Of a DNA stretch of 64,000 nucleotides, positions 1 to 64,000 are shown piece after piece (the first letter of the stretch is position 1; each line of letters opens with the position of its first letter). Made by a program: the position numbers and the translations under genes. The notes beneath the pieces were generated by a model. That model was not told where the DNA came from. It made no database searches and was given only the letters and a program-made list of their open reading frames with translations. The stretch is from Pseudomonas sp. 7SR1 (GTDB lineage Bacteria > Pseudomonadota > Gammaproteobacteria > Pseudomonadales > Pseudomonadaceae), in assembly GCF_900156465.1 (NCBI RefSeq), contig NZ_LT707064.1, positions 4,293,001-4,357,000 of the forward strand, given 5' to 3'.

Positions 1-602
1 AGCAACGCCAGACCCGCCGCGACCTGGCCTGCCTGCTGCTGGCCGACCTGTCGATGTCCACCGATGCCCATCTCAACGATGAGCACCGGGTGATCGATGT
101 GATCCGCGACAGCCTGCTGCTGTTCGCCGAAACGCTGTCGGTGCTGGGGGACGACTTTGCCTTGTATGGCTTTTCATCCCTGCGTCGCCAGCAGGTGCGG
201 ATGTATGAGCTCAAGACATTCCACCAGCACTACGATGACCAGGCCCGCGGCCGTATCCAGGGCCTCAAGCCCGGTTATTACACGCGCATGGGCGCCGCTA
301 TCCGGCAGGCCACGCAACGCCTGGCAGGCTGCAAGCGGCGGCGCAGGCTGTTGCTGCTGCTCAGTGACGGCAAGCCCAATGACCTGGACCTGTATGAGGG
401 CCGCTACGGTGTGGAGGATACTCGCCAGGCCGTGCTGGAAGCCCGCCGCCAGGGGGTGACGCCGTTCTGCATCACCATCGATCGCGAGGCGGGGGATTAT
501 CTGCCGTACATGTTCGGGGCCAACGGCTACACCTTGATTCGCCAGCCCGAGCAACTGCCGCTACGCCTTCCGCAGCTGTACCGGCAATTGACCCAGGATT
601 GA
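1..602 (+). CDS. norD: NorD C-terminal part (nitric oxide reductase activation protein, VWA domain), 5'-truncated by the window edge
   Basis: The reading frame is open from base 3 and ends at 602, so only the last 199 codons are present. The visible part is a von Willebrand factor A domain. The metal-binding MIDAS motif reads DLSMSTD near the window start, and the domain continues through LLLLSDGKPND (the fourth beta-strand and DGxPxD loop) to a C-terminal Rossmann-like helix. NorD is a cytoplasmic partner needed to assemble or activate the NorCB nitric oxide reductase; norCB would lie upstream, outside the window. The convergent dnrP gene ends four bases beyond the stop codon, which fits the nor-dnr neighbourhood of denitrifying pseudomonads. 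Identification rests on the VWA motifs plus this context. Confidence 0.88.
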   Translation, partial: QRQTRRDLACLLLADLSMSTDAHLNDEHRVIDVIRDSLLLFAETLSVLGDDFALYGFSSLRRQQVRMYELKTFHQHYDDQARGRIQGLKPGYYTRMGAAIRQATQRLAGCKRRRRLLLLLSDGKPNDLDLYEGRYGVEDTRQAVLEARRQGVTPFCITIDREAGDYLPYMFGANGYTLIRQPEQLPLRLPQLYRQLTQD

Positions 603-606
603 GGTG

Positions 607-807
607 TCAGGCGATGTCGCGAGGCAACCAGAAGAACATCGCCACGCACAATACCGCCAGCCCTACGCAGAACCAGGTGAAACGGCGCACCCGCCGTGCC
701 CCAGCCAGTGCCGCCTCGGCCGGCAGGGGCATGCCGCACTGGCGGCATTGGGTTTCACTGGCAGGGTTGGCCTGTTGGCAATACAGGCAGATGGGGCGTG
801 GGCTCAT
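607..807 (-). CDS. dnrP: DnrP-like zinc-ribbon membrane protein
   Basis: This 66-residue protein has an N-terminal zinc ribbon made of two CxxC knuckles (CLYC and CRQC, about 11 residues apart). After a basic linker there is one membrane segment (about residues 43-61, rich in F, V, L and W). Its ATG overlaps the TGA of dnr (ATGA), so the two are translationally coupled and probably cotranscribed. The name DnrP is used in Pseudomonas for small zinc-ribbon proteins next to dnr. The biochemical role is not known; a membrane-tethered zinc ribbon beside the NO-responsive regulator suggests an accessory role in NO or redox physiology, which is inference only. Confidence 0.85.
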   Translation of the reverse strand: MSPRPICLYCQQANPASETQCRQCGMPLPAEAALAGARRVRRFTWFCVGLAVLCVAMFFWLPRDIA

Positions 808-1487
808 TCGAATTGCTCCAGGCGCAGGCGATCGAGGATTGCGATCTGGCGACCGTCCTGGGTGATGATCTTTTCATCGATCAAGCGCCGGATGATTCGC
901 GAAAACGTTTCCGGCTGGATGGACAGGTGGCCGGCGATCAACTGCTTGGCCATCGGCAACTCGAACTGGCTGTCCACGGTTTGCAGGCGTACCAGCTGCG
1001 TCAGCAGGTAGCGAACCACGCGGTGGGTGGCGTTCTTCAGCGACAGGGTCTCGATTTCGTTGACCCGTTGATGCAGGCGCACGCACAGCTTGCCGAGCAG
1101 GGCGAAGGTCAGCCGGCTGTTGCTTTGCAGCAGGCGCATATAGGTGGCATTGGACAGGCGATACAGCTGGGTCGGGCCGACCGCATCGGCGGAGGCGACA
1201 TAGTTGGGGGTGTCCATCAGCATCATGGCCTCGGCGAAGGTCTGGCGTTCGCTGATGACCTCGAAGACTTTCTCCTGGCCGTCGGGGGTGAGCCGGTAGA
1301 TCTTCACCGCCCCGGCAATCACGAAGTAGAACGCCTGCGCCGGTTCGCCCTGGCGGAACAGCGGATCACCCTTGTCGATGTTCAGCAGTTGACTGGTACT
1401 CATCAATTCGTCGAGCTGTTCTTCGTTCAGGGGCTCGAACAGATGATGGCTGCGCAAGATCTGGTGATGGACACGGTGGAGCACCAT
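804..1487 (-). CDS. dnr: DNR, NO-responsive Crp/Fnr-family transcriptional activator
   Basis: At 227 residues it has the usual DNR length. An N-terminal cyclic-nucleotide-binding-like sensor fold (about 20-130, including GDPLFRQGEPAQAFYFVIAG) is followed by a dimer helix and a helix-turn-helix with recognition helix QPETFSRIIRRL. The E..SR triad matches FNR-class readers of TTGAT-N4-ATCAA. The N-terminal cysteine cluster of FNR/ANR is absent, as expected for the haem-based NO sensor DNR, which activates nir, nor and nos genes. It lies between a 29-codon ORF upstream and dnrP downstream on the same strand. A sigma-54 promoter and three NorR-type sites further upstream suggest that NO also induces dnr through NorR. 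Confidence 0.9.
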   Translation of the reverse strand: MVLHRVHHQILRSHHLFEPLNEEQLDELMSTSQLLNIDKGDPLFRQGEPAQAFYFVIAGAVKIYRLTPDGQEKVFEVISERQTFAEAMMLMDTPNYVASADAVGPTQLYRLSNATYMRLLQSNSRLTFALLGKLCVRLHQRVNEIETLSLKNATHRVVRYLLTQLVRLQTVDSQFELPMAKQLIAGHLSIQPETFSRIIRRLIDEKIITQDGRQIAILDRLRLEQFE

Positions 1488-1523
1488 GGCGTGGATCCTT
1501 GTGATGGAAAATGAAGGTTCGGG

Positions 1524-1613
1524 TCAGAGCAGGCTCAGGGACAGACCGCTGGCCAGGGCCACGATGCAGGACAGCACGACGAACCAGGCAAGCGGCAAAG
1601 CGACATGTTTCAT
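1524..1613 (-). CDS. Small 29-residue membrane peptide upstream of dnr
   Basis: The ATG at 1613 opens a 29-codon frame ending in TGA at 1524. The peptide starts MKHVALPLAWFVV and continues almost wholly hydrophobic (L, V, A, S) to its end, giving one transmembrane segment with a K-H positive N-terminus. It starts about 27 bases after the transcription start predicted from the sigma-54 promoter at 1649-1664 and ends 36 bases before dnr. The only ribosome-binding sequence is a weak GGGGTG. Its place as the first gene behind an NO-type promoter is the main argument that it is real. No function can be assigned. Confidence 0.45.
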   Translation of the reverse strand: MKHVALPLAWFVVLSCIVALASGLSLSLL

Positions 1614-1648
1614 GGGGCACCCCAGGGCAGAAGACTATGCCGTCCCTG

Positions 1649-1664
1649 AGCAAGAGGCGGGCCA
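1649..1664 (-). promoter_or_regulatory. Sigma-54 promoter for the small ORF-dnr-dnrP unit
   Basis: On the minus strand the sequence reads TGGCCC-GCCTC-TTGCT. It matches the -24/-12 consensus TGGCAC-N5-TTGCW with one mismatch and exact spacing. The predicted start is near 1640, pointing at the 29-codon ORF (1613) and dnr (1487). Three NorR-type enhancer sites begin 40 bases upstream, as expected for an activator of the sigma-54 class. Confidence 0.75.
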
Positions 1665-1703
1665 GGGGGCCGAGCGTGGTTCCCTGGGGCTTTGTCGTCG
1701 ATG

Positions 1704-1763
1704 AGGGTAAAAATTACCCTGATGCATCAGGGTAAAAACAACCCTGAACGGGTAATAACTACC
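1704..1763. promoter_or_regulatory. Triple NorR-type enhancer (three GGT-N7-ACC sites)
   Basis: Three copies of GGT-N7-ACC occur at 1706-1718, 1731-1743 and 1751-1763, with centres 25 and 20 bases apart. The first two are extended palindromes (AGGGT...ACCCT). GT-N7-AC is the known NorR recognition core, and NorR enhancers typically contain three sites. The cluster lies between the minus-strand sigma-54 promoter at 1649-1664 and the plus-strand nnrS gene. Confidence 0.8.
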
Positions 1764-1972
1764 TTTCCTGCTACAGTTTTTTCGGACGATGGACAGGCTT
1801 TCCATCGCCGCGTGGCTGTCGGTTCCGTGTCCGACACGCCTCGCAGCCCCGGCCAGCCCCGCTCCCGCAGGGTTGCGCCGGGTCCGCCTGGGCAGGGCCT
1901 GGGGAGCGTGGTCGTGTCCGGCAAGCCCCTTGCAAGTGAGGGTCGAAGGCGCAGCGTCGCCGACGGGCTGGC

Positions 1973-2013
1973 TTGATCTGAGACAAGGCCGGTCTGCGGC
2001 GATAGCCGATCAT
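1973..2013 (+). promoter_or_regulatory. ANR/DNR-dependent promoter of nnrS
   Basis: TTGAT-CTGA-GACAA at 1973-1986 matches 8 of 10 positions of the ANR/DNR box TTGAT-N4-ATCAA. A -10-like GATCAT lies at 2008-2013. The box-to-hexamer distance equals that in the ubiU promoter of this window and fits a class II (-41.5) arrangement. Confidence 0.6.
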
Positions 2014-2070
2014 TCGAACCCTGATTTGTCGTACCTCCCTGGCGAGCCAGATGAGGCAAAGGAGTGGTGT

Positions 2071-3261
2071 ATGCAAGTGCTCGACCGTCGCAAGGCCATG
2101 GCCATCCTGCCGTTGTGGCGCCTGGCGTTCCGGCCGTTTTTCCTGGCCGGCTGCGTGCTCGCCCTTGTGGCGATACCGTTGTGGCTGTCGGTGTTCACAG
2201 GGCACCTGTCGGCCTGGCAGCCGGCGGGCGGCTGGTTGGCCTGGCACCGTCATGAGCTGCTGTTCGGCTTCGGCCTGGCGATCATCGCCGGGTTCCTGCT
2301 GACGGCGGTACAGACCTGGACGGGGACGCCGGGGCTCAGCGGCAGGCGCCTGGCGGCCCTGGCGATGGTTTGGCTGGGGGCGCGTCTGGCCTGGCTGGGC
2401 GCGGCACCCTGGCCGTTGCTGCTGGTGTTGGAGCTGGGATTCGCCGTGGCGGTGGCGGCCTTGATGGGCAGCATGCTGTGGCGCGTGCGGCAGAAGCGCA
2501 ATTACCCGGTCGTGCTGGTGTTGCTGTTGCTGGCCGCGGCCGATGGGTTATCCATCTATGGCCTGGCCCGGCATGACGACGCTCTGCAGCGCCAGAGCGT
2601 GCTCACTGGCCTGTGGCTGGTGGCGGCGATGATGGGGCTGATCGGCGGGCGAGTCATTCCGTTCTTCACCCAGCGAGGCCTCGGCCGGGTAGAGGGCGTT
2701 GCCCCCTGGCCGTGGCTCGACTGGCTGCTGCTGGCGGGGTCGGCATGGGTGGCGCTGCTGTACGCGTTCGGCACGGCGCTGACCGTCAACCCCGTGTGTG
2801 GCCTGCTGTTCGCCGGGCTGGCGGTCGGGCACGGAATTCGTCTGGTGCGTTGGCATGATCGGGACCTGTGGCGGGTCCCGCTGCTGTGGTCGCTGCACCT
2901 GGCCTATGCCTGGCTGGTGCTGGCTTGCCTGGGCATGGCGCTCTGGCATTTCGGCGTGCCGCTGAATCCGAGCCTGGCGGTGCACAGCCTGAGCATCGGC
3001 GCCATGGCCGGGCTGATCCTGGCGATGATCGCACGGGTCAGCCTGGGCCATACCGGGCGACCGCTCGAGCCGCCGTCGGGCATGACCCTGGCGTTCATCC
3101 TGCTCAACCTCGCCGGCCTGAGCCGCGTGTTGCTGGTGATGGTGTTTCCGTTGGCCGCCCTTTGGCTGGCGGGACTCTGCTGGACGCTGGCGTTCGGGCT
3201 CTATGCCTGGCGCTACGGTCCGATGCTGTTGCAGGCCCGGGTGGACGGGCATCCGGGATGA
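2071..3261 (+). CDS. nnrS: NnrS family haem-copper membrane protein
   Basis: The ATG at 2071 is preceded by GGAG at a good distance and gives 396 residues, the usual NnrS length. The frame stays open upstream, but that part lacks the family pattern. The protein is almost entirely membrane helices (about 12), beginning with LPLWRLAFRPFFLAG, the characteristic NnrS start. HRHELLFGFG and conserved histidines, including one in the WSLHLAYAW segment, fit its role as a haem- and copper-binding protein that relieves nitrosative stress. An ANR/DNR box lies about 85 bases upstream. The next gene follows after 22 bases and is probably cotranscribed. Confidence 0.92.
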   Translation: MQVLDRRKAMAILPLWRLAFRPFFLAGCVLALVAIPLWLSVFTGHLSAWQPAGGWLAWHRHELLFGFGLAIIAGFLLTAVQTWTGTPGLSGRRLAALAMVWLGARLAWLGAAPWPLLLVLELGFAVAVAALMGSMLWRVRQKRNYPVVLVLLLLAAADGLSIYGLARHDDALQRQSVLTGLWLVAAMMGLIGGRVIPFFTQRGLGRVEGVAPWPWLDWLLLAGSAWVALLYAFGTALTVNPVCGLLFAGLAVGHGIRLVRWHDRDLWRVPLLWSLHLAYAWLVLACLGMALWHFGVPLNPSLAVHSLSIGAMAGLILAMIARVSLGHTGRPLEPPSGMTLAFILLNLAGLSRVLLVMVFPLAALWLAGLCWTLAFGLYAWRYGPMLLQARVDGHPG

Positions 3262-3283
3262 GTCCTGCGGACGGAGGCGAACG

Positions 3284-3724
3284 ATGATGTATGGGGTCTT
3301 GCTGGTCATGCACCTGTTGGCGGCCATCGCCTTCATCGGCACCTTGTTTTTCGAGGTGTGCATCTGGCACGCGGCCCGCCGGCCTCTGGCCGAAGGTGCA
3401 CGGGAGGCTGCCGAGCAGGCCATCGCCCGACGCTCGCGCCATGTGCTGCATGGTGTGGTGCTGTTGCTGTATGGCGCCGGTATCGGCCTGGCCTGGCAGC
3501 ATCGTGGCGCATTGAGCCAGCCCTTGAGCAACAGCTTCGGCCTGCTGCTGAGCCTGAAGATCCTGTTGGCTTCGAGCATCATCGGACACTATCTGTTGCT
3601 GGCCTACTGGTTGACCCGTGGTCGGCTGAGCCCGTCGCGAGGCTGCTGGCTGCGGCGCAGTATCCTGGCACACATGGTGTTGATCGTGGTGTTGGCCAAG
3701 GCGATGTTCTATTGGCAGTTTTGA
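3284..3724 (+). CDS. Small four-helix membrane protein downstream of nnrS (CopD-like)
   Basis: A 146-residue integral membrane protein starts at the first of two tandem ATGs and is preceded by GGAGG. Four hydrophobic segments are visible: about 3-23, 48-66, 80-100 and 120-142. An early His (LLVMHLLAAIAFIG) lies in the first helix, a pattern seen in CopD/DUF2269-type small haem or copper membrane proteins. It is 22 bases downstream of nnrS on the same strand, so it probably belongs to the same NO-stress transcription unit. The family assignment is tentative, and the function could be as an electron-transfer or metal partner of NnrS. Confidence 0.75.
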   Translation: MMYGVLLVMHLLAAIAFIGTLFFEVCIWHAARRPLAEGAREAAEQAIARRSRHVLHGVVLLLYGAGIGLAWQHRGALSQPLSNSFGLLLSLKILLASSIIGHYLLLAYWLTRGRLSPSRGCWLRRSILAHMVLIVVLAKAMFYWQF

Positions 3725-3832
3725 GCAGGGAGGTGAAGGCCAACACTGGATCCAGGAGGGGCCGAACAGGTTGAACGACATCAACCCCCTGCTGGAGCTC
3801 GCTTGCACAAGGGGCAATGCGCTGTTTGAGGG

Positions 3833-4510
3833 TCAGCGAGTCGGCTGCATCGCATTGACGAACAGCACGTTGTTCTCCAGGTGAATGTGCTGCATCAGGT
3901 CGTCCCGCAGCTCCACGAGCCCGCGGTACAGGGCGCGCCAGGTATTGCAGGCATCGGCTGGCGGGGTGATCTGGTCGGTGAGGTCCAGCATGATTTCCAG
4001 GGCTTCGCCGTGCTGGTCGTGTTCGTAGCGCAGCACCTGGATCGGCGCCGAGGCCCGATCACCGAGTCCGCCTTGCAGCATCGGGAACAGCACCTGTTCC
4101 TCCTTGAGCATGTGGCCTTCGAGTTCCTGATACAGGTCCTGCAGGTGGTCGGCCAGGCCGTTGGGGCACGTGGCGCGGGCGCCATGCACCTGTTCCACAC
4201 GGCGAGCCAGGCGGATCAGTTCCGGCAACTGTTCGCGGTGGCGGGCATGATAGCGTTCCAGGATGTGGGCGATCAGGCGCTCCTGGGGTTCGTCGCGCCA
4301 ATCATGGCCCGGCTCCCCGGCGGCCTGCAGCGTGCTGAGGGCGTCGGCGATCAGGAGCGGGTTCAGGCCCTTGACCAGGGCCGCTTCGCGCAAGGTCTTC
4401 TGTCCGCCGCAGCAGAAGTCGAGGTTGTAATGGTGAAAGGTGCGGGTGGCACCGGGAATGTCACAGGCCAGTTGGCCAAGGCTTCGTTCCAGCAGGTCGA
4501 GGTTCATCAT
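3833..4510 (-). CDS. ytfE: YtfE/RIC/ScdA di-iron protein, repair of iron centres
   Basis: The start at 4510 (tandem ATGs preceded by AAGGA) gives 225 residues, close to E. coli YtfE (220). The N-terminal ScdA_N domain contains the hallmark NLDFCCGG, and the C-terminal hemerythrin-like domain supplies histidines and glutamates for the di-iron site (ILERYHARHREQLPEL, GHMLKEEQVLFP, YEHDQHGEALE, MQHIHLENNVLF). The protein repairs nitrosatively or oxidatively damaged iron-sulphur centres, or handles NO. It is divergent from norR. A near-consensus sigma-54 promoter and three NorR-type sites lie in the gap, so it is a direct NorR target. Confidence 0.93.
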   Translation of the reverse strand: MMNLDLLERSLGQLACDIPGATRTFHHYNLDFCCGGQKTLREAALVKGLNPLLIADALSTLQAAGEPGHDWRDEPQERLIAHILERYHARHREQLPELIRLARRVEQVHGARATCPNGLADHLQDLYQELEGHMLKEEQVLFPMLQGGLGDRASAPIQVLRYEHDQHGEALEIMLDLTDQITPPADACNTWRALYRGLVELRDDLMQHIHLENNVLFVNAMQPTR

Positions 4511-4553
4511 GTTTCCTTGGGTTGAATCCCGGGAGGGACAGATGACCGGACGT

Positions 4554-4569
4554 TGCAGTCCGTGTGCCA
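4554..4569 (-). promoter_or_regulatory. Sigma-54 promoter of ytfE
   Basis: Read on the minus strand, TGGCAC-ACGGA-CTGCA matches the -24/-12 consensus TGGCAC-N5-TTGCA with one mismatch and exact spacing. It lies 44 bases before the ytfE start, and three NorR-type sites sit about 40-110 bases upstream of it. Confidence 0.85.
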
Positions 4570-4609
4570 GATTCAAGTTACTGAAAGGCAAAGGAAAATT
4601 TTTACAGGG

Positions 4610-4666
4610 GGTGATTATCACCCTGTTTGCAAGGGGTCAAACGAACCCTGGAGGGTACTCATTACC
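4610..4666. promoter_or_regulatory. Triple NorR-type enhancer overlapping the norR translation start
   Basis: GGT-N7-ACC occurs at 4610-4622, 4635-4647 and 4654-4666, with centres 25 and 19 bases apart. This is nearly the same spacing as the cluster at 1704-1763. The last site abuts the norR ATG at 4667, so NorR binding would also cover its own initiation region, which suggests autoregulation. Confidence 0.85.
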
Positions 4667-6199
<1,533 letters not shown>

Positions 6200-6251
6200 C
6201 GTTCACCGGGATCGTTGCATTCAACGCGAGCAGGTAGACCGCGCGCCGGCA

Positions 6252-6265
6252 TTGACAACGATCAA
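6252..6265 (+). promoter_or_regulatory. ANR/DNR box upstream of pdxH
   Basis: TTGAC-AACG-ATCAA matches 9 of 10 positions of the TTGAT-N4-ATCAA consensus, 57 bases before the pdxH start. The -10 region downstream is weak (CACACT near 6288). Confidence 0.65.
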
Positions 6266-6322
6266 GGCTTCCCCAGGCCACAAAATCCACACTGGGCCAA
6301 ATCCAGAGTGGAACTCATTGCC

Positions 6323-6970
6323 ATGCCCCTATCCCTGGCCGATATGCGCCGCCAATACACCCGCGATGGCCTCGACGAAGCCCAGGCACCGGACGAGCCG
6401 CTGGCCCTGTTCGAACGCTGGATACAACAGGCCCGCGACACCGAAAGCCCGCCGGTGGAAGCCAACAGCATGATCCTGGCAACGGTCGACCCGCAGGGGC
6501 GGCCCCATGCCCGGGTGCTGTTGCTCAAGGGCTTCGACAAGGATGGCTTTGTGTTCTTCGGCAACTATGACAGCGCCAAGGGGCGGGACCTGGCGGTCAA
6601 CCCCTGGGCCGCCATGACCTTCTTCTGGCCGGGCCTGGAGCGGCAGGTACGCGTCGAAGGGCAGGTCCACAGGCTCGACCCGGTGCTGTCGGACGAATAT
6701 TTCCACTCCCGCCCCATGGCCAGTCGCATCGGCGCCTGGGCGTCGCCGCAAAGCGCTCCATTGGAGGGGCGCTTTGCGCTGGAGGCCTCGCTGGCACAAG
6801 TCCGAGAGCGTTTTTCGGACCAACCGGTGCCGCGTCCCGAGCACTGGGGTGGCTACTGCCTGTGCCCCGAGCGACTGGAGTTCTGGCAGGGCCGCGCAGA
6901 CCGTTTGCATGATCGTCTCGATTACCGTCTGCGAGCGGGCATCTGGCAACGCAGCCGCCTCGCACCCTGA
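6323..6970 (+). CDS. pdxH: Pyridoxamine 5'-phosphate oxidase (PdxH family)
   Basis: The 215-residue length equals typical PdxH. The start [17 protein letters not shown] and the FMN/PLP-binding signatures ([21 protein letters not shown], with only its ends conserved here; [27 protein letters not shown]; and C-terminal [12 protein letters not shown]) are all present. It oxidises pyridoxine or pyridoxamine phosphate to pyridoxal phosphate using FMN and oxygen. It is notable to find it in an anaerobic-respiration block behind a good ANR/DNR box. It may be a second paralogue that scavenges residual oxygen or supplies PLP under microaerobiosis, but this is inference. It is not overlapped by neighbours; moaB follows after 91 bases. 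Confidence 0.85.
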
Positions 6971-7061
6971 ATGCCGGGGGAGGTACCTCCAACGAGGAAT
7001 AGGCCCGGCGAGGATTGCAGTTCAGGCTGGGCCATCTTTTCTCAAAGGACGGCTGATCCCA

Positions 7062-7616
7062 ATGGCCCATCTGACGCAACGCCACTTTCAACCCTTGAAC
7101 ATCGCGGTGCTGACCATCAGCGATACCCGCAGCCTCGACACCGATACGTCCGGCCAGACCCTCGTCGATCTGCTGCACGCGGCAGGGCACGTGCTGGTCG
7201 ACCGAGGGCTGGTGAAGGACGACATCTACCAGATCCGTGCCCGTGTCTCGCAATGGATCGCCGCGCCTGATGTGCAAGTGGTGCTGATGACAGGCGGCAC
7301 CGGTTTCACGCCAAGGGACAACACGCCCCAAGCGGTACTGCCCTTGCTGGACAGGTTGGTGGACGGCTTCGGTGAGCTGTTTCGCCAGGTGTCGCTGGCG
7401 CAGATCGGCATGTCCAGCCTGCAGTCCCGGGCGTTGGCCGGCATGAGCAACGGTGTGCTGGTGTGCTGCCTGCCTGGCTCGCCGGGCGCCTGTCGGACCG
7501 GCTGGGAACAGATCCTGGTGGGGCAGTTGGACAGCCGCACCGGCCCCTGCAATTTCACGCCTCACCTCAAGCCCCAGGAAGGGAGTGCCCCGACGGCTTG
7601 CGAGACACGCTCGTGA
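7062..7616 (+). CDS. moaB: Molybdenum cofactor biosynthesis protein MoaB
   Basis: The ATG at 7062 gives 184 residues. The MoCF-binding fold is recognised by LNIAVLTISDTRS at the start, MTGGTGFTPRDNTPQAV (molybdopterin-binding loop) and CLPGSPGACRTGWEQIL near the C-terminus. MoaB-type enzymes adenylylate molybdopterin before metal insertion. The stop overlaps the GTG of moeA (GTGA), so the pair is coupled. In Pseudomonas the moaB-moeA-ubiU-ubiV-ubiT order is conserved (recalled). Together they serve respiratory nitrate reductase and the anaerobic quinone pool. Confidence 0.92.
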   Translation: MAHLTQRHFQPLNIAVLTISDTRSLDTDTSGQTLVDLLHAAGHVLVDRGLVKDDIYQIRARVSQWIAAPDVQVVLMTGGTGFTPRDNTPQAVLPLLDRLVDGFGELFRQVSLAQIGMSSLQSRALAGMSNGVLVCCLPGSPGACRTGWEQILVGQLDSRTGPCNFTPHLKPQEGSAPTACETRS

Positions 7617-8860
7617 GCGGCGGGGGATGCGCCCACGCCTGTGACAGCGGCGTGCTGGTGCCAGTGGACGAGGCGATCCGTCATCTGCTCGACCAGGCCC
7701 CGCCGCCACCGGCCATGCAACAGGTTGCCCTGGGCCAGGCGTTGGGCCGGGTGCTGGCCCGCGACGTCATCTGCCCCATGAACCTGCCGGCCTGGGACAA
7801 CAGCGCCATGGACGGCTACGCCCTGAGGGCCGCTGACTTGCCCGATGGCGGTGGCTATCTGGCGCTGGCCGGGCGAATCGCCGCCGGCGATGAGCCGGGA
7901 ATGCCATTGAGGGAAGGGCAGGCGGTGCGGATTTTCACCGGTGCGCCGCTGCCGCCCGGCGCTGACACGGTGGTGCCCCAGGAAAGCTGTCGGGTCGAGG
8001 AGGCGCGCGTCTGGTTGCCCTCGGTCAGGCGCGGCGATCACGTTCGCAAGGAGGGCGAAGAGCTGCGCCAGGGCGAACGCCTGTTCACCGCCGGCACGCG
8101 CCTGCGTGCCCAGGAACTGGGGCTGCTGGCCGGCGCCGGGATCGCTCATGTGCAGGCCTATCGCCCCTTGCGGGTGGGCCTGCTCAGCAGCGGCGACGAG
8201 TTGCGAGAGCCGGGGGAGGCATTGGCGCCCGGCCAGATCTACAACAGCAACCGCCACAGCCTCGCGGCGCTGCTGAGAGGCTGGGGTGTCGAGGTGCATG
8301 ATTTTGGCGTGATGCCTGATCGGTTGCAGGCCAGCCGGCAGGCCCTGGGCCTGGCCGCTGGCGAATGTGACCTGCTGCTGACTTCGGGAGGGGTGTCGGT
8401 GGGCGAGGAGGACCACCTCAAGCAAGCTATCGAAGCCCTGGGCAACATCGACCTCTGGCGCCTGGCGATCCAGCCGGGCAAGCCCCTGGCGTTCGGCGAC
8501 GTGATGGGCAAGCCCTGGATCGGGTTGCCGGGCAATCCGTCGGCGGCACTGGTGACGGCGTTGATCGTGGTGCGTCCATTCCTGTTCCGGGCCCAGGGCC
8601 TGGCCGAGGTGCTGCCCGTCCCGTTGCAGTTGCCAGCCGGTTTTGACTGGCAGCATCGCAACAGGCGCCGGCAATACCTGCGCGCCAGGCTGGTCCCTGA
8701 CGCCAACGGCCACCTGAGCGTGGTGCTGCATCCGCAGCAGGGCTCGGCCATGCTCGCCGCCGCCTGCTGGGCCGACGGACTGGCGGTGGTGGAACGCGAT
8801 GCCCTGGTGCATCAGCACGACCGGGTGATGTACCTGCCGTTCGCCGCGCTGATGCATTGA
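7613..8860 (+). CDS. moeA: Molybdopterin molybdenumtransferase MoeA
   Basis: I chose the GTG at 7613, which overlaps the moaB stop and gives 415 residues, the normal MoeA length. Upstream codons in the same frame lie inside moaB and look non-coding. Family motifs are present in order: DNSAMDGYALRAAD, FTGAPLPPGADTVV, LLSSGDEL, TSGGVSVGEEDH, QPGKPLAFG and GLPGNPSAAL. The enzyme inserts molybdate into adenylated molybdopterin. It is coupled to moaB. The ANR-type ubiU promoter begins six bases after its stop, so ubiUVT can also be transcribed separately. Confidence 0.93.
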   Translation: MSGGGCAHACDSGVLVPVDEAIRHLLDQAPPPPAMQQVALGQALGRVLARDVICPMNLPAWDNSAMDGYALRAADLPDGGGYLALAGRIAAGDEPGMPLREGQAVRIFTGAPLPPGADTVVPQESCRVEEARVWLPSVRRGDHVRKEGEELRQGERLFTAGTRLRAQELGLLAGAGIAHVQAYRPLRVGLLSSGDELREPGEALAPGQIYNSNRHSLAALLRGWGVEVHDFGVMPDRLQASRQALGLAAGECDLLLTSGGVSVGEEDHLKQAIEALGNIDLWRLAIQPGKPLAFGDVMGKPWIGLPGNPSAALVTALIVVRPFLFRAQGLAEVLPVPLQLPAGFDWQHRNRRRQYLRARLVPDANGHLSVVLHPQQGSAMLAAACWADGLAVVERDALVHQHDRVMYLPFAALMH

Positions 8861-8866
8861 CGGCAA

Positions 8867-8907
8867 TTGATTGCCGTCAAGGTGCTCGTCCGGGGGCTGG
8901 CTAGACT
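8867..8907 (+). promoter_or_regulatory. ANR/DNR-dependent promoter of ubiUVT
   Basis: TTGAT-TGCC-GTCAA at 8867-8880 matches the FNR/ANR consensus at 9 of 10 positions. TAGACT at 8902-8907 is a -10 hexamer at class II spacing (predicted start near 8915). The ubiU ATG follows at 8943. Confidence 0.8.
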
Positions 8908-8942
8908 GGGCGACGCTGTCAGTTCTTCCATGAGGATGCCCC

Positions 8943-9938
8943 ATGCAACTGGTTTGCCCGGCAGGTAACCTGCCTGCCCTCAAAGCGGCGGTGCGCCAAG
9001 GCGCCGATGCCGTCTATGTCGGCTTTCGCGATGACACCAACGCCCGGCATTTCGCCGGGCTGAACATGGACGACAAGCAATTCGATGCCGCTGTCGCGCA
9101 TATCCGCCAGCACCAGCGCAAGCTGTACGTGGCGGTCAATACCTACCCTCAGCCCAAGGGGTGGGAGCGCTGGCAGCGGGCGGTGGATCGGGCCGCCGAT
9201 TTCGGTGTGGACGCCCTGATCGCGGCCGACCCCGGCGTGCTGGGCTACGCCAGCGCGCGCCATCCACAGTTGGCGCTGCACCTGTCCGTACAGGGTTCGG
9301 CGACTCACGCCGCGGCCCTGGCTTTCTACGCCCAGCGCTATGACATTCGCCGTGCCGTGCTGCCGCGGGTGCTATCCCTGGCCCAGGTGCGGCAGGTGGC
9401 GGCGAGCAGCCCGGTGCCCATCGAGGTCTTCGGTTTCGGCAGCCTGTGCATCATGGCCGAGGGTCGCTGCCATCTGTCCTCCTACATCACCGGCGAATCG
9501 CCGAACCTGTGCGGCGTCTGCTCGCCCGCCAAGGCGGTGCGCTGGAGCGAAGATGCCCAAGGCTTGAGCGCCCGCCTGAGTGAAGTCCTGATCGACCGCT
9601 ACACCCCTGAGGAACCGGCCGGCTATCCGACCCTGTGCAAGGGCCGTTTCCTGGTGGGGGGCAAGCGCTTCCACGCCCTGGAAGAGCCCACCAGCCTGGA
9701 TACCCTGGACTTGCTGCCGGAACTGGCGGCGGTCGGCGTCGAAGCCGTGAAGATCGAAGGTCGCCAGCGCAGCCCGGCCTACGTCGAACAGGTGACCCGG
9801 GTCTGGCGCGCCGCGCTGGATGCACACCAAAGCGCGCCGCAACGGTTCAGGGTTCGTGAAGAATGGCGCCAGGTGCTGGCAGGCTTGTCGGAAGGCAGCC
9901 AGACCACCCTGGGCGCCTACCACCGATCATGGCAATGA
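8943..9938 (+). CDS. ubiU: UbiU, peptidase-U32-like Fe-S protein for O2-independent ubiquinone synthesis
   Basis: The protein has 331 residues, the same as E. coli UbiU (YhbU). The U32 fold starts with QLVCPAGNLPALKAAVRQGADAVYVGF. Cysteines for the [4Fe-4S] cluster are visible in SLCIMAEGRC, LCGVC and TLCKGRF. UbiU and UbiV form a heterodimer that hydroxylates ubiquinone precursors without oxygen, using prephenate as the donor. It is the first gene of a compact unit with ubiV (10-base gap), ubiT and a DGC protein. The upstream ANR/DNR promoter explains anaerobic expression in a denitrifier. Confidence 0.94.
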   Translation: MQLVCPAGNLPALKAAVRQGADAVYVGFRDDTNARHFAGLNMDDKQFDAAVAHIRQHQRKLYVAVNTYPQPKGWERWQRAVDRAADFGVDALIAADPGVLGYASARHPQLALHLSVQGSATHAAALAFYAQRYDIRRAVLPRVLSLAQVRQVAASSPVPIEVFGFGSLCIMAEGRCHLSSYITGESPNLCGVCSPAKAVRWSEDAQGLSARLSEVLIDRYTPEEPAGYPTLCKGRFLVGGKRFHALEEPTSLDTLDLLPELAAVGVEAVKIEGRQRSPAYVEQVTRVWRAALDAHQSAPQRFRVREEWRQVLAGLSEGSQTTLGAYHRSWQ

Positions 9939-9948
9939 GGGAGGCCCG

Positions 9949-10839
9949 ATGAAACTCAGCCTGGGACCGGTCCTGTTCTACTGGGACAAAACGCAACTTG
10001 GAAACTTCTATGCCGAGATGTCGGCGTTGCCGCTGGATGTGATCTACCTGGGGGAAACCGTCTGTTCGAAACGCCGGGCCTTCTCCCTGGATCAATGGCT
10101 GGGCCTGGGCCGTGAGCTGCAGGGATGCAGCCAGGCGCAGATCGTGTTGTCGAGCCTGACACTGATCGAGGCGGCGTCGGAGCTTTCCACCTTGCGTCGG
10201 CTGTGCGACAACGGCCAACTGCTGGTGGAAGCCAACGACATGGGGGCGGTGCAGTTTCTGGCCGAGCGCAAGCTGCCGTTCGTGGGCGGCCCGGCGCTGA
10301 ACCTGTACAACGGTCACGCCCTGGCGCAACTGCTCGACAGCGGCATGCTCCGTTGGGTACCCCCGGTGGAGTGCTCTGCCGCGCTGATCGCCGATGTGCT
10401 GGAGCAAGTGCGGGAACTGGACCGTGAGCTGCCTGAGGTCGAGATCTTTTCCTATGGGCATCTGCCCTTGGCCTATTCGGCCCGCTGCTTCACCGCGAGA
10501 GCGGAAAACCGGCCCAAGGACGACTGCCAGTTCTGCTGCATCAACTATCCCGACGGCCTGGCCCTGAGCAGCCAGGAGGGGCAGTCGCTGTTCACCCTCA
10601 ATGGCATCCAGACGATGTCTGGGGAGCCCACCAACCTGTTGGCCGATTACAACGCACTGATGGCCTGTGGCGCGGATGTGCTGCGCCTGAGTCCACGGGC
10701 CCAGGGCATGGCCGACGTGGTCCGGGCCTTCGACAGGGTTCGCCAGGGCGAGGCGCCGCCGCTGTTCGTGGAAGGCTGCAACGGTTACTGGCACGGCCAG
10801 GCCGGCATGTTGAAAGTAGAGGAGGCGGGACTGTGCTGA
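9949..10839 (+). CDS. ubiV: UbiV, Fe-S partner of UbiU
   Basis: The ATG at 9949 with GGGAGG in front gives 296 residues, typical of UbiV (YhbV). The protein begins KLSLGPVLFYWDK. Cluster cysteines are seen at GETVCSKRRAF and in the SARCFTARAEN ... DDCQFCCIN stretch, in the family's C-x12-C-x3-C style. It works with UbiU in oxygen-independent ring hydroxylation of ubiquinone intermediates. Its last codons overlap the GTG start of ubiT by seven bases. Confidence 0.93.
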   Translation: MKLSLGPVLFYWDKTQLGNFYAEMSALPLDVIYLGETVCSKRRAFSLDQWLGLGRELQGCSQAQIVLSSLTLIEAASELSTLRRLCDNGQLLVEANDMGAVQFLAERKLPFVGGPALNLYNGHALAQLLDSGMLRWVPPVECSAALIADVLEQVRELDRELPEVEIFSYGHLPLAYSARCFTARAENRPKDDCQFCCINYPDGLALSSQEGQSLFTLNGIQTMSGEPTNLLADYNALMACGADVLRLSPRAQGMADVVRAFDRVRQGEAPPLFVEGCNGYWHGQAGMLKVEEAGLC

Positions 10840-11303
10840 ATCCGAAGAAGTGGTTGCTCAAGGGTGCCGACCGACTGCTGCCGCTGATGGGCAGGGTTCC
10901 CTTCGTGGTGCAGCGCCTGGCATTGCAGCAGGCCCTCAATCGCTGCCTGGCCGAGCCGCTGCGCGACGGCGGGTTCGATGTGCTGCGGGGGCGCTGGTTG
11001 TGCCTGCGGATTCCCGACCTGAAGTTGTGCTGGTACCTGACCTTGGGTCGCGATGGGTTGTGCATCGCCGAGCGGGCGCAAGCCCAGGTCACCATCAGCG
11101 GCAACTGGCGCGAGTTCCTGTTGCTGGCCAGCCGCCAGGAAGACCCCGACACCCTGTTCTTCCGCCGGCGACTGGTGATCGAGGGTGACACCGAACTGGG
11201 GCTGGCAGTGAAGAACCTGATCGACAGCCTCGATCCGGAGGTATTGCCGCCGTGGTTGTGGCGCAATCTGGAGCGGGCGGGCAAGGGCTTGGCGACCGTG
11301 TAA
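10833..11303 (+). CDS. ubiT: UbiT, SCP2-domain accessory factor of anaerobic ubiquinone synthesis
   Basis: The GTG at 10833, preceded by GGAGG, gives 156 residues. The SCP2 sterol-carrier-like lipid-binding domain covers most of the protein (LCLRIPDLKLCWYLTLG, AQVTISGNWREFLLLASRQEDPD, FFRRRLVIEGDTELGLA), the pattern of E. coli YhbT/UbiT. It is thought to bind ubiquinone intermediates and to replace UbiJ without oxygen. It overlaps ubiV at its start and the next gene at its stop (TAATG). Confidence 0.92.
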   Translation: MLNPKKWLLKGADRLLPLMGRVPFVVQRLALQQALNRCLAEPLRDGGFDVLRGRWLCLRIPDLKLCWYLTLGRDGLCIAERAQAQVTISGNWREFLLLASRQEDPDTLFFRRRLVIEGDTELGLAVKNLIDSLDPEVLPPWLWRNLERAGKGLATV

Positions 11304-11692
11304 TGAAGCCTTCGAGCGCGTTGCCCCTGGTGTATTCCTGCTCCGGTTGCTCCAACGTTGCGCAACTGGCAAACAACGTGGCCCTGCGCCTGGACCGCGC
11401 TGGTCTGGCCGAGATGTCCTGCATCGTCGGGGTCGGCGGGCATGTGGTGCCGCTAGTCAACAAGGCTCGCTCGGGGCGGCGGATCATTGCCTTGGATGGC
11501 TGCCCGTTGCAATGCGTCCAGGCGTGCTTGCAGCAGCACGACCTGGAAGCGGATGTGCACGTGATCCTGAGTCAGTTGGGCTGGCGCAAGCGTTTCGGGG
11601 TCGAGTGCTCGCAAGAAGAGGGCGATGCGTTGTTCGAACGGTTGATACCGATGATTGGTGTTGATGATATCGATGGGCCGAGCGGCGAGTAA
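11303..11692 (+). CDS. DGC-domain putative zinc-binding protein
   Basis: This 129-residue soluble protein starts at the ATG overlapping the ubiT stop (TAATG). It carries the DGC family pattern: CSGCSNVAQLANNVALRLDR near the start, with CSGC as first cysteine pair, then SCIVGVGGHV, and the signature DGCPLQCVQACL. These cysteines suggest a zinc or Fe-S site. Fusion of its start to the ubiUVT unit argues for a role in anaerobic quinone or Fe-S metabolism, but no function is established. The inverted-repeat element behind it probably ends the transcript. Confidence 0.8.
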   Translation: MKPSSALPLVYSCSGCSNVAQLANNVALRLDRAGLAEMSCIVGVGGHVVPLVNKARSGRRIIALDGCPLQCVQACLQQHDLEADVHVILSQLGWRKRFGVECSQEEGDALFERLIPMIGVDDIDGPSGE

Positions 11693-11707
11693 AAGGCCCA
11701 TACACCC

Positions 11708-11832
11708 CCTGCGGCGAGAGGATTTATCCCCGCTGGGCTGCGAAGCAGCCCCAAAGCCTGAGCCTGCGGTGTATCAGGCGGTTGAGGGGGGCGCTGCGCC
11801 CCCAGTGGGGATAAATCCTCTCGCCACAGGGG
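11708..11832. repeat. Long inverted repeat of the GCGAGAGGATNNATCCCC family
   Basis: Two arms (about 11711-11737 and 11804-11830) containing GCGAGAGGATTTATCCCC and its complement enclose shorter hairpins (GGGGGCGC-GCGCCCCC and GGGCTGC-GCAGCCC). The element lies between the convergent DGC gene and dnr2 and could act as a two-way terminator. Relatives occur at 21930, 30642 and 35375. Confidence 0.85.
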
Positions 11833-11862
11833 GATGGGATGCCTTGCGTAGAGGATTCGCAG

Positions 11863-12540
11863 CTATTGCTGGTAATCCGCCAGCGCTTCCTCGGCCAGGA
11901 TTCGAATGTTGCGTCGCTCCATGGCGATCAGCCCGGCGTCCACCAGGCGATGAAGAATGCGCGAAAAGGTCTCCGGCTGGATCCCCAGCTTGGAGGCCAC
12001 CAGACGCTTGGATACCTGGAGCACCAGACGACCATCGCGTGGGTCGCGTTCCTGCAAGAGGAAATTGATGACCCGCCGGCTGGCGCTGGCCAGGGTCAGG
12101 TTGTCGATGTCCCTGAGGCGCTGATGCAGGTGCACGCTCATGCTCGCCAGGATCGCCAGGCAGACCTTGGGCTGGTCTTCCAGGGCCTTGCGGTAATGGG
12201 TGCCCTCGATACTCACCAGCACACTGTCCTTGAGCGCCGACGCGCTCACCGGGTAGCAGCGGGCCTGGCTGAACAGCAGGGCTTCGGCGAAGGTCTGGCC
12301 TGGCTGGATGATCTCCACCAGGTTTTCCTGGCCTTCGCCGGTGACCCGGAACAGCTTGACCTGGCCGCTGACCAGCAGGAAAAACCGCTTGGCCGGGTCG
12401 CCCTGGTGCATGAGCGTGCTGTTGCAGGCCAGGCGCTTGAGCACCGCCAGGCCGCACACCTCCTCGAAGACACGCTCCGGCAGCTGGCTGAACAGGTGAT
12501 GACGGCGCAACAGTAGGACGATGGAAGGGTGGGTCAACAT
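11863..12540 (-). CDS. Second DNR-type Crp/Fnr transcriptional regulator
   Basis: A 225-residue paralogue of the Dnr at 804-1487. It has an N-terminal cNMP-binding-like fold (HQGDPAKRFFLLVSGQVKLFRV), a dimer helix and an HTH with QPETFSRILHRL, the same E..SR reader as FNR. No N-terminal cysteine cluster is present, so it is not ANR. Some denitrifying pseudomonads carry several DNR paralogues (DnrD, DnrE and DnrS in P. stutzeri); this one could be of that kind. It is convergent with the ubi/DGC unit and divergent from the pdt-like cluster. No clear FNR box precedes it. Confidence 0.85.
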   Translation of the reverse strand: MLTHPSIVLLLRRHHLFSQLPERVFEEVCGLAVLKRLACNSTLMHQGDPAKRFFLLVSGQVKLFRVTGEGQENLVEIIQPGQTFAEALLFSQARCYPVSASALKDSVLVSIEGTHYRKALEDQPKVCLAILASMSVHLHQRLRDIDNLTLASASRRVINFLLQERDPRDGRLVLQVSKRLVASKLGIQPETFSRILHRLVDAGLIAMERRNIRILAEEALADYQQ

Positions 12541-12846
12541 GGCGTACCTCCGCGTACCGCCATGGTAGGGCCGGTAGCCTCTTCGGCCTATGCCTCGGCA
12601 GGCCTACCTCCGAAGAGGGAGACATCCTCCCGGTACCCATATCGGGTGTGTTGCCGTCATCGCCGACAGGCCCGCTTGCTTGCCCCGATCCGTCCCGCCC
12701 GGGATTTTCCGGGATCGAAAAAACGACATGAAGCTTTCATGACAAAAGTTCGGTAGCACATCGCCATTCCCGTCATGCCTGTGTGACGTGTTCGAGAGGG
12801 CCTTCGAGGCCTTTCGGAGCCGGGGCGCGAAGCCGGGAGCGAGGCG
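12541..12846. promoter_or_regulatory. Divergent intergenic region (dnr2 / pdt-like cluster) with two Pho-box-like sequences
   Basis: No gene is seen in these 306 bases. Two imperfect PhoB-type direct repeats (7 + 4 + 7) occur: ATGAAGC-TTTC-ATGACAA at 12728-12745 (minus orientation) and CCGTCAT-GCCT-GTGTGAC at 12770-12787 (plus). Each matches about 10 of 14 CTGTCAT-repeat positions. The P. aeruginosa pdt locus is phosphate-controlled, which makes these worth noting. The match quality alone is modest. Confidence 0.35.
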
Positions 12847-13458
12847 ATGGGAACTATGGAACGTTATTCGAAAGTGGGCATGCAGGAGCTCGACCAGCGG
12901 CTGTCGAAAATCGTCGAGGCGGCGCGCAAGCAACCGGTCTCGGTGTATCGCTATGGCGCGCCGTGGGTCTGGATCGTTTCCCAGGATGACTGGCAGGGCG
13001 CACTCAAGGAAGTGTCCAGCTACATCCCGCAGGGCCATTCGCTGGTCCTGCTGCGACCACAGATCGACGATCTGCTGGACGAGCATCGTGACGTACTGCA
13101 AGGCCTCAACGCCGATGCCGGGATGCGGATCGCACCCCAGACCGCCATGCACATTCTCTTGCTGCAACTGCTCTATTCGGTGCCCAGCGAGCGGCAACTC
13201 TACGAGCAACTCAATTACAACCTGCTGTTCCGCTGGTTCGTCGGCCTGGACCTGAACCAGAAGGTCTGGAACTTCAACGTCTTGAGCAAGGACCTCGCCA
13301 CGCTGCTGGACGATGCGCGAGCGGTGCGGCTCATCCAGAAAATCATCGGTGAAGTGTTCTGTGGCGCCTTGCTGCAAATGCCGGAGTTCTCCTTGAACTT
13401 CGCGTTGCTGCACACCTGGCTGGCCCGGCACGCCACGACATCGACAGCCAGCAATTGA
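12847..13458 (+). CDS. phdA: PhdA-like protein: Phd/YefM-like N-terminus fused to an IS5-type transposase N-terminal-like domain
   Basis: The protein has 203 residues. Residues about 4-55 (MERYSKVGMQELDQRL...QPVSVYRYG...VWIVSQDDW) resemble the Phd/YefM antitoxin fold that neutralises toxins and binds DNA. Residues about 100-170 (LLLQLLYSVPSERQLYEQL, FRWFVGLDLN, WNFNVLSKDLATLL) match the DUF772 N-terminal helical part of IS5-family transposases. No catalytic DDE part, inverted repeat or toxin gene is present. P. aeruginosa PhdA (PA0691), at the same place in the pdt locus, is linked to biofilm prophage-mediated lysis control; this is recalled. It overlaps the in-frame TTG of the next gene and probably starts the operon. 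Confidence 0.8.
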   Translation: MGTMERYSKVGMQELDQRLSKIVEAARKQPVSVYRYGAPWVWIVSQDDWQGALKEVSSYIPQGHSLVLLRPQIDDLLDEHRDVLQGLNADAGMRIAPQTAMHILLLQLLYSVPSERQLYEQLNYNLLFRWFVGLDLNQKVWNFNVLSKDLATLLDDARAVRLIQKIIGEVFCGALLQMPEFSLNFALLHTWLARHATTSTASN

Positions 13459-13484
13459 GCGGTACTTTGAATTCAGGGGGTGGT

Positions 13485-15089
13485 GTGGAGCATTTCTTCA
13501 AGTCACGGCCGGCGCTGTGGGGCTGGCTGTTGCTGGCCGTCGGCGGGCCATCGGCCTTCGCTGCGCAGGAAGGATCCCAGGCTGAGGCGACGCCGGCCCG
13601 CCTGGTGGACGTGAACGAGTATTTCGTGCGCGGCAACACAGTGCTCGATGCCCGGTCCATCGAGGAAGCGGTGTACCCGTTTCTCGGTCCGCAAAAGACC
13701 TTGAGCGATATCGAAGGCGCCCGGGAGGCCCTGCAGAAGGTGTATCAGGCCCGCGGCTATCAGTCGGTGTTCGTCGAACTGCCGGAGCAGAAAGTGGAAG
13801 ACGGCATCGTCTACCTGCAAGTCAGCGAGACCAAGGTCGGCCGGGTGCGGGTGGTGGGGGCCAGGCACTACTCCCCGGTGGAAATCCGCGAAGACGTCCC
13901 GGCTCTCAAGGAAGGTGAAGTGCCGGATTTCGCCAGGGTCCAGGCACAGCTGGCGCAGTTGAACAAGACCCCGGGGCGCCAGGTGATGCCCCTGGTCCGC
14001 GAAGGCCAGCGGCCCGGCACCATGGATGTGGATCTGCAGGTGGAGGACCAGGATCCCTGGCAGGCCAGCCTTGGCCTGAACAACGACTACAGCGCCGACA
14101 CCGAAAAACTGCGGACAGTCGCCAGCCTGGGCTACAACAACCTCTGGCAGCTGGGCCACAGCGTTTCGCTGACTTTCTTCACCGCGCCCCAGGACACCGA
14201 CAACGCCAAGGTCTGGTCGGGGTCCTACACCGCGCCGTTGGACGAGCGCTGGAGCGTGCAGTTCTCCGGCTACCAATCCGACAGCAACGTGGCCACCGTC
14301 GGCGGCAGCAACGTGCTGGGCAAGGGGCATTCCTACGGGGTCTCGGCGATCTACAGCCTGCCGTCCAGCGCGGCCTGGGCCAATACCTTTTCCATCGCAG
14401 TGGATTTCAAGGATTTCGACGAGGAGTTGAGCCTGGGGGGCGCCAGCGACAAGGCACCGCTCAAATACGCGCCATTCACCTTCGCCTACAACGGGCTTCG
14501 CTACACCGAAAGCAGCCAGTTGGGTCTTGGCCTGAGCCTGGTGGCGGGCACACGCAGCCTGCTGGGCTACGGCAGTTCCGACGAAGACTTCGATTACAAG
14601 CGCTATCGAGCCAGTCCCAGCTTCGCGGTGCTCAAGGGCGACGGCAACTACACCTTCACCTTCGCCGGCGATTGGCAGAGCGCCTCCAAGGCCGCTTTCC
14701 AGCTGGCCTCCGGGCCGCTGGTTTCCAACGAGCAGTTCTCCGCCGGAGGCGCCACGTCGGTACGCGGTTACCTGGCAGCCGAGCGCACCGGGGATGACGG
14801 CTACCTGCTGTCCCAGGAGTTGCGTACCCCGTCCATGGCGAAGTTCCTCGGCAGCTATGTCCAGGAATGGCGCTTCTACGCCTTCGCCGAGGGGGCGCAG
14901 TTGTACCTGCGCGACGAACTGCCCGACCAGGAGGCCGACTACAGCCTGGCCAGCGTCGGCCTGGGCACCCGGGCGAGCTTGAGCAAATGGCTGTCCGGCA
15001 GCCTCGACTGGGGCTTTGCGCTGCTCGACGGACCGAACACCACGAAACAGGAATCACGCCTGCACTTCAACCTGCAAGCGACGTTTTGA
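13485..15089 (+). CDS. pdtB: TpsB-type outer-membrane transporter (ShlB/FhaC/HecB, Omp85 superfamily), PdtB-like
   Basis: I prefer the GTG at 13485, preceded by AGGGGG, because it opens a clean signal peptide (about residues 1-27, ending PSAFAA). A TTG at 13455 is also in frame. The result is 534 residues. Two POTRA domains follow: about 35-115 with YFVRGNTVLDARSIEEAV, and about 116-190 with GRVRVVGARHYSPVEI. The rest is a 16-strand ShlB-type barrel starting near DPWQASLGLNNDYS. The superfamily VRGY motif is present in GGATSVRGYLAAER. Such proteins secrete a large TpsA exoprotein; none is found next to it. Confidence 0.88.
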   Translation: MEHFFKSRPALWGWLLLAVGGPSAFAAQEGSQAEATPARLVDVNEYFVRGNTVLDARSIEEAVYPFLGPQKTLSDIEGAREALQKVYQARGYQSVFVELPEQKVEDGIVYLQVSETKVGRVRVVGARHYSPVEIREDVPALKEGEVPDFARVQAQLAQLNKTPGRQVMPLVREGQRPGTMDVDLQVEDQDPWQASLGLNNDYSADTEKLRTVASLGYNNLWQLGHSVSLTFFTAPQDTDNAKVWSGSYTAPLDERWSVQFSGYQSDSNVATVGGSNVLGKGHSYGVSAIYSLPSSAAWANTFSIAVDFKDFDEELSLGGASDKAPLKYAPFTFAYNGLRYTESSQLGLGLSLVAGTRSLLGYGSSDEDFDYKRYRASPSFAVLKGDGNYTFTFAGDWQSASKAAFQLASGPLVSNEQFSAGGATSVRGYLAAERTGDDGYLLSQELRTPSMAKFLGSYVQEWRFYAFAEGAQLYLRDELPDQEADYSLASVGLGTRASLSKWLSGSLDWGFALLDGPNTTKQESRLHFNLQATF

Positions 15090-15100
15090 ACCCAGGAGTC

Positions 15101-16912
15101 ATGTCCATGCAACGCATACTGTTATCCCTGCTGATCTGCCTGGGGCTGGTGCTTCCGGCGACGGCCAACGCCTGGTGGCAGGACGATTGGCACTACCGCA
15201 AACAGATTTCGGTGGACACCACGCCCCAGGGCGCGGCCATCGCCCAGGCCCTGGGGCGCACCGCGCTGCTGGTGCGGCTGCACACCGGCAATTTCACCTT
15301 CGACGGCGTCAAGGAAGACGGTTCGGACCTGCGCTTCGTCAGTGCCGACGACAAGACCGTGCTCAACCACCAGATCGAGAGCTTCGACCCGTTGATGGGC
15401 ATGGCGCTGATCTGGGTCGATGTGCCGAGCGTGGAGGGCGGCCAGCGCCAGGACCTGTGGATGTACTACGGCAACCAGAAGGCAGCGGCCACCGGCAGCG
15501 GCCAGTTGACCTTCGACCCGGACTACACCGCGCTGTATCACTTCGACGGCGCCACCGGCGTGCCGCCCCGGGACACCACGGCCTATGGCAACAATGCCCA
15601 GGGCGCGGTGGGTACCAGCATCGATGGCGTGGTCGGCCGGGCGCTGCAATTCAACGGCCAGCCGCTGCTGTTGCCGGCCAGCCCGTCACTGCAACACAAC
15701 GCTGGCGCGGCGTTCACCTTCAGCACCTGGTTGCGCCAGGACCAGGCCAGCGGCGAACAGGTGGTCCTGGCCCGGCGCGAAGCGGCTGCCAACCTCCTGA
15801 TCGGGGTGAACCAAGGGGTACCGTTCGTGGCGGTCGATGGCCTGCGCGCTGTCTCCACCCAGCCACTGAACCCAGGGCAGTGGCAGCACCTGGCAGTGAC
15901 CGCGTCCGGGGATCGGATCGTGCTGTACGTCAACGGCCGTGAGACCGCGAGCCTGGCGGCGCCGATGCCGGTGTTCAATTCGCCCATCGCCCTGGGGGCC
16001 GATGTTGCCGCCGGTGCCCTGGCGCCTTTGAGCGGCGCCATGGATGAGGTCCGCCTGTCCAAGGTCGCCCGTGCGGCACCCTTGCTGCTGGCCGATGCCA
16101 ATGCCCAGGGCGCCGAGTCTAAGCTGGTGGCCTATGGCGTGGATGAGGAGCAATCCGGCTTCGGTTTCGGCAGCCTGGGCTTTTTGCTCAACGCCGTGCC
16201 CCTGGACGCCTGGGTGATCATCGGGGTGCTGGTGCTGATGATGTTCCAGTCGTGGATCATCATGATCCGCAAGAACCGCATGGTCAGTCGCCTCAGCGCG
16301 GCCAACACGGCCTTTCGCGAGCAGTTCGCCCGGGTTGGCACGCGCCTGGAGATGTTCGCCGATGACCAGGAGCTCGCCCAGCGCCTGCAACATTCCTCCC
16401 TGTGGCGCCTGTACCTGGTGGCGGTGAAGGAAATCCGCACCCGCCGCGAACAGGGCGCCGATACCTCGTCGGTGTCGGCGGCCACCATCGAAGCGATCCG
16501 CTGTTCCATGGACGGCGTGCGTACCCGCGAGAACCAGGCGCTGGGTTCGAAACTCTCGACCCTGTCCAACGCCATCGCCGGCGGCCCCTACATCGGCCTG
16601 CTCGGCACCGTGCTGGGGATCATGGTGGTGTTCCTCGGCACGGCCATGGCCGGTGATGTGAATATCAATGCCATCGCCCCGGGCATGGCCGCGGCACTGC
16701 TTGCCACCGCCATGGGCCTGTTCGTCGCGATCCCCGCGCTGTTTGGCTACAACCGCCTGATCACCCGCAATAAAGAAGTCAGTGCCGACATGCGGGTGTT
16801 CGTCGATGAATTCATCACGCGCCTGGCGGAGATGCACGGGGAAGGGCAGTCCGGCGAAGCGGCCCATCGCCGGGATCACCACCACCCAAACCAAACGTCC
16901 GTACCGGCCTGA
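15101..16912 (+). CDS. exbB2: DUF2341-LamG-MotA/TolQ/ExbB fusion protein (ExbB2-like proton channel)
   Basis: The ATG at 15101 with AGGAG gives 603 residues. A signal peptide (about 1-24, ends TANA) leads to a DUF2341 domain (about 25-135, starting WWQDDWHYRKQI) and a concanavalin-like LamG domain (about 145-330, with FTFSTWLRQ and WQHLAVTASGDRIVLYVNGR). The first membrane helix (about 368-388) and an ExbB/TolQ channel domain (about 490-555, with PYIGLLGTVLGIMVVFLG and a second helix pair) complete it. So a periplasmic adhesin-like head is fused to the proton channel that energises TonB. ExbD and TonB-like genes follow at once. Confidence 0.88.
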   Translation: MSMQRILLSLLICLGLVLPATANAWWQDDWHYRKQISVDTTPQGAAIAQALGRTALLVRLHTGNFTFDGVKEDGSDLRFVSADDKTVLNHQIESFDPLMGMALIWVDVPSVEGGQRQDLWMYYGNQKAAATGSGQLTFDPDYTALYHFDGATGVPPRDTTAYGNNAQGAVGTSIDGVVGRALQFNGQPLLLPASPSLQHNAGAAFTFSTWLRQDQASGEQVVLARREAAANLLIGVNQGVPFVAVDGLRAVSTQPLNPGQWQHLAVTASGDRIVLYVNGRETASLAAPMPVFNSPIALGADVAAGALAPLSGAMDEVRLSKVARAAPLLLADANAQGAESKLVAYGVDEEQSGFGFGSLGFLLNAVPLDAWVIIGVLVLMMFQSWIIMIRKNRMVSRLSAANTAFREQFARVGTRLEMFADDQELAQRLQHSSLWRLYLVAVKEIRTRREQGADTSSVSAATIEAIRCSMDGVRTRENQALGSKLSTLSNAIAGGPYIGLLGTVLGIMVVFLGTAMAGDVNINAIAPGMAAALLATAMGLFVAIPALFGYNRLITRNKEVSADMRVFVDEFITRLAEMHGEGQSGEAAHRRDHHHPNQTSVPA

Positions 16913-16922
16913 GGGAATCGCG

Positions 16923-17348
16923 ATGGCTAGCGTAAATGCTTCGCACGATGACGACGATGACGCCGCGGTGGACAGCATCAACATCACGCCCCTGGTGGAC
17001 GTGCTCATGGTGGTGCTGGTGATGTTCATCCTCACGGCCACGGCCCAGGTGTCGGGCATCCAGATCAACCTGCCCAAGGCCAGTGCCTCGGTGTCTCTGT
17101 CGGAAGCCAAGACCAAGGCGATCTCGGTGAACGATGGCGGCCAGGTGTTCCTCGATGCCTACCCGGTGACCCTGGCGGAACTGGAGGAACGCCTGCGCAT
17201 CGAGAAGGCCCAGAGCCCCGATTTTCCGATCATCGTGCGTGGTGACGCCACAGTGCAGTACCAGAAGGTCATCGAGGTGCTGGATCTGTTGCGGCGCCTG
17301 GAACTGTCCCAGGTCGGTCTGGTGACCGGCAAACCGAGCCAGGGCTGA
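16923..17348 (+). CDS. exbD2: ExbD/TolR family biopolymer transport protein
   Basis: A 141-residue protein with a short acidic cytoplasmic N-terminus (HDDDDDAAVDSINITPLVDVL). A single membrane helix (about 24-43) carries the conserved proton-path aspartate in PLVDVLMV. A periplasmic domain follows, ending in a region like PIIVRGDATVQYQKVIEVLDL, typical of ExbD. It pairs with the ExbB-like domain of the preceding fusion, 10 bases upstream, and with the TonB-like protein two bases downstream. Confidence 0.93.
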   Translation: MASVNASHDDDDDAAVDSINITPLVDVLMVVLVMFILTATAQVSGIQINLPKASASVSLSEAKTKAISVNDGGQVFLDAYPVTLAELEERLRIEKAQSPDFPIIVRGDATVQYQKVIEVLDLLRRLELSQVGLVTGKPSQG

Positions 17349-17350
17349 CC

Positions 17351-18058
17351 ATGACCGCCAGACTCCCCATCGATCCGCCCCCGGTGAAGACCTCGCCCTG
17401 GCGCCTGCTCAAGTGGGCGGCGGGCCTGGCGCTGGGCGCCCTGGCGGCCTGGCTGCTGTGGCAGTGGGCCAACGACATGAGCGGCGTGCGGCGCGAGGCG
17501 CCGAAGGTCCCGACCATCATTGCGCTGCCGCCCCCACCTCCACCCCCACCGCCGGAGAAGCCCAAGGAACCGGAGTCACAGGTGGAGGAAAAGGTGGTGG
17601 AGCCCGAGCCCACCCCGGAGCCGGAGGAGGTCAAGCCTGAAGAGCAGGCCCCGCCTTCGCCGGTGGACGACCTGGCGAACCCGATGCAGATGGACGGCGA
17701 GGCCCAGTCCGGCAACGACGCTTTCAATATCGGCGCCGGCAAGGGAGGTGGCATGGCTGGTGCTGGAGGCGGGCGCCTGGGCAACGGTACCTACAGCCAG
17801 TTCCTGGCCTTCACCTTCCAGCGCCTGCTGCGGGAGAACCCGCAGCTGCGCAGCCTGGCGTTTTCCCTACAGGCTGACGTCTGGCTGAGTGCCGTCGGCG
17901 AGATCACACGGGTCGAGCTGGTCAAGTCCAGCGGCAATCGGCAAGTGGATGAACAAGTGATTTCGGCCCTGCGCGCCTCACCTCATCTGAGCGAGCGGCC
18001 ACCGGCTTCCCTGACATTGCCCGTGCGCCTGTCCTTGCAAGGGCGGCGTCCGGGTTAA
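17351..18058 (+). CDS. TonB-like energy transducer
   Basis: 235 residues. A membrane anchor (about 17-36, LALGALAAWLLWQW) is followed by a proline-rich rigid linker. Its run of eight or more prolines (PPPPPPPPPE) and PEPTPEPEE lie at about 58-110. A glycine-rich hinge precedes a C-terminal TonB-type domain (about 145-232, with AVGEITRVELVKSSGNRQVDEQV). It should transfer energy from the ExbB-ExbD channel to an outer-membrane partner. The neighbouring outer-membrane proteins are the TpsB and the putative porin, neither a classical TonB-dependent receptor with a plug, so the partner is unclear. Confidence 0.85.
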   Translation: MTARLPIDPPPVKTSPWRLLKWAAGLALGALAAWLLWQWANDMSGVRREAPKVPTIIALPPPPPPPPPEKPKEPESQVEEKVVEPEPTPEPEEVKPEEQAPPSPVDDLANPMQMDGEAQSGNDAFNIGAGKGGGMAGAGGGRLGNGTYSQFLAFTFQRLLRENPQLRSLAFSLQADVWLSAVGEITRVELVKSSGNRQVDEQVISALRASPHLSERPPASLTLPVRLSLQGRRPG

Positions 18059-18097
18059 CCGAATGCTTGAAAGTTTGCCAACAGGAGTTGTGTGCAG

Positions 18098-19789
18098 ATG
18101 ATTTCCAATGTGAATCGATTGTCGTGGAGGGTCGGCCTGGTAGTCCTGGGTCTGGCCGGGCAGGCGGTCGCCGCTGCGGCGCCCTCGGAAAACGCCACGA
18201 TCAATCTGATCCGCCTGCTGGTGCAGCAGGGGGTACTCAAGCAGGACCAGGCCGATGGGCTGATCGCCCAGGCCGAGCGCGAAGCCGTGCAGGCCCGCCA
18301 GGCCGCCACGGCGGTGGCTGCGGCACCGGTGGGGGCGCCCGGGGACGTACGGGTGCAATACGTGCCGAACATCGTTCGCGAGCAGATCCGCGATCAGGTG
18401 AAGGCTGAAGTCATGGCCACCGCCAAGCAGGAGAACTGGGCCCAGCCCAACACGTTCCCGGACTGGGTGTCACGCATCAGCTTCGATGGCGACATTCGCC
18501 TGCGTGACGAGTCGCGCTACTACTCGGGCAACAACAGCAACGAGATCGTCGACTTCGCCCGGCTCAATGACAAGGGACCGTACGACGTCAATCCCAACAG
18601 CAGCTCCAGCCTGCCGCCCTTGCTCAACACCCGCGAGGATCGGGAAAACCTGTTCCGCCTGCGGGCGCGCCTGGGGATGAAGGCGGTGATTGCGCCGCAA
18701 TGGACCGCCGGCATCCGCATCGGTACCGGTTCGGACAATAACCCGGTGTCCACCACCCAGACCCTGGGCGGTGGCTTCGGCAAGAAAGACATCTGGCTCG
18801 ATCAGGGCTACCTGACCTGGAAGGCATCGGATGAACTGACCCTGACCGGGGGGCGGATTGCGAATCCGTTCTTCTCCACCGACATGCTGTATTCCGGCGA
18901 TCTGAATTTCGATGGGGTGGCGGCGATCTTCAATCGCAAGCTCAATCGGGACTGGGGCCTGTTCGGCACCGTCGGCGCGTTCCCGGTGGAATACACCAAT
19001 GACACCAGCACCAGCAATGGCACGGACAAGGAGGAGAGCGACAACAAGTGGCTCTACGGTGCGCAACTGGGGGCGAACTGGGCGATCAACGACAGCAACC
19101 GGGTCAAGGGTGCGCTGGCCTATTACCGCTTCGACGACATCGAGGGCAAGCGCTCCTCGCCGTGCCAGCCGTGGGCCGGTGACCCCGGGTGCGACAGCGA
19201 CGGTTCTCGCGTGGCTTTCATGCAGAAGGGCAATACGGTGTTCCTGCTGCGCGACATCACGCCCAACCCGCTCAACCCGTCCACCACGCCCCAGCCGCAA
19301 TACGTCGGCCTGGCGTCGGAGTTCAACCTGCTGGACCTGAACCTGGTCTGGGATGCCGACCTGCCCGAGGACTTGAAACTGCGCAGCCAGGCCAACTACG
19401 TACACAACCTGGGCTACGACGAAGGCGAGATGCGCAAGCGTTCCGAAGGCCAGTTCGCCAACAACCTGGACGAGAGTGGCGAACTGGAAAGCGGCGCCAA
19501 CGCCTGGATGCTCCAGTTCACCCTGGGCAGGGCCCTGGAGCTAAAGCGCGAGGGCGACTGGAACCTGTTCGCCGGTTACAAGTACATCCAGCCGGATGCC
19601 TTGCCGGACGGTTTCAACGACTCGTCGTTCCATTTGGGCGGCACCAACGCCAAAGGCTACTTCCTCGGTGGCAACTACGGCCTGGCCAGCAACGTCTTCG
19701 CCACCGGCCGTTGGTTGAGTGCCGAGGCGGTGTATGGCGCGCCCTACGATATCGACGTTCTGCAGCTTGAAATCAACACGCGCTTCTAA
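18098..19789 (+). CDS. Putative outer-membrane porin (Gram-negative putative-porin family)
   Basis: The ATG at 18098 gives 563 residues; a GTG at 18092, closer to AGGAG, is an alternative. A signal peptide (about 1-25, ending AVAAA) precedes a helical segment (INLIRLLVQQGVLKQDQADGLIAQAEREAVQARQ, cited only as a region), reminiscent of the periplasmic coiled coil of large porins. The rest alternates aromatic and polar residues, as in barrel strands (ISFDGDIRLRDESRYY, WTAGIRIGTGSDN, YLTWKASDELTLTGGRI), and ends with the C-terminal aromatic LQLEINTRF. Substrate unknown. It lies 39 bases after the TonB-like gene on the same strand. Confidence 0.8.
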   Translation: MISNVNRLSWRVGLVVLGLAGQAVAAAAPSENATINLIRLLVQQGVLKQDQADGLIAQAEREAVQARQAATAVAAAPVGAPGDVRVQYVPNIVREQIRDQVKAEVMATAKQENWAQPNTFPDWVSRISFDGDIRLRDESRYYSGNNSNEIVDFARLNDKGPYDVNPNSSSSLPPLLNTREDRENLFRLRARLGMKAVIAPQWTAGIRIGTGSDNNPVSTTQTLGGGFGKKDIWLDQGYLTWKASDELTLTGGRIANPFFSTDMLYSGDLNFDGVAAIFNRKLNRDWGLFGTVGAFPVEYTNDTSTSNGTDKEESDNKWLYGAQLGANWAINDSNRVKGALAYYRFDDIEGKRSSPCQPWAGDPGCDSDGSRVAFMQKGNTVFLLRDITPNPLNPSTTPQPQYVGLASEFNLLDLNLVWDADLPEDLKLRSQANYVHNLGYDEGEMRKRSEGQFANNLDESGELESGANAWMLQFTLGRALELKREGDWNLFAGYKYIQPDALPDGFNDSSFHLGGTNAKGYFLGGNYGLASNVFATGRWLSAEAVYGAPYDIDVLQLEINTRF

Positions 19790-19804
19790 GCGCAGGGAGG
19801 CTTC

Positions 19805-20452
19805 ATGAAAAGGCGAGCCATGGGTTCATGCCCAGCCGCGTTGCTGGTGCTGGGCCTGCTATTGAACAGCGGTGCCCACGGCGAGGGCCTGGAGGAACGG
19901 CTGCGGGCGCAACTGCGCAGCACCACGGCCCAGTTGCAAGCCCTGCAAAGCGAGCAGGCCCAGGCCAGTGCGGCCCGACAGGCGGCCGAAGGCCAGGCCA
20001 GGGAGGCCCAGGCGCAGGTCAAGCAATTGACCGCGCAACTGAACAAGGCCCAGGCCTTGAACGAACAACTGGCCGGGCGCCAGGAAAGCCTGCAGAGCCA
20101 GGCCCAGGCCCAGGTGGCCGCCCGCAATGAGCAGATCGGCAAATTCAAGAAAGCCTACGACGAGCTGCTGACCCTGGCCCGTGGCAAGGAGGCCGAGCGC
20201 GCCCGCCTGGAGGCCCGTCTGGCCGAACGTGACACACAAGTGCAGCAATGTTCGGTCAAGAATCAGCAGATGTACGAAGTCGCCCAGTCGTTGCTGCATG
20301 CCTATGAAACCATCGACGTCACCGATGTCATGAAGATTCGCCAGCCGTTCGCGGCCAAGGCCCGGGTACGTTTCGAAGAGCTGGCCCAAGGGTTTGGCGA
20401 CGATCTCTACAAGAACCGTTTCGACGCCCCCCAGGCCTCGATTACTCATTGA
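19805..20452 (+). CDS. Secreted coiled-coil protein of the pdt-like cluster
   Basis: 215 residues: a signal peptide (about 1-26, ending AHG) and then a long Ala/Gln/Glu-rich heptad region (about 28-150, with LRSTTAQLQALQSEQAQA and LNKAQALNEQLAG). The C-terminal tail contains a single Cys (VQQCSVKNQQMYEV) and VRFEELAQGFGDDLYKNRF. This build suits a periplasmic spacer or chaperone joining inner- and outer-membrane parts. I recognise no named family. Its start is 15 bases after the porin stop, with AGGGAGG upstream. Confidence 0.8.
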   Translation: MKRRAMGSCPAALLVLGLLLNSGAHGEGLEERLRAQLRSTTAQLQALQSEQAQASAARQAAEGQAREAQAQVKQLTAQLNKAQALNEQLAGRQESLQSQAQAQVAARNEQIGKFKKAYDELLTLARGKEAERARLEARLAERDTQVQQCSVKNQQMYEVAQSLLHAYETIDVTDVMKIRQPFAAKARVRFEELAQGFGDDLYKNRFDAPQASITH

Positions 20453-20471
20453 AAGCAAGGATGGACCGAGC

Positions 20472-20942
20472 ATGACTTCATTGATTGAACACGTTTCCCC
20501 GACATCGCTGACCGAGCTGTTGCAAAGCGCCGGTTACCGGGTCAACGAAACGGAGCAGAACGGCATCGTGCAGCTGCTCAGCGCCAGCCAGGGTATCGGC
20601 TTCGCGGTACGCTTCGGCAATCCGACGCCCACTGCGGGGCAGTACCTGGACTTCACGTTCAGCTGCGCCTTGCGGGTCCAGGGCGAGCTGCCGGCCGGGC
20701 TGGCCGAGCTGTGGAATGCCTCGCGGCGCTTTGCCCGGCTGTCGGTGCAGGGCGAGTTCCTGGTGATGGAGATGGACGTGGTGGTCGCCGCCGGCGTCAG
20801 CGGCGATCACCTGCGCAGCCACCTGGAACTGTGGGACCGTCTGTTGCAGGAGTTCATCGTCTACCTGCGCGAGTACAGCCAGAACGCGGCGCGCCTGCAG
20901 GCTTCGGCCGAGGCATCGGTGGAGGAGGCCAGCGCATCGTGA
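20472..20942 (+). CDS. YbjN-domain-like (secretion-chaperone-fold) protein
   Basis: 156 residues without signal peptide or membrane helix. The pattern LTELLQSAGYRVNETEQNGIVQLLSASQGIGFAVRF, noted here only by its ends, followed by beta-strands (LDFTFSCALRV, FLVMEMDVVV) and a closing amphipathic helix (LELWDRLLQEFIVYLREY) looks like the YbjN / type III chaperone-like fold. A cytoplasmic chaperone for an exported client of the cluster is possible, as inference. It overlaps the next gene by four bases (GTGA). Confidence 0.72.
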   Translation: MTSLIEHVSPTSLTELLQSAGYRVNETEQNGIVQLLSASQGIGFAVRFGNPTPTAGQYLDFTFSCALRVQGELPAGLAELWNASRRFARLSVQGEFLVMEMDVVVAAGVSGDHLRSHLELWDRLLQEFIVYLREYSQNAARLQASAEASVEEASAS

Positions 20943-21883
20943 GAAAAACGATCTTCGCGGTTCTTTTTGCAGCGGTGGCCCTGGTTGCGGTGGCCGTGGT
21001 GCAAGGCCTGCGACCGGGCAACGATCCGGTGGCGGCGGTGCAGGACGCCAGCGTCATGCCCGCCGACGGGCCGAGCCTGGCGCGCTTGGGCAATCAGCAG
21101 GTCAGCCCCGACGAGCTCAAGGCGCTGCTGGCCGCCCTGACACCGCAGGTCCGCGAGCAGATGCGCGGTAACCGGGCCGCGCTGGAGAGTTGGATTCGGG
21201 CGCGGCTGGCGGAAAAGGCCGTGCTGGAGCAGGCCGATGCCCAGGGTTGGCGACATCGTCCGGACGTGGAGCGCCAGACCCGGGCGGCCACCGAGCAGAT
21301 CGTGTTTCGCGATTACCTGCAATCGGTCAGCCAGGTGCCGGCCGGCTATCCCAGTGAAGAAGAGTTGAAACAGGCCTACGATGCGGGCAAAGCCAACTGG
21401 ACGATGCCGGCGCTGTATCGGGTGAGCCAGATCTTCCTGGCGGCGACCGAGCCGCAGACCTTCGAAGCGGTGCGTCGGCAAGCCATCGAACTGAGCAGAA
21501 AGGCCCAGGCGTCGCCGGCGGAGTTTGCCGCGCTGGCGAACCGCTTTTCCCAGGATCGTGCCACTGCCGAGCGAGGCGGGGACAGCGGTATGCAGCCCTT
21601 GCAGCAACTGCTGCCGCAAGTGCGCGAGGCGGTGGCGCGGTTGAAGGTGGGGGCGGTTTCGGATCCGGTGCAGAGCGCGGCGGGGTATCACGTCATCAAA
21701 CTGACCGAACAGCAGCCGGCCAGGGAAGCCACCCTGGACGAAGTTCGCGGGCAACTGACCCAGGCGCTGCGCGCGCAACGCCAGGAACAGATCGCCAAGG
21801 CCTACCTGGATGGCATGCTCGATACCGCGACCCTGAGCATCGACGGCGCGCAATTGAGCAAGGTGCTGGAGGAGGTGCGTTAA
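20939..21883 (+). CDS. Membrane-anchored parvulin-type peptidyl-prolyl isomerase (PpiC/SurA-like)
   Basis: The GTG at 20939 overlaps the preceding stop and gives 314 residues. An N-terminal membrane anchor (about 5-22) leads to a SurA_N-like helical region (about 45-130) and a parvulin rotamase domain (about 158-262, with YRVSQIFLAA, FSQDRATAERGGDSGMQ and SAAGYHVIKL). It probably folds outer-membrane or secreted proteins of this cluster in the periplasm. It is the last gene of the co-directional set. A short hairpin element lies downstream. Confidence 0.88.
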   Translation: MRKTIFAVLFAAVALVAVAVVQGLRPGNDPVAAVQDASVMPADGPSLARLGNQQVSPDELKALLAALTPQVREQMRGNRAALESWIRARLAEKAVLEQADAQGWRHRPDVERQTRAATEQIVFRDYLQSVSQVPAGYPSEEELKQAYDAGKANWTMPALYRVSQIFLAATEPQTFEAVRRQAIELSRKAQASPAEFAALANRFSQDRATAERGGDSGMQPLQQLLPQVREAVARLKVGAVSDPVQSAAGYHVIKLTEQQPAREATLDEVRGQLTQALRAQRQEQIAKAYLDGMLDTATLSIDGAQLSKVLEEVR

Positions 21884-21929
21884 CCTCGGCCCACCATGGG
21901 TGTGAGCATCTTTGTGATGTGAACACTTT

Positions 21930-21959
21930 TGTGGCGAGGGATCGATCCCCTCGCCACAG
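21930..21959. repeat. Perfect short palindrome, GCGAGGGGAT family repeat
   Basis: TGTGGCGAGGG and CCCCTCGCCACA flank a six-base ATCGAT centre, giving a compact version of the repeat at 11708, 30642 and 35375. It lies between the PpiC gene and the LysR gene and may terminate the upstream operon. Confidence 0.8.
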
Positions 21960-22026
21960 GGCGCTGCGCTGTATCGGGAACGCCAGCGCAGTTCAACGTA
22001 TTCGTAGAACCGACAGGGAGTCACCC

Positions 22027-23007
22027 ATGACCTTCATCGAGCCCGCAGGACCGCAGGCCATCACCGCTTATCGCGCACCGCTGCGCGCGCCCGAACCCTG
22101 GCTGGCCCTGGCCGGCGACATCGACCCCCAGGTGGCCCAGTGCTTCCTGGTGAGCGCCCGTTGTGGCTGTTTCATGCAGGCGGCTCGCAGCCTCAATGTC
22201 AAGGCGATCTGGCTGCGCAAGCAACTGATGCAGCTCGAGGCACGCCTGCAGCGCTCCCTGTTCAACTTCCAGGGCAGCGCCCTGACCCTCAGCCGGGAGG
22301 GGCGCCAATTGCAGTCCCGGCTGAAGGCCCTGGCCGATGAAAGCTCGCCACCCTTGCTGGACCAGCCATTGGTGCGCCTGGCGGTGGCCGAGTCGATCCT
22401 GCATGACATCCTGGGGCGTGACCTGATTGCGTTGTTGCGCCGCAATGCCAGTGCGCGGTTGCAAATCATCACCCTGGACAGTGAACTGGCGCTGCAAGCC
22501 GTCAGTGCCGACCTGGTGTTGTGGCTGAGCGACCCACTCGGTTCAGTGCCCGGGCCGAGCTTTCCCACGCTGCCGCCCGAGCATCTGGCGCGGCTGGACT
22601 ACCTGCCTCACATCGCCAAGCGATATTCGCGGCCGGCAACCCGGCCGGGCTGCCTGGGCGACCTGAACGACTACATGCTGGTGCAGTGGCAGGCGGACCG
22701 GCAGCCGGACAGCTTCGCCCCGTGGAACACTCTCCTGGAACAGCGTCGGGCCGGCGTGGTGCAGGTGCAGTCCTATGAGCTGATGCTGGAAATGATTCGC
22801 TGCAGTGCCTGCATCGGCCTGTTGCCGCAGTATATGAGCCACTTCGACCGTGGCCTGGTGGCCTTGCCGGGGTTGTTCGACGTGCCGATGCAGCGCCACC
22901 TGTGGATGGCCGTCGGCACCCAGGCCCGGCAGACCCCGGAAGTGCGCATGCTGGTGGAGATGATTCAACACGCGCTGTACGAGCGCAGGGATTGGTTCCA
23001 GGCGTGA
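22027..23007 (+). CDS. LysR-type transcriptional regulator (atypical N-terminus)
   Basis: 326 residues with an unusually long lead of about 35 residues before the winged HTH (about 38-95: CFLVSARCGCFMQAARSLNV ... LRKQLMQLEARLQRSLF ... LTLSREGRQL). The effector-binding domain follows, with VRLAVAESILHDILG as its first strand. Sequence drift in the HTH (KAIWLRKQLMQLE instead of QPAVSRQIKKLE) is marked. It lies directly downstream of the pdt-like cluster on the same strand, as a LysR gene does in P. aeruginosa (recalled), and may control it. Confidence 0.82.
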   Translation: MTFIEPAGPQAITAYRAPLRAPEPWLALAGDIDPQVAQCFLVSARCGCFMQAARSLNVKAIWLRKQLMQLEARLQRSLFNFQGSALTLSREGRQLQSRLKALADESSPPLLDQPLVRLAVAESILHDILGRDLIALLRRNASARLQIITLDSELALQAVSADLVLWLSDPLGSVPGPSFPTLPPEHLARLDYLPHIAKRYSRPATRPGCLGDLNDYMLVQWQADRQPDSFAPWNTLLEQRRAGVVQVQSYELMLEMIRCSACIGLLPQYMSHFDRGLVALPGLFDVPMQRHLWMAVGTQARQTPEVRMLVEMIQHALYERRDWFQA

Positions 23008-23107
23008 TCGCCACTCCTGGCGGTGATGGTGTTGCTGACGATGCCAGCGGTGCCGCCTCTTCGCGGGCCCGCCCGCGTCCAGGAGATGACGGGCAATCCG
23101 CTGGCGA

Positions 23108-23800
23108 TCAGTCCTCCAATGCGAACGCCACCGCCGCACGGGCGTGCAGGTGGGTGGTGTCGAGCAGCGGCAGGGGGCTGTGTTCGGGTTTGATCAGCAG
23201 GCCGATTTCCGTGCAGCCCAGGATGATCGCCTGGGCGCCGCGCTCGGCCAGGGACTCGATGACCCGCTGGTAGACCTGGCGCGATGCCGGATCGATCACG
23301 CCGACGCACAGTTCGTCATAGATGATGCGATGCACTGCCTGGCGTTCCTCGGGGGCGGGTATCACTACGTTCAAGCCTTGGGCGCTCAGGCGCTCCTTGA
23401 GGAACTCCTGTTCCATGGTGAATGCCGTGCCCAGCAGGCCGACCGTGACGGCCCCCGCTTCGAGGGCGGCCTGGCCGGTGGGGTCGGCAATGTGCAGGAA
23501 CGGAATCGAAACCGCCGACTGGATCTGCGCCGCCACCTTGTGCATGGTGTTGGTACACAGCACCACGCATTCGGCGCCCCCGGCCTCGAGACGTCGCGCC
23601 GCATCCACGAGAATCGCGGCGGCATCCTCCCAGCGCCCCGCATGCTGGGCCTGTTCCACCGGGCCGAAGTCGACGCTGTGCATCAACAGTTGGGCCGAGC
23701 GCAGCGGCCCGAGCCGGTCTCGTACCTGCTGGTTGATGAGGCGATAGTATTCGGCGCTGGACTCCCAGCTCATGCCGCCAATCAGGCCGATGGTGCGCAT
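23108..23800 (-). CDS. Aspartate/glutamate racemase family protein (YgeA-like)
   Basis: 230 residues, cofactor-independent Asp/Glu racemase fold. The two catalytic cysteines stand in VLCTNTMHKV and ILGCTEIGLLI, and the N-terminal substrate loop is IGLIGGMSWESSAEYYRLIN. It interconverts L- and D-amino acids, most likely aspartate or a broader set. A GAGGA ribosome-binding site precedes the ATG at 23800. It is transcribed against both neighbours and stands alone. Confidence 0.92.
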   Translation of the reverse strand: MRTIGLIGGMSWESSAEYYRLINQQVRDRLGPLRSAQLLMHSVDFGPVEQAQHAGRWEDAAAILVDAARRLEAGGAECVVLCTNTMHKVAAQIQSAVSIPFLHIADPTGQAALEAGAVTVGLLGTAFTMEQEFLKERLSAQGLNVVIPAPEERQAVHRIIYDELCVGVIDPASRQVYQRVIESLAERGAQAIILGCTEIGLLIKPEHSPLPLLDTTHLHARAAVAFALED

Positions 23801-24078
23801 TCGTCAATCCTCAGGCTGTGGCCTGTACCGACAGGGCAGGCCTGCCTGGAGTCTCTATTCGTTGATGGACGGATGCCAGCGCAACATCAACTGTTGCGCT
23901 CATCTTTGTGCCAGGTGTCATGGTTCCGGGATCGGCCGTGGGCCCGGCGCCGTGCCTCGGGCCATTTCCAGCAGGCGAGACGTAGCTCTCCTGCCATGCC
24001 GGTGGGTTTTGCATACGCCAGCCTCCCGAACCTGTCATCATCCCGGTTCGCAGCAAGCCCTTGATCGAGGAACAGCGC
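23801..24078. other. Intergenic gap without a recognisable gene
   Basis: The 278 bases between the divergent racemase and hypothetical genes show no coding bias, repeat or tRNA. They presumably hold the two promoters, but no convincing hexamer pair could be fixed. Confidence 0.5.
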
Positions 24079-24573
24079 ATGGACGGTGTACAGCAACTGG
24101 GCGAGACGCTTCGTCGCTACGCAGACAGTGAGGCGCACAAAAAACAGCAGCACCAGGCTCAGGCGGCGGTGTGGGCCGAGCAGATCGAAGCGTTGTATGG
24201 GCAAATCGAGCAATGGCTGGCACCGGTGATGGCGCCCGGTCTCCTGGCGCTGAGCCGGGAAGCCCACGTGGCCCACGGGCCGGGCGTCCCGGTGGAAACA
24301 TCCACCTTCAGGACCGAAAAGCTCACGGTGTCCATCACGGGCAAGGCGGTGGAGTTCGTCCCGGATGCAATGGGTGGCGGTGGACAAATCTCGCTGGCGG
24401 TCATGGGACTGACGGCGGCGCGGTACGGAAGCATTTCGCTGGTGCATTCGCTGGCCTCCGGGGAATGGCAGTGGCGCAAGACCAATGGGTTGAAAGACCC
24501 GGATACCTTCGTGTTCGATGCTGATTTTCTTGCGCAGCAATTACAGAGCCTGATTCCTCGAGATCGCGCCTGA
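24079..24573 (+). CDS. Hypothetical soluble protein
   Basis: The ATG at 24079 with GAGGA seven bases before it is chosen over the in-frame TTG at 24061, giving 164 residues. An N-terminal charged helix (about 1-45, LGETLRRYADSEAHKKQQHQ) leads to a beta-rich middle (FRTEKLTVSITGKAVEFVP, ISLAVMGLTAARYGSISLVH) and ends in DTFVFDADFLAQQLQSLIP. No signal peptide. The pattern recalls small conserved Pseudomonas proteins of unknown function. No role can be given. Confidence 0.75.
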   Translation: MDGVQQLGETLRRYADSEAHKKQQHQAQAAVWAEQIEALYGQIEQWLAPVMAPGLLALSREAHVAHGPGVPVETSTFRTEKLTVSITGKAVEFVPDAMGGGGQISLAVMGLTAARYGSISLVHSLASGEWQWRKTNGLKDPDTFVFDADFLAQQLQSLIPRDRA

Positions 24574-24671
24574 CTTGCCACAGGGCTTCTGGATATTTGC
24601 GGCAAAAATGTGCCCATTGGCTATACCTGTAGTTCCCGGCCCCGTCTCGTGTGGCTGACAGGAGTGACAGC

Positions 24672-25343
24672 ATGAAGCTCGCATCAGTGATTGGCACCAT
24701 CTGCATCGCCTCGCTCGCCCTGGCTGGGTGTTCGAGCAAGATCACTCAGCCGGACGAGTATTCCGGGTTCCTGGGCGACTACAGCCGGCTCAAGGAAGAC
24801 AAGTCACCGTCCGGTGCCGAGGTGATGCGCTGGGTCGATCCGAAGGTCGACCTGGACAAGTACACCAGCATCTACATCGAGCCGACCCAGCTGTACCCCA
24901 AGCCGCAACCGACGGTGAAGATTCCCCAGGCCACCTTGTCCGGCATCACCGGTTATTACGATCAGGCCCTCCAGCGTGAAGCGGGAAAAACGTTGCCGCT
25001 GGCCAAGGCGCCGGGGCCGGGTGTGCTGGTGATGCGCGCGGCGATCACCGCCGTCAGCAGCAAGACCGAAGGGCTGAAACCGTATGAGGTGGTGCCGATT
25101 GCGCTGGTGGCGGCGGCTGTCAGCACCGCCAGTGGCATCCGCGACCAGGAAACCACCCTGGGCACCGAAGCGGTCTTCCTCGATGGCGCCAGCAATGCCG
25201 TGGTGGCCCAGGTGGTGCGCAAGGGGACAGGCAAGCCGTTGTCCAACGAGTCCCAGGTGATGAAACCCGATGATGTCAAAGGTGTCATGGATGGCTGGGC
25301 TTCGGACCTGCATCAGTCGTTCCTCAAGCTCAAGGCCCGGTAG
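24672..25343 (+). CDS. DUF3313 family lipoprotein
   Basis: 223 residues with a lipoprotein signal (MKLASVIGTICIASLALAGC, lipobox LAGC, lipidated Cys at about 20). The mature part matches DUF3313: YSGFLGDYSRLKE, VDLDKYTSIYIEP and a C-terminal DDVKGVMDGWASDLHQSFL. These are outer-membrane-anchored periplasmic proteins of unknown function, common in Pseudomonas. It stands alone and is followed by a GTGGGGGCG hairpin. Confidence 0.87.
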   Translation: MKLASVIGTICIASLALAGCSSKITQPDEYSGFLGDYSRLKEDKSPSGAEVMRWVDPKVDLDKYTSIYIEPTQLYPKPQPTVKIPQATLSGITGYYDQALQREAGKTLPLAKAPGPGVLVMRAAITAVSSKTEGLKPYEVVPIALVAAAVSTASGIRDQETTLGTEAVFLDGASNAVVAQVVRKGTGKPLSNESQVMKPDDVKGVMDGWASDLHQSFLKLKAR

Positions 25344-25353
25344 CGTCCTTTCG

Positions 25354-25377
25354 TGGGGGCGGGCAGGCTCGCCCCCA
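25354..25377. repeat. GTGGGGGCG hairpin (REP-like, possible terminator)
   Basis: TGGGGGCG and CGCCCCCA form an eight-base stem around an eight-base loop, directly after the DUF3313 lipoprotein gene. There is no T-run, so it is more likely a REP-type element than a plain intrinsic terminator. Confidence 0.6.
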
Positions 25378-25493
25378 CAGGATTGCGCGGTCATGAACAC
25401 CATGACTTTTCATGTCCAGCCATAGGTCGGGCGAGCATTTCGTGGTTAACTCCTGCCTCACCATTTTTCAAACCTGTCAGAAGGAATTCGCCC

Positions 25494-25994
25494 ATGGCTC
25501 AAGTCACCCTCAAAGGCAACCCGGTCCAGGTCAACGGCCAATTGCCACAAGCCGGTAGCAAGGCGCCAGCCTTTTCCCTGGTGGCCGGCAATCTGTCCGA
25601 CGTGTCCCTGAAGGACTTCGCGGGCAAGCGCAAAGTACTGAACATTTTCCCAAGCGTCGACACCCCGACCTGCGCCACCTCCGTGCGCAAGTTCAATGCC
25701 CAGGCCAACGCACTGGATAACACCGTCGTGCTTTGTATTTCCGCCGACCTGCCGTTCGCACAGGCGCGCTTCTGCGGTGCCGAAGGCCTGGAGAATGTGC
25801 AGAACCTGTCCACCCTGCGCGGCGCCGAGTTCATCCAGAACTACGGCGTGGCCATTGCCGATGGTCCGCTGAAAGGCCTGACCGCTCGCGCCGTGGTGGT
25901 GCTGGACGAAGAGGACAACGTGCTGCACAGCGAACTGGTCAAGGAAATCGCTGAAGAGCCAAACTACGACGCTGCGCTGGCTGTCCTGAAATAA
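25494..25994 (+). CDS. tpx: Thiol peroxidase Tpx (atypical 2-Cys peroxiredoxin)
   Basis: 166 residues, the normal length. The peroxidatic cysteine stands in [17 protein letters not shown] and the resolving cysteine in [11 protein letters not shown], the atypical 2-Cys Tpx pattern. It reduces hydrogen and alkyl peroxides in the periplasm or cytoplasm with thioredoxin as donor. AAGGAATTCGCCC precedes the ATG. It is a single gene with an intrinsic terminator 20 bases after the stop. Confidence 0.95.
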
Positions 25995-26014
25995 GGGATT
26001 TATTACATTTGTTG

Positions 26015-26041
26015 ACGGCCTGGCCAAGTCCAGGCCGTTTT
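26015..26041 (+). terminator. Rho-independent terminator of tpx
   Basis: ACGGCCTGG and CCAGGCCGT form a nine-base stem with a six-base loop, followed by TTTT, 20 bases after the tpx stop. Confidence 0.9.
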
Positions 26042-26157
26042 CATTTGTACTTCAAGCGCTTAGCCTGTCATCACGCTACGTAAGCCCAAGGTAAATTGCC
26101 GGTAAAGGCGCTTTGCTAAATTCCCGCCAGTGCTTATCGTTCAGCCTCTCGTAAAAG

Positions 26158-27489
26158 ATGCCCACGCGCCCAATGGTTGATCACTCCATGCAATCCTCCG
26201 TTTCTCGTAACTCCCGCCGCTGGCTGTTGAGCCTGTTCATCGTCTTGGTCGTCGCGGTGGTGGCCTGGAAATTCTGGCCCGCCGGCACGGATCCCAAGCA
26301 AGGGGCAGGGCAGAAAGCCGCACAGGGGCACACAGGGCGTTCGGGCAGCATGCGACCTGGCTTCGGTGGGGCCACGGGGCCGGTGCCGGTCCGGGTGGCG
26401 CCGGCAGTCACCGGGGACTTTGCGCTGTACTACAAGGCGCTGGGCACTGTCACGGCCCTCAATACCATCAACGTGCGCAGCCGGGTGAGCGGTGAGCTGG
26501 TCAAGATCGCCTTCGAAGAAGGGCAGATGGTCAAGGCCGGGGACCTGCTGGCCGAAATCGATCCGCGTCCCTACCAGAACGCCTTGCTCCAGGCTGAAGG
26601 CACGCTGTTGCAGAACCAGGCACAACTGAAGAACGCCCAGGTCGATCTTGAGCGCTATCGCGGGCTGTATGCCGAGGACAGCATCGCCAAGCAGACCCTG
26701 GATACCGCCGCCGCGCTGGTGGGCCAGTACCAGGGCACCGTCAAGACCAATCAGGCGGCGGTCAATGATGCCAAGCTCAACCTCGAATTCACCAGGATCC
26801 GTGCACCGATTTCCGGACGGGTCGGCCTGCGGCAGCTGGATATCGGCAACCTGGTGGCGGCCAACGACACCACGGCCCTGGCGGTCATTACCCAGACCCA
26901 ACCCATCAGCGTTGTCTTCACCCTGCCGGAAAGCAATCTGGACACCGTGCTCGCCCGTTACCGCAGCGGCGCGAAACTGCCTGTCGAGGCCTGGGACCGC
27001 GGCGATGTGAAACTCCAGGCCAGCGGTGTGCTGCAAAGCCTGGACAACCAGATCGACACCACCACCGGAACCCTGAAATTCAAGGCCCGCTACGATAACC
27101 GCGACCAGTCGCTGTTCCCCAACCAGTTCGTCAACGTCCGCCTGCTGGCCGACACCCTCAAGGGCGTCGTCCTGGCACCCACCGCCGCGATCCAGTTCGG
27201 CACCAATGGCACCTTCGTCTATGCCCTGGATGGCGACAGGAAGGTCACCATCAAAACGTTGAAGATCGGCCCCAGCGACGGCAGCAACACCGTGGTCACC
27301 GAAGGCCTGGCGGCCGGCGAGCGTGTCGTGCTCGAAGGCACCGACCGCTTGAAGGAGGGCAGCGAAGTGGAGGTGGTCAATGACAGCCAGGACGTGCCCA
27401 CCACGCCGACCGAGCACCTGCAGGGCAAGACCGCGGCGGGTCCGAGTGAACCGGCCGTGGTCGACAAGGCGAAAAAGGGCGGCGCATGA
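26158..27489 (+). CDS. muxA: RND efflux periplasmic adaptor MuxA (MdtA-like)
   Basis: 443 residues from the ATG at 26158; ATGs at 26173 and 26188 are equally possible because no clear ribosome-binding site is seen. An inner-membrane anchor (about 21-41) precedes the biotinyl-lipoyl-like and alpha-hairpin domains ([40 protein letters not shown]) and beta-barrel region ([18 protein letters not shown]). It is the membrane-fusion part of the MuxABC-OpmB tripartite pump. The stop overlaps the muxB start (ATGA). Confidence 0.92.
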
Positions 27490-30400
27490 ATCTCTCGCGG
27501 CTGTTCATCCTTCGCCCGGTGGCGACCACCCTGAGCATGCTGGCCATTGTCCTGGCCGGCCTGATCGCCTATCGGCTGCTGCCGGTGTCGGCATTGCCCC
27601 AGGTCGACTATCCCACCATCCGGGTGATGACCTTGTACCCGGGCGCGAGCCCCGATGTGATGACCAGTGCGGTGACCGCTCCCCTGGAGCGGCAGTTCGG
27701 CCAGATGCCGGGCCTGACCCAGATGGCCTCCACCAGCTCCGGTGGGGCTTCGGTGATTACCCTGCGGTTCAATCTCGAGACCAACATGGATGTCGCCGAA
27801 CAGCAGGTGCAGGCGGCGATCAACGCGGCGACCAACCTGCTGCCCGACGATCTGCCGGCGCCCCCGGTGTACAACAAGGTCAACCCCGCCGATACCCCGG
27901 TGCTGACCCTGGCGATCACCTCCAGGACCATGCTGCTGCCCAAGCTCAATGACCTGGTGGATACGCGCATGGCGCAGAAGATCGCCCAGATCAGCGGGGT
28001 CGGTATGGTGACCATCGCCGGCGGCCAGCGCCAGGCCGTGCGGATCAAGGTCAACCCCCAGGCCCTGGCGGCCAACGGCCTGAACCTGGCGGATGTGCGC
28101 ACACTGATCGGGGCCTCCAACGTCAACCAGCCCAAGGGCAACTTCGACGGCCCGACCCGGGTCTCGATGCTTGACGCCAACGACCAGCTGACCTCGCCCA
28201 AGGACTATGCCGAACTGATCCTGGCCTATGCCAATGGTGCGCCATTGCGGCTCAAGGACGTGGCACAGATCGTCGACGGCGCCGAGAACGAACGCCTTGC
28301 CGCCTGGGCCAACGAGAACCAGGCCGTGCTGCTGAACATCCAGCGCCAGCCGGGGGCCAACGTGATCGAGGTGGTGGACCGGATCAAGGCCCTGTTGCCA
28401 AGTATCACCGACAACCTGCCGGCCGGCCTGGACGTCACGGTGCTGACCGATCGTACCCAGACCATCCGTGCCTCGGTCAAGGATGTGCAACATGAACTGC
28501 TGATCGCCATCGCCCTGGTGGTCATGGTGACGTTCCTGTTCCTGCGTCGTTTCAGCGCCACTATCATTCCCTCGGTGGCCGTGCCGCTGTCGCTGATCGG
28601 GACCTTCGGGGTGATGTACCTGGCCGGCTTTTCCATCAACAACCTGACCCTGATGGCCCTGACCATCGCCACCGGTTTCGTGGTGGACGACGCCATCGTC
28701 ATGCTGGAGAACGTCGCCCGTTACATCGAGGAGGGCGACAGCCCATTGCAGGCGGCGCTCAAGGGGGCGAGGCAGATTGGCTTCACCCTGGTGTCCCTGA
28801 CGCTGTCGCTGATCGCCGTGCTGATCCCCCTGCTGTTCATGGCGGACGTGGTCGGACGGTTGTTTCGCGAATTCGCCATCACCCTGGCGGTGGCGATCCT
28901 GATTTCCCTGGTGGTGTCCCTGACGCTGACGCCGATGATGTGCGCGCGCTTGCTCAAGCGTGAGCCGAAGGAAGAGGAACAGGGCCGGTTCTACCGCGCC
29001 AGTGGCGCCTGGATCGACTGGCTGATCGCCGCCTATGGCCGCAAGCTGCAATGGGTGCTCAAGCACCAGCCGCTGACCCTGCTGGTGGCGGTGGGCAGCC
29101 TCGTGCTCACGGTGGTGTTGTACCTGGCGGTGCCCAAGGGCTTTTTCCCGGTGCAGGACACGGGTGTGATCCAGGGCATTTCCGAAGCGCCCCAGTCGAT
29201 TTCCTTCGCCGCCATGAGCGAGCGCCAGCAGCAACTGGCCAAGGTGATCCTGGCCGACCCGGCGGTGCAGAGCCTGTCTTCCTATATCGGCGTGGACGGT
29301 GACAACGCCACGCTCAACAGCGGGCGTCTGCTGATCAACCTCAAGCCCCACAAGGAGCGTGATGACAGCGCTACGCAGGTCATTGCCCGCTTGCAGCCGC
29401 AACTGGACCGCCTGGTGGGGATCCGCCTGTTCATGCAGCCGGTACAGGACCTGACCATCGAGGACCGGGTCAGTCGGACCCAGTACCAGTTCAGCCTGTC
29501 GTCGCCGGATGCCGAGTTGCTCACCCTCTGGAGCGCCCGCCTCACCGAGGCGCTGGCCCGCCAGCCGGAACTGACCGACGTCGCCAGCGACCTGCAGGAC
29601 AAGGGCCTGCAGGTCTATCTGGTGATCGACCGTGACGCCGCCTCGCGCCTGGGCGTGTCGGTGGCGAACATCACCGATGCGCTGTACGACGCTTTCGGCC
29701 AGCGGCAGATTTCCACCATCTACACCCAGGCCAGCCAGTATCGCGTGGTGCTGCAGGCCCAGGCCGGGGAGCGGATCGGGCCCAAGGCCCTGGACCAGAT
29801 CTACGTCAAGACCACCGAAGGCGGGCAGGTGCGGTTGTCGAGCCTGGCCCGGGTCGAAGAGCGTCAGGCGCAGCTGGCGATTGCCCATATCGGCCAGTTC
29901 CCGGCGGTGATGATGTCGTTCAACCTGGCTCCGGACGTGGCCCTGGGCCATGCGGTGGAGGTGATCGAAAAGGTCCAGCGGGAGATCGGCATGCCGGTGG
30001 GCGTGCAGACCCAGTTCCAGGGTGCCGCCCAGGCATTCCAGGCATCGCTGTCGAGCACCTTGCTGCTGATCCTGGCGGCGGTGGTGACCATGTACATCGT
30101 GCTGGGCGTGCTGTACGAGAGCTACATCCACCCGATCACGATCCTCTCCACCTTGCCCTCGGCGGCCATTGGCGCCTTGCTGGCGTTGATCCTAAGCGGC
30201 AACGACCTGGGCATGATCGCGATCATCGGCATCATCCTGCTGATCGGTATCGTCAAGAAGAACGCGATCATGATGATCGACTTCGCCCTCGACGCGGAGC
30301 GCAACCAGGGCATGGACCCGCAGACGGCCATCTACCAGGCCGCGTTGCTGCGCTTCCGGCCGATCCTGATGACCACCCTGGCGGCCCTGTTCGGCGCAGT

Positions 30401-30581
30401 GCCGCTGATGCTCGCCACCGGCTCCGGCGCGGAATTGCGCCAGCCCCTGGGCCTGGTGATGGTCGGTGGGCTGCTGGTGAGCCAGGTCTTGACGTTGTTC
30501 ACCACGCCAGTGATCTACCTGTATTTCGATCGCCTGGGCCGCCGGTTTGCCAGGCCGGAAGGGAAAGAGGTGCGGGTATGA
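27486..30581 (+). CDS. muxB: RND multidrug transporter subunit MuxB (MdtB-like)
   Basis: 1031 residues, full RND length with 12 membrane helices. It starts [18 protein letters not shown]. Helix 4 carries the proton-relay aspartate pair in [14 protein letters not shown], and the large periplasmic loops contain [16 protein letters not shown]. Unlike most RND pumps, MuxB and MuxC (MdtB and MdtC) act as a heterotrimer. A 199-base gap with a repeat element separates it from muxC, which is unusual for this operon. Confidence 0.94.
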
Positions 30582-30641
30582 CGCTCGGGAGCTTGCGGTT
30601 GGAGCCTGCGCCGGAGAACCTGGGGCAAGCGCGTTTTCTGC

Positions 30642-30725
30642 GGCAAGGCGATTCATCCCCGCTGGACTGCGTAGCGGCCCCTTTTGTGAGCGCTTGGCAC
30701 TCAAGCGGGGATGAGTCCCCTCGCC
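30642..30725. repeat. Inverted repeat inside the mux operon (muxB-muxC gap)
   Basis: Arms GGCAAGGCGATTCATCCCCGC (30642-30662; only the conserved core quoted) and GCGGGGATGAGTCCCCTCGCC (30705-30725) enclose ACTGCGTAGCGG. It belongs to the same family as the elements at 11708, 21930 and 35375 and splits an otherwise tightly packed operon. Confidence 0.82.
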
Positions 30726-30780
30726 ATGAAAGCCCGGACATTTCCTGCATTCCTTCATCTGCAGCCCGGAGCGGCGGTCG

Positions 30781-33700
30781 ATGAACCTCTCCGGCCCCTT
30801 CATCCGCCGCCCCGTCGCGACCATGCTCCTGAGCCTGGCGATCACCCTGCTCGGTGGCGTGTGCTTTGGCCTGTTGCCGGTTTCGCCCTTGCCGCAGATG
30901 GACTTTCCGGTGATCGTGGTCCAGGCCAACTTGCCGGGGGCCAGCCCGGAGGTCATGGCGTCGACGGTGGCAACGCCTCTCGAACGGTCCTTCGGCGCCA
31001 TCGCCGGGGTCAATACCATGAGCAGCCGCTCGAGCCAGGGCTCCACCCGCGTGATCCTGCAGTTCGACCTGGACCGCGATATCAACGGCGCGGCCCGGGA
31101 GGTGCAAGCGGCGATCAATGCTTCGCGCAACCTGTTGCCCAGCGGCATGCGCAGCATGCCCACCTACAAGAAGGTCAACCCGTCCCAGGCGCCGATCATG
31201 GTGCTGTCGCTGACCTCCGATGTCCTGGAGAAAGGCCAGCTCTACGACCTGGCTTCCACCATCCTGTCCCAGAGCCTGTCCCAGGTGTCGGGGGTCGGCG
31301 AGGTGCAGATCGGCGGCAGTTCCCTGCCGGCGGTGCGGATCGAACTGGAGCCGCAGTTGCTCAACCAGTACGGCGTTGCGTTGGACGACGTGCGCAGCGC
31401 CATCGCCGACAGCAACGTGCGCCGGCCCAAGGGTTCGGTTGAGGATGACCAGCGCATGTGGCAGGTCCAGGCCAATGACCAGCTGGAAAAGGCCAAGGAC
31501 TACGAAACCCTGATCATCCGCTACCAGGACGGCTCGGTGCTTCGGCTCAAGGATGTGGCGAAAGTCACCGACGGTGTCGAGGACCGCTACAACAGCGGTT
31601 TCTTCAATGACGATGCCGCCGTGCTGCTGGTGATCAATCGCCAGGCGGGGGCCAACATCATCGAGACGGTCAACGAGATCAAGGCGCAGCTGCCGGCCTT
31701 GCAGGCCGTGCTGCCGGCCAGCGTCAAGCTGGACCTGGCCATGGATCGCTCGCCGGTGATCAAGGCTACCCTGCATGAAGCGGAAATGACCCTGCTGATC
31801 GCCGTGGCCCTGGTGGTGCTGGTGGTGTTCCTGTTCCTCGGCAACCTGCGCGCTTCGCTGATCCCGACCCTGGCGGTGCCGGTGTCACTGGTGGGGACGT
31901 TCGCGGTGATGTACCTCTACGGCTTTTCGCTGAACAACCTGTCGCTGATGGCGCTGATCCTCGCCACCGGACTGGTGGTGGACGACGCCATCGTCGTGCT
32001 GGAGAACATTTCCCGGCACATCGACGAAGGCGTGCCGCCGATGAAGGCGGCCTACCTGGGCGCCCGGGAAGTGGGCTTCACCCTGTTGTCGATGAACGCC
32101 TCCCTGGTGGCGGTGTTCCTGTCGATCCTGTTCATGGGCGGCATCGTCGAGAGCCTGTTCCGGGAGTTTTCCATCACTCTGGCGGCGTCCATCCTGGTCT
32201 CGTTGCTGGTGTCCCTGACCCTCACGCCGATGCTCTGTTCCCGTTGGCTCAAGCCCCACGTACCAGGGCAGGAAAATCGCCTGCAACGCGCGAGCCGGCG
32301 TCTCAACGAGCGGATGGTTCGTGGCTACGCCTCCAGCCTCGACTGGGTGCTGCGCCACCGCCGCCTGACGCTGCTGAGCCTGTTGGTGACCATTGGTGTG
32401 AACATCGCCCTGTACGTGGTGGTGCCCAAGACCTTCATGCCGCAGCAGGACACCGGCCAGTTGATCGGTTTCGTGCGCGGCGACGACGGGCTGTCGTTCA
32501 GCGTGATGCAGCCGAAGATGGAAATCTTCCGCCGCGCCGTGCTCAAGGACGACGCGGTGCAGAGCGTGGCCGGTTTCATCGGCGGCAACAACGGCACCAA
32601 TAACGCCTTCATGCTGGTGCGCCTCAAGCCGATCAAGGAGCGCGAGATCTCCGCGCAGAAAGTCATCGAGCGCCTGCGCAAGGAAATGCCCAAGGTCCCC
32701 GGTGCCCAGCTGATGCTGATGGCCGACCAGGACCTGCAGTTCGGAGGCGGCCGCGAGCAGACCACGTCGCAATACTCCTATATCCTGCAAAGCGCCGACC
32801 TGGCCTCCCTGCGGGAGTGGTATCCCAAGGTCGTGGCGGCATTCCGGGCCTTGCCCGAGCTGACCGCCATCGACGCCCGGGACGGCGGCGGGGCCCAGCA
32901 GGTGACGCTGGTGGTGGACCGTGACCAGGCCAAGCGCCTGGGTATCGACATGGCCATGGTCACCACGGTATTGAACAACGCCTACAGCCAGCGGCAGATT
33001 TCCACCATCTACGACAGCCTGAACCAGTACCAGGTGGTGATGGAGGTCAATCCCAAGTACGCCCAGGATCCGAACACCCTCGAACAGGTCCAGGTGATCA
33101 CCGACGACGGCGCGCGGGTCCCCCTGTCGACCATTGCTCATTATGAAAACAGCCTGGAGGACGACCGGGTCAGCCACGAAGGCCAGTTCGCGTCCGAGGG
33201 CATTTCCTTCGACATGGCCGAAAGCGTGACGGTGGAGCAGGGCACGGCGGCCATCGAACGGGCCATCGCCAGGCTCGGCATGCCGGAGGATGTGATCGCC
33301 AAGATGGCCGGTACCGCCGATGCCTTCGCGGCCACCCAGAAGGGCCAGCCTCTCATGATCCTCGGGGCGCTGCTGGCGGTGTACCTGGTGCTGGGAGTGT
33401 TGTACGAAAGCTATATCCATCCGTTGACGATCCTGTCCACCCTGCCATCGGCCGGGGTCGGCGCATTGCTGTCGATCTACGTGCTGGGCCAGGAATTCAG
33501 CCTGATATCGCTGCTGGGGCTGTTCCTGCTGATCGGCGTGGTGAAGAAGAACGCGATCCTGATGATCGACCTGGCGTTGCAGCTCGAACGGGGCGGTCAG
33601 ACACCCGAGGAGTCGATCCGCAGTGCCTGCCTGCTGCGTTTGCGGCCGATCCTGATGACCACGCTTGCGGCGATCCTCGGCGCCTTGCCGTTGCTGCTGG

Positions 33701-33885
33701 GCGGCGCGGAAGGCTCGGAAATGCGCCAGCCCCTGGGCCTGACGATCATCGGCGGGCTGGTCTTCAGCCAGGTCCTGACCCTCTACACCACACCGGTGGT
33801 TTACCTTTATCTCGACAAGTTGCGCCATCGTTTCAATCGCTGGCGCGGCGTGCGTACCGATGCTGCTCTGGAAACTGCGCTATGA
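30781..33885 (+). CDS. muxC: RND multidrug transporter subunit MuxC (MdtC-like)
   Basis: 1034 residues with the RND layout. It begins MNLSGPFIRRPVATMLLS, has the helix 4 motif GLVVDDAIVVLEN, the second-half [19 protein letters not shown] and the C-terminal MRQPLGLTIIGGLVFSQ. It is the partner subunit of MuxB. Its stop overlaps the opmB start (ATGA), so muxC and opmB are coupled. Confidence 0.94.
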   Translation: MNLSGPFIRRPVATMLLSLAITLLGGVCFGLLPVSPLPQMDFPVIVVQANLPGASPEVMASTVATPLERSFGAIAGVNTMSSRSSQGSTRVILQFDLDRDINGAAREVQAAINASRNLLPSGMRSMPTYKKVNPSQAPIMVLSLTSDVLEKGQLYDLASTILSQSLSQVSGVGEVQIGGSSLPAVRIELEPQLLNQYGVALDDVRSAIADSNVRRPKGSVEDDQRMWQVQANDQLEKAKDYETLIIRYQDGSVLRLKDVAKVTDGVEDRYNSGFFNDDAAVLLVINRQAGANIIETVNEIKAQLPALQAVLPASVKLDLAMDRSPVIKATLHEAEMTLLIAVALVVLVVFLFLGNLRASLIPTLAVPVSLVGTFAVMYLYGFSLNNLSLMALILATGLVVDDAIVVLENISRHIDEGVPPMKAAYLGAREVGFTLLSMNASLVAVFLSILFMGGIVESLFREFSITLAASILVSLLVSLTLTPMLCSRWLKPHVPGQENRLQRASRRLNERMVRGYASSLDWVLRHRRLTLLSLLVTIGVNIALYVVVPKTFMPQQDTGQLIGFVRGDDGLSFSVMQPKMEIFRRAVLKDDAVQSVAGFIGGNNGTNNAFMLVRLKPIKEREISAQKVIERLRKEMPKVPGAQLMLMADQDLQFGGGREQTTSQYSYILQSADLASLREWYPKVVAAFRALPELTAIDARDGGGAQQVTLVVDRDQAKRLGIDMAMVTTVLNNAYSQRQISTIYDSLNQYQVVMEVNPKYAQDPNTLEQVQVITDDGARVPLSTIAHYENSLEDDRVSHEGQFASEGISFDMAESVTVEQGTAAIERAIARLGMPEDVIAKMAGTADAFAATQKGQPLMILGALLAVYLVLGVLYESYIHPLTILSTLPSAGVGALLSIYVLGQEFSLISLLGLFLLIGVVKKNAILMIDLALQLERGGQTPEESIRSACLLRLRPILMTTLAAILGALPLLLGGAEGSEMRQPLGLTIIGGLVFSQVLTLYTTPVVYLYLDKLRHRFNRWRGVRTDAALETAL

Positions 33886-35357
33886 CCGATCGCTCGTTTT
33901 TCAATCTTGTCGCGCCCTTGGCGACCGCCCGGGGTTCGCGGGTCCTGAGCCTGGCGCTGTGCGTGGCGATGCTCAGCGCCTGCGCCATCGGCCCGGACTA
34001 CCAGCGCCCATCGACGGCGCAGCCGGCGCAGTACAAGCAAGCCCAGGGCTGGCGCCAGGCCAACCCCAGCGATGCGTTGGCCCGTGGCGCCTGGTGGGAG
34101 CTGTACGGTGACACGCAACTCAATGGCCTGGTGGAAAAGCTCAACACCTCCAACCAGACCGTCGCCCAGGCCGAAGCCCAGTACCGCCAGGCCCAGGCCC
34201 TGGCGCGCAGTGCCCGTGGCGCCTTCTTCCCGACAGTGGACCTGACCGTTGGCAAGAACCGCTCCAGCCAGGGGACCGGCAGCAGCAATTCGAGCCTGAG
34301 CAGTTCGGCCAGCGGTATCCGCGATACCTACAGCGCCCAGGCCGGCGTCAGCTGGGAGGCAGATGTCTGGGGCAAGCTGCGACGCACCCTGGAGGCCAAC
34401 GAAGCCAGTGCCCAGGCCAGTTATGCCGACCTGGCCGCCATGCGCCTGAGCCAGCAGTCGGAGCTGGTGCAGAACTACCTGCAACTGCGGGTGATCGATG
34501 AGCAGAAACGCCTGTTGCAGGCCACGCTGGAAAACTACCAGCGTTCGCTGAAAATGACCGAGAACCAGTACCGTGCCGGCGTGTCAGGCAGGGATGCGGT
34601 GGCCCAGGCCCAGAACCAGCTCAAGACCACCCAGGCAGACCTGATCGACCTGATCTGGCAGCGTGCCCAGTTCGAAAATGCCATTGCCGTGCTGATCGGC
34701 CTGCCGCCCGCCGAGTTCAACCTGGCCGAAACCCGGGACATTCCCACATTGCCGCAGATTCCCGTGGCGCTGCCGTCGCAACTGCTCGAGCGACGGCCGG
34801 ACATCGCTTCGGCGGAGCGCTCGGTCATGGCCGCCAACGCCGACATCGGCGTAGCCAAGGCGGCCTACTACCCGGACCTGACCCTGAGCCTGAGCGGCGG
34901 CTATAGCAGCAGTACCTACGACAACTGGATCAGCGTACCGAATCGCTTCTGGTCGGTGGGGCCGCAACTGGCGATGACGCTGTTCGATGGCGGCCAGCGC
35001 TCGGCGGAAGTCGACCGCACCGTCGCCGCCTATGACCAGACCGTCGCCACCTACCGCCAGACCGTGCTGGACGGGTTTCGTGAGGTGGAAAACTACATGA
35101 TCCAGCTCAAGGTGCTTGAAGACGAGGCCCGTGTGCGCCAGGAAGCCCTGGACGCCGCGCGCGAATCCTTGCGCCTGACCCAGAACCAGTACAAGGCCGG
35201 GTTGATCGCCTATCTCGACGTGGTCACGGTCCAGGCCACCGCCCTGAGCAATGAACGCAGCGTGTTGAGCCTGCAACAGAGCCGGCTGATCGCCAGCGTG
35301 CAACTGATCGCGGCGCTGGGCGGTGGCTGGGACGGGCAGCCAGGGCCGGATGAATAA
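33882..35357 (+). CDS. opmB: Outer-membrane efflux lipoprotein OpmB (TolC-like, NodT family)
   Basis: 491 residues. The lipobox LSAC (about residue 30) is followed by AIGPDYQRPSTAQPAQYK, the typical start of NodT-type factors. Two TolC repeats (OEP domains) are seen at about 70-260 and 290-480, with GVSWEADVWGKLRR and GPQLAMTLFDGGQR. It forms the exit duct of the MuxABC pump. Confidence 0.94.
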   Translation: MTDRSFFNLVAPLATARGSRVLSLALCVAMLSACAIGPDYQRPSTAQPAQYKQAQGWRQANPSDALARGAWWELYGDTQLNGLVEKLNTSNQTVAQAEAQYRQAQALARSARGAFFPTVDLTVGKNRSSQGTGSSNSSLSSSASGIRDTYSAQAGVSWEADVWGKLRRTLEANEASAQASYADLAAMRLSQQSELVQNYLQLRVIDEQKRLLQATLENYQRSLKMTENQYRAGVSGRDAVAQAQNQLKTTQADLIDLIWQRAQFENAIAVLIGLPPAEFNLAETRDIPTLPQIPVALPSQLLERRPDIASAERSVMAANADIGVAKAAYYPDLTLSLSGGYSSSTYDNWISVPNRFWSVGPQLAMTLFDGGQRSAEVDRTVAAYDQTVATYRQTVLDGFREVENYMIQLKVLEDEARVRQEALDAARESLRLTQNQYKAGLIAYLDVVTVQATALSNERSVLSLQQSRLIASVQLIAALGGGWDGQPGPDE

Positions 35358-35374
35358 GCCAGAACGAAGCCGGT

Positions 35375-35505
35375 CCCTGTGACGAGGGGATCTATCCCCG
35401 TTGGGCTGCGTAGCAGCCCTGACTATCGGCACTGCGATACGCCAGGCAGGATGCAAAAGGGAGGCTTCGCGCCCCAGCGGGGATCAATCCCCTCGCCACA
35501 GGGGG
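35375..35505. repeat. Long inverted repeat downstream of opmB
   Basis: Arms around CCCTGTGACGAGGGGATC (from 35375) and its partner GATCAATCCCCTCGCCACAGGG (to 35503; core only) enclose smaller hairpins (GGGCTGCGTAGCAGCCC). It is the fourth copy of the family and lies at the end of the mux operon. Confidence 0.85.
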
Positions 35506-35641
35506 TGTTTCGACTGGGGACAGGGTAGCGCCTGTACCGGGTGCCAGCCAGGTCCGGCTTTTGGCCGATGCACTGTCTACGACCTGTCGTGAGGGCTTGT
35601 TATAGTTCAGGCCTCTTCCCAGCCGGTAAAGGATCACTGCC

Positions 35642-36454
35642 ATGTCGCAATACCAAGCGTTCACCGTCGAACTTGCAGACAACATCGCCCATGTGCAGAT
35701 CAATCGCCCGGACAAGATCAATGCGATGAACGCGGCGTTCTGGAGCGAGATCATCGAGATCTTCCAGTGGATCGACGACACCGACGAGGTGCGGGTGGTG
35801 GTATTGAGCGGGGCCGGCAAGCATTTTTCCTCGGGCATCGACCTGATGATGCTGGCCGGCGTGGCCAATGAACTGGGCAAGGACGTGGGCCGCAACGCGC
35901 GCCTGCTGCGGCGCAAGATCCTGCAACTGCAAGCCTCGTTCAATGCGGTGGACAACTGCCGCAAGCCGGTGCTCGCCGCTGTCCAGGGTTACTGCCTGGG
36001 TGGGGCCATCGACCTGATCTCCGCCTGCGACATGCGCTATGCCGCCGAGGATGCCCAGTTCTCCATCAAGGAGATCGATATCGGCATGGCAGCCGATGTT
36101 GGCACATTGCAACGCTTGCCCCGGATCATCGGGGACGGCATGCTGCGTGAACTCGCTTATACGGGGCGTACGTTCGGTGCCGATGAAGCGCGCAGTATCG
36201 GCCTGGTCAATCGTGTCTATACCGATACCGCCAGCCTACTCGACGGCGTCATGGGCATCGCCCGGGACATCGCCGCCAAGTCGCCGATTGCCGTGACCGG
36301 CACCAAGGAAATGATTGGTTACATGCGCGACCACCGCATCGACGACGGGTTGGAGTACGTCGCCACCTGGAACGCCGCCATGTTGCAATCGACCGACCTG
36401 CGCGTGGCCATGGCCGCCCATATGAGCAAACAGAAACCCGAATTTCTGGATTGA
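35642..36454 (+). CDS. Enoyl-CoA hydratase/isomerase, delta3,5-delta2,4-dienoyl-CoA isomerase type
   Basis: 270 residues, crotonase fold. The oxyanion-hole strands are [14 protein letters not shown] and [36 protein letters not shown] holds the Glu and Asp of the dienoyl-CoA isomerase active site, and the third acidic residue sits in GGAID. This set, plus [11 protein letters not shown] at the C-terminus, matches eukaryotic ECH1 better than plain hydratases. It shifts 3,5-dienoyl-CoA to 2,4-dienoyl-CoA during oxidation of unsaturated fatty acids. nudC starts five bases later. Confidence 0.85.
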
Positions 36455-36459
36455 TCATC

Positions 36460-37290
36460 ATGATTCCACGCTGGACCACCGCAGTACTCGATACCGATCT
36501 GGCGGGCGGCTGGGCCGTGGCCCGCAGCCCGGAAGGCTTCCTGTTCGACGATAACGGCCCGCTGTTTCCCCGCCAGTGGCTCAAGCGCCAGGACCTGTCG
36601 ATCCTTGCCGAGCACGGCATCGGCCACCTGGACGGCGAGCCGGTCTATCTGCTGGAGCTCCACAGTTCCCTGGACGTCCCTGGTTGCAACTGGAAAGGCC
36701 TGCGGGCCTTCATGCTCGAGGACGATCACACGCTGTACAAGGTGCTCGGGTATGCGGCGCAGATCGGCACCTGGGCCAGGGAGCATCGTTTCTGTGGCAG
36801 TTGCGGCAAGCGCATGGGGCAGATTGCGCTGGAGCGGGCGATGTATTGCGATGTATGCGACCTGCGCCACTATCCGCGGCTTTCACCCAGCATGATCGTG
36901 CTGATTACCCGTGGCGACGAGGTCTTGCTGGCCCGTTCGCCACGCTTCGTCACCGGTATCTACAGCACCCTGGCGGGGTTTGCCGAGCCGGGCGAATCGG
37001 CCGAGGATTGCCTGGTCCGCGAAGTGCGCGAGGAAGTCGGCATCGAAGTGAAGAACATCCAGTATGTGGGCAGCCAGTGCTGGCCGTTCCCTCATTCGAT
37101 GATGCTGGGCTTCCATGCCGAATATGCCAGCGGCGACATCGTGCGCCAGGAAGAAGAAATCGAGGACGCCCAGTGGTTCAGCGTCCACGACCTGCCGCCG
37201 TTGCCGGCTTCGCGTTCGATCGCCCGCTACCTGATCGACCTCTATGTGGCGCGCCGTCTAGGCCACGCTGAACCAGTGCTGCCAGGCTAG
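36460..37290 (+). CDS. nudC: NAD(+)/NADH pyrophosphatase NudC (deNADding Nudix enzyme)
   Basis: 276 residues from the ATG at 36460. A zinc ribbon (FCGSCGKRM and [11 protein letters not shown]) precedes a full Nudix box, [22 protein letters not shown] (G-x5-E-x7-REVREEVG). The NADH-specific motif SQPWPFPxS appears as SQCWPFPHS, with Cys instead of Pro at position three. The enzyme cleaves NADH, and NAD caps of RNA, to NMN(H) and AMP. It is translationally close to the dienoyl-CoA isomerase and its last 33 bases overlap the convergent TSUP gene. Confidence 0.92.
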
Positions 37291-38037
37291 GCGCACGGTA
37301 AGGCCCAGGACCACGGTGATGAACACCGGCCGGATGAACTTCGCGCCGCCGCTGATGGCGGTGCGGGCACCGAAGAATGCGCCGATCATCACCGACAGGC
37401 CCATGCTCAGGCCGATGACCCAGTCCACTTGCCCGGAGAAGATGAACACCGCCAGCGCCGCGATGTTGCTGACGAAGTTCATGCTGCGTGCCACGCCGCT
37501 GGCCTTGACCAGGTCGATGGGGTAGAGCAGCAGGCTGCTGACGGTCCAGAACGCCCCCGTGCCAGGGCCCGCCACGCCGTCGTAGAAGCCCAGGGTGAAA
37601 CCCTGGGGCGATTGCCAGGTCTTCCTGATCGGCGCGTCGCTGTCCAGCGGCGCCTTGGGCGTGCCCCCGAACAACAGATACAGGCCACAGGCGAACACGA
37701 TCACCGGCAGCATCTTGTTCAGCCACTCGGCGGGCAGGTAGTGGGCGACGATGGCGCCGGTCAGGGCGCCGACCAACGTACCGACCAGGGCATGGGTCCA
37801 TTGCCTGGGGTGGAACAGCTTGCGCTTGTAGAAGGTGAAGCTGGCCGTGGCGGAGCCGAACGTCGAACTGAGTTTGTTGGTCCCCAGCACCAGGTGAGGG
37901 GGCAGGCCGGCGGTCAGCAGGGCGGGGGTGGTCAACAGGCCACCGCCACCGGCGATGGCATCAATGAAGCCTGCGATGAACGCGACAAGGGCAAGGATAG
38001 CGAGGGTGGTGAGGTCAACGCTGAGTTCAAAAGGCAT
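37258..38037 (-). CDS. TSUP (TauE/SafE) family membrane permease
   Basis: 259 residues with about eight membrane helices in two repeats. The family pattern appears as [22 protein letters not shown] at the start (GG-rich loop) and [14 protein letters not shown] in the second half, as in E. coli YfcA. TSUP proteins export sulphite, sulphoacetate or similar small organic anions. The substrate here is unknown. Its 3' end overlaps nudC tail to tail by 33 bases. Confidence 0.9.
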
Positions 38038-38139
38038 GGAGTGGGCTTATTCGGCAGGTCGCAGAGGCGGCGGGAAAGGCCGGTATGTTACCTGCAATGG
38101 CCTTGGGCCGCGACTGCCTGAGCGCCCAGGCCTGGCGGT

Positions 38140-38655
38140 TCAGGCCACGCTGTCGACAATCACGTGCCGCTCCCCCCTGGAACACTGTTCGATCCTTGCC
38201 TCGACCCGGTAGACGCTGCGCAGCATCTGCTCGGTAATCACCTCTGAGGAGGCTTCGATACTGACCCCGCAGGCCTGGGCCGGGGCGATGTAGCCGGCGA
38301 ATGCGCCCTGCAGGAAGCGCAGCACCAGGATGACCCAGATATCGCTGCTCAGTGCCAGCCCCAGCTGCGTCAGGGACAAACCGGCCAAGGCGCGGATCAT
38401 CATAAGCTTGTGCCCATGGCGATCACCGATCCGCCCCCAAAAGGCGCTGGTCAGCATGATGCCCAGCATCGGGCCGACGTACACCGCGGTACTGGCGAAG
38501 CTGAAGAGCGCGTCGTTGTCGGTCAACTGGTGCAGATGAACCGGCCAGAAGGGGCCACTCATCTCCATGGCACCCATGGACACCAACTGGATGGCGAACA
38601 GCAGGTAAACCAGCAGGCGGATGTTCGAACCCTGGAGGACACCGACGCGGGGCAT
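38140..38655 (-). pseudogene. Truncated MFS transporter with an unrelated C-terminal tail
   Basis: The ATG at 38655 gives 171 residues. Residues about 1-125 are the first four or so helices of a major-facilitator transporter, including the loop 2-3 motif [17 protein letters not shown] and [19 protein letters not shown] full MFS protein has 380-420 residues. After about residue 130 the frame runs into a charged, non-membrane tail ([18 protein letters not shown]) unlike any MFS helix. This looks like an internal deletion that fused the N-terminal half of a pump to the end of another gene. It is probably non-functional. Confidence 0.7.
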
Positions 38656-38785
38656 GGACGGACTCTGAGACGGCTGAGGCTGTGTCTTATCCGACAGTGC
38701 GTCGATCCTGGCAAGAAAAAAATACGCTGGACTCACGCAGACGGGCGTCGGGAGCCTGGCAGGCAGGCCCCCTTGACCGCGCTGG

Positions 38786-39958
38786 TTATTCCGGTCGGAA
38801 TACCGCCCGCAGGCACTGCTCGCGCTTGTCCTTGAACATCTCATAACCCTGCACCGACTGCTCCAGCCCCATGGGGTGGGTCAGCAGATAGGAAGGGTCC
38901 AGTTCGCCTTTCTGAATATATTCGAACAGCCTCGGCACATAACGTTGCCCCGGTTGCTGGCCCGAGCGCAGGGTCAGGGACTTGTTGACGATCGCTCCCA
39001 TGGGGAACTTGTCCAGGAGACCGCCATACACCCCGACCACCGAGACGGTGCCCCCCTTGCGACAAGCGCGGATGGACTGGCGCAACACCGTTCCGCGCTC
39101 GGTGTGCAGGCGCATCATCTGTTTGGTCTTGTCATAGTAGTAATCGACCTCGGTGCCGTGGGCCTCCATGCCCACGCAGTCGATGCAGCGATCCGGGCCG
39201 CGGCCCCCGGTCAGCTCCAGCAGGGCGGCATGCACGTCGGTGGTTTCGTAATTGAGCGCGATGGCACCGGTCTTTTCCTCGGCCAGACGCAAGCGGTCGG
39301 TAAAGCGGTCGATGGCGATCACCCGTTCGGCGCCCAACAGGTACGCGCTGGCAATCGCCATCAACCCGACCCCGCCACAACCCCAGACCGCAACCGTGTC
39401 GCCGCGCTGGATGTTGGCGTTATCAGCAGCGAAGAAGCCGGTGGGCACTGCATCGGAGACAAAAACCGCTTGTTCGTCTGTCACGCCTTCGGGAATGGTG
39501 AACAGGTTCACGTCGGCGAATGGCACGCGGATATAAGTGGCGTGACTGCCCGCGAAGCCGCCGAAGGCGTGGCTGTAGCCGATGATGCCGCAGGCCGGTT
39601 GGCCGTAGGCAATGTCCGTCGCGGTGGGGTTGGGATTGGAGTTGTCGCAGCAGGAAAAGTCCGCGCGCTGGCAATGCTCGCACTGGCCGCAGCCGAGGAT
39701 CGACACGGTGACAACACGGTCACCTTTCTTGAACTGCGTGACGGCCGAACCGGTTTCCACCACCTCGCCCATGAATTCGTGACCGATGATGTCGCCAGCT
39801 TGCATGGTGGGTACGTAGCCGCCCAATAGGTGCAGGTCCGAACCGCAGACCGAGGACAGCTTCACCCGCACGATAGCATCGCGAGGGTTGAGGATGGACG
39901 GATCATCGACGGTGTCGACTTGTAGCTTGTTGGGTCCTTGCCAGGTGAGTGCGCGCAT
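38786..39958 (-). CDS. Zinc-dependent alcohol/formaldehyde-type dehydrogenase (MDR family)
   Basis: 390 residues. The catalytic zinc ligands lie in VCGSDLHLL and GHEFMGEVV, structural zinc cysteines in [17 protein letters not shown], and the NAD-binding loop is [13 protein letters not shown]. Length and the long insertion after [12 protein letters not shown] fit the glutathione-independent formaldehyde-dehydrogenase-like MDR branch. The substrate is not certain. The ATG overlaps the stop of the SRPBCC gene (ATGA), so the two are coupled. Confidence 0.88.
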
Positions 39959-40779
39959 CAGACTGTTCCTCCGTTGGACGGGGCATGGCCCGGTGTTGAA
40001 GTCGCGGTCGTGGCCGGGTGAATGAACAGGAAGTCCTTCGTGCCCTCGGCCCGCATCCGGTTGGTGGTCACTTCGCCCGTTTCCAGTTGCTGCTTGATGC
40101 TGCGAAGCAGATGGAGCAGGGCCTTGTCGGAGAATTTCGAAATGGCACTGGCCAATGCATAACCCGCACTGCCGAGGGAAGTCTTGCAGGCGACGATCAC
40201 CTTGATCTGCGTGCCCCGGCCCGTCGGCGCATCGCTGAAGTGCATCTGGATGTCGTGCTTGAAGCGCGTGTCCGGCCCGGCGATCCAGTGCAGCTTGCGG
40301 CCTTCCTTGGGTTCGTGCTGCTCGAGGTCGCAGTGCAGGGTCTTGTCCATCGGCCCGCGCGCCACCCAGCGGTAGGTGTGTTCGCCGGTCTGTTCGATCT
40401 CATCGATCCAGGGCACCAAGGCGCCCAGGTTGGCGGGGTTGCGACAGAACTCAAAGACCTCTTCCCGCGGCTTGCCGACCGTGATGCTGCGGGAGATCAC
40501 TTTGCTCCCGTCCCAGCCCCGATCCTGCTCGAAGGCCTGTTCGAACGGGGTATGGGTAAGCGCCTGCTTGACCCGGCAGGTACCCGAATAGGCACGCCAG
40601 GTCGCGCAGGCCCCCAGCAGTACCTGTGGCCAACCTTTGAGCCCGCCTTCACGCAGCCCGTTGGCAATCAGCAGCGTGCCGGCCAGGAGTGATAATGCAC
40701 GCTCCGGTGTACCGAGATTGGGGTGCGACGGACTCGGCACCGCAGCCCGGCTCGCAACCAGTGGTGGACGTTCAGTCAT
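39958..40779 (-). CDS. SRPBCC (START-like) protein with N-terminal membrane segment
   Basis: The ATG at 40779 with AAGGA in front gives 273 residues. Residues about 20-65 (LGTPERALSLLAGTLLIANGL) form a DUF2892/YgaP-like hydrophobic hairpin. A cyclase/dehydrase START fold follows from about 95 to 240 (SITVGKPREEVFEFCRNPANL, WIDEIEQTGEHTYRWVARGP). Such proteins bind small hydrophobic ligands. Coupling to an alcohol dehydrogenase is common in Pseudomonas and suggests a role in stress-related lipid or aldehyde metabolism (inference). Confidence 0.82.
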   Translation of the reverse strand: MTERPPLVASRAAVPSPSHPNLGTPERALSLLAGTLLIANGLREGGLKGWPQVLLGACATWRAYSGTCRVKQALTHTPFEQAFEQDRGWDGSKVISRSITVGKPREEVFEFCRNPANLGALVPWIDEIEQTGEHTYRWVARGPMDKTLHCDLEQHEPKEGRKLHWIAGPDTRFKHDIQMHFSDAPTGRGTQIKVIVACKTSLGSAGYALASAISKFSDKALLHLLRSIKQQLETGEVTTNRMRAEGTKDFLFIHPATTATSTPGHAPSNGGTV

Positions 40780-41120
40780 GATGGTTTTCCTTACAAAGTC
40801 CGAGGGCAACATAAGGAATGAACCGGCGGGGCGGTCGGTCGTTCCATCGACGTCAGGGGTTTCCGATGAGGCGGCGGGACAGGCGGCCCGAGTAAGATTG
40901 TCGAACCGATGAAACGGAGCAGGGACCCGCGTGCCGGCTGATTTTTTTTTGAAATCAAGGGGTTGTCAGCTTCGGCAAATGAGTACATAATTGCGCCCAT
41001 CGAACGCATTGAGGGCTAAAAAAACTCAATGTTTTCAAGGAGATAGCGCTCAATTAGATTGATCCGCTCCTCATCAGGTTTAAAAGCGGTTGATGGTTTC
41101 ACTGGCATCAAGCGTCCTGA
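40780..41120. other. Intergenic region between the SRPBCC gene and tRNA-Cys
   Basis: No gene is seen in these 341 bases. They hold the tRNA-Cys promoter (40963-40991), a run of nine T (40942-40950) and a leader of about 120 bases. The leader has a small hairpin ATTGAG...CTCAAT near 41010-41034. Confidence 0.6.
40963..40991 (+). promoter_or_regulatory. Sigma-70 promoter of tRNA-Cys
   Basis: TTGTCA and CATAAT are separated by exactly 17 bases (both close to consensus). The predicted start near 40998 leaves a leader of about 120 bases before the tRNA. Confidence 0.75.
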
Positions 41121-41194
41121 GGCCGAATAGCAAAATGGTTATGCAGTGGATTGCAAATCCACCTACGCCGGTTCGATTCCGACTTCGGCCTCCA
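41121..41194 (+). tRNA. tRNA-Cys (anticodon GCA)
   Basis: A 74-base cloverleaf with acceptor pairs GGCCGAA/TTCGGCC, anticodon arm GTGGA-TTGCAAA-TCCAC (GCA at 41153-41155), T-loop TTCGATT and an encoded CCA end. An intrinsic terminator follows six bases later. Confidence 0.97.
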
Positions 41195-41199
41195 CTATT

Positions 41200-41237
41200 A
41201 AAAAGCTCTGTAGATCTATGATTTACAGAGCTTTTTT
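41200..41237 (+). terminator. Rho-independent terminator after tRNA-Cys
   Basis: AAAAAGCTCTGTA pairs with TACAGAGCTTTTT over 13 bases, ending in a T-run. It separates tRNA-Cys from tRNA-Leu. Confidence 0.9.
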
Positions 41238-41284
41238 CTTTATGTGGCAATGCAGTTTTTTGTTTCGAAAGAACATGGGCTACC

Positions 41285-41313
41285 TTGCTTCATAGGGGAG
41301 GGATGTATATATT
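41285..41313 (+). promoter_or_regulatory. Candidate promoter of tRNA-Leu
   Basis: TTGCTT and TATATT are 17 bases apart, 78 bases before tRNA-Leu. The -35 box is weak. A separate promoter is needed because a terminator closes the tRNA-Cys transcript. Confidence 0.5.
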
Positions 41314-41390
41314 TCGTCCCCTCTGCTGTACCGGCTTCGACCTGTCAGATCCATGATCTTGACCGCTTCAGGAAGCTTGACCGCGCTACC

Positions 41391-41477
41391 GCCCGAATGG
41401 CGAAACTGGTAGACGCATGGGACTTAAAATCCCCCGCTCGTAAGGGCGTGCCGGTTCGATTCCGGCTTCGGGCACCA
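41391..41477 (+). tRNA. tRNA-Leu (anticodon TAA)
   Basis: An 87-base class II tRNA. Acceptor GCCCGAA/TTCGGGC, anticodon loop CTTAAAA (TAA at 41425-41427), a long variable arm CCGCTCGTAAGGGCG, T-arm GCCGG-TTCGATT-CCGGC and an encoded CCA. Confidence 0.97.
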
Positions 41478-41485
41478 TCTAAAAT

Positions 41486-41527
41486 CAAGGGTTTGCGAGC
41501 GAATGCTGATGCAAACCCTTGTTTGTT
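41486..41527 (+). terminator. Rho-independent terminator after tRNA-Leu
   Basis: CAAGGGTTTGC pairs perfectly with GCAAACCCTTG, followed by TTTGTTT. Confidence 0.88.
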
Positions 41528-41817
41528 TCATCCCTCGCAATTTTTATCCGCAATCATGTCGACGGCACCCTATGCCGATCGGGCTGTTCTGTGTGCCATG
41601 ATCCGCTTTATCAACAGATCCGGTCCCCCTTTTGTAATCTGCTCGCAGTTGGCTGAGTAATGGAAAACGATGCGGCATAAAGAAGCCTTCAGAAGGGCTT
41701 GAATATCATTTCGTCATGTCCCAGTATTCGCCGCCCTGTCACTCCTGCGTGTGTGGGCGTGCACAGAAAACCGATCATAGTGTCGGTTTTTTTTTGAGCT
41801 ATCGAGTACATAAGGAC

Positions 41818-42468
41818 ATGGTCATGCGGGTTATCACTTTCGTAACTATTTTTTCTGCAGCGCTTGCCGGTTGCTCTGGGATACCTTCGGTTCCGTACGA
41901 AGAGCCTGTCCAATCAGAGGGGGTGGCGCATGTTCGCGTCATCACGAACTCCAGTGTGTATGGCGATAGCATCATGGGCAGTTGTGCGCCTGCCACCCGG
42001 CATAAGATGGCTGAAGCCGGACGTTTCGGGGAGGACGGTACGGCGAGCATCAACTATCCGCAGTACCCCCTGAAGTCGGTGAGCATTGGCATGCCGAAAA
42101 GGGTGATGCCCCCTCTTGTCCAATACATCCCCTCGATCCGCAGAGCCCAAGGCGCATACAAGGAGGTTGTCACCGAATATCGCGTCAGGACAGACTTGCC
42201 ATTTCAGATTGCAACCCAGGGCGCGACCGTTGCTGGTTCTGGCAGCACTTATTGGGCCTGCGCTGACCAGGCACTCGTGTACAAACTGGAACCCGGGAAA
42301 GACTACGAAGTTTTTGCAGGAGTGGACATGAGGCCAGACAAGGATGGTCGGCAAGCACTTATTTGCCTGCTGGGAGTTTTCGAGCTCACCCCTGTGCCTG
42401 GCACGTCAATTGTAATCCCCTCCAAGTTGACGTCTGCCGCGCCTGCCCAGGTGGCCTGCAAAAGCTGA
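41818..42468 (+). CDS. Putative lipoprotein, small Pseudomonas-type family
   Basis: 216 residues from the ATG at 41818 (a second ATG at 41824 is possible). A lipoprotein signal ends in the lipobox LAGC (about residue 19). The mature part contains VAHVRVITNSSVYGDSIMG, KSVSIGMPKRV and a late pair of conserved cysteines (YWACADQ, ALICLLG). No domain is recognised. Base composition is lower in GC than the neighbours, and the gene lies next to tRNA genes, so it may be acquired. Confidence 0.75.
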   Translation: MVMRVITFVTIFSAALAGCSGIPSVPYEEPVQSEGVAHVRVITNSSVYGDSIMGSCAPATRHKMAEAGRFGEDGTASINYPQYPLKSVSIGMPKRVMPPLVQYIPSIRRAQGAYKEVVTEYRVRTDLPFQIATQGATVAGSGSTYWACADQALVYKLEPGKDYEVFAGVDMRPDKDGRQALICLLGVFELTPVPGTSIVIPSKLTSAAPAQVACKS

Positions 42469-42526
42469 CAGGCACTCATCGCCATCCACATCTCTGATGC
42501 CTGAATCTCGCGAGCATTGCGATGGT

Positions 42527-42558
42527 GTCTGTTGGTCTGTTGGTCTGTTGGTCTGTTG
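42527..42558. repeat. Tandem repeat, four perfect 8-base units
   Basis: GTCTGTTG is repeated four times without a mismatch, in the non-coding gap after the lipoprotein gene. Confidence 0.9.
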
Positions 42559-42623
42559 GCCGGCTTGCAAGCGCGACGCCATGTCCGCCCAGGCCAGCCA
42601 GTGGTTAAGTCGGGGGTTCCCTA

Positions 42624-42763
42624 GGCTCTGTACGAGAAGACTTGATACTCGTTCATGCCGCGTTGAAAACTGCCTCGCAATGCTCATGTACTCCGGTACA
42701 CCGCGCTTGCTCGGCTGTTTTCGCCTTGCCTGATCTTCATCTCGAGACTTTTCGTACAGAGCC
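42624..42763. mobile_element. MITE-like element with GGCTCTGTACG terminal inverted repeats
   Basis: The ends GGCTCTGTACGAGAAG and CTTTTCGTACAGAGCC are inverted repeats, flanked by CTA...TAG, so the target duplication is TA or CTAG. No coding capacity in 140 bases. The right end supplies the stop codon of the adjoining minus-strand gene. A shorter copy lies at 48704-48787 and a decayed one at 51484. Confidence 0.8.
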
Positions 42764-43332
42764 TAGCGTGAGGTTTTGACTTTCAATACCTCGGTATAAA
42801 TGGCATCGATCGTCTGACCCTCCTGCAGTTTCTTCATCCGTTCCTGAAGCTTTGGATCCTCCACTTTCAATACGATGACTTGTCCCTCCGGAGGTAGCAA
42901 AGTCACTTCATGTTCTTTCAAATCAATGCGAGTGATCTTGGACGTGACTCTGACTTGACGGAAAGCTTCACCGCCGGGATTGGGATTGTCCTTGGTGGTG
43001 CGGATGGCCATGGCTTCATTGGATACTCCTGGCTCCCCGCCAACGTTCGTATCCAATACATAAGCGACTGAGCGAATCACGTGAATCTCGACGTTGTCAC
43101 CGACTCTCAGATTGTGCAGGTTCTTGGCTTGGTCGGAGAGCTGGATGGGCACCGGTTCTTTGTTGCGGCCTTCGATGGTGACTTGATAGAGCGCCGGATC
43201 AACGGCGAGTACGCGCGAAACGATATGGCCTTCCATGGCATTGCTGCCCAGCGGTATATCAGCGGCACGGACCGCCAGACTGGTCGTTGACAGCAGTGCA
43301 GCAATTAAAGCCAGGGTGCGAATCGGTGTCAT
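42763..43332 (-). CDS. Secreted/periplasmic protein of unknown function
   Basis: The ATG at 43332 with AAGGAA gives 189 residues. A signal peptide (about 1-24, ending VRA) precedes a beta-rich protein with two similar OB-like segments (about 30-90 EGHIVSRVLAVDPALYQVTIEG, and about 115-165 TSKITRIDLKEHEVTLLPPEG; quoted in part). The TAG stop is formed by the end of a MITE-like element, so the original C-terminus may have been different. No function is recognised. Confidence 0.75.
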   Translation of the reverse strand: MTPIRTLALIAALLSTTSLAVRAADIPLGSNAMEGHIVSRVLAVDPALYQVTIEGRNKEPVPIQLSDQAKNLHNLRVGDNVEIHVIRSVAYVLDTNVGGEPGVSNEAMAIRTTKDNPNPGGEAFRQVRVTSKITRIDLKEHEVTLLPPEGQVIVLKVEDPKLQERMKKLQEGQTIDAIYTEVLKVKTSR

Positions 43333-43445
43333 GGCTGCTTTCCTTGAGTACCTGGGATGTGAATCAAGGTCACGTAACAACAGCGCTCCTGCCAACCGGC
43401 ACAATCGTGTGAGCGTGCAGGTGCGTGCCATTTACGCTCGGTGAG

Positions 43446-43808
43446 TCATTCAAAATGTTCAGGGTTGACGGGGTCTCCGGACTTCATGTTCAACTGCACC
43501 CGCACATCCTCGAACATCAGATCGTAATGTTTGTGTTGCGAACCGATGCTGCTGTAAGCCTTGGGAATTCCATGTTTCTCCGCAATCTTGGTCACGTTGC
43601 TGGCGAAGTTGTATGCCTGCTCCTTGCTCAGGAAAAACGTTTCCTTCATATCCTTGCCCTGAATGCTGCCGTGCATCGTGAATTGCATCCCTTTGCCTTC
43701 CTTGGGATCGGTGGTGACCTCATAATCCAGGCACAGGTCGTAGCTGACATCGTCCTTGTTCAGTGCGTGTCGTTCGATATGCAGACGACCGGGTTCAAAG
43801 TGGGCCAT
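43446..43808 (-). CDS. DUF5064-like Pseudomonas protein
   Basis: 120 residues with AAGGAG before the ATG. It starts MAHFEPGRLHIERHALN and continues as a small antiparallel-beta plus helix protein (YDLCLDYEVTTDPKEGKG, QAYNFASNVTKIAEKHG), the DUF5064 pattern known only from Pseudomonas and relatives. It lies 61 bases downstream of arcC in the same direction and may be read from the arc transcript. Function unknown. Confidence 0.8.
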   Translation of the reverse strand: MAHFEPGRLHIERHALNKDDVSYDLCLDYEVTTDPKEGKGMQFTMHGSIQGKDMKETFFLSKEQAYNFASNVTKIAEKHGIPKAYSSIGSQHKHYDLMFEDVRVQLNMKSGDPVNPEHFE

Positions 43809-43869
43809 GGTGCTCTCCTTTCAGGGTTCGGGAGGAGGGGCAGGCCTGACCCTGCCCCTGCAGTTCTGA

Positions 43870-44799
43870 TTATCGATAGGTAATGCCGGGAGTGGCCGTG
43901 CTGATACGCGTGCCCGCAGTGCCCTGGACGATGGCATCGATGTCCGCCAGTGCGCCGATCACCGCGACCTTGCCGGTGTTGCGGGCAAATTCGCAGGCTG
44001 CCTGGACCTTGGGTCCCATGGAGCCGGCGGCGAAGCCGAGCCTGTCCATTTCGTCCGGGTGGGCCTGGGCGATGGCTTTCTGGGTTGGCTTGCCGTAGTC
44101 GATGAACGCGGCGTTGACGTCGGTGGCGATCACCAGCAGGTCGCTCTCCAGCTGTTGGGCCAGCAGCGCCGAACACAGGTCCTTGTCGATCACCGCTTCG
44201 ACGCCCTGCAGCTTGCCGTGGGCGTCGTACATCGTCGGGATGCCGCCGCCACCGGCGCAGATCACGATGCTGCCTTTTTCCAGCAGCCACTTGATCGGAC
44301 GGATTTCAAAGATGCGCTTGGGCCGTGGGCTGGCCACCACCCGGCGGTACTTGTCGCCGTCCGGGGCGATGGCCCAGCCTTTCTCGGCGGCGAGTCTTTC
44401 GGCTTCGGTCTTGTCGTAGACCGGGCCGATGGGCTTGGTGGGGTGTTGGAAGGCCGGGTCGTCGGCGTCCACCTCCACCTGGGTCAGCAACGTGGCGAAC
44501 GGCACTTCGAAGTCCAGCAGGTTGCCCAGTTCCTGTTCGATGATGTAGCCGATCATGCCCTCGGTTTCGGCCCCCAGCACGTCCAGCGGATAGGGTGTGA
44601 CCGAGGTGTAGGCCGCCGCCTGCAATGACAGCAGGCCGACCTGCGGGCCGTTGCCGTGGGCGATGACCAGCTGGTTGCCGCCATGGATCTTGGCGATCTG
44701 CTCGGTCGCGGTGCGGATGTTGCTGCGTTGGTTGTCTGCGGTCATGGGCTCACCCCGACGCAGGAGGGCGTTACCGCCCAGGGCAACGACGATGCGCAT
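43870..44799 (-). CDS. arcC: Carbamate kinase ArcC
   Basis: 309 residues. Amino-acid-kinase fold with [13 protein letters not shown] at the N-terminus, [23 protein letters not shown] and the C-terminal [12 protein letters not shown]. It makes ATP from carbamoyl phosphate in the last step of the arginine deiminase pathway. It is the last enzyme gene of the minus-strand arcDABC operon. An 82-base gap with a GTGGGAGC hairpin separates it from arcB, which may lower its expression. Confidence 0.96.
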
Positions 44800-44838
44800 G
44801 ATGCTGTCCTTCTAAAAATGTGATGAGCAACGTAGCCC

Positions 44839-44864
44839 CTGTGGGAGCGAGCTTGCTCCCACAG
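44839..44864. repeat. REP-type hairpin between arcB and arcC
   Basis: CTGTGGGAGC and GCTCCCACAG form a ten-base perfect stem with a GAGCTT loop. This is the common REP sequence of fluorescent pseudomonads and here lies inside the arc operon. Confidence 0.88.
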
Positions 44865-44881
44865 TGATTCGCGTCGGGCAT

Positions 44882-45892
44882 TCAGATATCCGCCAATGCC
44901 GACACCAGGATCGCCTTGATGGTGTGCATGCGGTTTTCCGCCTGCTCGAAGGCGATGTTGGCTGGGGACTCGAAGACGTCCTCGGTCACTTCCACGCCGT
45001 TGGCCAGGTGCGGGTAGCGGCCGGCGATGTCCTTGCCGACCTTGGTCTCGCTGTTGTGGAACGCGGGCAGGCAGTGCATGAATTTCACCCGGGGATTGCC
45101 CGAGGCTTTCATCATCTGGGCGTTGACCTGGTAGGGCAGCAACTGCTCGATGCGCTCGTCCCAGGCTTCCACCGGCTCGCCCATGGAGACCCAGATGTCG
45201 GTGTGGATGAAGTCCACGCCCTTGACCGCTTCTTTCGGATCCTCGGTGATGGTGATGCGTGCGCCACTTTCGGCGGCGAAGGCCTGGCACTGGTCGATGA
45301 AGTCCTGGTGCGGCCACAAGGCTTTCGGTGCGCCGATGCGCACGTCCATGCCCAGTTTGGCGCCGATCATCAGCAGCGAATTGCCCATGTTGTAGCGCGC
45401 GTCGCCCAGGTAGGCGTAGCTGATGTCATGCAGCGGCTTGTCGCTGTGCTCGCGCATGGTCAGGGTGTCGGCGATCATCTGGGTGGGGTGGAATTCGGCG
45501 GTCAGGCCGTTGAACACCGGCACGCCGGCGAACTTGGCCAGTTCCTCGACGATCTCTTGTTCGAAGCCGCGGTACTCGATGGCGTCGAACATCCGCCCCA
45601 GGACGCGGGCGGTGTCCTTCATGCTTTCCTTGTGACCGATCTGCGACGACACCGGGTCGATGTAGGTGACGTGGGCGCCCTGGTCATGGGCTGCGACTTC
45701 GAAGGCGCAGCGGGTGCGGGTCGAAGTCTTTTCGAAGATCAGCGCGATGTTCTTGCCCTTGAGGTGGGGCTGCTCGGTGCCGGTGTACTTGGCGCGCTTG
45801 AGGTCGCGGGACAGGTCCAGCAGGTAATGCAGCTCGCGGTTGGTGTGGTGCATCAAACTCAGCAGGCTGCGGTTGCGCATGTTGAAAGCCAT
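44882..45892 (-). CDS. arcB: Catabolic ornithine carbamoyltransferase ArcB
   Basis: 336 residues. Carbamoyl-phosphate loop [20 protein letters not shown] region ([13 protein letters not shown]) and the catalytic HCLPA in FMHCLPAFH. It works in the catabolic direction, turning citrulline and phosphate into ornithine and carbamoyl phosphate. AAGGAG lies before the ATG. Length and position between arcA and arcC identify the catabolic form rather than ArgF. Confidence 0.96.
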
Positions 45893-45959
45893 GATGGATC
45901 TCCTTGGGTTTCGGTTATCCCCTGGGCGGGATCGGGTCGATGCCGCCCAGGCTCGAAGG

Positions 45960-47216
45960 TCAGTAGTCGATGGGGTCGCGGATGATCGGGCAGGTCATGC
46001 AATGGCCGCCGCCGCGGCCGCGGCCCAGTTCGCTGGCGCTGATGGTGATCACTTCCACGCCGGCCTTGCGCAGCAGCGTGTTGGTGTAGGTGTTGCGGTC
46101 ATAGCCGATCACCACGCCGGGCTCCATGGCCACCACGTTGTTGCCGTCGTCCCATTGCTCGCGCTCGGCGGCGAAGCTGTTGCCACCGGTTTCCACCACC
46201 CGCAGCGCCGGCAGCTTGAGGGCGGCGGCCACGGTGTCGAGGAAGCTGCCTTCCTCGCGGCGCACGTCGATGCCGCCGGGCTTGCTCTCGTCGGGCCGCA
46301 GGGAGAAGGCGACGATCTGGCCGACGACTTCGGGGAAGATGGTCACCAGGTCGCGGTCGCAGAAACTGAACACGGTGTCCAGGTGCATGGCGGCACGGGA
46401 CTTGGGCAGGCCGGCGACGATCACCCGTTCCACGGCCTTGTGCTTGAACAGGTTCAGCGCCAGTTGGCCGATGGCCTGGCGGGACGAGCGCTCGCCCATG
46501 CCGATCAGCACCACGCCATTGCCGATGGGCATCACGTCACCGCCTTCGAGGGTGGCGTTGCCATGGTCCTGGTCCGGGTCGCCGTACCAGATCTGGAAGT
46601 CGGCGTGGGTGAACTCGGGGTGGAACTTGTAGATGGCGGTGGTCAGCAGGGTCTCCTGGCGACGCGCCGGCCAGTACATCGGGTTCAGGGTCACGCCGCC
46701 GTAGATCCAGCAGGTGGTGTCGCGGGTGAACTGGGTGTTGGGCAGCGGCGGCAGGATGAAGCTGGAGTGGCCGAGAAAATCGCGGAACATCTGGATGGTC
46801 TTGCCACCGAAGCTGTCCGGCAAGTCGTCGGCCGAGACGCCGCCGATCAGGAATTCGGCGATCTTGCGCGGTTCCAGGCTGCGCAGCCACGAACCGACTT
46901 CATTCACCAGGCCCAGGCCCACCGAATTGGCGGTGATCTTGCGCTGCAGGATCCAGTCCAGGGCGTCGGGCATGGCGACGATGTCGGTCAGCAGGTTGTG
47001 CATCTCCAGCACATCGATGCCGCGCTCGCGCATCTTGGTGACGAAATCGAAATGGTCGCGCTTGGCCTGGTTGACCCAGATCACATCGTCGAACAGCAGT
47101 TCGTCGCAGTTGTTCGGGGTCAAGCGCTGATGGGCCAGGCCTGGGGAGCACACCATGACTTTACGCAGTTTGCCGGCTTCGGAATGAACGCCGTACTTCA
47201 CTTTTTCCGTGGTCAT
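45960..47216 (-). CDS. arcA: Arginine deiminase ArcA
   Basis: 418 residues, exactly the Pseudomonas ArcA length. Guanidino-group hydrolase fold with [24 protein letters not shown], the His of MHLDTVFSF and the catalytic Cys in [10 protein letters not shown] near the C-terminus. It hydrolyses arginine to citrulline and ammonia, giving anaerobic ATP with ArcB and ArcC. The start is [15 protein letters not shown]. Confidence 0.97.
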
Positions 47217-47242
47217 TACACATCCTCCAGTTGAACAGTCGG

Positions 47243-48670
47243 CTACAGGGTCAGGAAGCCGTCGTAGAGTCCATAGGCCGCCACCAGGGCGCCTGCGACC
47301 ACTGCGGCGAAAATCAGCTTCTCGACAGAGGTGAAAACCGGTTTGCCCAGCTCGCGCTTGGCCTTGGCGAACAGGATCGCGCCGGGGGCGTAGAGCAGGG
47401 CGGACAGCAGCAGGTACTTGATCCCGCCGGCATACAGCAGCCAGACGGCGTAGACCAGGGCGATGGCGCCGATGGCCAGGTCCTTGCGCCGCTCGGCCGC
47501 GAAACCCTCGTAGGTCTCGCCACGCACCGCCAGCAGCAGCGCGTAGGCCGCCGACCACAGGTACGGCACCAGGATCATCGAGGTGGCGAGGTAGATCAGG
47601 GACAGGTAGGTGCTGGCCGAGAACAGGGTGATGATCAAGAACAGCTGGACCATCGCGTTGGTCAGCCACAGGGCGTTGGCCGGTACGTGGTTGGCGTTCT
47701 CGCGGCGCAGGAACTCCGGCATGGTGTGGTCCTTGGCGGCGGCGAACATGATCTCGGCGCACAGCAGCACCCAGGACAAGAGGGCGCCCAGCAGCGAGAT
47801 GATCAGGCCGACGCTGATGAGCACCGCACCCCAGTGGCCCACCACGTGCTCCAGCACCGCGGCCATGGATGGATTCTGCAGCTTGGCCAGTTCCGGCTGG
47901 GTCATGATGCCCAGGGACAACACGTTCACCAGCACCAGGAACAGCAGCACGGTGATGAAGCCGATCACGGTGGCCTTGCCCACGTCGGTGCGTTTCTCGG
48001 CACGGGCGGAAAAGATGCTCGCCCCCTCGATGCCGATGAACACCCACACGGTGACCAGCATCATGTTGCGCACCTGGTTCATCACGCTGCCCAGGTCGGG
48101 GTTCATCGTGCCCCAGATGTCCCGGGTGAAGATCTCGAGCTTGAAGGCGAACAGTGCGATCAGCACGAACAGCAACAGCGGCACGACCTTGGCGACGGTG
48201 GTCACCAGGTTGATGAACGCCGCCTCCTTGATGCCGCGCAGCACCAGCCAATGCACCGCCCACAACAGCACCGAGGCACCGATCACCGCCGCCACGGTGT
48301 TGCCCTCGCCGAAAATCGGGAAGAAGTAGCCCAGGGTACTGAACAGCAGGACGAAATAACCGACGTTGCCCAACCAGGCGCTGATCCAGTAGCCCCAGGC
48401 CGAGGAGAAGCCCATGTAGTCGCCGAAACCGGCCTTGGCGTAGGCATACACGCCGCCGTCCAGGTCGGGTTTGCGGTTGGCCAGGGTCTGGAAGACGAAG
48501 GCCAGGGTCAGCATGCCGACGGCGGTGATGGCCCAACCGATCAGTACCGCTCCGACATCGGCGCTGGCGGCCATGTTCTGCGGCAGGGAAAAGATCCCGC
48601 CACCGATCATGGAGCCGACAACCAGTGCAACCAATGCACCAAGGTGCAGTTTTCCAGGCGCTTCAGACAT
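47243..48670 (-). CDS. arcD: Arginine/ornithine antiporter ArcD
   Basis: 475 residues, APC-superfamily antiporter with 12-13 membrane helices. It begins [25 protein letters not shown], the GSMIGGGIF motif of basic-amino-acid antiporters. It exchanges extracellular arginine for ornithine and is the first gene of the operon. GGAG precedes the start. A MITE-like element lies 34 bases upstream, in what should be the leader or promoter. Confidence 0.95.
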
Positions 48671-48703
48671 GGCATGACTCCATAGGTGGCAAGCGGTGTT
48701 TTA

Positions 48704-48787
48704 GGCTCTGTACGAAAAGCCTTGATACTCGTTCAGGCAGCGTTGAAAACTGCCTGACCTTGATCTCAAGACTTTTCGTACAGCGCC
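48704..48787. mobile_element. MITE-like element directly upstream of arcD
   Basis: 84 bases with inverted ends GGCTCTGTACGAAAAG and CTTTTCGTACAGCGCC. An internal hairpin CAGGCAG...CTGCCTG and the core CTTGATACTCGTT are shared with the copy at 42624. It has no coding capacity. It starts 34 bases before the arcD start codon. Confidence 0.82.
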
Positions 48788-49090
48788 TGGTTTTTAAATA
48801 ACAAATTCCATGGTTTTGCCTTTCGCCGGATTGACGTTAGACAAGTTTTTAATGTTGTAAAGGATGCTTGTTTATTCTGTTTGTGCTTTGTATGTTTATT
48901 TGCAATTAAAAATAACTGCTGAGCTGTTTTTGTAATAAAGAGGGCAAGACATCGCCTCGATAGCGTGGTTTCTCGCGGAATGCTCGGGCAGGATTTCGTT
49001 TTGGGGCGTTCAATAGGGAATATTGAAAGGCAGGGGCAATATCCCAAGCGTTTGAAGGGTGCTTATGGATTTTGGCGATCAGTAAAGAAA
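48788..49090. other. AT-rich intergenic region without a gene
   Basis: The 303 bases between the arcD-upstream element and the HlyD gene are clearly richer in A+T than the surroundings (runs such as TTTTTAAATA, TTAAAAATAA). No credible ORF is seen. They probably contain the arc promoter. Confidence 0.6.
48831..48844 (-). promoter_or_regulatory. Weak ANR-box candidate for the arc operon
   Basis: TTGAC-GTTA-GACAA fits the TTGAT-N4-ATCAA box at 7 of 10 positions and is the best match upstream of arcD. No good -10 hexamer lies at class II distance. If used, the leader would include the MITE-like element. Confidence 0.35.
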
Positions 49091-50050
49091 TTAATGGAAT
49101 GGAAAGATATAGTTCATCCACGCAGCCATCCGCAACAGTATCTTGCGCATCATGCCTATATGGTGAAAGTGCTGACTATAAACCGCCGCCTGACCGTAGG
49201 CGCCACCGGGGACGAAGTCCCGATACTGGGTAAAATCCGGATCATTGATTTCAATGACGACAGGAACTCGACCTGGTGGCGGTGAGCCGGTATAGCTGGT
49301 GAGTGTTCCCGAAGGCTGAACCTGCCCCTCTCCGATGACGCTCAAGACACTCGCAACCTTGCCTTTGAATACTTTTCCCGGGATTCCGTCGAATGCCACT
49401 TCCGCTTCATCGCCAACGACCAGACGCAATAAACTGTTCTGGCGCATCCAGGCCGCGAAATATTGGCCCTCGTCAGGGATGAATATCATTGAAGGCCTTA
49501 GCGGTAGTTTGGTTGCCATCATCCCGGGCCGCAAGGAGACCTGTGCGACGAACCCTTTGCTCGGGGCACGCACGATCGTGTTATCCAATTCATATTGAGC
49601 GTGATCCAGCTGTGCTTGCAGATCGTCCGTACGGGCGATGGTGGCCTCCAGCTCCCGTTGGGTGCCAAAGCTGCGCTTGATCAGCTCGGTGATCCTGGCG
49701 CGATCGCCTTTTGCGGCGATCAGCTGCGCCTTGATTGACTTGACCCGGTACGTGAATGGCGTCGGGTCTATGCGAAATAGAATATCGCCCTTTTGAATGA
49801 GTTCGTTGCCTTTTACCGGAACCTCGATGACTTGACCACTGACGACCGGAATCACTGGGACGGAAACAAAATAATAACGGGCCACCTCTGAATAAGGGTG
49901 GTTGTAATTCATCGTAAAAATCAGGGCGCCAATGATAAGGATGCCGCCCAGGACAGCGGTAGGCACCGTCCATTTATTTAACGGAATATGGAAGATTTTA
50001 AAGATGGCAACACAGAGGGCGGCATAGGTCAAAATGAGCAAAAGGTCCAT
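49091..50050 (-). CDS. HlyD-family membrane-fusion protein (YiaV/EmrA-like)
   Basis: 319 residues. Two closely spaced membrane segments at the start (about 2-20 and 30-48) are followed by the HlyD arrangement: lipoyl-like VIPVVSGQVIEVPVKGNELIQKG (in part), a coiled coil (about 95-150) and a beta-barrel (IVRAPSKGFVAQVSLRPG). E. coli YiaV is the nearest recognised type, and its partner YiaW (DUF3302) is also next door here. The GC content is lower than the surrounding genes. Confidence 0.85.
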   Translation of the reverse strand: MDLLLILTYAALCVAIFKIFHIPLNKWTVPTAVLGGILIIGALIFTMNYNHPYSEVARYYFVSVPVIPVVSGQVIEVPVKGNELIQKGDILFRIDPTPFTYRVKSIKAQLIAAKGDRARITELIKRSFGTQRELEATIARTDDLQAQLDHAQYELDNTIVRAPSKGFVAQVSLRPGMMATKLPLRPSMIFIPDEGQYFAAWMRQNSLLRLVVGDEAEVAFDGIPGKVFKGKVASVLSVIGEGQVQPSGTLTSYTGSPPPGRVPVVIEINDPDFTQYRDFVPGGAYGQAAVYSQHFHHIGMMRKILLRMAAWMNYIFPFH

Positions 50051-50053
50051 GAC

Positions 50054-50425
50054 CTAAATACCCCCGTCGCTTTTGCTGGGTGCCGGTGTTTGTCGATTTT
50101 TGCCGGCGGATATTTCCAGTCGCTCAACGCGGCCTTGCAGTTCTGCCAGTTGCTGCTCTAACTGGGTAATGTGACTGAGGGGAGATTTACCATCGCCAAA
50201 ACCCCAGCCCCGATCCTCGCGATAGGCCATTGCCCAAATCCACAGAAATGGCCAAAGCGCATGCAGCGTGAACAGGCTGACCCAGCCGGTCGCATGGATG
50301 GCATCCTGGTGTGGGTGGTTTCGGTGCACGGCAATTTCATAAGGAATGTCGTGCAATAAGATGATTCCGTAGAAAAGGAACAGTCCGGCAAAGATCAGGA
50401 TACCCAGCGCAAAATAATCAAGCAC
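50054..50425 (-). CDS. DUF3302 inner-membrane protein (YiaW-like)
   Basis: The GTG at 50425 with GGGAGG in front gives 123 residues. Two membrane helices (about 5-25 and 45-66) are separated by LHDIPYEIAVHRNHPHQDAIHATGW (His-rich, quoted as a region). A C-terminal coiled coil (about 88-112) follows. DUF3302 proteins nearly always accompany a YiaV-type HlyD protein, here three bases downstream. The pair may make an export or envelope-stress device. Function is unproven. Confidence 0.85.
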   Translation of the reverse strand: MLDYFALGILIFAGLFLFYGIILLHDIPYEIAVHRNHPHQDAIHATGWVSLFTLHALWPFLWIWAMAYREDRGWGFGDGKSPLSHITQLEQQLAELQGRVERLEISAGKNRQTPAPSKSDGGI

Positions 50426-50640
50426 GACAGCCTCCCATCCGCACGGTTCACCATGAGGAATGATTGTAGTCGTGACTTTTCCATTCGCTTGGTCGACAAC
50501 AAAAATATCAGCGACCAGGCTTCACCACGGTGATGCAAGGGCTCCAGGCCGGGTCGAACAACGAGTCCCGGTAGAAGGGTGAACGATGAGTCTATTCGGT
50601 TCTTTCTGTTGGCTGCGCAGTCACTGACGCCTGCGGATAA

Positions 50641-51003
50641 TCATAATCTGCGCCGGAACGCTTCCAGTATTTCCTGTGTGCCTTTTTTCAGCTGCAACTG
50701 GGCGATGGCGTCCAGTGGATGCCAGAGGCAGTCGTGGATTTCATTCAATGGACGGGCCGCCTTCGAGTCGTTGACCGAGGCTTCGAATACGTGATGTTCG
50801 GTGCCGCCGTCGTTGAGGCGCATCAGGTAGAGCAGATTTTCAGCGGTCAGTCCGGTTTCTTCGGCCAGCTCCCTGAGGGCGGCATCGGCATGGGTTTCGC
50901 CGCGCTCGACGGTTCCACCCGGCAACGCCCAACGGCTGTTGGGCTTTCGCACCAACAGCACATGGCGATTTTCCTGGCAGATGACGGTCGCTCGAATTTT
51001 CAT
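50641..51003 (-). CDS. Nudix hydrolase
   Basis: I took the ATG at 51003 (MKIRATVICQENRHV), giving 120 residues; an in-frame GTG at 51018 adds five residues, and neither has a clear ribosome-binding site. The Nudix box is complete: GGTVERGETHADAALRELAEETGL (G-x5-E-x7-RELAEETG). It probably hydrolyses a nucleoside diphosphate derivative. The substrate cannot be told. It stands alone. Confidence 0.88.
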   Translation of the reverse strand: MKIRATVICQENRHVLLVRKPNSRWALPGGTVERGETHADAALRELAEETGLTAENLLYLMRLNDGGTEHHVFEASVNDSKAARPLNEIHDCLWHPLDAIAQLQLKKGTQEILEAFRRRL

Positions 51004-51292
51004 GGGGGTGTCCGGCACATCGCTGTCATAAAAATGAAATATAACTGAAACATAGGACGCAGGTCTTGTTGCAAGTGTTCAATCAGGTTTTTGGACTCTC
51101 TATCGGTACGACCACATCCATCCAGGAAAGATTGAACCTGATTCGAATGAATAGGTGCGGTCGAGTATCCCGTCTGAATCATGGTCGCCGGACAGGTCGA
51201 GCTGACCGGCCATCGCCTAAAATGAATCAGATGGGAAAAAAGGTATCCATGTTGAGTGGATAGCCACCCCGGGCAGTGGGGAGAGAGGAAAA
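51004..51292. other. Intergenic gap without a recognisable gene
   Basis: The 289 bases between the Nudix gene and the 62-residue ORF contain only short spurious frames and no repeat or RNA signature. Confidence 0.5.
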
Positions 51293-51481
51293 ATGACCAC
51301 TGTGGAAGACTTCAAGATCAAATCCCACGAGCTTCTTGTGGAGCTCGATGCGGCGACTTCGGAAATGATGACCCTTATCTGTGCCCACCAGATGACCGGT
51401 GCGGCCTGGGAAGAGGCGGTTCGGCGTCAGCATGAAGCCTATGAGCAGTGGATCGGCTATCTGAATGAGCGTCCCTCTTAG
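51293..51481 (+). CDS. Small helical protein of unknown function
   Basis: 62 residues, AGAGGAAAA before the ATG. It is wholly helical and acidic (MTTVEDFKIKSHELLVELDA, AAWEEAVRRQHEAYEQWIGYL). A Pseudomonas-type orphan. The TAG stop coincides with the decayed end of a MITE-like element. Confidence 0.65.
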   Translation: MTTVEDFKIKSHELLVELDAATSEMMTLICAHQMTGAAWEEAVRRQHEAYEQWIGYLNERPS

Positions 51482-51483
51482 CC

Positions 51484-51655
51484 GCAGTACGAAAAAGCCT
51501 TGATACTCGTTTATGCGGCATTGAGAACAGGCTCGTGCGCGAGTCCGGTCGAGATGCTTGTTGACAGCCGGTAGACTCCGCTTCCTCGCCCCGTTTCCCT
51601 TGCCTGGCCTTCGCGCAAACCTATGCAGGCAACGTCAGGACATCTGGCAGATTTT
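51484..51655. mobile_element. Decayed copy of the MITE-like element
   Basis: GCAGTACGAAAAAGCCTTGATACTCGTT (start; core shared with the copies at 42624 and 48704) is followed by drifting sequence that still resembles the 42624 copy (GACTCCGCTTCCTCGCC, CCCTTGCCTGGCCTT). No clear right end. Confidence 0.5.
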
Positions 51656-51713
51656 TTGAACGGTCCCGGGGCGCCCAGGCCTAATCCTTAGACCTTGAAT
51701 GGAGGATTGGGCC

Positions 51714-51941
51714 ATGTCTGAATTAGCCAGTTATTTCTGGATTGCTGTCGCAGTGCTTTTGCTGCTGGTAGATCTCTGGGCAATCGTCAGCGTCTTTCGC
51801 AGCGACAAATCAGCCGGTACCAAGGCCGGCTGGGCCCTGTTACTGATTATCCTGCCGGTAGTGGGCTTGATCATCTGGGGCGTGGCTGGTCCACGCGGGG
51901 TCAAGGAGCCGCCGTCGTCGCCGGAGCACAGCAAAGGCTAG
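51714..51941 (+). CDS. PLDc_N-type small membrane protein
   Basis: 75 residues from the ATG at 51714, with GGAGG nine bases before it. Two membrane segments (about 7-26 and 40-59) with the pattern LLLLVDLWAIVSVFRSD...GTKAGWALLLIILPVVGLIIWG identify the phospholipase-D-nuclease N-terminal (PLDc_N) family; the two parts are quoted separately. Function unknown. Confidence 0.82.
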   Translation: MSELASYFWIAVAVLLLLVDLWAIVSVFRSDKSAGTKAGWALLLIILPVVGLIIWGVAGPRGVKEPPSSPEHSKG

Positions 51942-51970
51942 TCGTCGGGTATTGCTCGCAGGGCTGAACA

Positions 51971-52399
51971 TCAGCGATTCTGCCAGCGGCCGCCGGTGGT
52001 TTCGCAGTCCTTTTTTGCCTGCTGCAGTTGCTCGACACCGTAGTAGTACCAGATGACTTGCGCGTCGTCCGGGATGTTGGCCGAGCCCCCCGTCCTGTCT
52101 TTGCTGGTGGAATGCGGATTGGCCAGGGCTTCCTGGGTCAGCCTGGCCTCGCATGTGGCGACGTGGCCGGCAGCGCAGCGTTCGACCGGTGTCTTGCGGG
52201 TGCTCAGGGTTCCCTTGCTTTCATTGCTGCAAGACCAGCCGATGGCTTCGGCGGGCACGCCTTTGTACTCATAGCAACTGTGGGTTTCGATTTCCGACAC
52301 TGACTGGCTCTGGGACTGGGTCCTGACATCGCAGCCTTGTGCCATGACGGCGGTGGGGCTGGCGCAAGCCGTCATCAGCAGCAGGACTTTGGCGTTCAT
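51971..52399 (-). CDS. Secreted cysteine-containing hypothetical protein
   Basis: The ATG at 52399 with AAGGAG gives 142 residues. A signal peptide (about 1-21, ending VMA) precedes a small Cys-rich protein. The eight or so cysteines in the mature part (QGCDVRT, HSCYEY, WSCSNE, VERCAAGHVATCEA, KKDCETTGG) suggest disulphides. No family is recognised. Confidence 0.72.
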   Translation of the reverse strand: MNAKVLLLMTACASPTAVMAQGCDVRTQSQSQSVSEIETHSCYEYKGVPAEAIGWSCSNESKGTLSTRKTPVERCAAGHVATCEARLTQEALANPHSTSKDRTGGSANIPDDAQVIWYYYGVEQLQQAKKDCETTGGRWQNR

Positions 52400-52520
52400 G
52401 ATGGATCTCCTTTTCGCGGTTTTTGCACCTGTTTCAATATCGAGGAGCAAAAAGCCGCCGCGTTCCATCGATTTTCAGGGTCGACGTACGTGAGCAGACG
52501 CGGGGCTGACGCGCTTGAAG

Positions 52521-52751
52521 CTAGCGGAATTTGGGCAAGGGCCGTTCGACTGGCTTGAGTGACGACAGGGCGTGCTGGATCGACGGGGCATCCTTCTCGA
52601 TGTCGTTGAGGCGGTCCCGGATGCGTACGGCCGTTGGATGGCCGCCGTTGTGGTCGACCCAGTCGGCGATTTCCTTGCAGGCAGCCGTCAACCGGGCCTG
52701 GCGCGATTCCAGCAGGGTGAGCAGGGTGGTGATGGACTCTTTTTCAGACAT
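52521..52751 (-). CDS. Small helical hypothetical protein
   Basis: 76 residues with GGAGG before the ATG at 52751. It is predicted to be helical throughout (SITTLLTLLESRQARLTAACKE, only in part; VRIRDRLNDIEKD). Same direction as the two neighbours but widely spaced. Function unknown. Confidence 0.68.
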   Translation of the reverse strand: MSEKESITTLLTLLESRQARLTAACKEIADWVDHNGGHPTAVRIRDRLNDIEKDAPSIQHALSSLKPVERPLPKFR

Positions 52752-52903
52752 GTCACACCTCCAATTCAGAGTTGATCGAGCAGCACGAGGCCCGCTGGAG
52801 GCGGGTCGTGCTGTCGATTAAGCGTAGTAGAGTTATCGGGGTTGCGCCGCAGGCTCCGGCACCCGGCTGGACAGCCGGCACGCCGGAAAAAGGGTTTGTA
52901 TGA

Positions 52904-53158
52904 TCAGCCGGATTCCTTGATCCAGCTCGGTGCGACGCTTGCGCGCCAGCGCACATCCGTGATGCCGTATTTCTCCGCAAGGGGCTTGGTGACCCGCTTG
53001 ACCTTTTCTCTCCCGAATTTGGGTATGCGCCCGACACCTGCGTCGCAACTGGCCCAATGCCAAGCCTCGGAGTTATTCATCACCTCTGCTCGAATGATGA
53101 ATGACTTGGGTTCGCCATGGAGCATGTAGTCGATGATGTAAAGCGATGGCCCGCCCAT
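52904..53158 (-). CDS. DUF6555-like small Pseudomonas protein
   Basis: 84 residues with GGAGG before the ATG. The sequence MGGPSLYIIDYMLHGEPKSF, then MNNSEAWHWASCDAGVGR and KPLAEKYGITDVRW is a pattern I know from a Pseudomonas-restricted DUF. The Trp/His/Cys cluster is the conserved core. Function unknown. Confidence 0.78.
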   Translation of the reverse strand: MGGPSLYIIDYMLHGEPKSFIIRAEVMNNSEAWHWASCDAGVGRIPKFGREKVKRVTKPLAEKYGITDVRWRASVAPSWIKESG

Positions 53159-53392
53159 AAATCCTCCCTAATTTAGTCCTATACGGATGGATGCGGAGGC
53201 GTCCGGAAAATTCCATCGGATTTCCAGACGGTCAGGACAAGGCCTGAAAAGGGCGGCATTGAGCGCCGGAAGCGAAACCCACCGGAAGCGTTCGCGGCCA
53301 GGAACCAAACCCGGTTAACCTTCTCCAAGCTGGGCTTGAGCACCATGGCCAGGGAACGAAGGCGAAGCAGTCAGCATCATGAAAGGTAGAAC

Positions 53393-54292
53393 ATGAGGAA
53401 CCTCGCCAGGGTAGTGGTCAGTGTAGTCCTTGCCTGTGGTTTGGCGGGATGTATCGGACCGCCCATCGAACTCACCGCGCAAACCGAGCAACGGCTGCGT
53501 ACGCAACCGCCGATCCGTTTCCTCCTGACATTCGATGACGGGCCCAGCGCATCGTCTTTCTGGAACCCTAGCCTGAGCGTGCTGGATGCCCTTGCGGATA
53601 ATCCGGTGCAACCCGGTATCAAGGCGGTATTTTTCGTACAGACTCGTGCCCCGCGTGCCGGTGGCAGCGAAATCGGTCGCTCGGTGATGCAGCGTGAGCA
53701 ACGCGAAGGGCACGTACTGGGCTTTCACACTGCCACAGGGTGGCATACCAATCATCGCTCCCTCGGTCCCGACGAGCTGGAGCAGTCACTGGTCAACGGC
53801 GCAGCCGATATCGCGGCGATCACCGGTGTCGCTCCGACCTTGGTGAGGCCGCCGTTCTGGAGCTATGACAGGCGCACCTTCGCGGCTTATCAACGGCAGG
53901 GCATGCACGTATTGCTCACCGATCTGAGTGCCAACGACGGCAAGGTCTGGGGCATCACGGCCAGTCCGCGTCGGCGGATCAACCTGATACGCCAGCTTTC
54001 AGAGGTACGCGAGCGCATCGCGGCCGGGGAGCTTGCGGCGGTGGAGGGGGTGATCCCGGTGGTGGTGACCTTTCATGATCTCAACCGCTACACCGCCCGG
54101 CACGCCCGGGAATATCTGCAGATCCTGCTGGACGCCGCCAGGGCCACCGGGGTCAAGACCGATGCCAAGCCGTTCTATGACGACCGCCAGGCACTGGAGC
54201 GAGCCGCCATGGCACGTACGGTCAAGGAAAGCGGTCAGCCGGTGCGCCTGCCGGGCCTGTGGGACTGGATATGGGATTCGGACGCGCGATGA
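53393..54292 (+). CDS. Lipoprotein polysaccharide deacetylase (NodB/CE4 family)
   Basis: 299 residues. A lipoprotein signal ends in the lipobox LAGC (about residue 20). The NodB domain follows from about 42: motif 1 LTFDDGPS (metal-binding Asp pair), motif 2 GFHTATGWHTNH, motif 3 RPPFWSYDRRTF, and the late VVVTFHDLN with its His. The enzyme probably removes acetyl groups from an envelope polysaccharide in the periplasm. It is a single gene. Confidence 0.88.
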   Translation: MRNLARVVVSVVLACGLAGCIGPPIELTAQTEQRLRTQPPIRFLLTFDDGPSASSFWNPSLSVLDALADNPVQPGIKAVFFVQTRAPRAGGSEIGRSVMQREQREGHVLGFHTATGWHTNHRSLGPDELEQSLVNGAADIAAITGVAPTLVRPPFWSYDRRTFAAYQRQGMHVLLTDLSANDGKVWGITASPRRRINLIRQLSEVRERIAAGELAAVEGVIPVVVTFHDLNRYTARHAREYLQILLDAARATGVKTDAKPFYDDRQALERAAMARTVKESGQPVRLPGLWDWIWDSDAR

Positions 54293-54394
54293 GCTGCATG
54301 ATCGGTGGGGTGCGTCACGACGTTCGGTGCGCATCCCGGCACGAAGTGCGTGTAAGGTAGGCGAGCTAACCTGGTTATCTCGGAGGAGTTGACG

Positions 54395-54586
54395 ATGAGT
54401 ACCGCGATGCTGACGAAAATGCACATCAACGGTTATGACGTTCTCAGCGTAAACAGCGGCCCTTGGAGGGTCTGTACCCAGGCTGACCGACTGGGATCCT
54501 TTGCTTCCCGTGAAGAAGCGCTGGCATACGCCGCCGCGTTGCCGGTCAGGAAGAACCGTGATGAGCGTACTGCCAGCGACAAATAG
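54395..54586 (+). CDS. Small hypothetical protein
   Basis: 63 residues from the ATG at 54395 with a strong GGAGGAG. The middle (INGYDVLSVNSGPWRVCTQAD) followed by SREEALAYAAAL resembles a DUF2188-like beta-strand and helix. It is probably real because of the ribosome-binding site and codon use. No function is known. Confidence 0.65.
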   Translation: MSTAMLTKMHINGYDVLSVNSGPWRVCTQADRLGSFASREEALAYAAALPVRKNRDERTASDK

Positions 54587-54750
54587 CGCCGGTGGTTGAC
54601 GGTTTGGCTCGCGAAGGCGCAGAACAATTGCCACGAGGCGGATTGTCTCGTCGTCTTCGCGGGCTCGGGCTCCAGGCCGTGAGCCAGCGCTGCTGGCAAT
54701 CGGTTTGAAGCGTGTCCAATGCTCTGCGGGCGCCGTCAGGCGAGCCACCT

Positions 54751-56547
54751 TCAGGCAGGTGCCAGTTCCAACGGAATCTCCAGCGTGAACAGGGCGCCTT
54801 GCCCGGGGCCGTCGCTATGGACATGGAGGTGACCATTCATCTCGACGGCCGCCAGGGCGCAGCTGTGCAAGCCGAACCCATGACCCTCCTTGCGCGTCGT
54901 GAAGCCGTGGTTGAAGATGCGGGCCAGGTTCTCGGGCGCAATACCTTCCCCTCGATCCTGGACGCTGAGGCATAACCTGGTCTGGTCGAGGATTCGTATG
55001 CCCAAGGTCATTTCCCGTGGATGCTCGCAGACATGGGACATGGCGAACTTGGCGTTGCTGATGAGGTTGATCAGGATCAGCAGCAGCCTGTGCTTGTCGC
55101 CCATGATCGTGGGCGTGTCCTGATAGTCCTTGATGACGGTGACGTGGTGTCGGCTCAGGGCGCCGGCATTCATGCGCAGCGCGTCTTCGAACAGATCGCT
55201 GATCCTGAGCGGTTCCACCAGCCTTGCGGCACCGGCATAGGCTTGCTGGGTGGTGACGATTTCCTTGATGTGGTCGACGCTTTTGGTCAGTTGCGCCAGC
55301 TCCTCGATCAGCTGTGCCTGCTCGGCGCTGATGGACTCCACCAGCTCGTTGAAGTAGCGGGGCAGCAACTTGCCTTTTTCGTCGAGGGTGATGAACCGGC
55401 CCAGATCGTCGGCATGTTCGTTCATCATCCTGACCGCTTTCCCAAGCCCTGCCGTCCTGCTGTTCTTCAACTTGCGGGTCACCAGGTCCGCTGAAATATT
55501 CACGCTGTTCAGAACGTTCCCGACGTTGTGCAGCACGTTGGTGGCAATTTCCGCCATGCCCGCCATGCGGGCGGCGTCCACCAGCTCGCGTTCGGCTTCC
55601 CTCAGTTCGCGAGTGCGTTCCTCCACTCGTTCTTCCAGGCGTTCGTTGGATTGTTGCAGCTCATGGTTGATCTGGTTGATGACCGAATAGCTGCGAACCA
55701 GCCGTACCGCCAGGTAGATCATCAACAGTGCCATCAGGCTGGCGCATACGGCCAGGTAAATATGGTATTGGCGGTCGGTGGCGGCGGTCCTGCGTTGTGT
55801 CTCGTTCAGCAGCTCATTGATGTTGTCCAGCTCCTGGGCCACCGGAATGACGCTGATGCGGTCGAGCAGGTCATTGACGATGGGCTGCTCCTGGATGATG
55901 GTCCTCACATGTTGCGTCAGCCTGGCGAAGGCCGGCCGATATTCGTTGGGCAACCGGTCGATGTAGCTGTCCAGCTTGCTCAGTTGGCCTTGGATTTCCC
56001 GAGCCTTGTCCGACGTGACATAAAGCGCGAATTCCAGCGTCGTCAATGTCAGGTCCAGAACATCGGAAGCCATCGCCAGATGCTCCGCCGGGGCCGGTCC
56101 ATTCATCCCGTTCAACAGGTCCTGGATAGCGTCTTCCGCCGACGGTAGCGCGTCCAAGGACGAGCGCAGGCTCGCATTATGGTGGTCGAACTGCTCGACC
56201 AGCGCGGTCTTGTTCCTGACCGCATCGACATAGCCCTGGCGCCGGGACTCCCAAAGCGTGGCCAAGGGACCGCTGTCGTTGAGCCGTTCCAGTTGTTCCC
56301 AGCGGCTACTCGCATCGGGTGGTGGGCTCAGTGACAGGTTGTTATTGAGCCCTGTCTTCTTCTTCAGGATCTTGACGTTCCAATTGGCGTCGGATTGCTT
56401 GAGCTGCCGGATGAAGTCGCGGGACTCGAAGTATGTCGTCGTGTCATAGGTATAGGACTTGATGAGAAAGAACATCAGGGCCGAAAACGTCACCAGCGCC
56501 ACAGCCAGCAAGGCGGGCCATTTATATTTCCTGATGAGCATGGTCAC
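54751..56547 (-). CDS. Orphan sensor histidine kinase with an N-terminal helical periplasmic domain
   Basis: 598 residues. Membrane segments lie at about 10-30 and 268-288. The periplasmic part between them (about 31-267) is all helical, as in DAHL-type sensor domains. A coiled coil (about 300-330) leads to the phosphoacceptor region, with an atypical H-box LHNVGNVLNSVNI. The ATPase follows: N-box LINLISNAKFA, G1 DRGEGI and G2 GFGLHS. No response regulator lies nearby. The signal is unknown. Confidence 0.88.
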   Translation of the reverse strand: MTMLIRKYKWPALLAVALVTFSALMFFLIKSYTYDTTTYFESRDFIRQLKQSDANWNVKILKKKTGLNNNLSLSPPPDASSRWEQLERLNDSGPLATLWESRRQGYVDAVRNKTALVEQFDHHNASLRSSLDALPSAEDAIQDLLNGMNGPAPAEHLAMASDVLDLTLTTLEFALYVTSDKAREIQGQLSKLDSYIDRLPNEYRPAFARLTQHVRTIIQEQPIVNDLLDRISVIPVAQELDNINELLNETQRRTAATDRQYHIYLAVCASLMALLMIYLAVRLVRSYSVINQINHELQQSNERLEERVEERTRELREAERELVDAARMAGMAEIATNVLHNVGNVLNSVNISADLVTRKLKNSRTAGLGKAVRMMNEHADDLGRFITLDEKGKLLPRYFNELVESISAEQAQLIEELAQLTKSVDHIKEIVTTQQAYAGAARLVEPLRISDLFEDALRMNAGALSRHHVTVIKDYQDTPTIMGDKHRLLLILINLISNAKFAMSHVCEHPREMTLGIRILDQTRLCLSVQDRGEGIAPENLARIFNHGFTTRKEGHGFGLHSCALAAVEMNGHLHVHSDGPGQGALFTLEIPLELAPA

Positions 56548-56795
56548 GCAGCTCTCCTGTCGGGGGCGGGGGAAGACGCGGTGGATGAGTTCCGGAAGGC
56601 GCGGGCACTGGGGGGCTTGAATCGATGAGGCGAGGGAGCGATTGATTGTCGCGTCGTGGTGTTTCGGCCTGGGTACACGTTGAGCTCCCTGCTAACGCTG
56701 GATATCGAAATCGTCACTCAAGCCAGTGTAGCGTCAACGGAGCGCCAGGACGGCAAGGCGGGCGCGACCAGGACAGGTCGCGCCGCGACGAGGGA
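56548..56795. other. Gap between kinase and prohibitin genes without a gene
   Basis: The 248 bases hold the kinase promoter side and show no gene, repeat or hairpin that stands out. Confidence 0.45.
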
Positions 56796-57662
56796 TCAGC
56801 GGTTGTCGGCCCGAGTATCGATGAAAGGCAGGGCACCGTTCGGCAGCACGGTGGTCGGCAGCACGCCATTCCAGCGCTCGGCCTTGGTCAGCTCCACCAG
56901 GTTCTGGTTGCTGGCCAGGGCCTGTGCCCGCGCCTTGATGGCCTCGGCTTCAGCCTTGCCGCGAAGTTCGGTGGCCAACGCGTCCGCCTTGGCCTGGGCG
57001 ACCTGCGAGTCGGCTTCGGCCTGGGCCTGGGTGACGCGGATCTGGGCCTGGACCTGCTCGGTGGCCAGTTGCTGCTCACGGGTCTTGACCTGGACTTCCG
57101 CCGCCATGCGCGCTTCGATGGCCTTCTCATAGGCGTCGCTGAAATCGATGTTTTCCACCTGGACACTGTCGATGATCACAGGCCCGGTGATGGTCGACTT
57201 GATGGCGGCCGAGATGTCATTGACCAGCTGGACGCGATTCTGCACGGCGGCCACGGCGTTGAACTTGCCGAAGACGTTCTCCACCTGAGTGGGCACCTGC
57301 CGGCTGATCATCCGGTCCCGGATGCCTTCGAGATCCTTGAACTGGGTGTAGACCTTGGCCACATCGGACGGCGCGATGTGCCAGGACACCGATACCTTGA
57401 GCTGTGCGGACTGCTGGTCCTTGCTGTATGCCTGGAGATCGTCGTACGAAGTGACCTGGCTTTGAACGCTGATCAGACGCACGGATTCGATGAAGGGGGT
57501 CTTGAAGGACAGCCCGGGTTCCACCACGCCCACCAGCGCACCGTTACGCAGCAGCACGCCGCGTTCGGTTTCGTCGACCGTGTACCAACTGCCGAAGAAG
57601 ACGCTCAGCAGGACGACGCCGATGACGGCGGCAGCGAGGGAGCCCATGGTTTTTCTGGTCAT
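56796..57662 (-). CDS. SPFH/Band-7 prohibitin-family membrane protein
   Basis: The ATG at 57662 with AAGGA gives 288 residues. One N-terminal membrane segment (about 7-27) leads to a Band-7 domain (about 30-200, WYTVDETERGVLLRNGALVG). An Ala/Glu/Gln-rich coiled coil follows (about 195-260, EVQVKTREQQLATEQVQAQ), with a short tail LPTTVLPNGALPFID. Prohibitin-like proteins organise membrane microdomains or protect FtsH substrates. The specific role here is unknown. Confidence 0.87.
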   Translation of the reverse strand: MTRKTMGSLAAAVIGVVLLSVFFGSWYTVDETERGVLLRNGALVGVVEPGLSFKTPFIESVRLISVQSQVTSYDDLQAYSKDQQSAQLKVSVSWHIAPSDVAKVYTQFKDLEGIRDRMISRQVPTQVENVFGKFNAVAAVQNRVQLVNDISAAIKSTITGPVIIDSVQVENIDFSDAYEKAIEARMAAEVQVKTREQQLATEQVQAQIRVTQAQAEADSQVAQAKADALATELRGKAEAEAIKARAQALASNQNLVELTKAERWNGVLPTTVLPNGALPFIDTRADNR

Positions 57663-57720
57663 TTTCTCTTTCCTTGTAACAGCCACCGAGGCTGCGATGT
57701 TTTCCGAGTGCCAGACACGA

Positions 57721-57743
57721 AAAAGCCCTGGATAACCAGGGCA
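57721..57743 (-). terminator. Rho-independent terminator (minus strand)
   Basis: Read on the minus strand, GCCCTGG-TTAT-CCAGGGC is followed by TTTTT. It stops transcription coming from the right and lies 12 bases beyond a tRNA-like remnant. Confidence 0.85.
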
Positions 57744-57754
57744 TCAACGTATGG

Positions 57755-57790
57755 ATATGGCGCAGGCGATGGGATTCTAACTCACGGGGC
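57755..57790 (-). other. tRNA 3'-end-like remnant
   Basis: Minus strand GTGAGTTAGAATCCCATCGCC continuing to TGCGCCA (in part) resembles a T-arm with a mutated TTCGAAT loop (TTAGAAT), an acceptor 3' half and CCA. No matching 5' half is seen upstream; the sequence before it is unrelated. It may be a relic of a tRNA or an integration site. Confidence 0.35.
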
Positions 57791-57894
57791 TGTCATTTTC
57801 CGTGATGAACGTTCCAATCCTTTCTTCCAGGTCCTGGGCAGCAACAGCCAGGTCTGTTGGCCTGAGGTGCAGTGCCCTTGACCCGGGTAGCGCT

Positions 57895-59757
57895 TTACGC
57901 GGGATCGGGCACGCTCAATGATCGGTCCAGCCACTGCGTGACGACCTTGAAAGCCTCATCGGAATTACGTTCATAGATCAATCCGTGGCCGTTGCCGTGA
58001 ATGCCCAGTGCCGGTAGATCCAGGTGATGAATGTTGGCACCGGCATTTCGCAGGAAGGCGACGATGCTGGATGCGTAGGCAGCAAACGCCGATGTCTCAC
58101 CTGTCAACAGCGCTATCGGGACGCCCTGCAGGCCAGGGACCCTCAGGGTTGAAGGTTCTGCTGTACGCACTTGTTCAGGCGTTTTGCGAGGCGGATCGAA
58201 GGTCAGAGGTGCGGCAGTCAGCCCCCAATCGAGGCTGCCTATGCCCGGTGTGTGGCCAAATACCGGACCCATGGGTTCCACCGCCACAATTCCTGCGACC
58301 AGGCCGGGTCGACGATCGGCGGCGAGCCAGCCACTGGGCCCGGACGCGGAATGCGTAACGATGATCGCTTTGCCGATCTTGTCGAGCAGCGCGGCCAGTC
58401 GATCCGCATCCAGGGTCTGGGATGCCGCAAGGTCAGCCGGCATGGGGCCGTAAGCTGCGACGAAGGCGTCAAACGCGGGTCCATCGTCCGGCTCGAATGG
58501 CCACTGCGTTTCTCCTGCGCCTTCTGGAAAGTAGACTTCACGCGCGCGCTCATAGGAGAACGCTGGCCCCATCGGCCCCATGATGTCTGGGTGATACGGC
58601 GATCGGCCATGGCCTGGTCTGTCGACGCGAAAAACGACGAAACCGGCTTCGATGAACCGCTGCGCCCACCCTGGTCGGCCATCGGGTGTGTCCAGCCATT
58701 CAGTGCCCTGCAGCGTGCCTCCGTGCACCAGCACCACGGGATAGGGCTGGGTGATGTGCTCAGGGGATTCCCAGGCCACGTACATCGGACCTTTCTGGAA
58801 GCTCTTACCGTTATGGGTAACGCGGGCTCCGGTCACCCAGAAGTTGCCACGGCGCGAGCGTTTCACCGGAGCGGTTCGCCAGGGTTGCGAGGCATGATCG
58901 AACGATCGGGACACTGTCTGCGTAGCGAATGCCGACCAGTCCTTGTGCCCGTATCCCCGGGCAAGCGCCGACGTCATCTTCGATCGCACAGCATCGGCCG
59001 CCGGCAGTTCCAGGCCCTTGCGACGGGCCGCCTCGATGGCCAGGTTTATATCCTTGAGGCCAAGAGACAGTTTGAAACCCGGTTCAAAACGGTTGTTGAC
59101 GATGTTCTGCCCGTACCGCTGATAACTGGGGCAGGCGAACAGGGTCTGGGTCATGAGGTCGACGAAAACCTGCGGACTCAGTCCGTGGTGTTGAACGAGT
59201 TCGGTTGCTTCGCCCAGCGACTGGATGGCTTGAGTGATCATCATGTTGCCCGCGATTTTCGCGATACAGGCCTGTTCAGGTCGAGCGCCCAGGTACCAGG
59301 TCTTTTTGCCGAGCAGGTCAAAGATCGGTTGGACCGTCGAGATGGCTTCCCGCGATCCGGCCGCCAGGATATTCAACTCGCCGTTTGCCGCCACGGCAGG
59401 CACGCCGAAAACCGGCGCCGCGACCAGTCCGATGCCGATTTCATCGTGCACGCTTTGCAACTCCACCATGAGCGAAGGCGACAAGGTCGACATCACGACA
59501 TGAACGCAAGCCTTGCCTGCATTTTCCAGAGCTGCGCTGGCCAGCAGCACTTCCCTGACGGCGGCATCATCGGCAAGCATGCTGATGACGACCTCTTGCT
59601 GAAATGCCGAGGCGGGAGATTCGAGAATGCTTGCTCCTTCGAGATCCTTGATCGCCGCGTGACTACGGTTCCATGCCGATACGCGGTGGCCTGCCTGGAT
59701 GAGCAGAGCAATGATCGCTCTGCCCATGCTTCCCACACCGATAAAGCCAATATTCAT
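57895..59757 (-). CDS. Fusion of a beta-hydroxyacid dehydrogenase with an alpha/beta hydrolase
   Basis: The ATG at 59757 gives 620 residues. Residues about 1-290 are a 6-phosphogluconate-dehydrogenase-like 3-hydroxyacid dehydrogenase, with NAD(P) loop GFIGVGSMGRA and the catalytic-Lys region CIAKIAGNMMITQ. Residues about 310-620 are an alpha/beta hydrolase, with oxyanion strand PVVLVHGGTLQG, nucleophile elbow THSASGPSG (T instead of the first G) and a late His in GNGHGLIYERN. No stop or slippery site is seen at the junction. The LysR gene diverges from its promoter. Confidence 0.82.
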   Translation of the reverse strand: MNIGFIGVGSMGRAIIALLIQAGHRVSAWNRSHAAIKDLEGASILESPASAFQQEVVISMLADDAAVREVLLASAALENAGKACVHVVMSTLSPSLMVELQSVHDEIGIGLVAAPVFGVPAVAANGELNILAAGSREAISTVQPIFDLLGKKTWYLGARPEQACIAKIAGNMMITQAIQSLGEATELVQHHGLSPQVFVDLMTQTLFACPSYQRYGQNIVNNRFEPGFKLSLGLKDINLAIEAARRKGLELPAADAVRSKMTSALARGYGHKDWSAFATQTVSRSFDHASQPWRTAPVKRSRRGNFWVTGARVTHNGKSFQKGPMYVAWESPEHITQPYPVVLVHGGTLQGTEWLDTPDGRPGWAQRFIEAGFVVFRVDRPGHGRSPYHPDIMGPMGPAFSYERAREVYFPEGAGETQWPFEPDDGPAFDAFVAAYGPMPADLAASQTLDADRLAALLDKIGKAIIVTHSASGPSGWLAADRRPGLVAGIVAVEPMGPVFGHTPGIGSLDWGLTAAPLTFDPPRKTPEQVRTAEPSTLRVPGLQGVPIALLTGETSAFAAYASSIVAFLRNAGANIHHLDLPALGIHGNGHGLIYERNSDEAFKVVTQWLDRSLSVPDPA

Positions 59758-59876
59758 TTTCCAGTCCCCGGATGGTGTTTCGACGAACGTGTTTGCGGAC
59801 AAGTATGTCGGGCGCGGGATTGCTACGGCAGTGCCATTGCTGCACTCTCTGCGTTCATTTTTGTACGGGGTAGCGC

Positions 59877-60737
59877 ATGGACTGGAGTGATGTGCGGGTC
59901 TTTCTCGCGATTGCCCGCAGCGGGTCGTTGGGCGCTGCCGCCAAGCTGTTGGGAGTAAGCCATCCGACCGTGGGGCGACGCTTGCAGGTGCTTGAGCAGT
60001 CCAGCGGCCAGCCCATTTTTCTTCGCACCGCCCAAGGTCTGGTACTGACCGACAGCGGAGAAAAGCTACTCAGCCTGGCGCAGGAGATGGAGCGAAGTGC
60101 GTTGGCAATCGAAAGGCGCCTTGCGGGGGACAGCGCACAGCCCGAAGGTGTGTTGCGCATTTCTTCCGCCGACTGGTTCGCCTGTTATGTGTTGGCCCCG
60201 GTACTGAATGAACTGGGGCGACGTTACCCGCTGATCGTGCCTGAGGTCATCGCGGGGCATCGGTTGTTTGACCTTGCTCGTCGCGACGCCGATATCGCGT
60301 TCCGAATCGTTCCTTTCACCGAGCCGGATATCGTTCACCGCAAGCTGACTACCCTGAACTATGGGTTGTATGCGGCCGTCGGATCTCCCGACCCTGAGCC
60401 GCAGGGCGATGGGCTTGGTTTGATCACCATGAGCATCGCCCAGTCTCATTATCCAGATGTGCAGTGGCTGCAGCAGCGTTACCCTCTGGCTCGTACCGTA
60501 TTCACCAGCAGCAGCCGTACAGTCCAGGCACAGATGTGCGCGCAAGGGCAGGGTGTCGCCGTATTGCCCCGCGTCCTGGGCGACCAGTTAACGGCGCTGC
60601 GGCTGATTGATCCGCATGAGCCGCCACCGGGTCGCGATATATGGATGGGGTACCACCAGGACATGCGGCAGATGGACAGCCTCCGTGCCCTTGCAGACCT
60701 TGCCTCCCTGATGATCGGCTCGCAGGGAGGCGGTTGA
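59877..60737 (+). CDS. LysR-type transcriptional regulator
   Basis: 286 residues. A winged HTH (about 1-60: DVRVFLAIARSGSLGAAAKLLGVSHPTVGRRLQVLE, quoted in part) is followed by a LysR effector domain (about 90-280). Short for a LysR protein but complete. It is divergent from the dehydrogenase-hydrolase fusion with 119 bases between, the usual arrangement for local control, and convergent with the MFS gene, whose stop is two bases past its own. Confidence 0.92.
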   Translation: MDWSDVRVFLAIARSGSLGAAAKLLGVSHPTVGRRLQVLEQSSGQPIFLRTAQGLVLTDSGEKLLSLAQEMERSALAIERRLAGDSAQPEGVLRISSADWFACYVLAPVLNELGRRYPLIVPEVIAGHRLFDLARRDADIAFRIVPFTEPDIVHRKLTTLNYGLYAAVGSPDPEPQGDGLGLITMSIAQSHYPDVQWLQQRYPLARTVFTSSSRTVQAQMCAQGQGVAVLPRVLGDQLTALRLIDPHEPPPGRDIWMGYHQDMRQMDSLRALADLASLMIGSQGGG

Positions 60738-60738
60738 T

Positions 60739-62196
60739 TCACTCTGCTGGGCGCATGGCTGCCGTTTGCAGGCCCGCAGCCGGTTGGCGGGCCAGGCCAA
60801 GGCTGAGTGCCGCACCTGCCGCCAGGCATACCGCGATGCACAGTATGGAGACGGTGAAGGCGTGGGTGATGGCCGCCGCGTCCGTATCCGTGCCCAGAAG
60901 GGTGTAGAAAATCCCGCCGATGATCGCCACGCTCAATGACGTGCTGATTTGCAGGGTGGAGCTGGTAATGCCCGCAATCATGCCGGAATACGCGGGTGCC
61001 ACGCGTCCTGTGATCATCCGCATCAATGTTGGAAGGGCCAGTCCTTGTCCGAAACCGATCACAAAAAGAATGACGGCAAGGGGCAGTGCAGTGGGACTGA
61101 CGGTCATCGGCGTCCGCACCACGAGCCAGGCCAGGAGCACGAACCCCAACACTTCAAGCCCCATTCCGACGGGATTCACGTAAGCACCCAGAAAACGCCT
61201 GAAACGATTGGTGGAGAGTGGTCCCAGCAAAAATCCCGCGCCGAAAGGAAGAAAGACGAGACCAGCATCGAGTGGGCTCATATGCAGTGCTCCCTGTAGA
61301 TAAATGGAAAACAGCAGGAAAAACACGCCGATCGCATAGAAGGTCAGGGCCACGAGCAACGCACGGCCCAGGCCAGGCGTGCGCAGTGCGGCAGGATTGA
61401 GCAACGGTGCGCCTTGCGCTTGATGCAGACGGGTTTCGTAGCGCCAGAACAGCCAGGCCAGCAGCGGCACCGCCGCAAGCGAGAGCCAGGTCCACAAAGG
61501 CCAGCCCGCTTCGCGCCCTTCGATCAATGGAACGATCAGAGCCCCAAGCGTCACCATGGACAGTGCCGTTCCGCCCAGGTCCAGCTTGCTTGTATGTGGC
61601 GCGCGGGTTTCCTTGACCACTGCAATGGCGACCAGAATGATCAGCACCGCGATCGGCAAATTGACCAGAAATATCGCCCGCCACCCCAAGCCCATCAGGT
61701 TGAGCGATATCAGGATCCCGCCAAGTGCCTGGCCGACTACCGAAGCCAGGCCAAAGACCGCGCCATAGAGACTCAGCGCCAAGGGTTTTTCCGATTCGGG
61801 GAATATAGCCTGCACTGAAGCGAGTGCCTGGGGTGCCATTACGGCCGCTGTTACGCCTTGCAGCGAACGTCCGGCGATCAACACCCAGGGTGAGTCGGCG
61901 ACGCCGCAGACCAGTGAGGCGACTGCAAAGCCAACCAGGCCAACGAAAAACATCCGCATGCGGCCGTAGATGTCACCAAGCCGTCCACCAGTGATCAGTG
62001 TCACGGCATAAAGCGCCGCGTAAGAGGAAATGACCAACTGTTCGGCGGAGGAGGCCGTGCCCAGCGATTCCTGAATCGAGGGCAGTGCCACGTTCACGAT
62101 AAAAAAATCCAGGGGCGGTAAAAACGCACCGACCAGCAAGATGGCGAACATCAACCAGCGCCGCGGTTCTGCGAGCGCTACTTTTTCCCGAGGCAT
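60739..62196 (-). CDS. MFS drug/metabolite exporter (DHA2-like, 14-TMS type)
   Basis: The ATG at 62196 with AGGAG gives 485 residues and about 14 membrane helices. Motif A is present as GGRLGDIYGRMRMF and motif C as GAVFGLASVVGQALGG, as in QacA/EmrB-type exporters. A perfect 20-base palindrome overlaps its leader just upstream of the ribosome-binding site, suggesting repression by a TetR-type regulator not in this window. It is divergent from the SDR gene. Confidence 0.9.
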   Translation of the reverse strand: MPREKVALAEPRRWLMFAILLVGAFLPPLDFFIVNVALPSIQESLGTASSAEQLVISSYAALYAVTLITGGRLGDIYGRMRMFFVGLVGFAVASLVCGVADSPWVLIAGRSLQGVTAAVMAPQALASVQAIFPESEKPLALSLYGAVFGLASVVGQALGGILISLNLMGLGWRAIFLVNLPIAVLIILVAIAVVKETRAPHTSKLDLGGTALSMVTLGALIVPLIEGREAGWPLWTWLSLAAVPLLAWLFWRYETRLHQAQGAPLLNPAALRTPGLGRALLVALTFYAIGVFFLLFSIYLQGALHMSPLDAGLVFLPFGAGFLLGPLSTNRFRRFLGAYVNPVGMGLEVLGFVLLAWLVVRTPMTVSPTALPLAVILFVIGFGQGLALPTLMRMITGRVAPAYSGMIAGITSSTLQISTSLSVAIIGGIFYTLLGTDTDAAAITHAFTVSILCIAVCLAAGAALSLGLARQPAAGLQTAAMRPAE

Positions 62197-62208
62197 AGGA
62201 TCTCCTGT

Positions 62209-62228
62209 CTGGAACCGTTCGGTTCCAG
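62209..62228. promoter_or_regulatory. Perfect palindromic operator before the MFS gene
   Basis: CTGGAACCG-TT-CGGTTCCAG is a perfect nine-base inverted repeat with a two-base centre, ending 12 bases before the MFS start codon. Size and position fit a TetR-family operator in the MFS/SDR divergent region. Confidence 0.7.
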
Positions 62229-62444
62229 AGTATTGAATGTCTGAATGTTCGAGCTTCAGTCGAAAAGACGGCCCATGCGCTGAACCAATGAGTGGCAATC
62301 TAAACGATTCAACCTTTGCCGACGCCTCACATAATTGAACGACCAATGTTCATTTATGGCAGTGCCAACCAGCACCTGACTCCCCACAAAATGCCCGCAC
62401 TGTGGTTTCAGTCGATCCACACAACCAGGACCGAGGAGTCAGCT

Positions 62445-63203
62445 ATGTCAGGTAAATTCGCTAATCGGATTGCAGTCGTCACCGGCGCATCCACCGGGAT
62501 CGGCTTTGCGATTGCGCAGGGTTTGATTGCCGAGGGGGCCAAGCGTGTTTACATCACGGGGCGTTCTGCTGCCACGCTGGAGGCGGCGGTCGCCAAGCTC
62601 GGTGATAAAGCGGTTGCGGTAATTTGCGATGTCGCGAGCCAGGCTGATCTCGATAAGCTCAAGGCGACGATTGATGCTCACGACGATCAGTTGGACTCGG
62701 TGTTCGCCAACGCGGGTATCTGTGAAAGGAACCCGGTGGGGGAGACCACCGAGGCTGCTTATTTCAACATGTTCGACATTAATGTGAAGGGCGTCTTTTT
62801 TACTGTCCAGACGCTGATGCCCTTGTTGAAAAATGGCGCTTCGATCGTGCTGACGGCTTCTATCTGCTCCAGCAATGGGATGGAAGGATTGAGCCTCTAT
62901 AACGCATCCAAGGCAGCGGTGCGATCTTTTGCAAGGACCTGGGCCAACGAACTCAAAGGTCGCAAGATTCGAACGAATGTCCTGAGCCCAGGCTTCACCC
63001 GCACCCCGCTGATGGATAACGGCTTGAAGATGAGTGAAAGCGACATAGCGGCGCTGCGCCAACATGTCGAGCAGATCACACCGCTGGGGTATATGGCTCA
63101 GCCCGAAGAGATCGCCTCATCGGCGCTGTTCCTTGCATCCGCCGATGCGAAATATGTCAACGGTGTGGAGCTGATGGTCGACGGCGGCCTGTCGCAGATC
63201 TGA
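62445..63203 (+). CDS. Short-chain dehydrogenase/reductase (SDR)
   Basis: 252 residues, classical SDR. The cofactor loop is TGASTGIG, structural motif NAG in FANAGICE, and the active-site residues are Ser (TASICSS), Tyr (YNASKAA) and Lys. The usual NNAG is ANAG. It ends DGGLSQI. The substrate is unknown. It is in the same direction as the SnoaL-like gene that follows, and both may form one unit. Confidence 0.92.
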   Translation: MSGKFANRIAVVTGASTGIGFAIAQGLIAEGAKRVYITGRSAATLEAAVAKLGDKAVAVICDVASQADLDKLKATIDAHDDQLDSVFANAGICERNPVGETTEAAYFNMFDINVKGVFFTVQTLMPLLKNGASIVLTASICSSNGMEGLSLYNASKAAVRSFARTWANELKGRKIRTNVLSPGFTRTPLMDNGLKMSESDIAALRQHVEQITPLGYMAQPEEIASSALFLASADAKYVNGVELMVDGGLSQI

Positions 63204-63283
63204 ACACCCGCTTGACCGTAGCGCAGCCCTCGCCGTGGGTTGCTTTTTTCGCTGTTGCGAAGCCTCAGACAGGAAGTGTCATC

Positions 63284-63790
63284 ATGAACATTGAAGAGCT
63301 GACCACTCGACTGGAAGCCTTGGAAAGTCGCGCCGCTATCGAGTCGCTGATCAGCGCCTATGCCAACGCATTCGATCGCATCGACGTGTCGCTCCTGGGC
63401 CGGATCTGGCACGAAGAATCGACACTGGACTTACCGGGTTTCGGCAAGGCCGGAAATAGGAATGAAATCCTGGCGATGGCTCAAGACAGTTGGCGCCAGA
63501 TGCCACATATGCACCACTGGATGGCCAACCCGGTGATCGAAATCGAGGGTGACAGTGCCTTGGGTACGGTGGCAGCGGATTGCCTGTTCCTGGACATTGA
63601 AAAAGGTCCAGTTCAAGTCAGCGGGCTGTACCACGATAAGTTTGAACGTCGGCAGGGGAAATGGGCATTTCTGTCACGCCGTTTTGAACTCCATTTCCTG
63701 ACGCCGTTGAAAGACTGGATACCCTTGGCGGGCGATGAAAAGTACGCCGTGGACGAACATCGGAGCCTGGACTTGCTCCCGAAAGGTTGA
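63284..63790 (+). CDS. SnoaL-like (NTF2-fold) protein
   Basis: 168 residues from the ATG at 63284. The alpha+beta-barrel NTF2 fold is recognised from AIESLISAYANAFDRIDVSLLGRIW, quoted by its ends, the His-rich MPHMHHWMANPVIEI and GLYHDKFERRQGKWAFLSRRFELHF, also in part. Such proteins act as small isomerases, hydratases or ligand-binding partners. Adjacent to the SDR, it could belong to the same degradation route (inference). Confidence 0.85.
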   Translation: MNIEELTTRLEALESRAAIESLISAYANAFDRIDVSLLGRIWHEESTLDLPGFGKAGNRNEILAMAQDSWRQMPHMHHWMANPVIEIEGDSALGTVAADCLFLDIEKGPVQVSGLYHDKFERRQGKWAFLSRRFELHFLTPLKDWIPLAGDEKYAVDEHRSLDLLPKG

Positions 63791-64000
63791 CGTGCTTGCG
63801 GGATCTGCGTGAGAGCGCGAACGACAAGTGCTGCCTGTCCTAGTTGTTCAAGTTCCAGGAAACGATAGTGAAAAACGGATAATCCCGGGCTCTGGCCGTT
63901 CGACAGGCATGTGGCCTCCATCGGACGCACCTCGAAAAGACCCGGAAAACGACCCTGAAGGGAGCCACGAGGTTCCTGGATCCCAGAAACGACAAAGCCC
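63791..64000. other. Right-end region without a gene in view
   Basis: The last 210 bases show no coding frame of note. The window ends before any next gene starts. Confidence 0.5.

Follow-up and report, generated by a model that had tools for sequence, protein, structure and literature searches.

The Pseudomonas aeruginosa PUMA3/pdt locus comprises vreAIR, hxc, pdtA and the genes phdA-pdtB-exbB2-exbD2-tonB4-PA0696-PA0701. A mark of this regulon is that both of its promoters would respond to PhoB and sigma-VreI. Two-partner secretion systems such as FhaB/FhaC and CdiA/CdiB pair a TPS-domain exoprotein (TpsA) with a POTRA/Omp85 transporter (TpsB), and the tpsA and tpsB genes are usually, but not strictly necessarily, adjacent. 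In P. aeruginosa, PphdA is described as transcribing phdA, pdtB, exbB2D2, tonB4 and PA0696-PA0701 (PMC7035377, PMC4971064), and the locus is described as regulated by phosphate starvation (PMC4971064). The association of genes at this locus had itself partly been noted in 2009.

The window analyzed here is a 64-kb stretch of the Pseudomonas sp. 7SR1 genome. It contains an operon with the gene set and gene order described for PUMA3/pdt (PMC7035377, PMC4971064), a likeness that the earlier note rightly pointed out. An ORF check of the window and Pfam searches confirmed the nine-gene, same-strand cluster of that note (Table 1); neighboring genes overlap by 4 bp or are separated by 2-39 bp, and a LysR gene is the next after the PpiC gene, following a gap of 143 bp. 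Eight of the nine genes encode a Pfam family above cut-off, and the secreted coiled-coil protein has none. The operon TpsB has POTRA domains and a ShlB-type barrel (Pfam, profile match), is related to CdiB and FhaC, and is ~70-73% identical to P. aeruginosa entries. Based on sequence, the LamG part of the ExbB fusion is likely a periplasmic, lectin-like domain carried on a proton-channel subunit. Gene order and content are shared by 20/20 Pseudomonas loci fetched (the exception is L046, in which Phd was not found), a recurrence that is more than chance. Scans for sigma-70 promoters and terminators gave no excess over shuffled sequence. A role against phage was considered and rejected, with no PADLOC match at E <= 0.001 among six proteins scanned.

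Table 1. Features of the operon region, with positions in the 64-kb window.
Feature	Position	Strand	Basis
26-bp promoter-like element, TGAANNTTTCATGACAANNGTTCGGT	12729..12754	+	common to operon and distant tpsA
PhdA-like protein, Phd-like N-terminus and DUF772	12847..13458	+	Pfam: DUF772 2.1e-14; Phd 1.8e-4, below cut-off
PdtB-type TpsB transporter, POTRA and barrel	13455..15089	+	Pfam; profile match to CdiB 6wim 1.3e-26, also FhaC
DUF2341-LamG-ExbB fusion	15101..16912	+	Pfam; alignment; profile matches to TolQ/ExbB and LamG-like structures
ExbD	16923..17348	+	Pfam; D26 invariant in 14/14 aligned
TonB-like protein, TonB4 type, proline-rich spacer and TonB_2 C-terminus	17351..18058	+	Pfam TonB_2 3.5e-7; alignment
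Porin_5 outer-membrane protein, PA0696 type	18098..19789	+	Pfam 5e-209; same 48/149 Pseudomonas genomes as fusion
Secreted coiled-coil protein, PA0697 type	19805..20452	+	sequence; profile match in 63/80 named loci
YbjN-family protein, PA0698 type	20472..20942	+	Pfam; 20/80 named loci
PpiC-type peptidyl-prolyl isomerase, PA0699 type	20939..21883	+	Pfam; 23/80 named loci
LysR regulator, PA0701 type	22027..23007	+	Pfam; matched in 20/20 Pseudomonas loci

The earlier note described a secretion cluster without its exoprotein. This holds for the window, where no TPS domain was found (own-genome search, E <= 0.01), but not for the genome, in which the same search found three TPS-domain proteins. With the operon TpsB as query, three TpsB matches were found at E <= 0.001. 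Two of the TpsAs are neighbors of two of the TpsBs, and we rejected them as cargo of the operon because each has its own TpsB match alongside. The third TpsA, at C1:4868306-4880737(-), is the only one without an adjoining TpsB match. It is an open frame of 4,143 amino acids adjoining a type II secretion locus, ~560 kb from the operon, with a TPS domain near the N-terminus and DUF3739 near the C-terminus.

The promoter-like element upstream of the operon is also upstream of this orphan tpsA. In sequence terms this fits the outcome that, by the earlier note, would refute its reading, namely a TpsA gene expressed alike from another part of the genome. In the 6.09-Mb genome, searched with <=3 mismatches, the element occurs at these two sites only, and both copies are exact; the reversed pattern gave 0 sites. 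It is found upstream of the operon in 20/20 Pseudomonas loci (<=2 mismatches). At a third site we identified a vreAIR-like cassette by domains and order, encoding an STN and TonB_2 protein (1.3e-7, 1.2e-4), an ECF sigma factor and FecR. A tpsA adjoining type II secretion genes and a vreAIR-like cassette are features of both species, but 7SR1 has its regulon split among three sites (about 4.306, 4.868-4.893 and 5.069 Mb) and P. aeruginosa has it in a single place. Elimination, the promoter-like element and co-occurrence across genomes support the prediction that the orphan TpsA is the cargo of the operon TpsB, and the operon and the distant TpsA almost certainly form one co-regulated system.

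The fusion and DUF3739 were found in the identical 48 of 149 Pseudomonas genomes sampled, and so were Porin_5 (E <= 1.1e-173) and the orthologue of the operon TpsB; a TPS domain of some kind was present in 119/149. Among sampled Pseudomonadota the fusion and DUF3739 share an identical 14/398 genomes, and neither was found alone in any of the 149 + 398 genomes at the thresholds used. The tpsA gene adjoins the operon in 16/48 relatives, and is placed between tpsB and exbB in two genomes (G167 and G504). These counts bear on the suggestion in the earlier note that secretion has been lost from the locus, leaving an envelope device with no cargo. The lack of a TpsA gene in the window and the 560 kb of separation would fit such a device, but it is very improbable because an open TpsA frame elsewhere in the genome carries the same rare promoter-like element, and the fusion and DUF3739 do not occur apart in the genomes sampled, at the thresholds used. 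Comparison across genomes strongly supports the proposal that a dedicated proton channel and TonB are tied to a POTRA/Omp85 transporter; energy transfer to that transporter is putative.

We propose that the cluster forms one half, transporter plus energizer, of a pdt-type two-partner secretion system whose genes are dispersed, and we give the whole chain, TonB-driven export included, an even chance. The likeliest reading is a subtype of two-partner secretion coupled to TonB/ExbBD, with a putative power step; unlike FhaB/FhaC and CdiA/CdiB, the 7SR1 system adds a private ExbB/ExbD/TonB and Porin_5. TpsA would reach the periplasm by Sec and may be kept export-ready there, perhaps aided by PpiC and the coiled-coil protein, and would then be threaded through a TpsB that appears to lack the usual plug helix. 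Proton motive force would be relayed from the LamG-ExbB/ExbD channel to the TonB-like protein. This protein may work at the outer-membrane side, where its target would be TpsB, Porin_5 or both, and its action could gate TpsA export, drive it or bring it to completion.

Support for this powered chain comes from a single genome having a TpsA and a TpsB that are both orphans, with the element at these two genes only, from the 48 genomes shared by the fusion, DUF3739, TpsB and Porin_5 against the wider spread of TPS domains, and from features of the proteins themselves. ExbB T503 and T536 (equivalent to T148 and T181) and ExbD D26 (equivalent to D25) are invariant in 14/14 aligned sequences, and roles in the ion path are described for these positions (PMC8599685). 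By sequence comparison, the operon TpsB has no H1-like helix ahead of POTRA 1, in contrast to the genome's two other TpsBs, and the canonical H1 plug helix appears to be missing from TpsBs of this type, a difference from FhaC and CdiB. A precedent is found in Myxococcus xanthus, in which PopC secretion is described as requiring the outer-membrane protein Oar and ExbB/ExbD/TonB (PMC6434023). Oar itself belongs to the TonB-dependent transporters, carries a plug and a TonB box, and is outside the Omp85/TpsB group.

Other evidence counts against powered export. Glu176 of E. coli ExbB, which is described as essential, corresponds to Ala531 in 14/14 aligned sequences (mapped through TolQ, in which the position aligns with Glu); loss of Glu176 in another ExbB was read as likely loss of function (PMC8599685). 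Type V export is described as proceeding without external energy, and it works in liposomes (PMC5422565). P. aeruginosa tpsA, tpsB, tonB and PA0696 mutants are described as having wild-type virulence in zebrafish (PMC2729926), so no phenotype there backs a link between TonB and export. Powered export is also weakened by three loci in which ExbB-ExbD-TonB, Porin_5 and the coiled-coil protein are kept with no TpsA or TpsB in the DNA examined (L145, L169, and L152, which has Porin_5 on the other strand). On balance, we consider it an evenly poised question that TonB acts on the TpsA export pathway.

TonB could instead act late, with TpsB exporting unaided and TonB then releasing, anchoring or processing the exoprotein via the TpsA C-terminus or TpsB. 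The co-occurrence of the fusion and DUF3739 fits this too, and DUF3739 in the orphan TpsA is followed by ~100 residues, a tail similar to that of other Pseudomonas TpsAs. The tail is not universal, being absent from the shorter (~3,290-residue) TpsAs of the tpsB-tpsA-exbB type, and we regard a late step as improbable. Compared with FhaB and CdiA, the exoprotein has DUF3739, and most of the DUF3739 TpsAs compared carry an extension that separates the signal peptide from the TPS domain, although this too is not universal (absent in L071, L093 and L094).

Porin_5, present in 73/80 named loci, and TpsA track the fusion equally closely, and therefore TonB may serve Porin_5. The operon would then be an uptake machine, in which TpsB exports TpsA without energy, TpsA on the surface passes a ligand to Porin_5, and TonB powers or gates entry through Porin_5. 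This resembles Haemophilus HxuABC, where one operon combines TpsA and TpsB with an outer-membrane function linked to TonB, and HxuA/HxuB work with the TonB-dependent transporter HxuC (PMC5422565). The three loci that keep Porin_5 and the energizer would also fit, as would phosphate-starvation regulation in P. aeruginosa, which suits scavenging (PMC4971064). However, a TonB target on Porin_5 is not evident, because no TonB-dependent receptor (plug and barrel) was matched by Pfam among the nine genes and LysR, which sets Porin_5 apart from HxuC, and a sequence search at E <= 0.1 gave no relative of Porin_5 with a solved structure. An uptake machine also leaves the plug-less TpsB unexplained, and we consider it possible but unlikely. 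Mirror-tree distances were compared in the 38/80 named loci with all five families (Spearman: ExbB-ExbD 0.86, TpsB-Porin_5 0.81, ExbB-Porin_5 0.78, TonB-Porin_5 0.77, TonB-TpsB 0.72). They do not separate TpsB and Porin_5 as the partner of TonB (partial correlations 0.31 for TonB-TpsB and 0.26 for TonB-Porin_5), and they miss the expected TonB-ExbB pairing (0.05).

Returning to TonB-coupled two-partner secretion, we tentatively suggest a subtype driven by proton motive force in Pseudomonadota and Verrucomicrobiota, in which LamG-ExbB/ExbD/TonB would act on a plug-less Omp85 protein with Porin_5 and move a giant DUF3739 exoprotein; this wider claim is somewhat less probable than the chain in 7SR1. 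The outer membrane offers type V exporters no energy source, and the way in which they nevertheless move very large proteins is a standing problem. The DUF3739 class of TpsA always occurs with a private proton channel and TonB in the sampled genomes, which suggests that some of these exporters may be powered. If this is true, the DUF2341-LamG-ExbB fusions, DUF3739 and Porin_5 would gain a role.

The window carries a two-partner-type secretion operon of nine genes, separated by 2-39 bp gaps or joined by 4-bp overlaps (see table; C1 is the contig NZ_LT707064.1). The coiled-coil protein encoded by gene 7 has no family over the cut-off in a Pfam search. The operon's TpsB shares 92% identity with an entry from P. 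thivervalensis and ~70-73% with P. aeruginosa entries, and the TpsB profile matches CdiB 6wim (1.3e-26) and FhaC. Gene 3 encodes a DUF2341-LamG-ExbB fusion. ExbB-type subunits are described as carrying DUF2341 as an appendage whose function is unknown (PMC12505986), and matches to the LamG part are lectin-like domains found in several proteins.

Features of the operon, the distant tpsA and the shared element
Feature	Position	Strand	Content
Operon, nine genes	window 12847-21883	+	
Gene 1 (phdA-like)			DUF772, sub-threshold Phd match (Pfam)
Gene 2 (TpsB)			POTRA_2, ShlB (Pfam)
Gene 3 (fusion)			DUF2341, Laminin_G_3, MotA_ExbB (Pfam)
Gene 4			ExbD (Pfam)
Gene 5			TonB_2 (Pfam)
Gene 6			Porin_5 (Pfam)
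Gene 8			YbjN (Pfam)
Gene 9			PpiC-type rotamase (Pfam)
LysR gene, next after operon	window 22027-23007		LysR (Pfam)
TGAANNTTTCATGACAANNGTTCGGT site 1	window 12729-12754		upstream of phdA
TGAANNTTTCATGACAANNGTTCGGT site 2	C1:4880827-4880852	-	upstream of distant tpsA
Distant tpsA (third TpsA)	C1:4868306-4880737	-	4,143 aa; TPS domain 153-411, DUF3739 3932-4041

Between the PpiC and LysR genes (window about 21925-21960) there is a REP-like inverted repeat seen by eye, TGTGGCGAGGG...CCCTCGCCACA; its arms are 11 bp, and a search with a 12-bp arm minimum reported none. Consecutive ORFs of 443, 1031, 1034 and 491 aa at window 26158-35357 match, by size alone, a two-pump RND efflux set. G+C is 0.54-0.56 at window 40001-44000 and 48001-52000, against about 0.64 in the surroundings. 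These stretches lie near tRNA-Cys (41121) and tRNA-Leu (41391) and are possibly acquired DNA.

The earlier note described a two-partner cluster that has a TonB system of its own and lacks its exoprotein, and proposed a genome-wide TpsA search. It is half right: the cluster exists and generalises beyond what was claimed, and the exoprotein is not missing. A giant TpsA is encoded elsewhere in the genome. This genome is a single contig of 6,090,201 bp, on which the window spans C1:4293001-4357000. It encodes three TPS-domain proteins (E <= 0.01) and three TpsB matches (E <= 0.001, operon's TpsB as query). Two TpsA and two TpsB form neighbouring pairs, and the third TpsA has no neighbouring TpsB. 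Its gene adjoins a PBP_like_2 gene and lies beside type II secretion genes E, D, G and J, similar to P. aeruginosa, where pdtA and the hxc genes share one locus (PMC7035377). A gene for a CHASE4-PAS-GGDEF-EAL protein also adjoins it, on the other strand (L007:2520-5168, a fetched stretch). The genome's two other TpsBs (L005 and L006, C1 about 1.044 and 6.000 Mb) are nearly the same in their N-terminal halves, which would fit duplication of a TPS pair, with copies about 4.95 Mb apart.

Of 149 Pseudomonas genomes, 48 have the fusion (E <= 1e-40), and a set comparison shows that these are exactly the genomes with DUF3739 (E <= 1e-5). The same 48 contain TpsB orthologues (at least 71% identity) and Porin_5 at E <= 1.1e-173, two of these matches covering only part of the profile. 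Remote TpsB matches (31-32% identity) occur in genomes G022 and G115 and as a second one in G139; 51 other Pseudomonas genomes have only a partial Porin_5 match of about 170-210 positions. TPS domains generally are found in 119 of the 149, of which 71 lack the fusion. Of 398 Pseudomonadota genomes, 14 from 11 genera have the fusion, and exactly those 14 have DUF3739. TpsB is present in 13 of these; none was found in G428, whose fusion gene is at a contig edge (L073). Hypergeometric estimates for co-occurrence (about 3e-40 and 4e-26) ignore shared ancestry and overstate the case.

Gene order varies. In the 48 Pseudomonas genomes, tpsA immediately precedes the operon in the same orientation (16), lies 34 kb to 4.4 Mb off on its contig (19), or is on a different contig (13). 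Genomes G167 and G504 have the order tpsB-tpsA-exbB-exbD-tonB-porin_5. From the 338 loci confirmed in a named-genome scan, the best 80 were kept. They come from alpha-, beta- and gammaproteobacteria and from eight records whose titles place them in Verrucomicrobiota, each a metagenome assembly (L127, L130, L148, L156, L158, L160, L161, L174). Profiles built here find ExbD in 79 of these 80, TonB in 75, Porin_5 in 73, the coiled-coil protein in 63, TpsB in 46, PpiC in 23 and YbjN in 20. TpsA or TpsB is present in 73. Of the seven loci with neither match, L184 and L185 are on contigs under 5 kb, and in L175 a 3,287-residue frame, itself unmatched, lies immediately upstream. The ExbB-ExbD-TonB-Porin_5-coiled-coil set is kept in L145, L169 and L152 (Porin_5 on the opposite strand in L152), and L180 has ExbB, ExbD and TonB matches and no Porin_5.

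One stretch spotted by eye, TGAANNTTTCATGACAANNGTTCGGT, lies upstream of both phdA and the distant tpsA. The genome has exactly two sites at up to 3 mismatches, both exact, and the reversed-pattern control gives 0. Because the pattern derives from its own two sites, its weight rests on the lack of other sites and on recurrence in relatives. The element is upstream of the operon in 20/20 Pseudomonas loci (up to 2 mismatches) and of tpsA in 13/14 Pseudomonas stretches (up to 4); in the 14th, L087, the open frame reaches the stretch end. None is found upstream of tpsA in five non-Pseudomonas stretches (L091-L095), and non-Pseudomonas loci L060, L067 and L078 match only with 5-6 mismatches. One Pseudomonas locus (L046, genome G107) has no PhdA match and retains the other operon genes and the element.

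In P. aeruginosa, PpdtA transcribes pdtA only and PphdA transcribes the phdA-to-PA0701 unit, both requiring PhoB and sigma-VreI (PMC4971064). We infer that the TGAANNTTTCATGACAANNGTTCGGT element is the counterpart of this promoter. A vreAIR-like cassette at about 5.069 Mb encodes an STN + TonB_2 protein (232 aa), an ECF sigma factor and a FecR anti-sigma factor. Since operon, distant tpsA and cassette are at separate sites, the regulon is spread over three places. An oppositely oriented neighbour of the vreR-like gene, a 205-aa frame (L196:1822-2439, C1 about 5.068 Mb) in which VAEGGSDRLLERR is repeated many times, has no Pfam match.

Llamas et al. (2009) reported that PUMA3 clusters in several species accompany TPS, ExbBD and PA0696 homologues, and that P. 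aeruginosa tpsA, tpsB, tonB and PA0696 mutants have wild-type virulence in zebrafish (PMC2729926). The exbB2-exbD2-tonB4 genes are termed a still uncharacterised putative TonB system (PMC7035377). No proposal of powered TPS was found by title or abstract start in open-licence literature, and the term DUF3739 did not occur in that searched. Type V translocation is described as powered by no energy source (PMC5422565); Oar/PopC is a precedent for TonB-dependent secretion (PMC6434023). Here, the outer-membrane step of export would receive proton motive force through TonB. The chief competing reading is uptake, with the exoprotein as surface catcher and Porin_5 as door; neither co-occurrence nor promoters nor mirror-tree distances tell these readings apart.

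ExbB T503 and T536 and ExbD D26 are invariant (14/14 aligned) and correspond, by TolQ alignment and motif contexts, to E. coli T148, T181 and D25, whose functional roles are given in PMC8599685. The position of E. coli ExbB Glu176 is Ala531 in 14/14 aligned, which counts against powered export because PMC8599685 considers another ExbB that lacks Glu176 probably non-functional. In most TpsA N-termini examined, an extension of about 100 residues separates the signal peptide from the TPS domain. In PdtB-type TpsBs, POTRA 1 starts nearly straight after the signal peptide: in the 66/77 sequences whose strand-1 motif was located, the median distance to it by a rough signal-peptide rule is 23 residues (range 12-51), and the stretch is low-complexity where long. 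The genome's two other TpsBs have a helix-like stretch and linker ahead of POTRA 1, as has CdiB, where crystals show H1 and its linker (PMC7644211).

By sequence, these genes form one dispersed, promoter-sharing system that tightly ties a giant DUF3739 exoprotein and a TpsB with no visible plug helix to Porin_5 and a dedicated ExbB/ExbD/TonB set.
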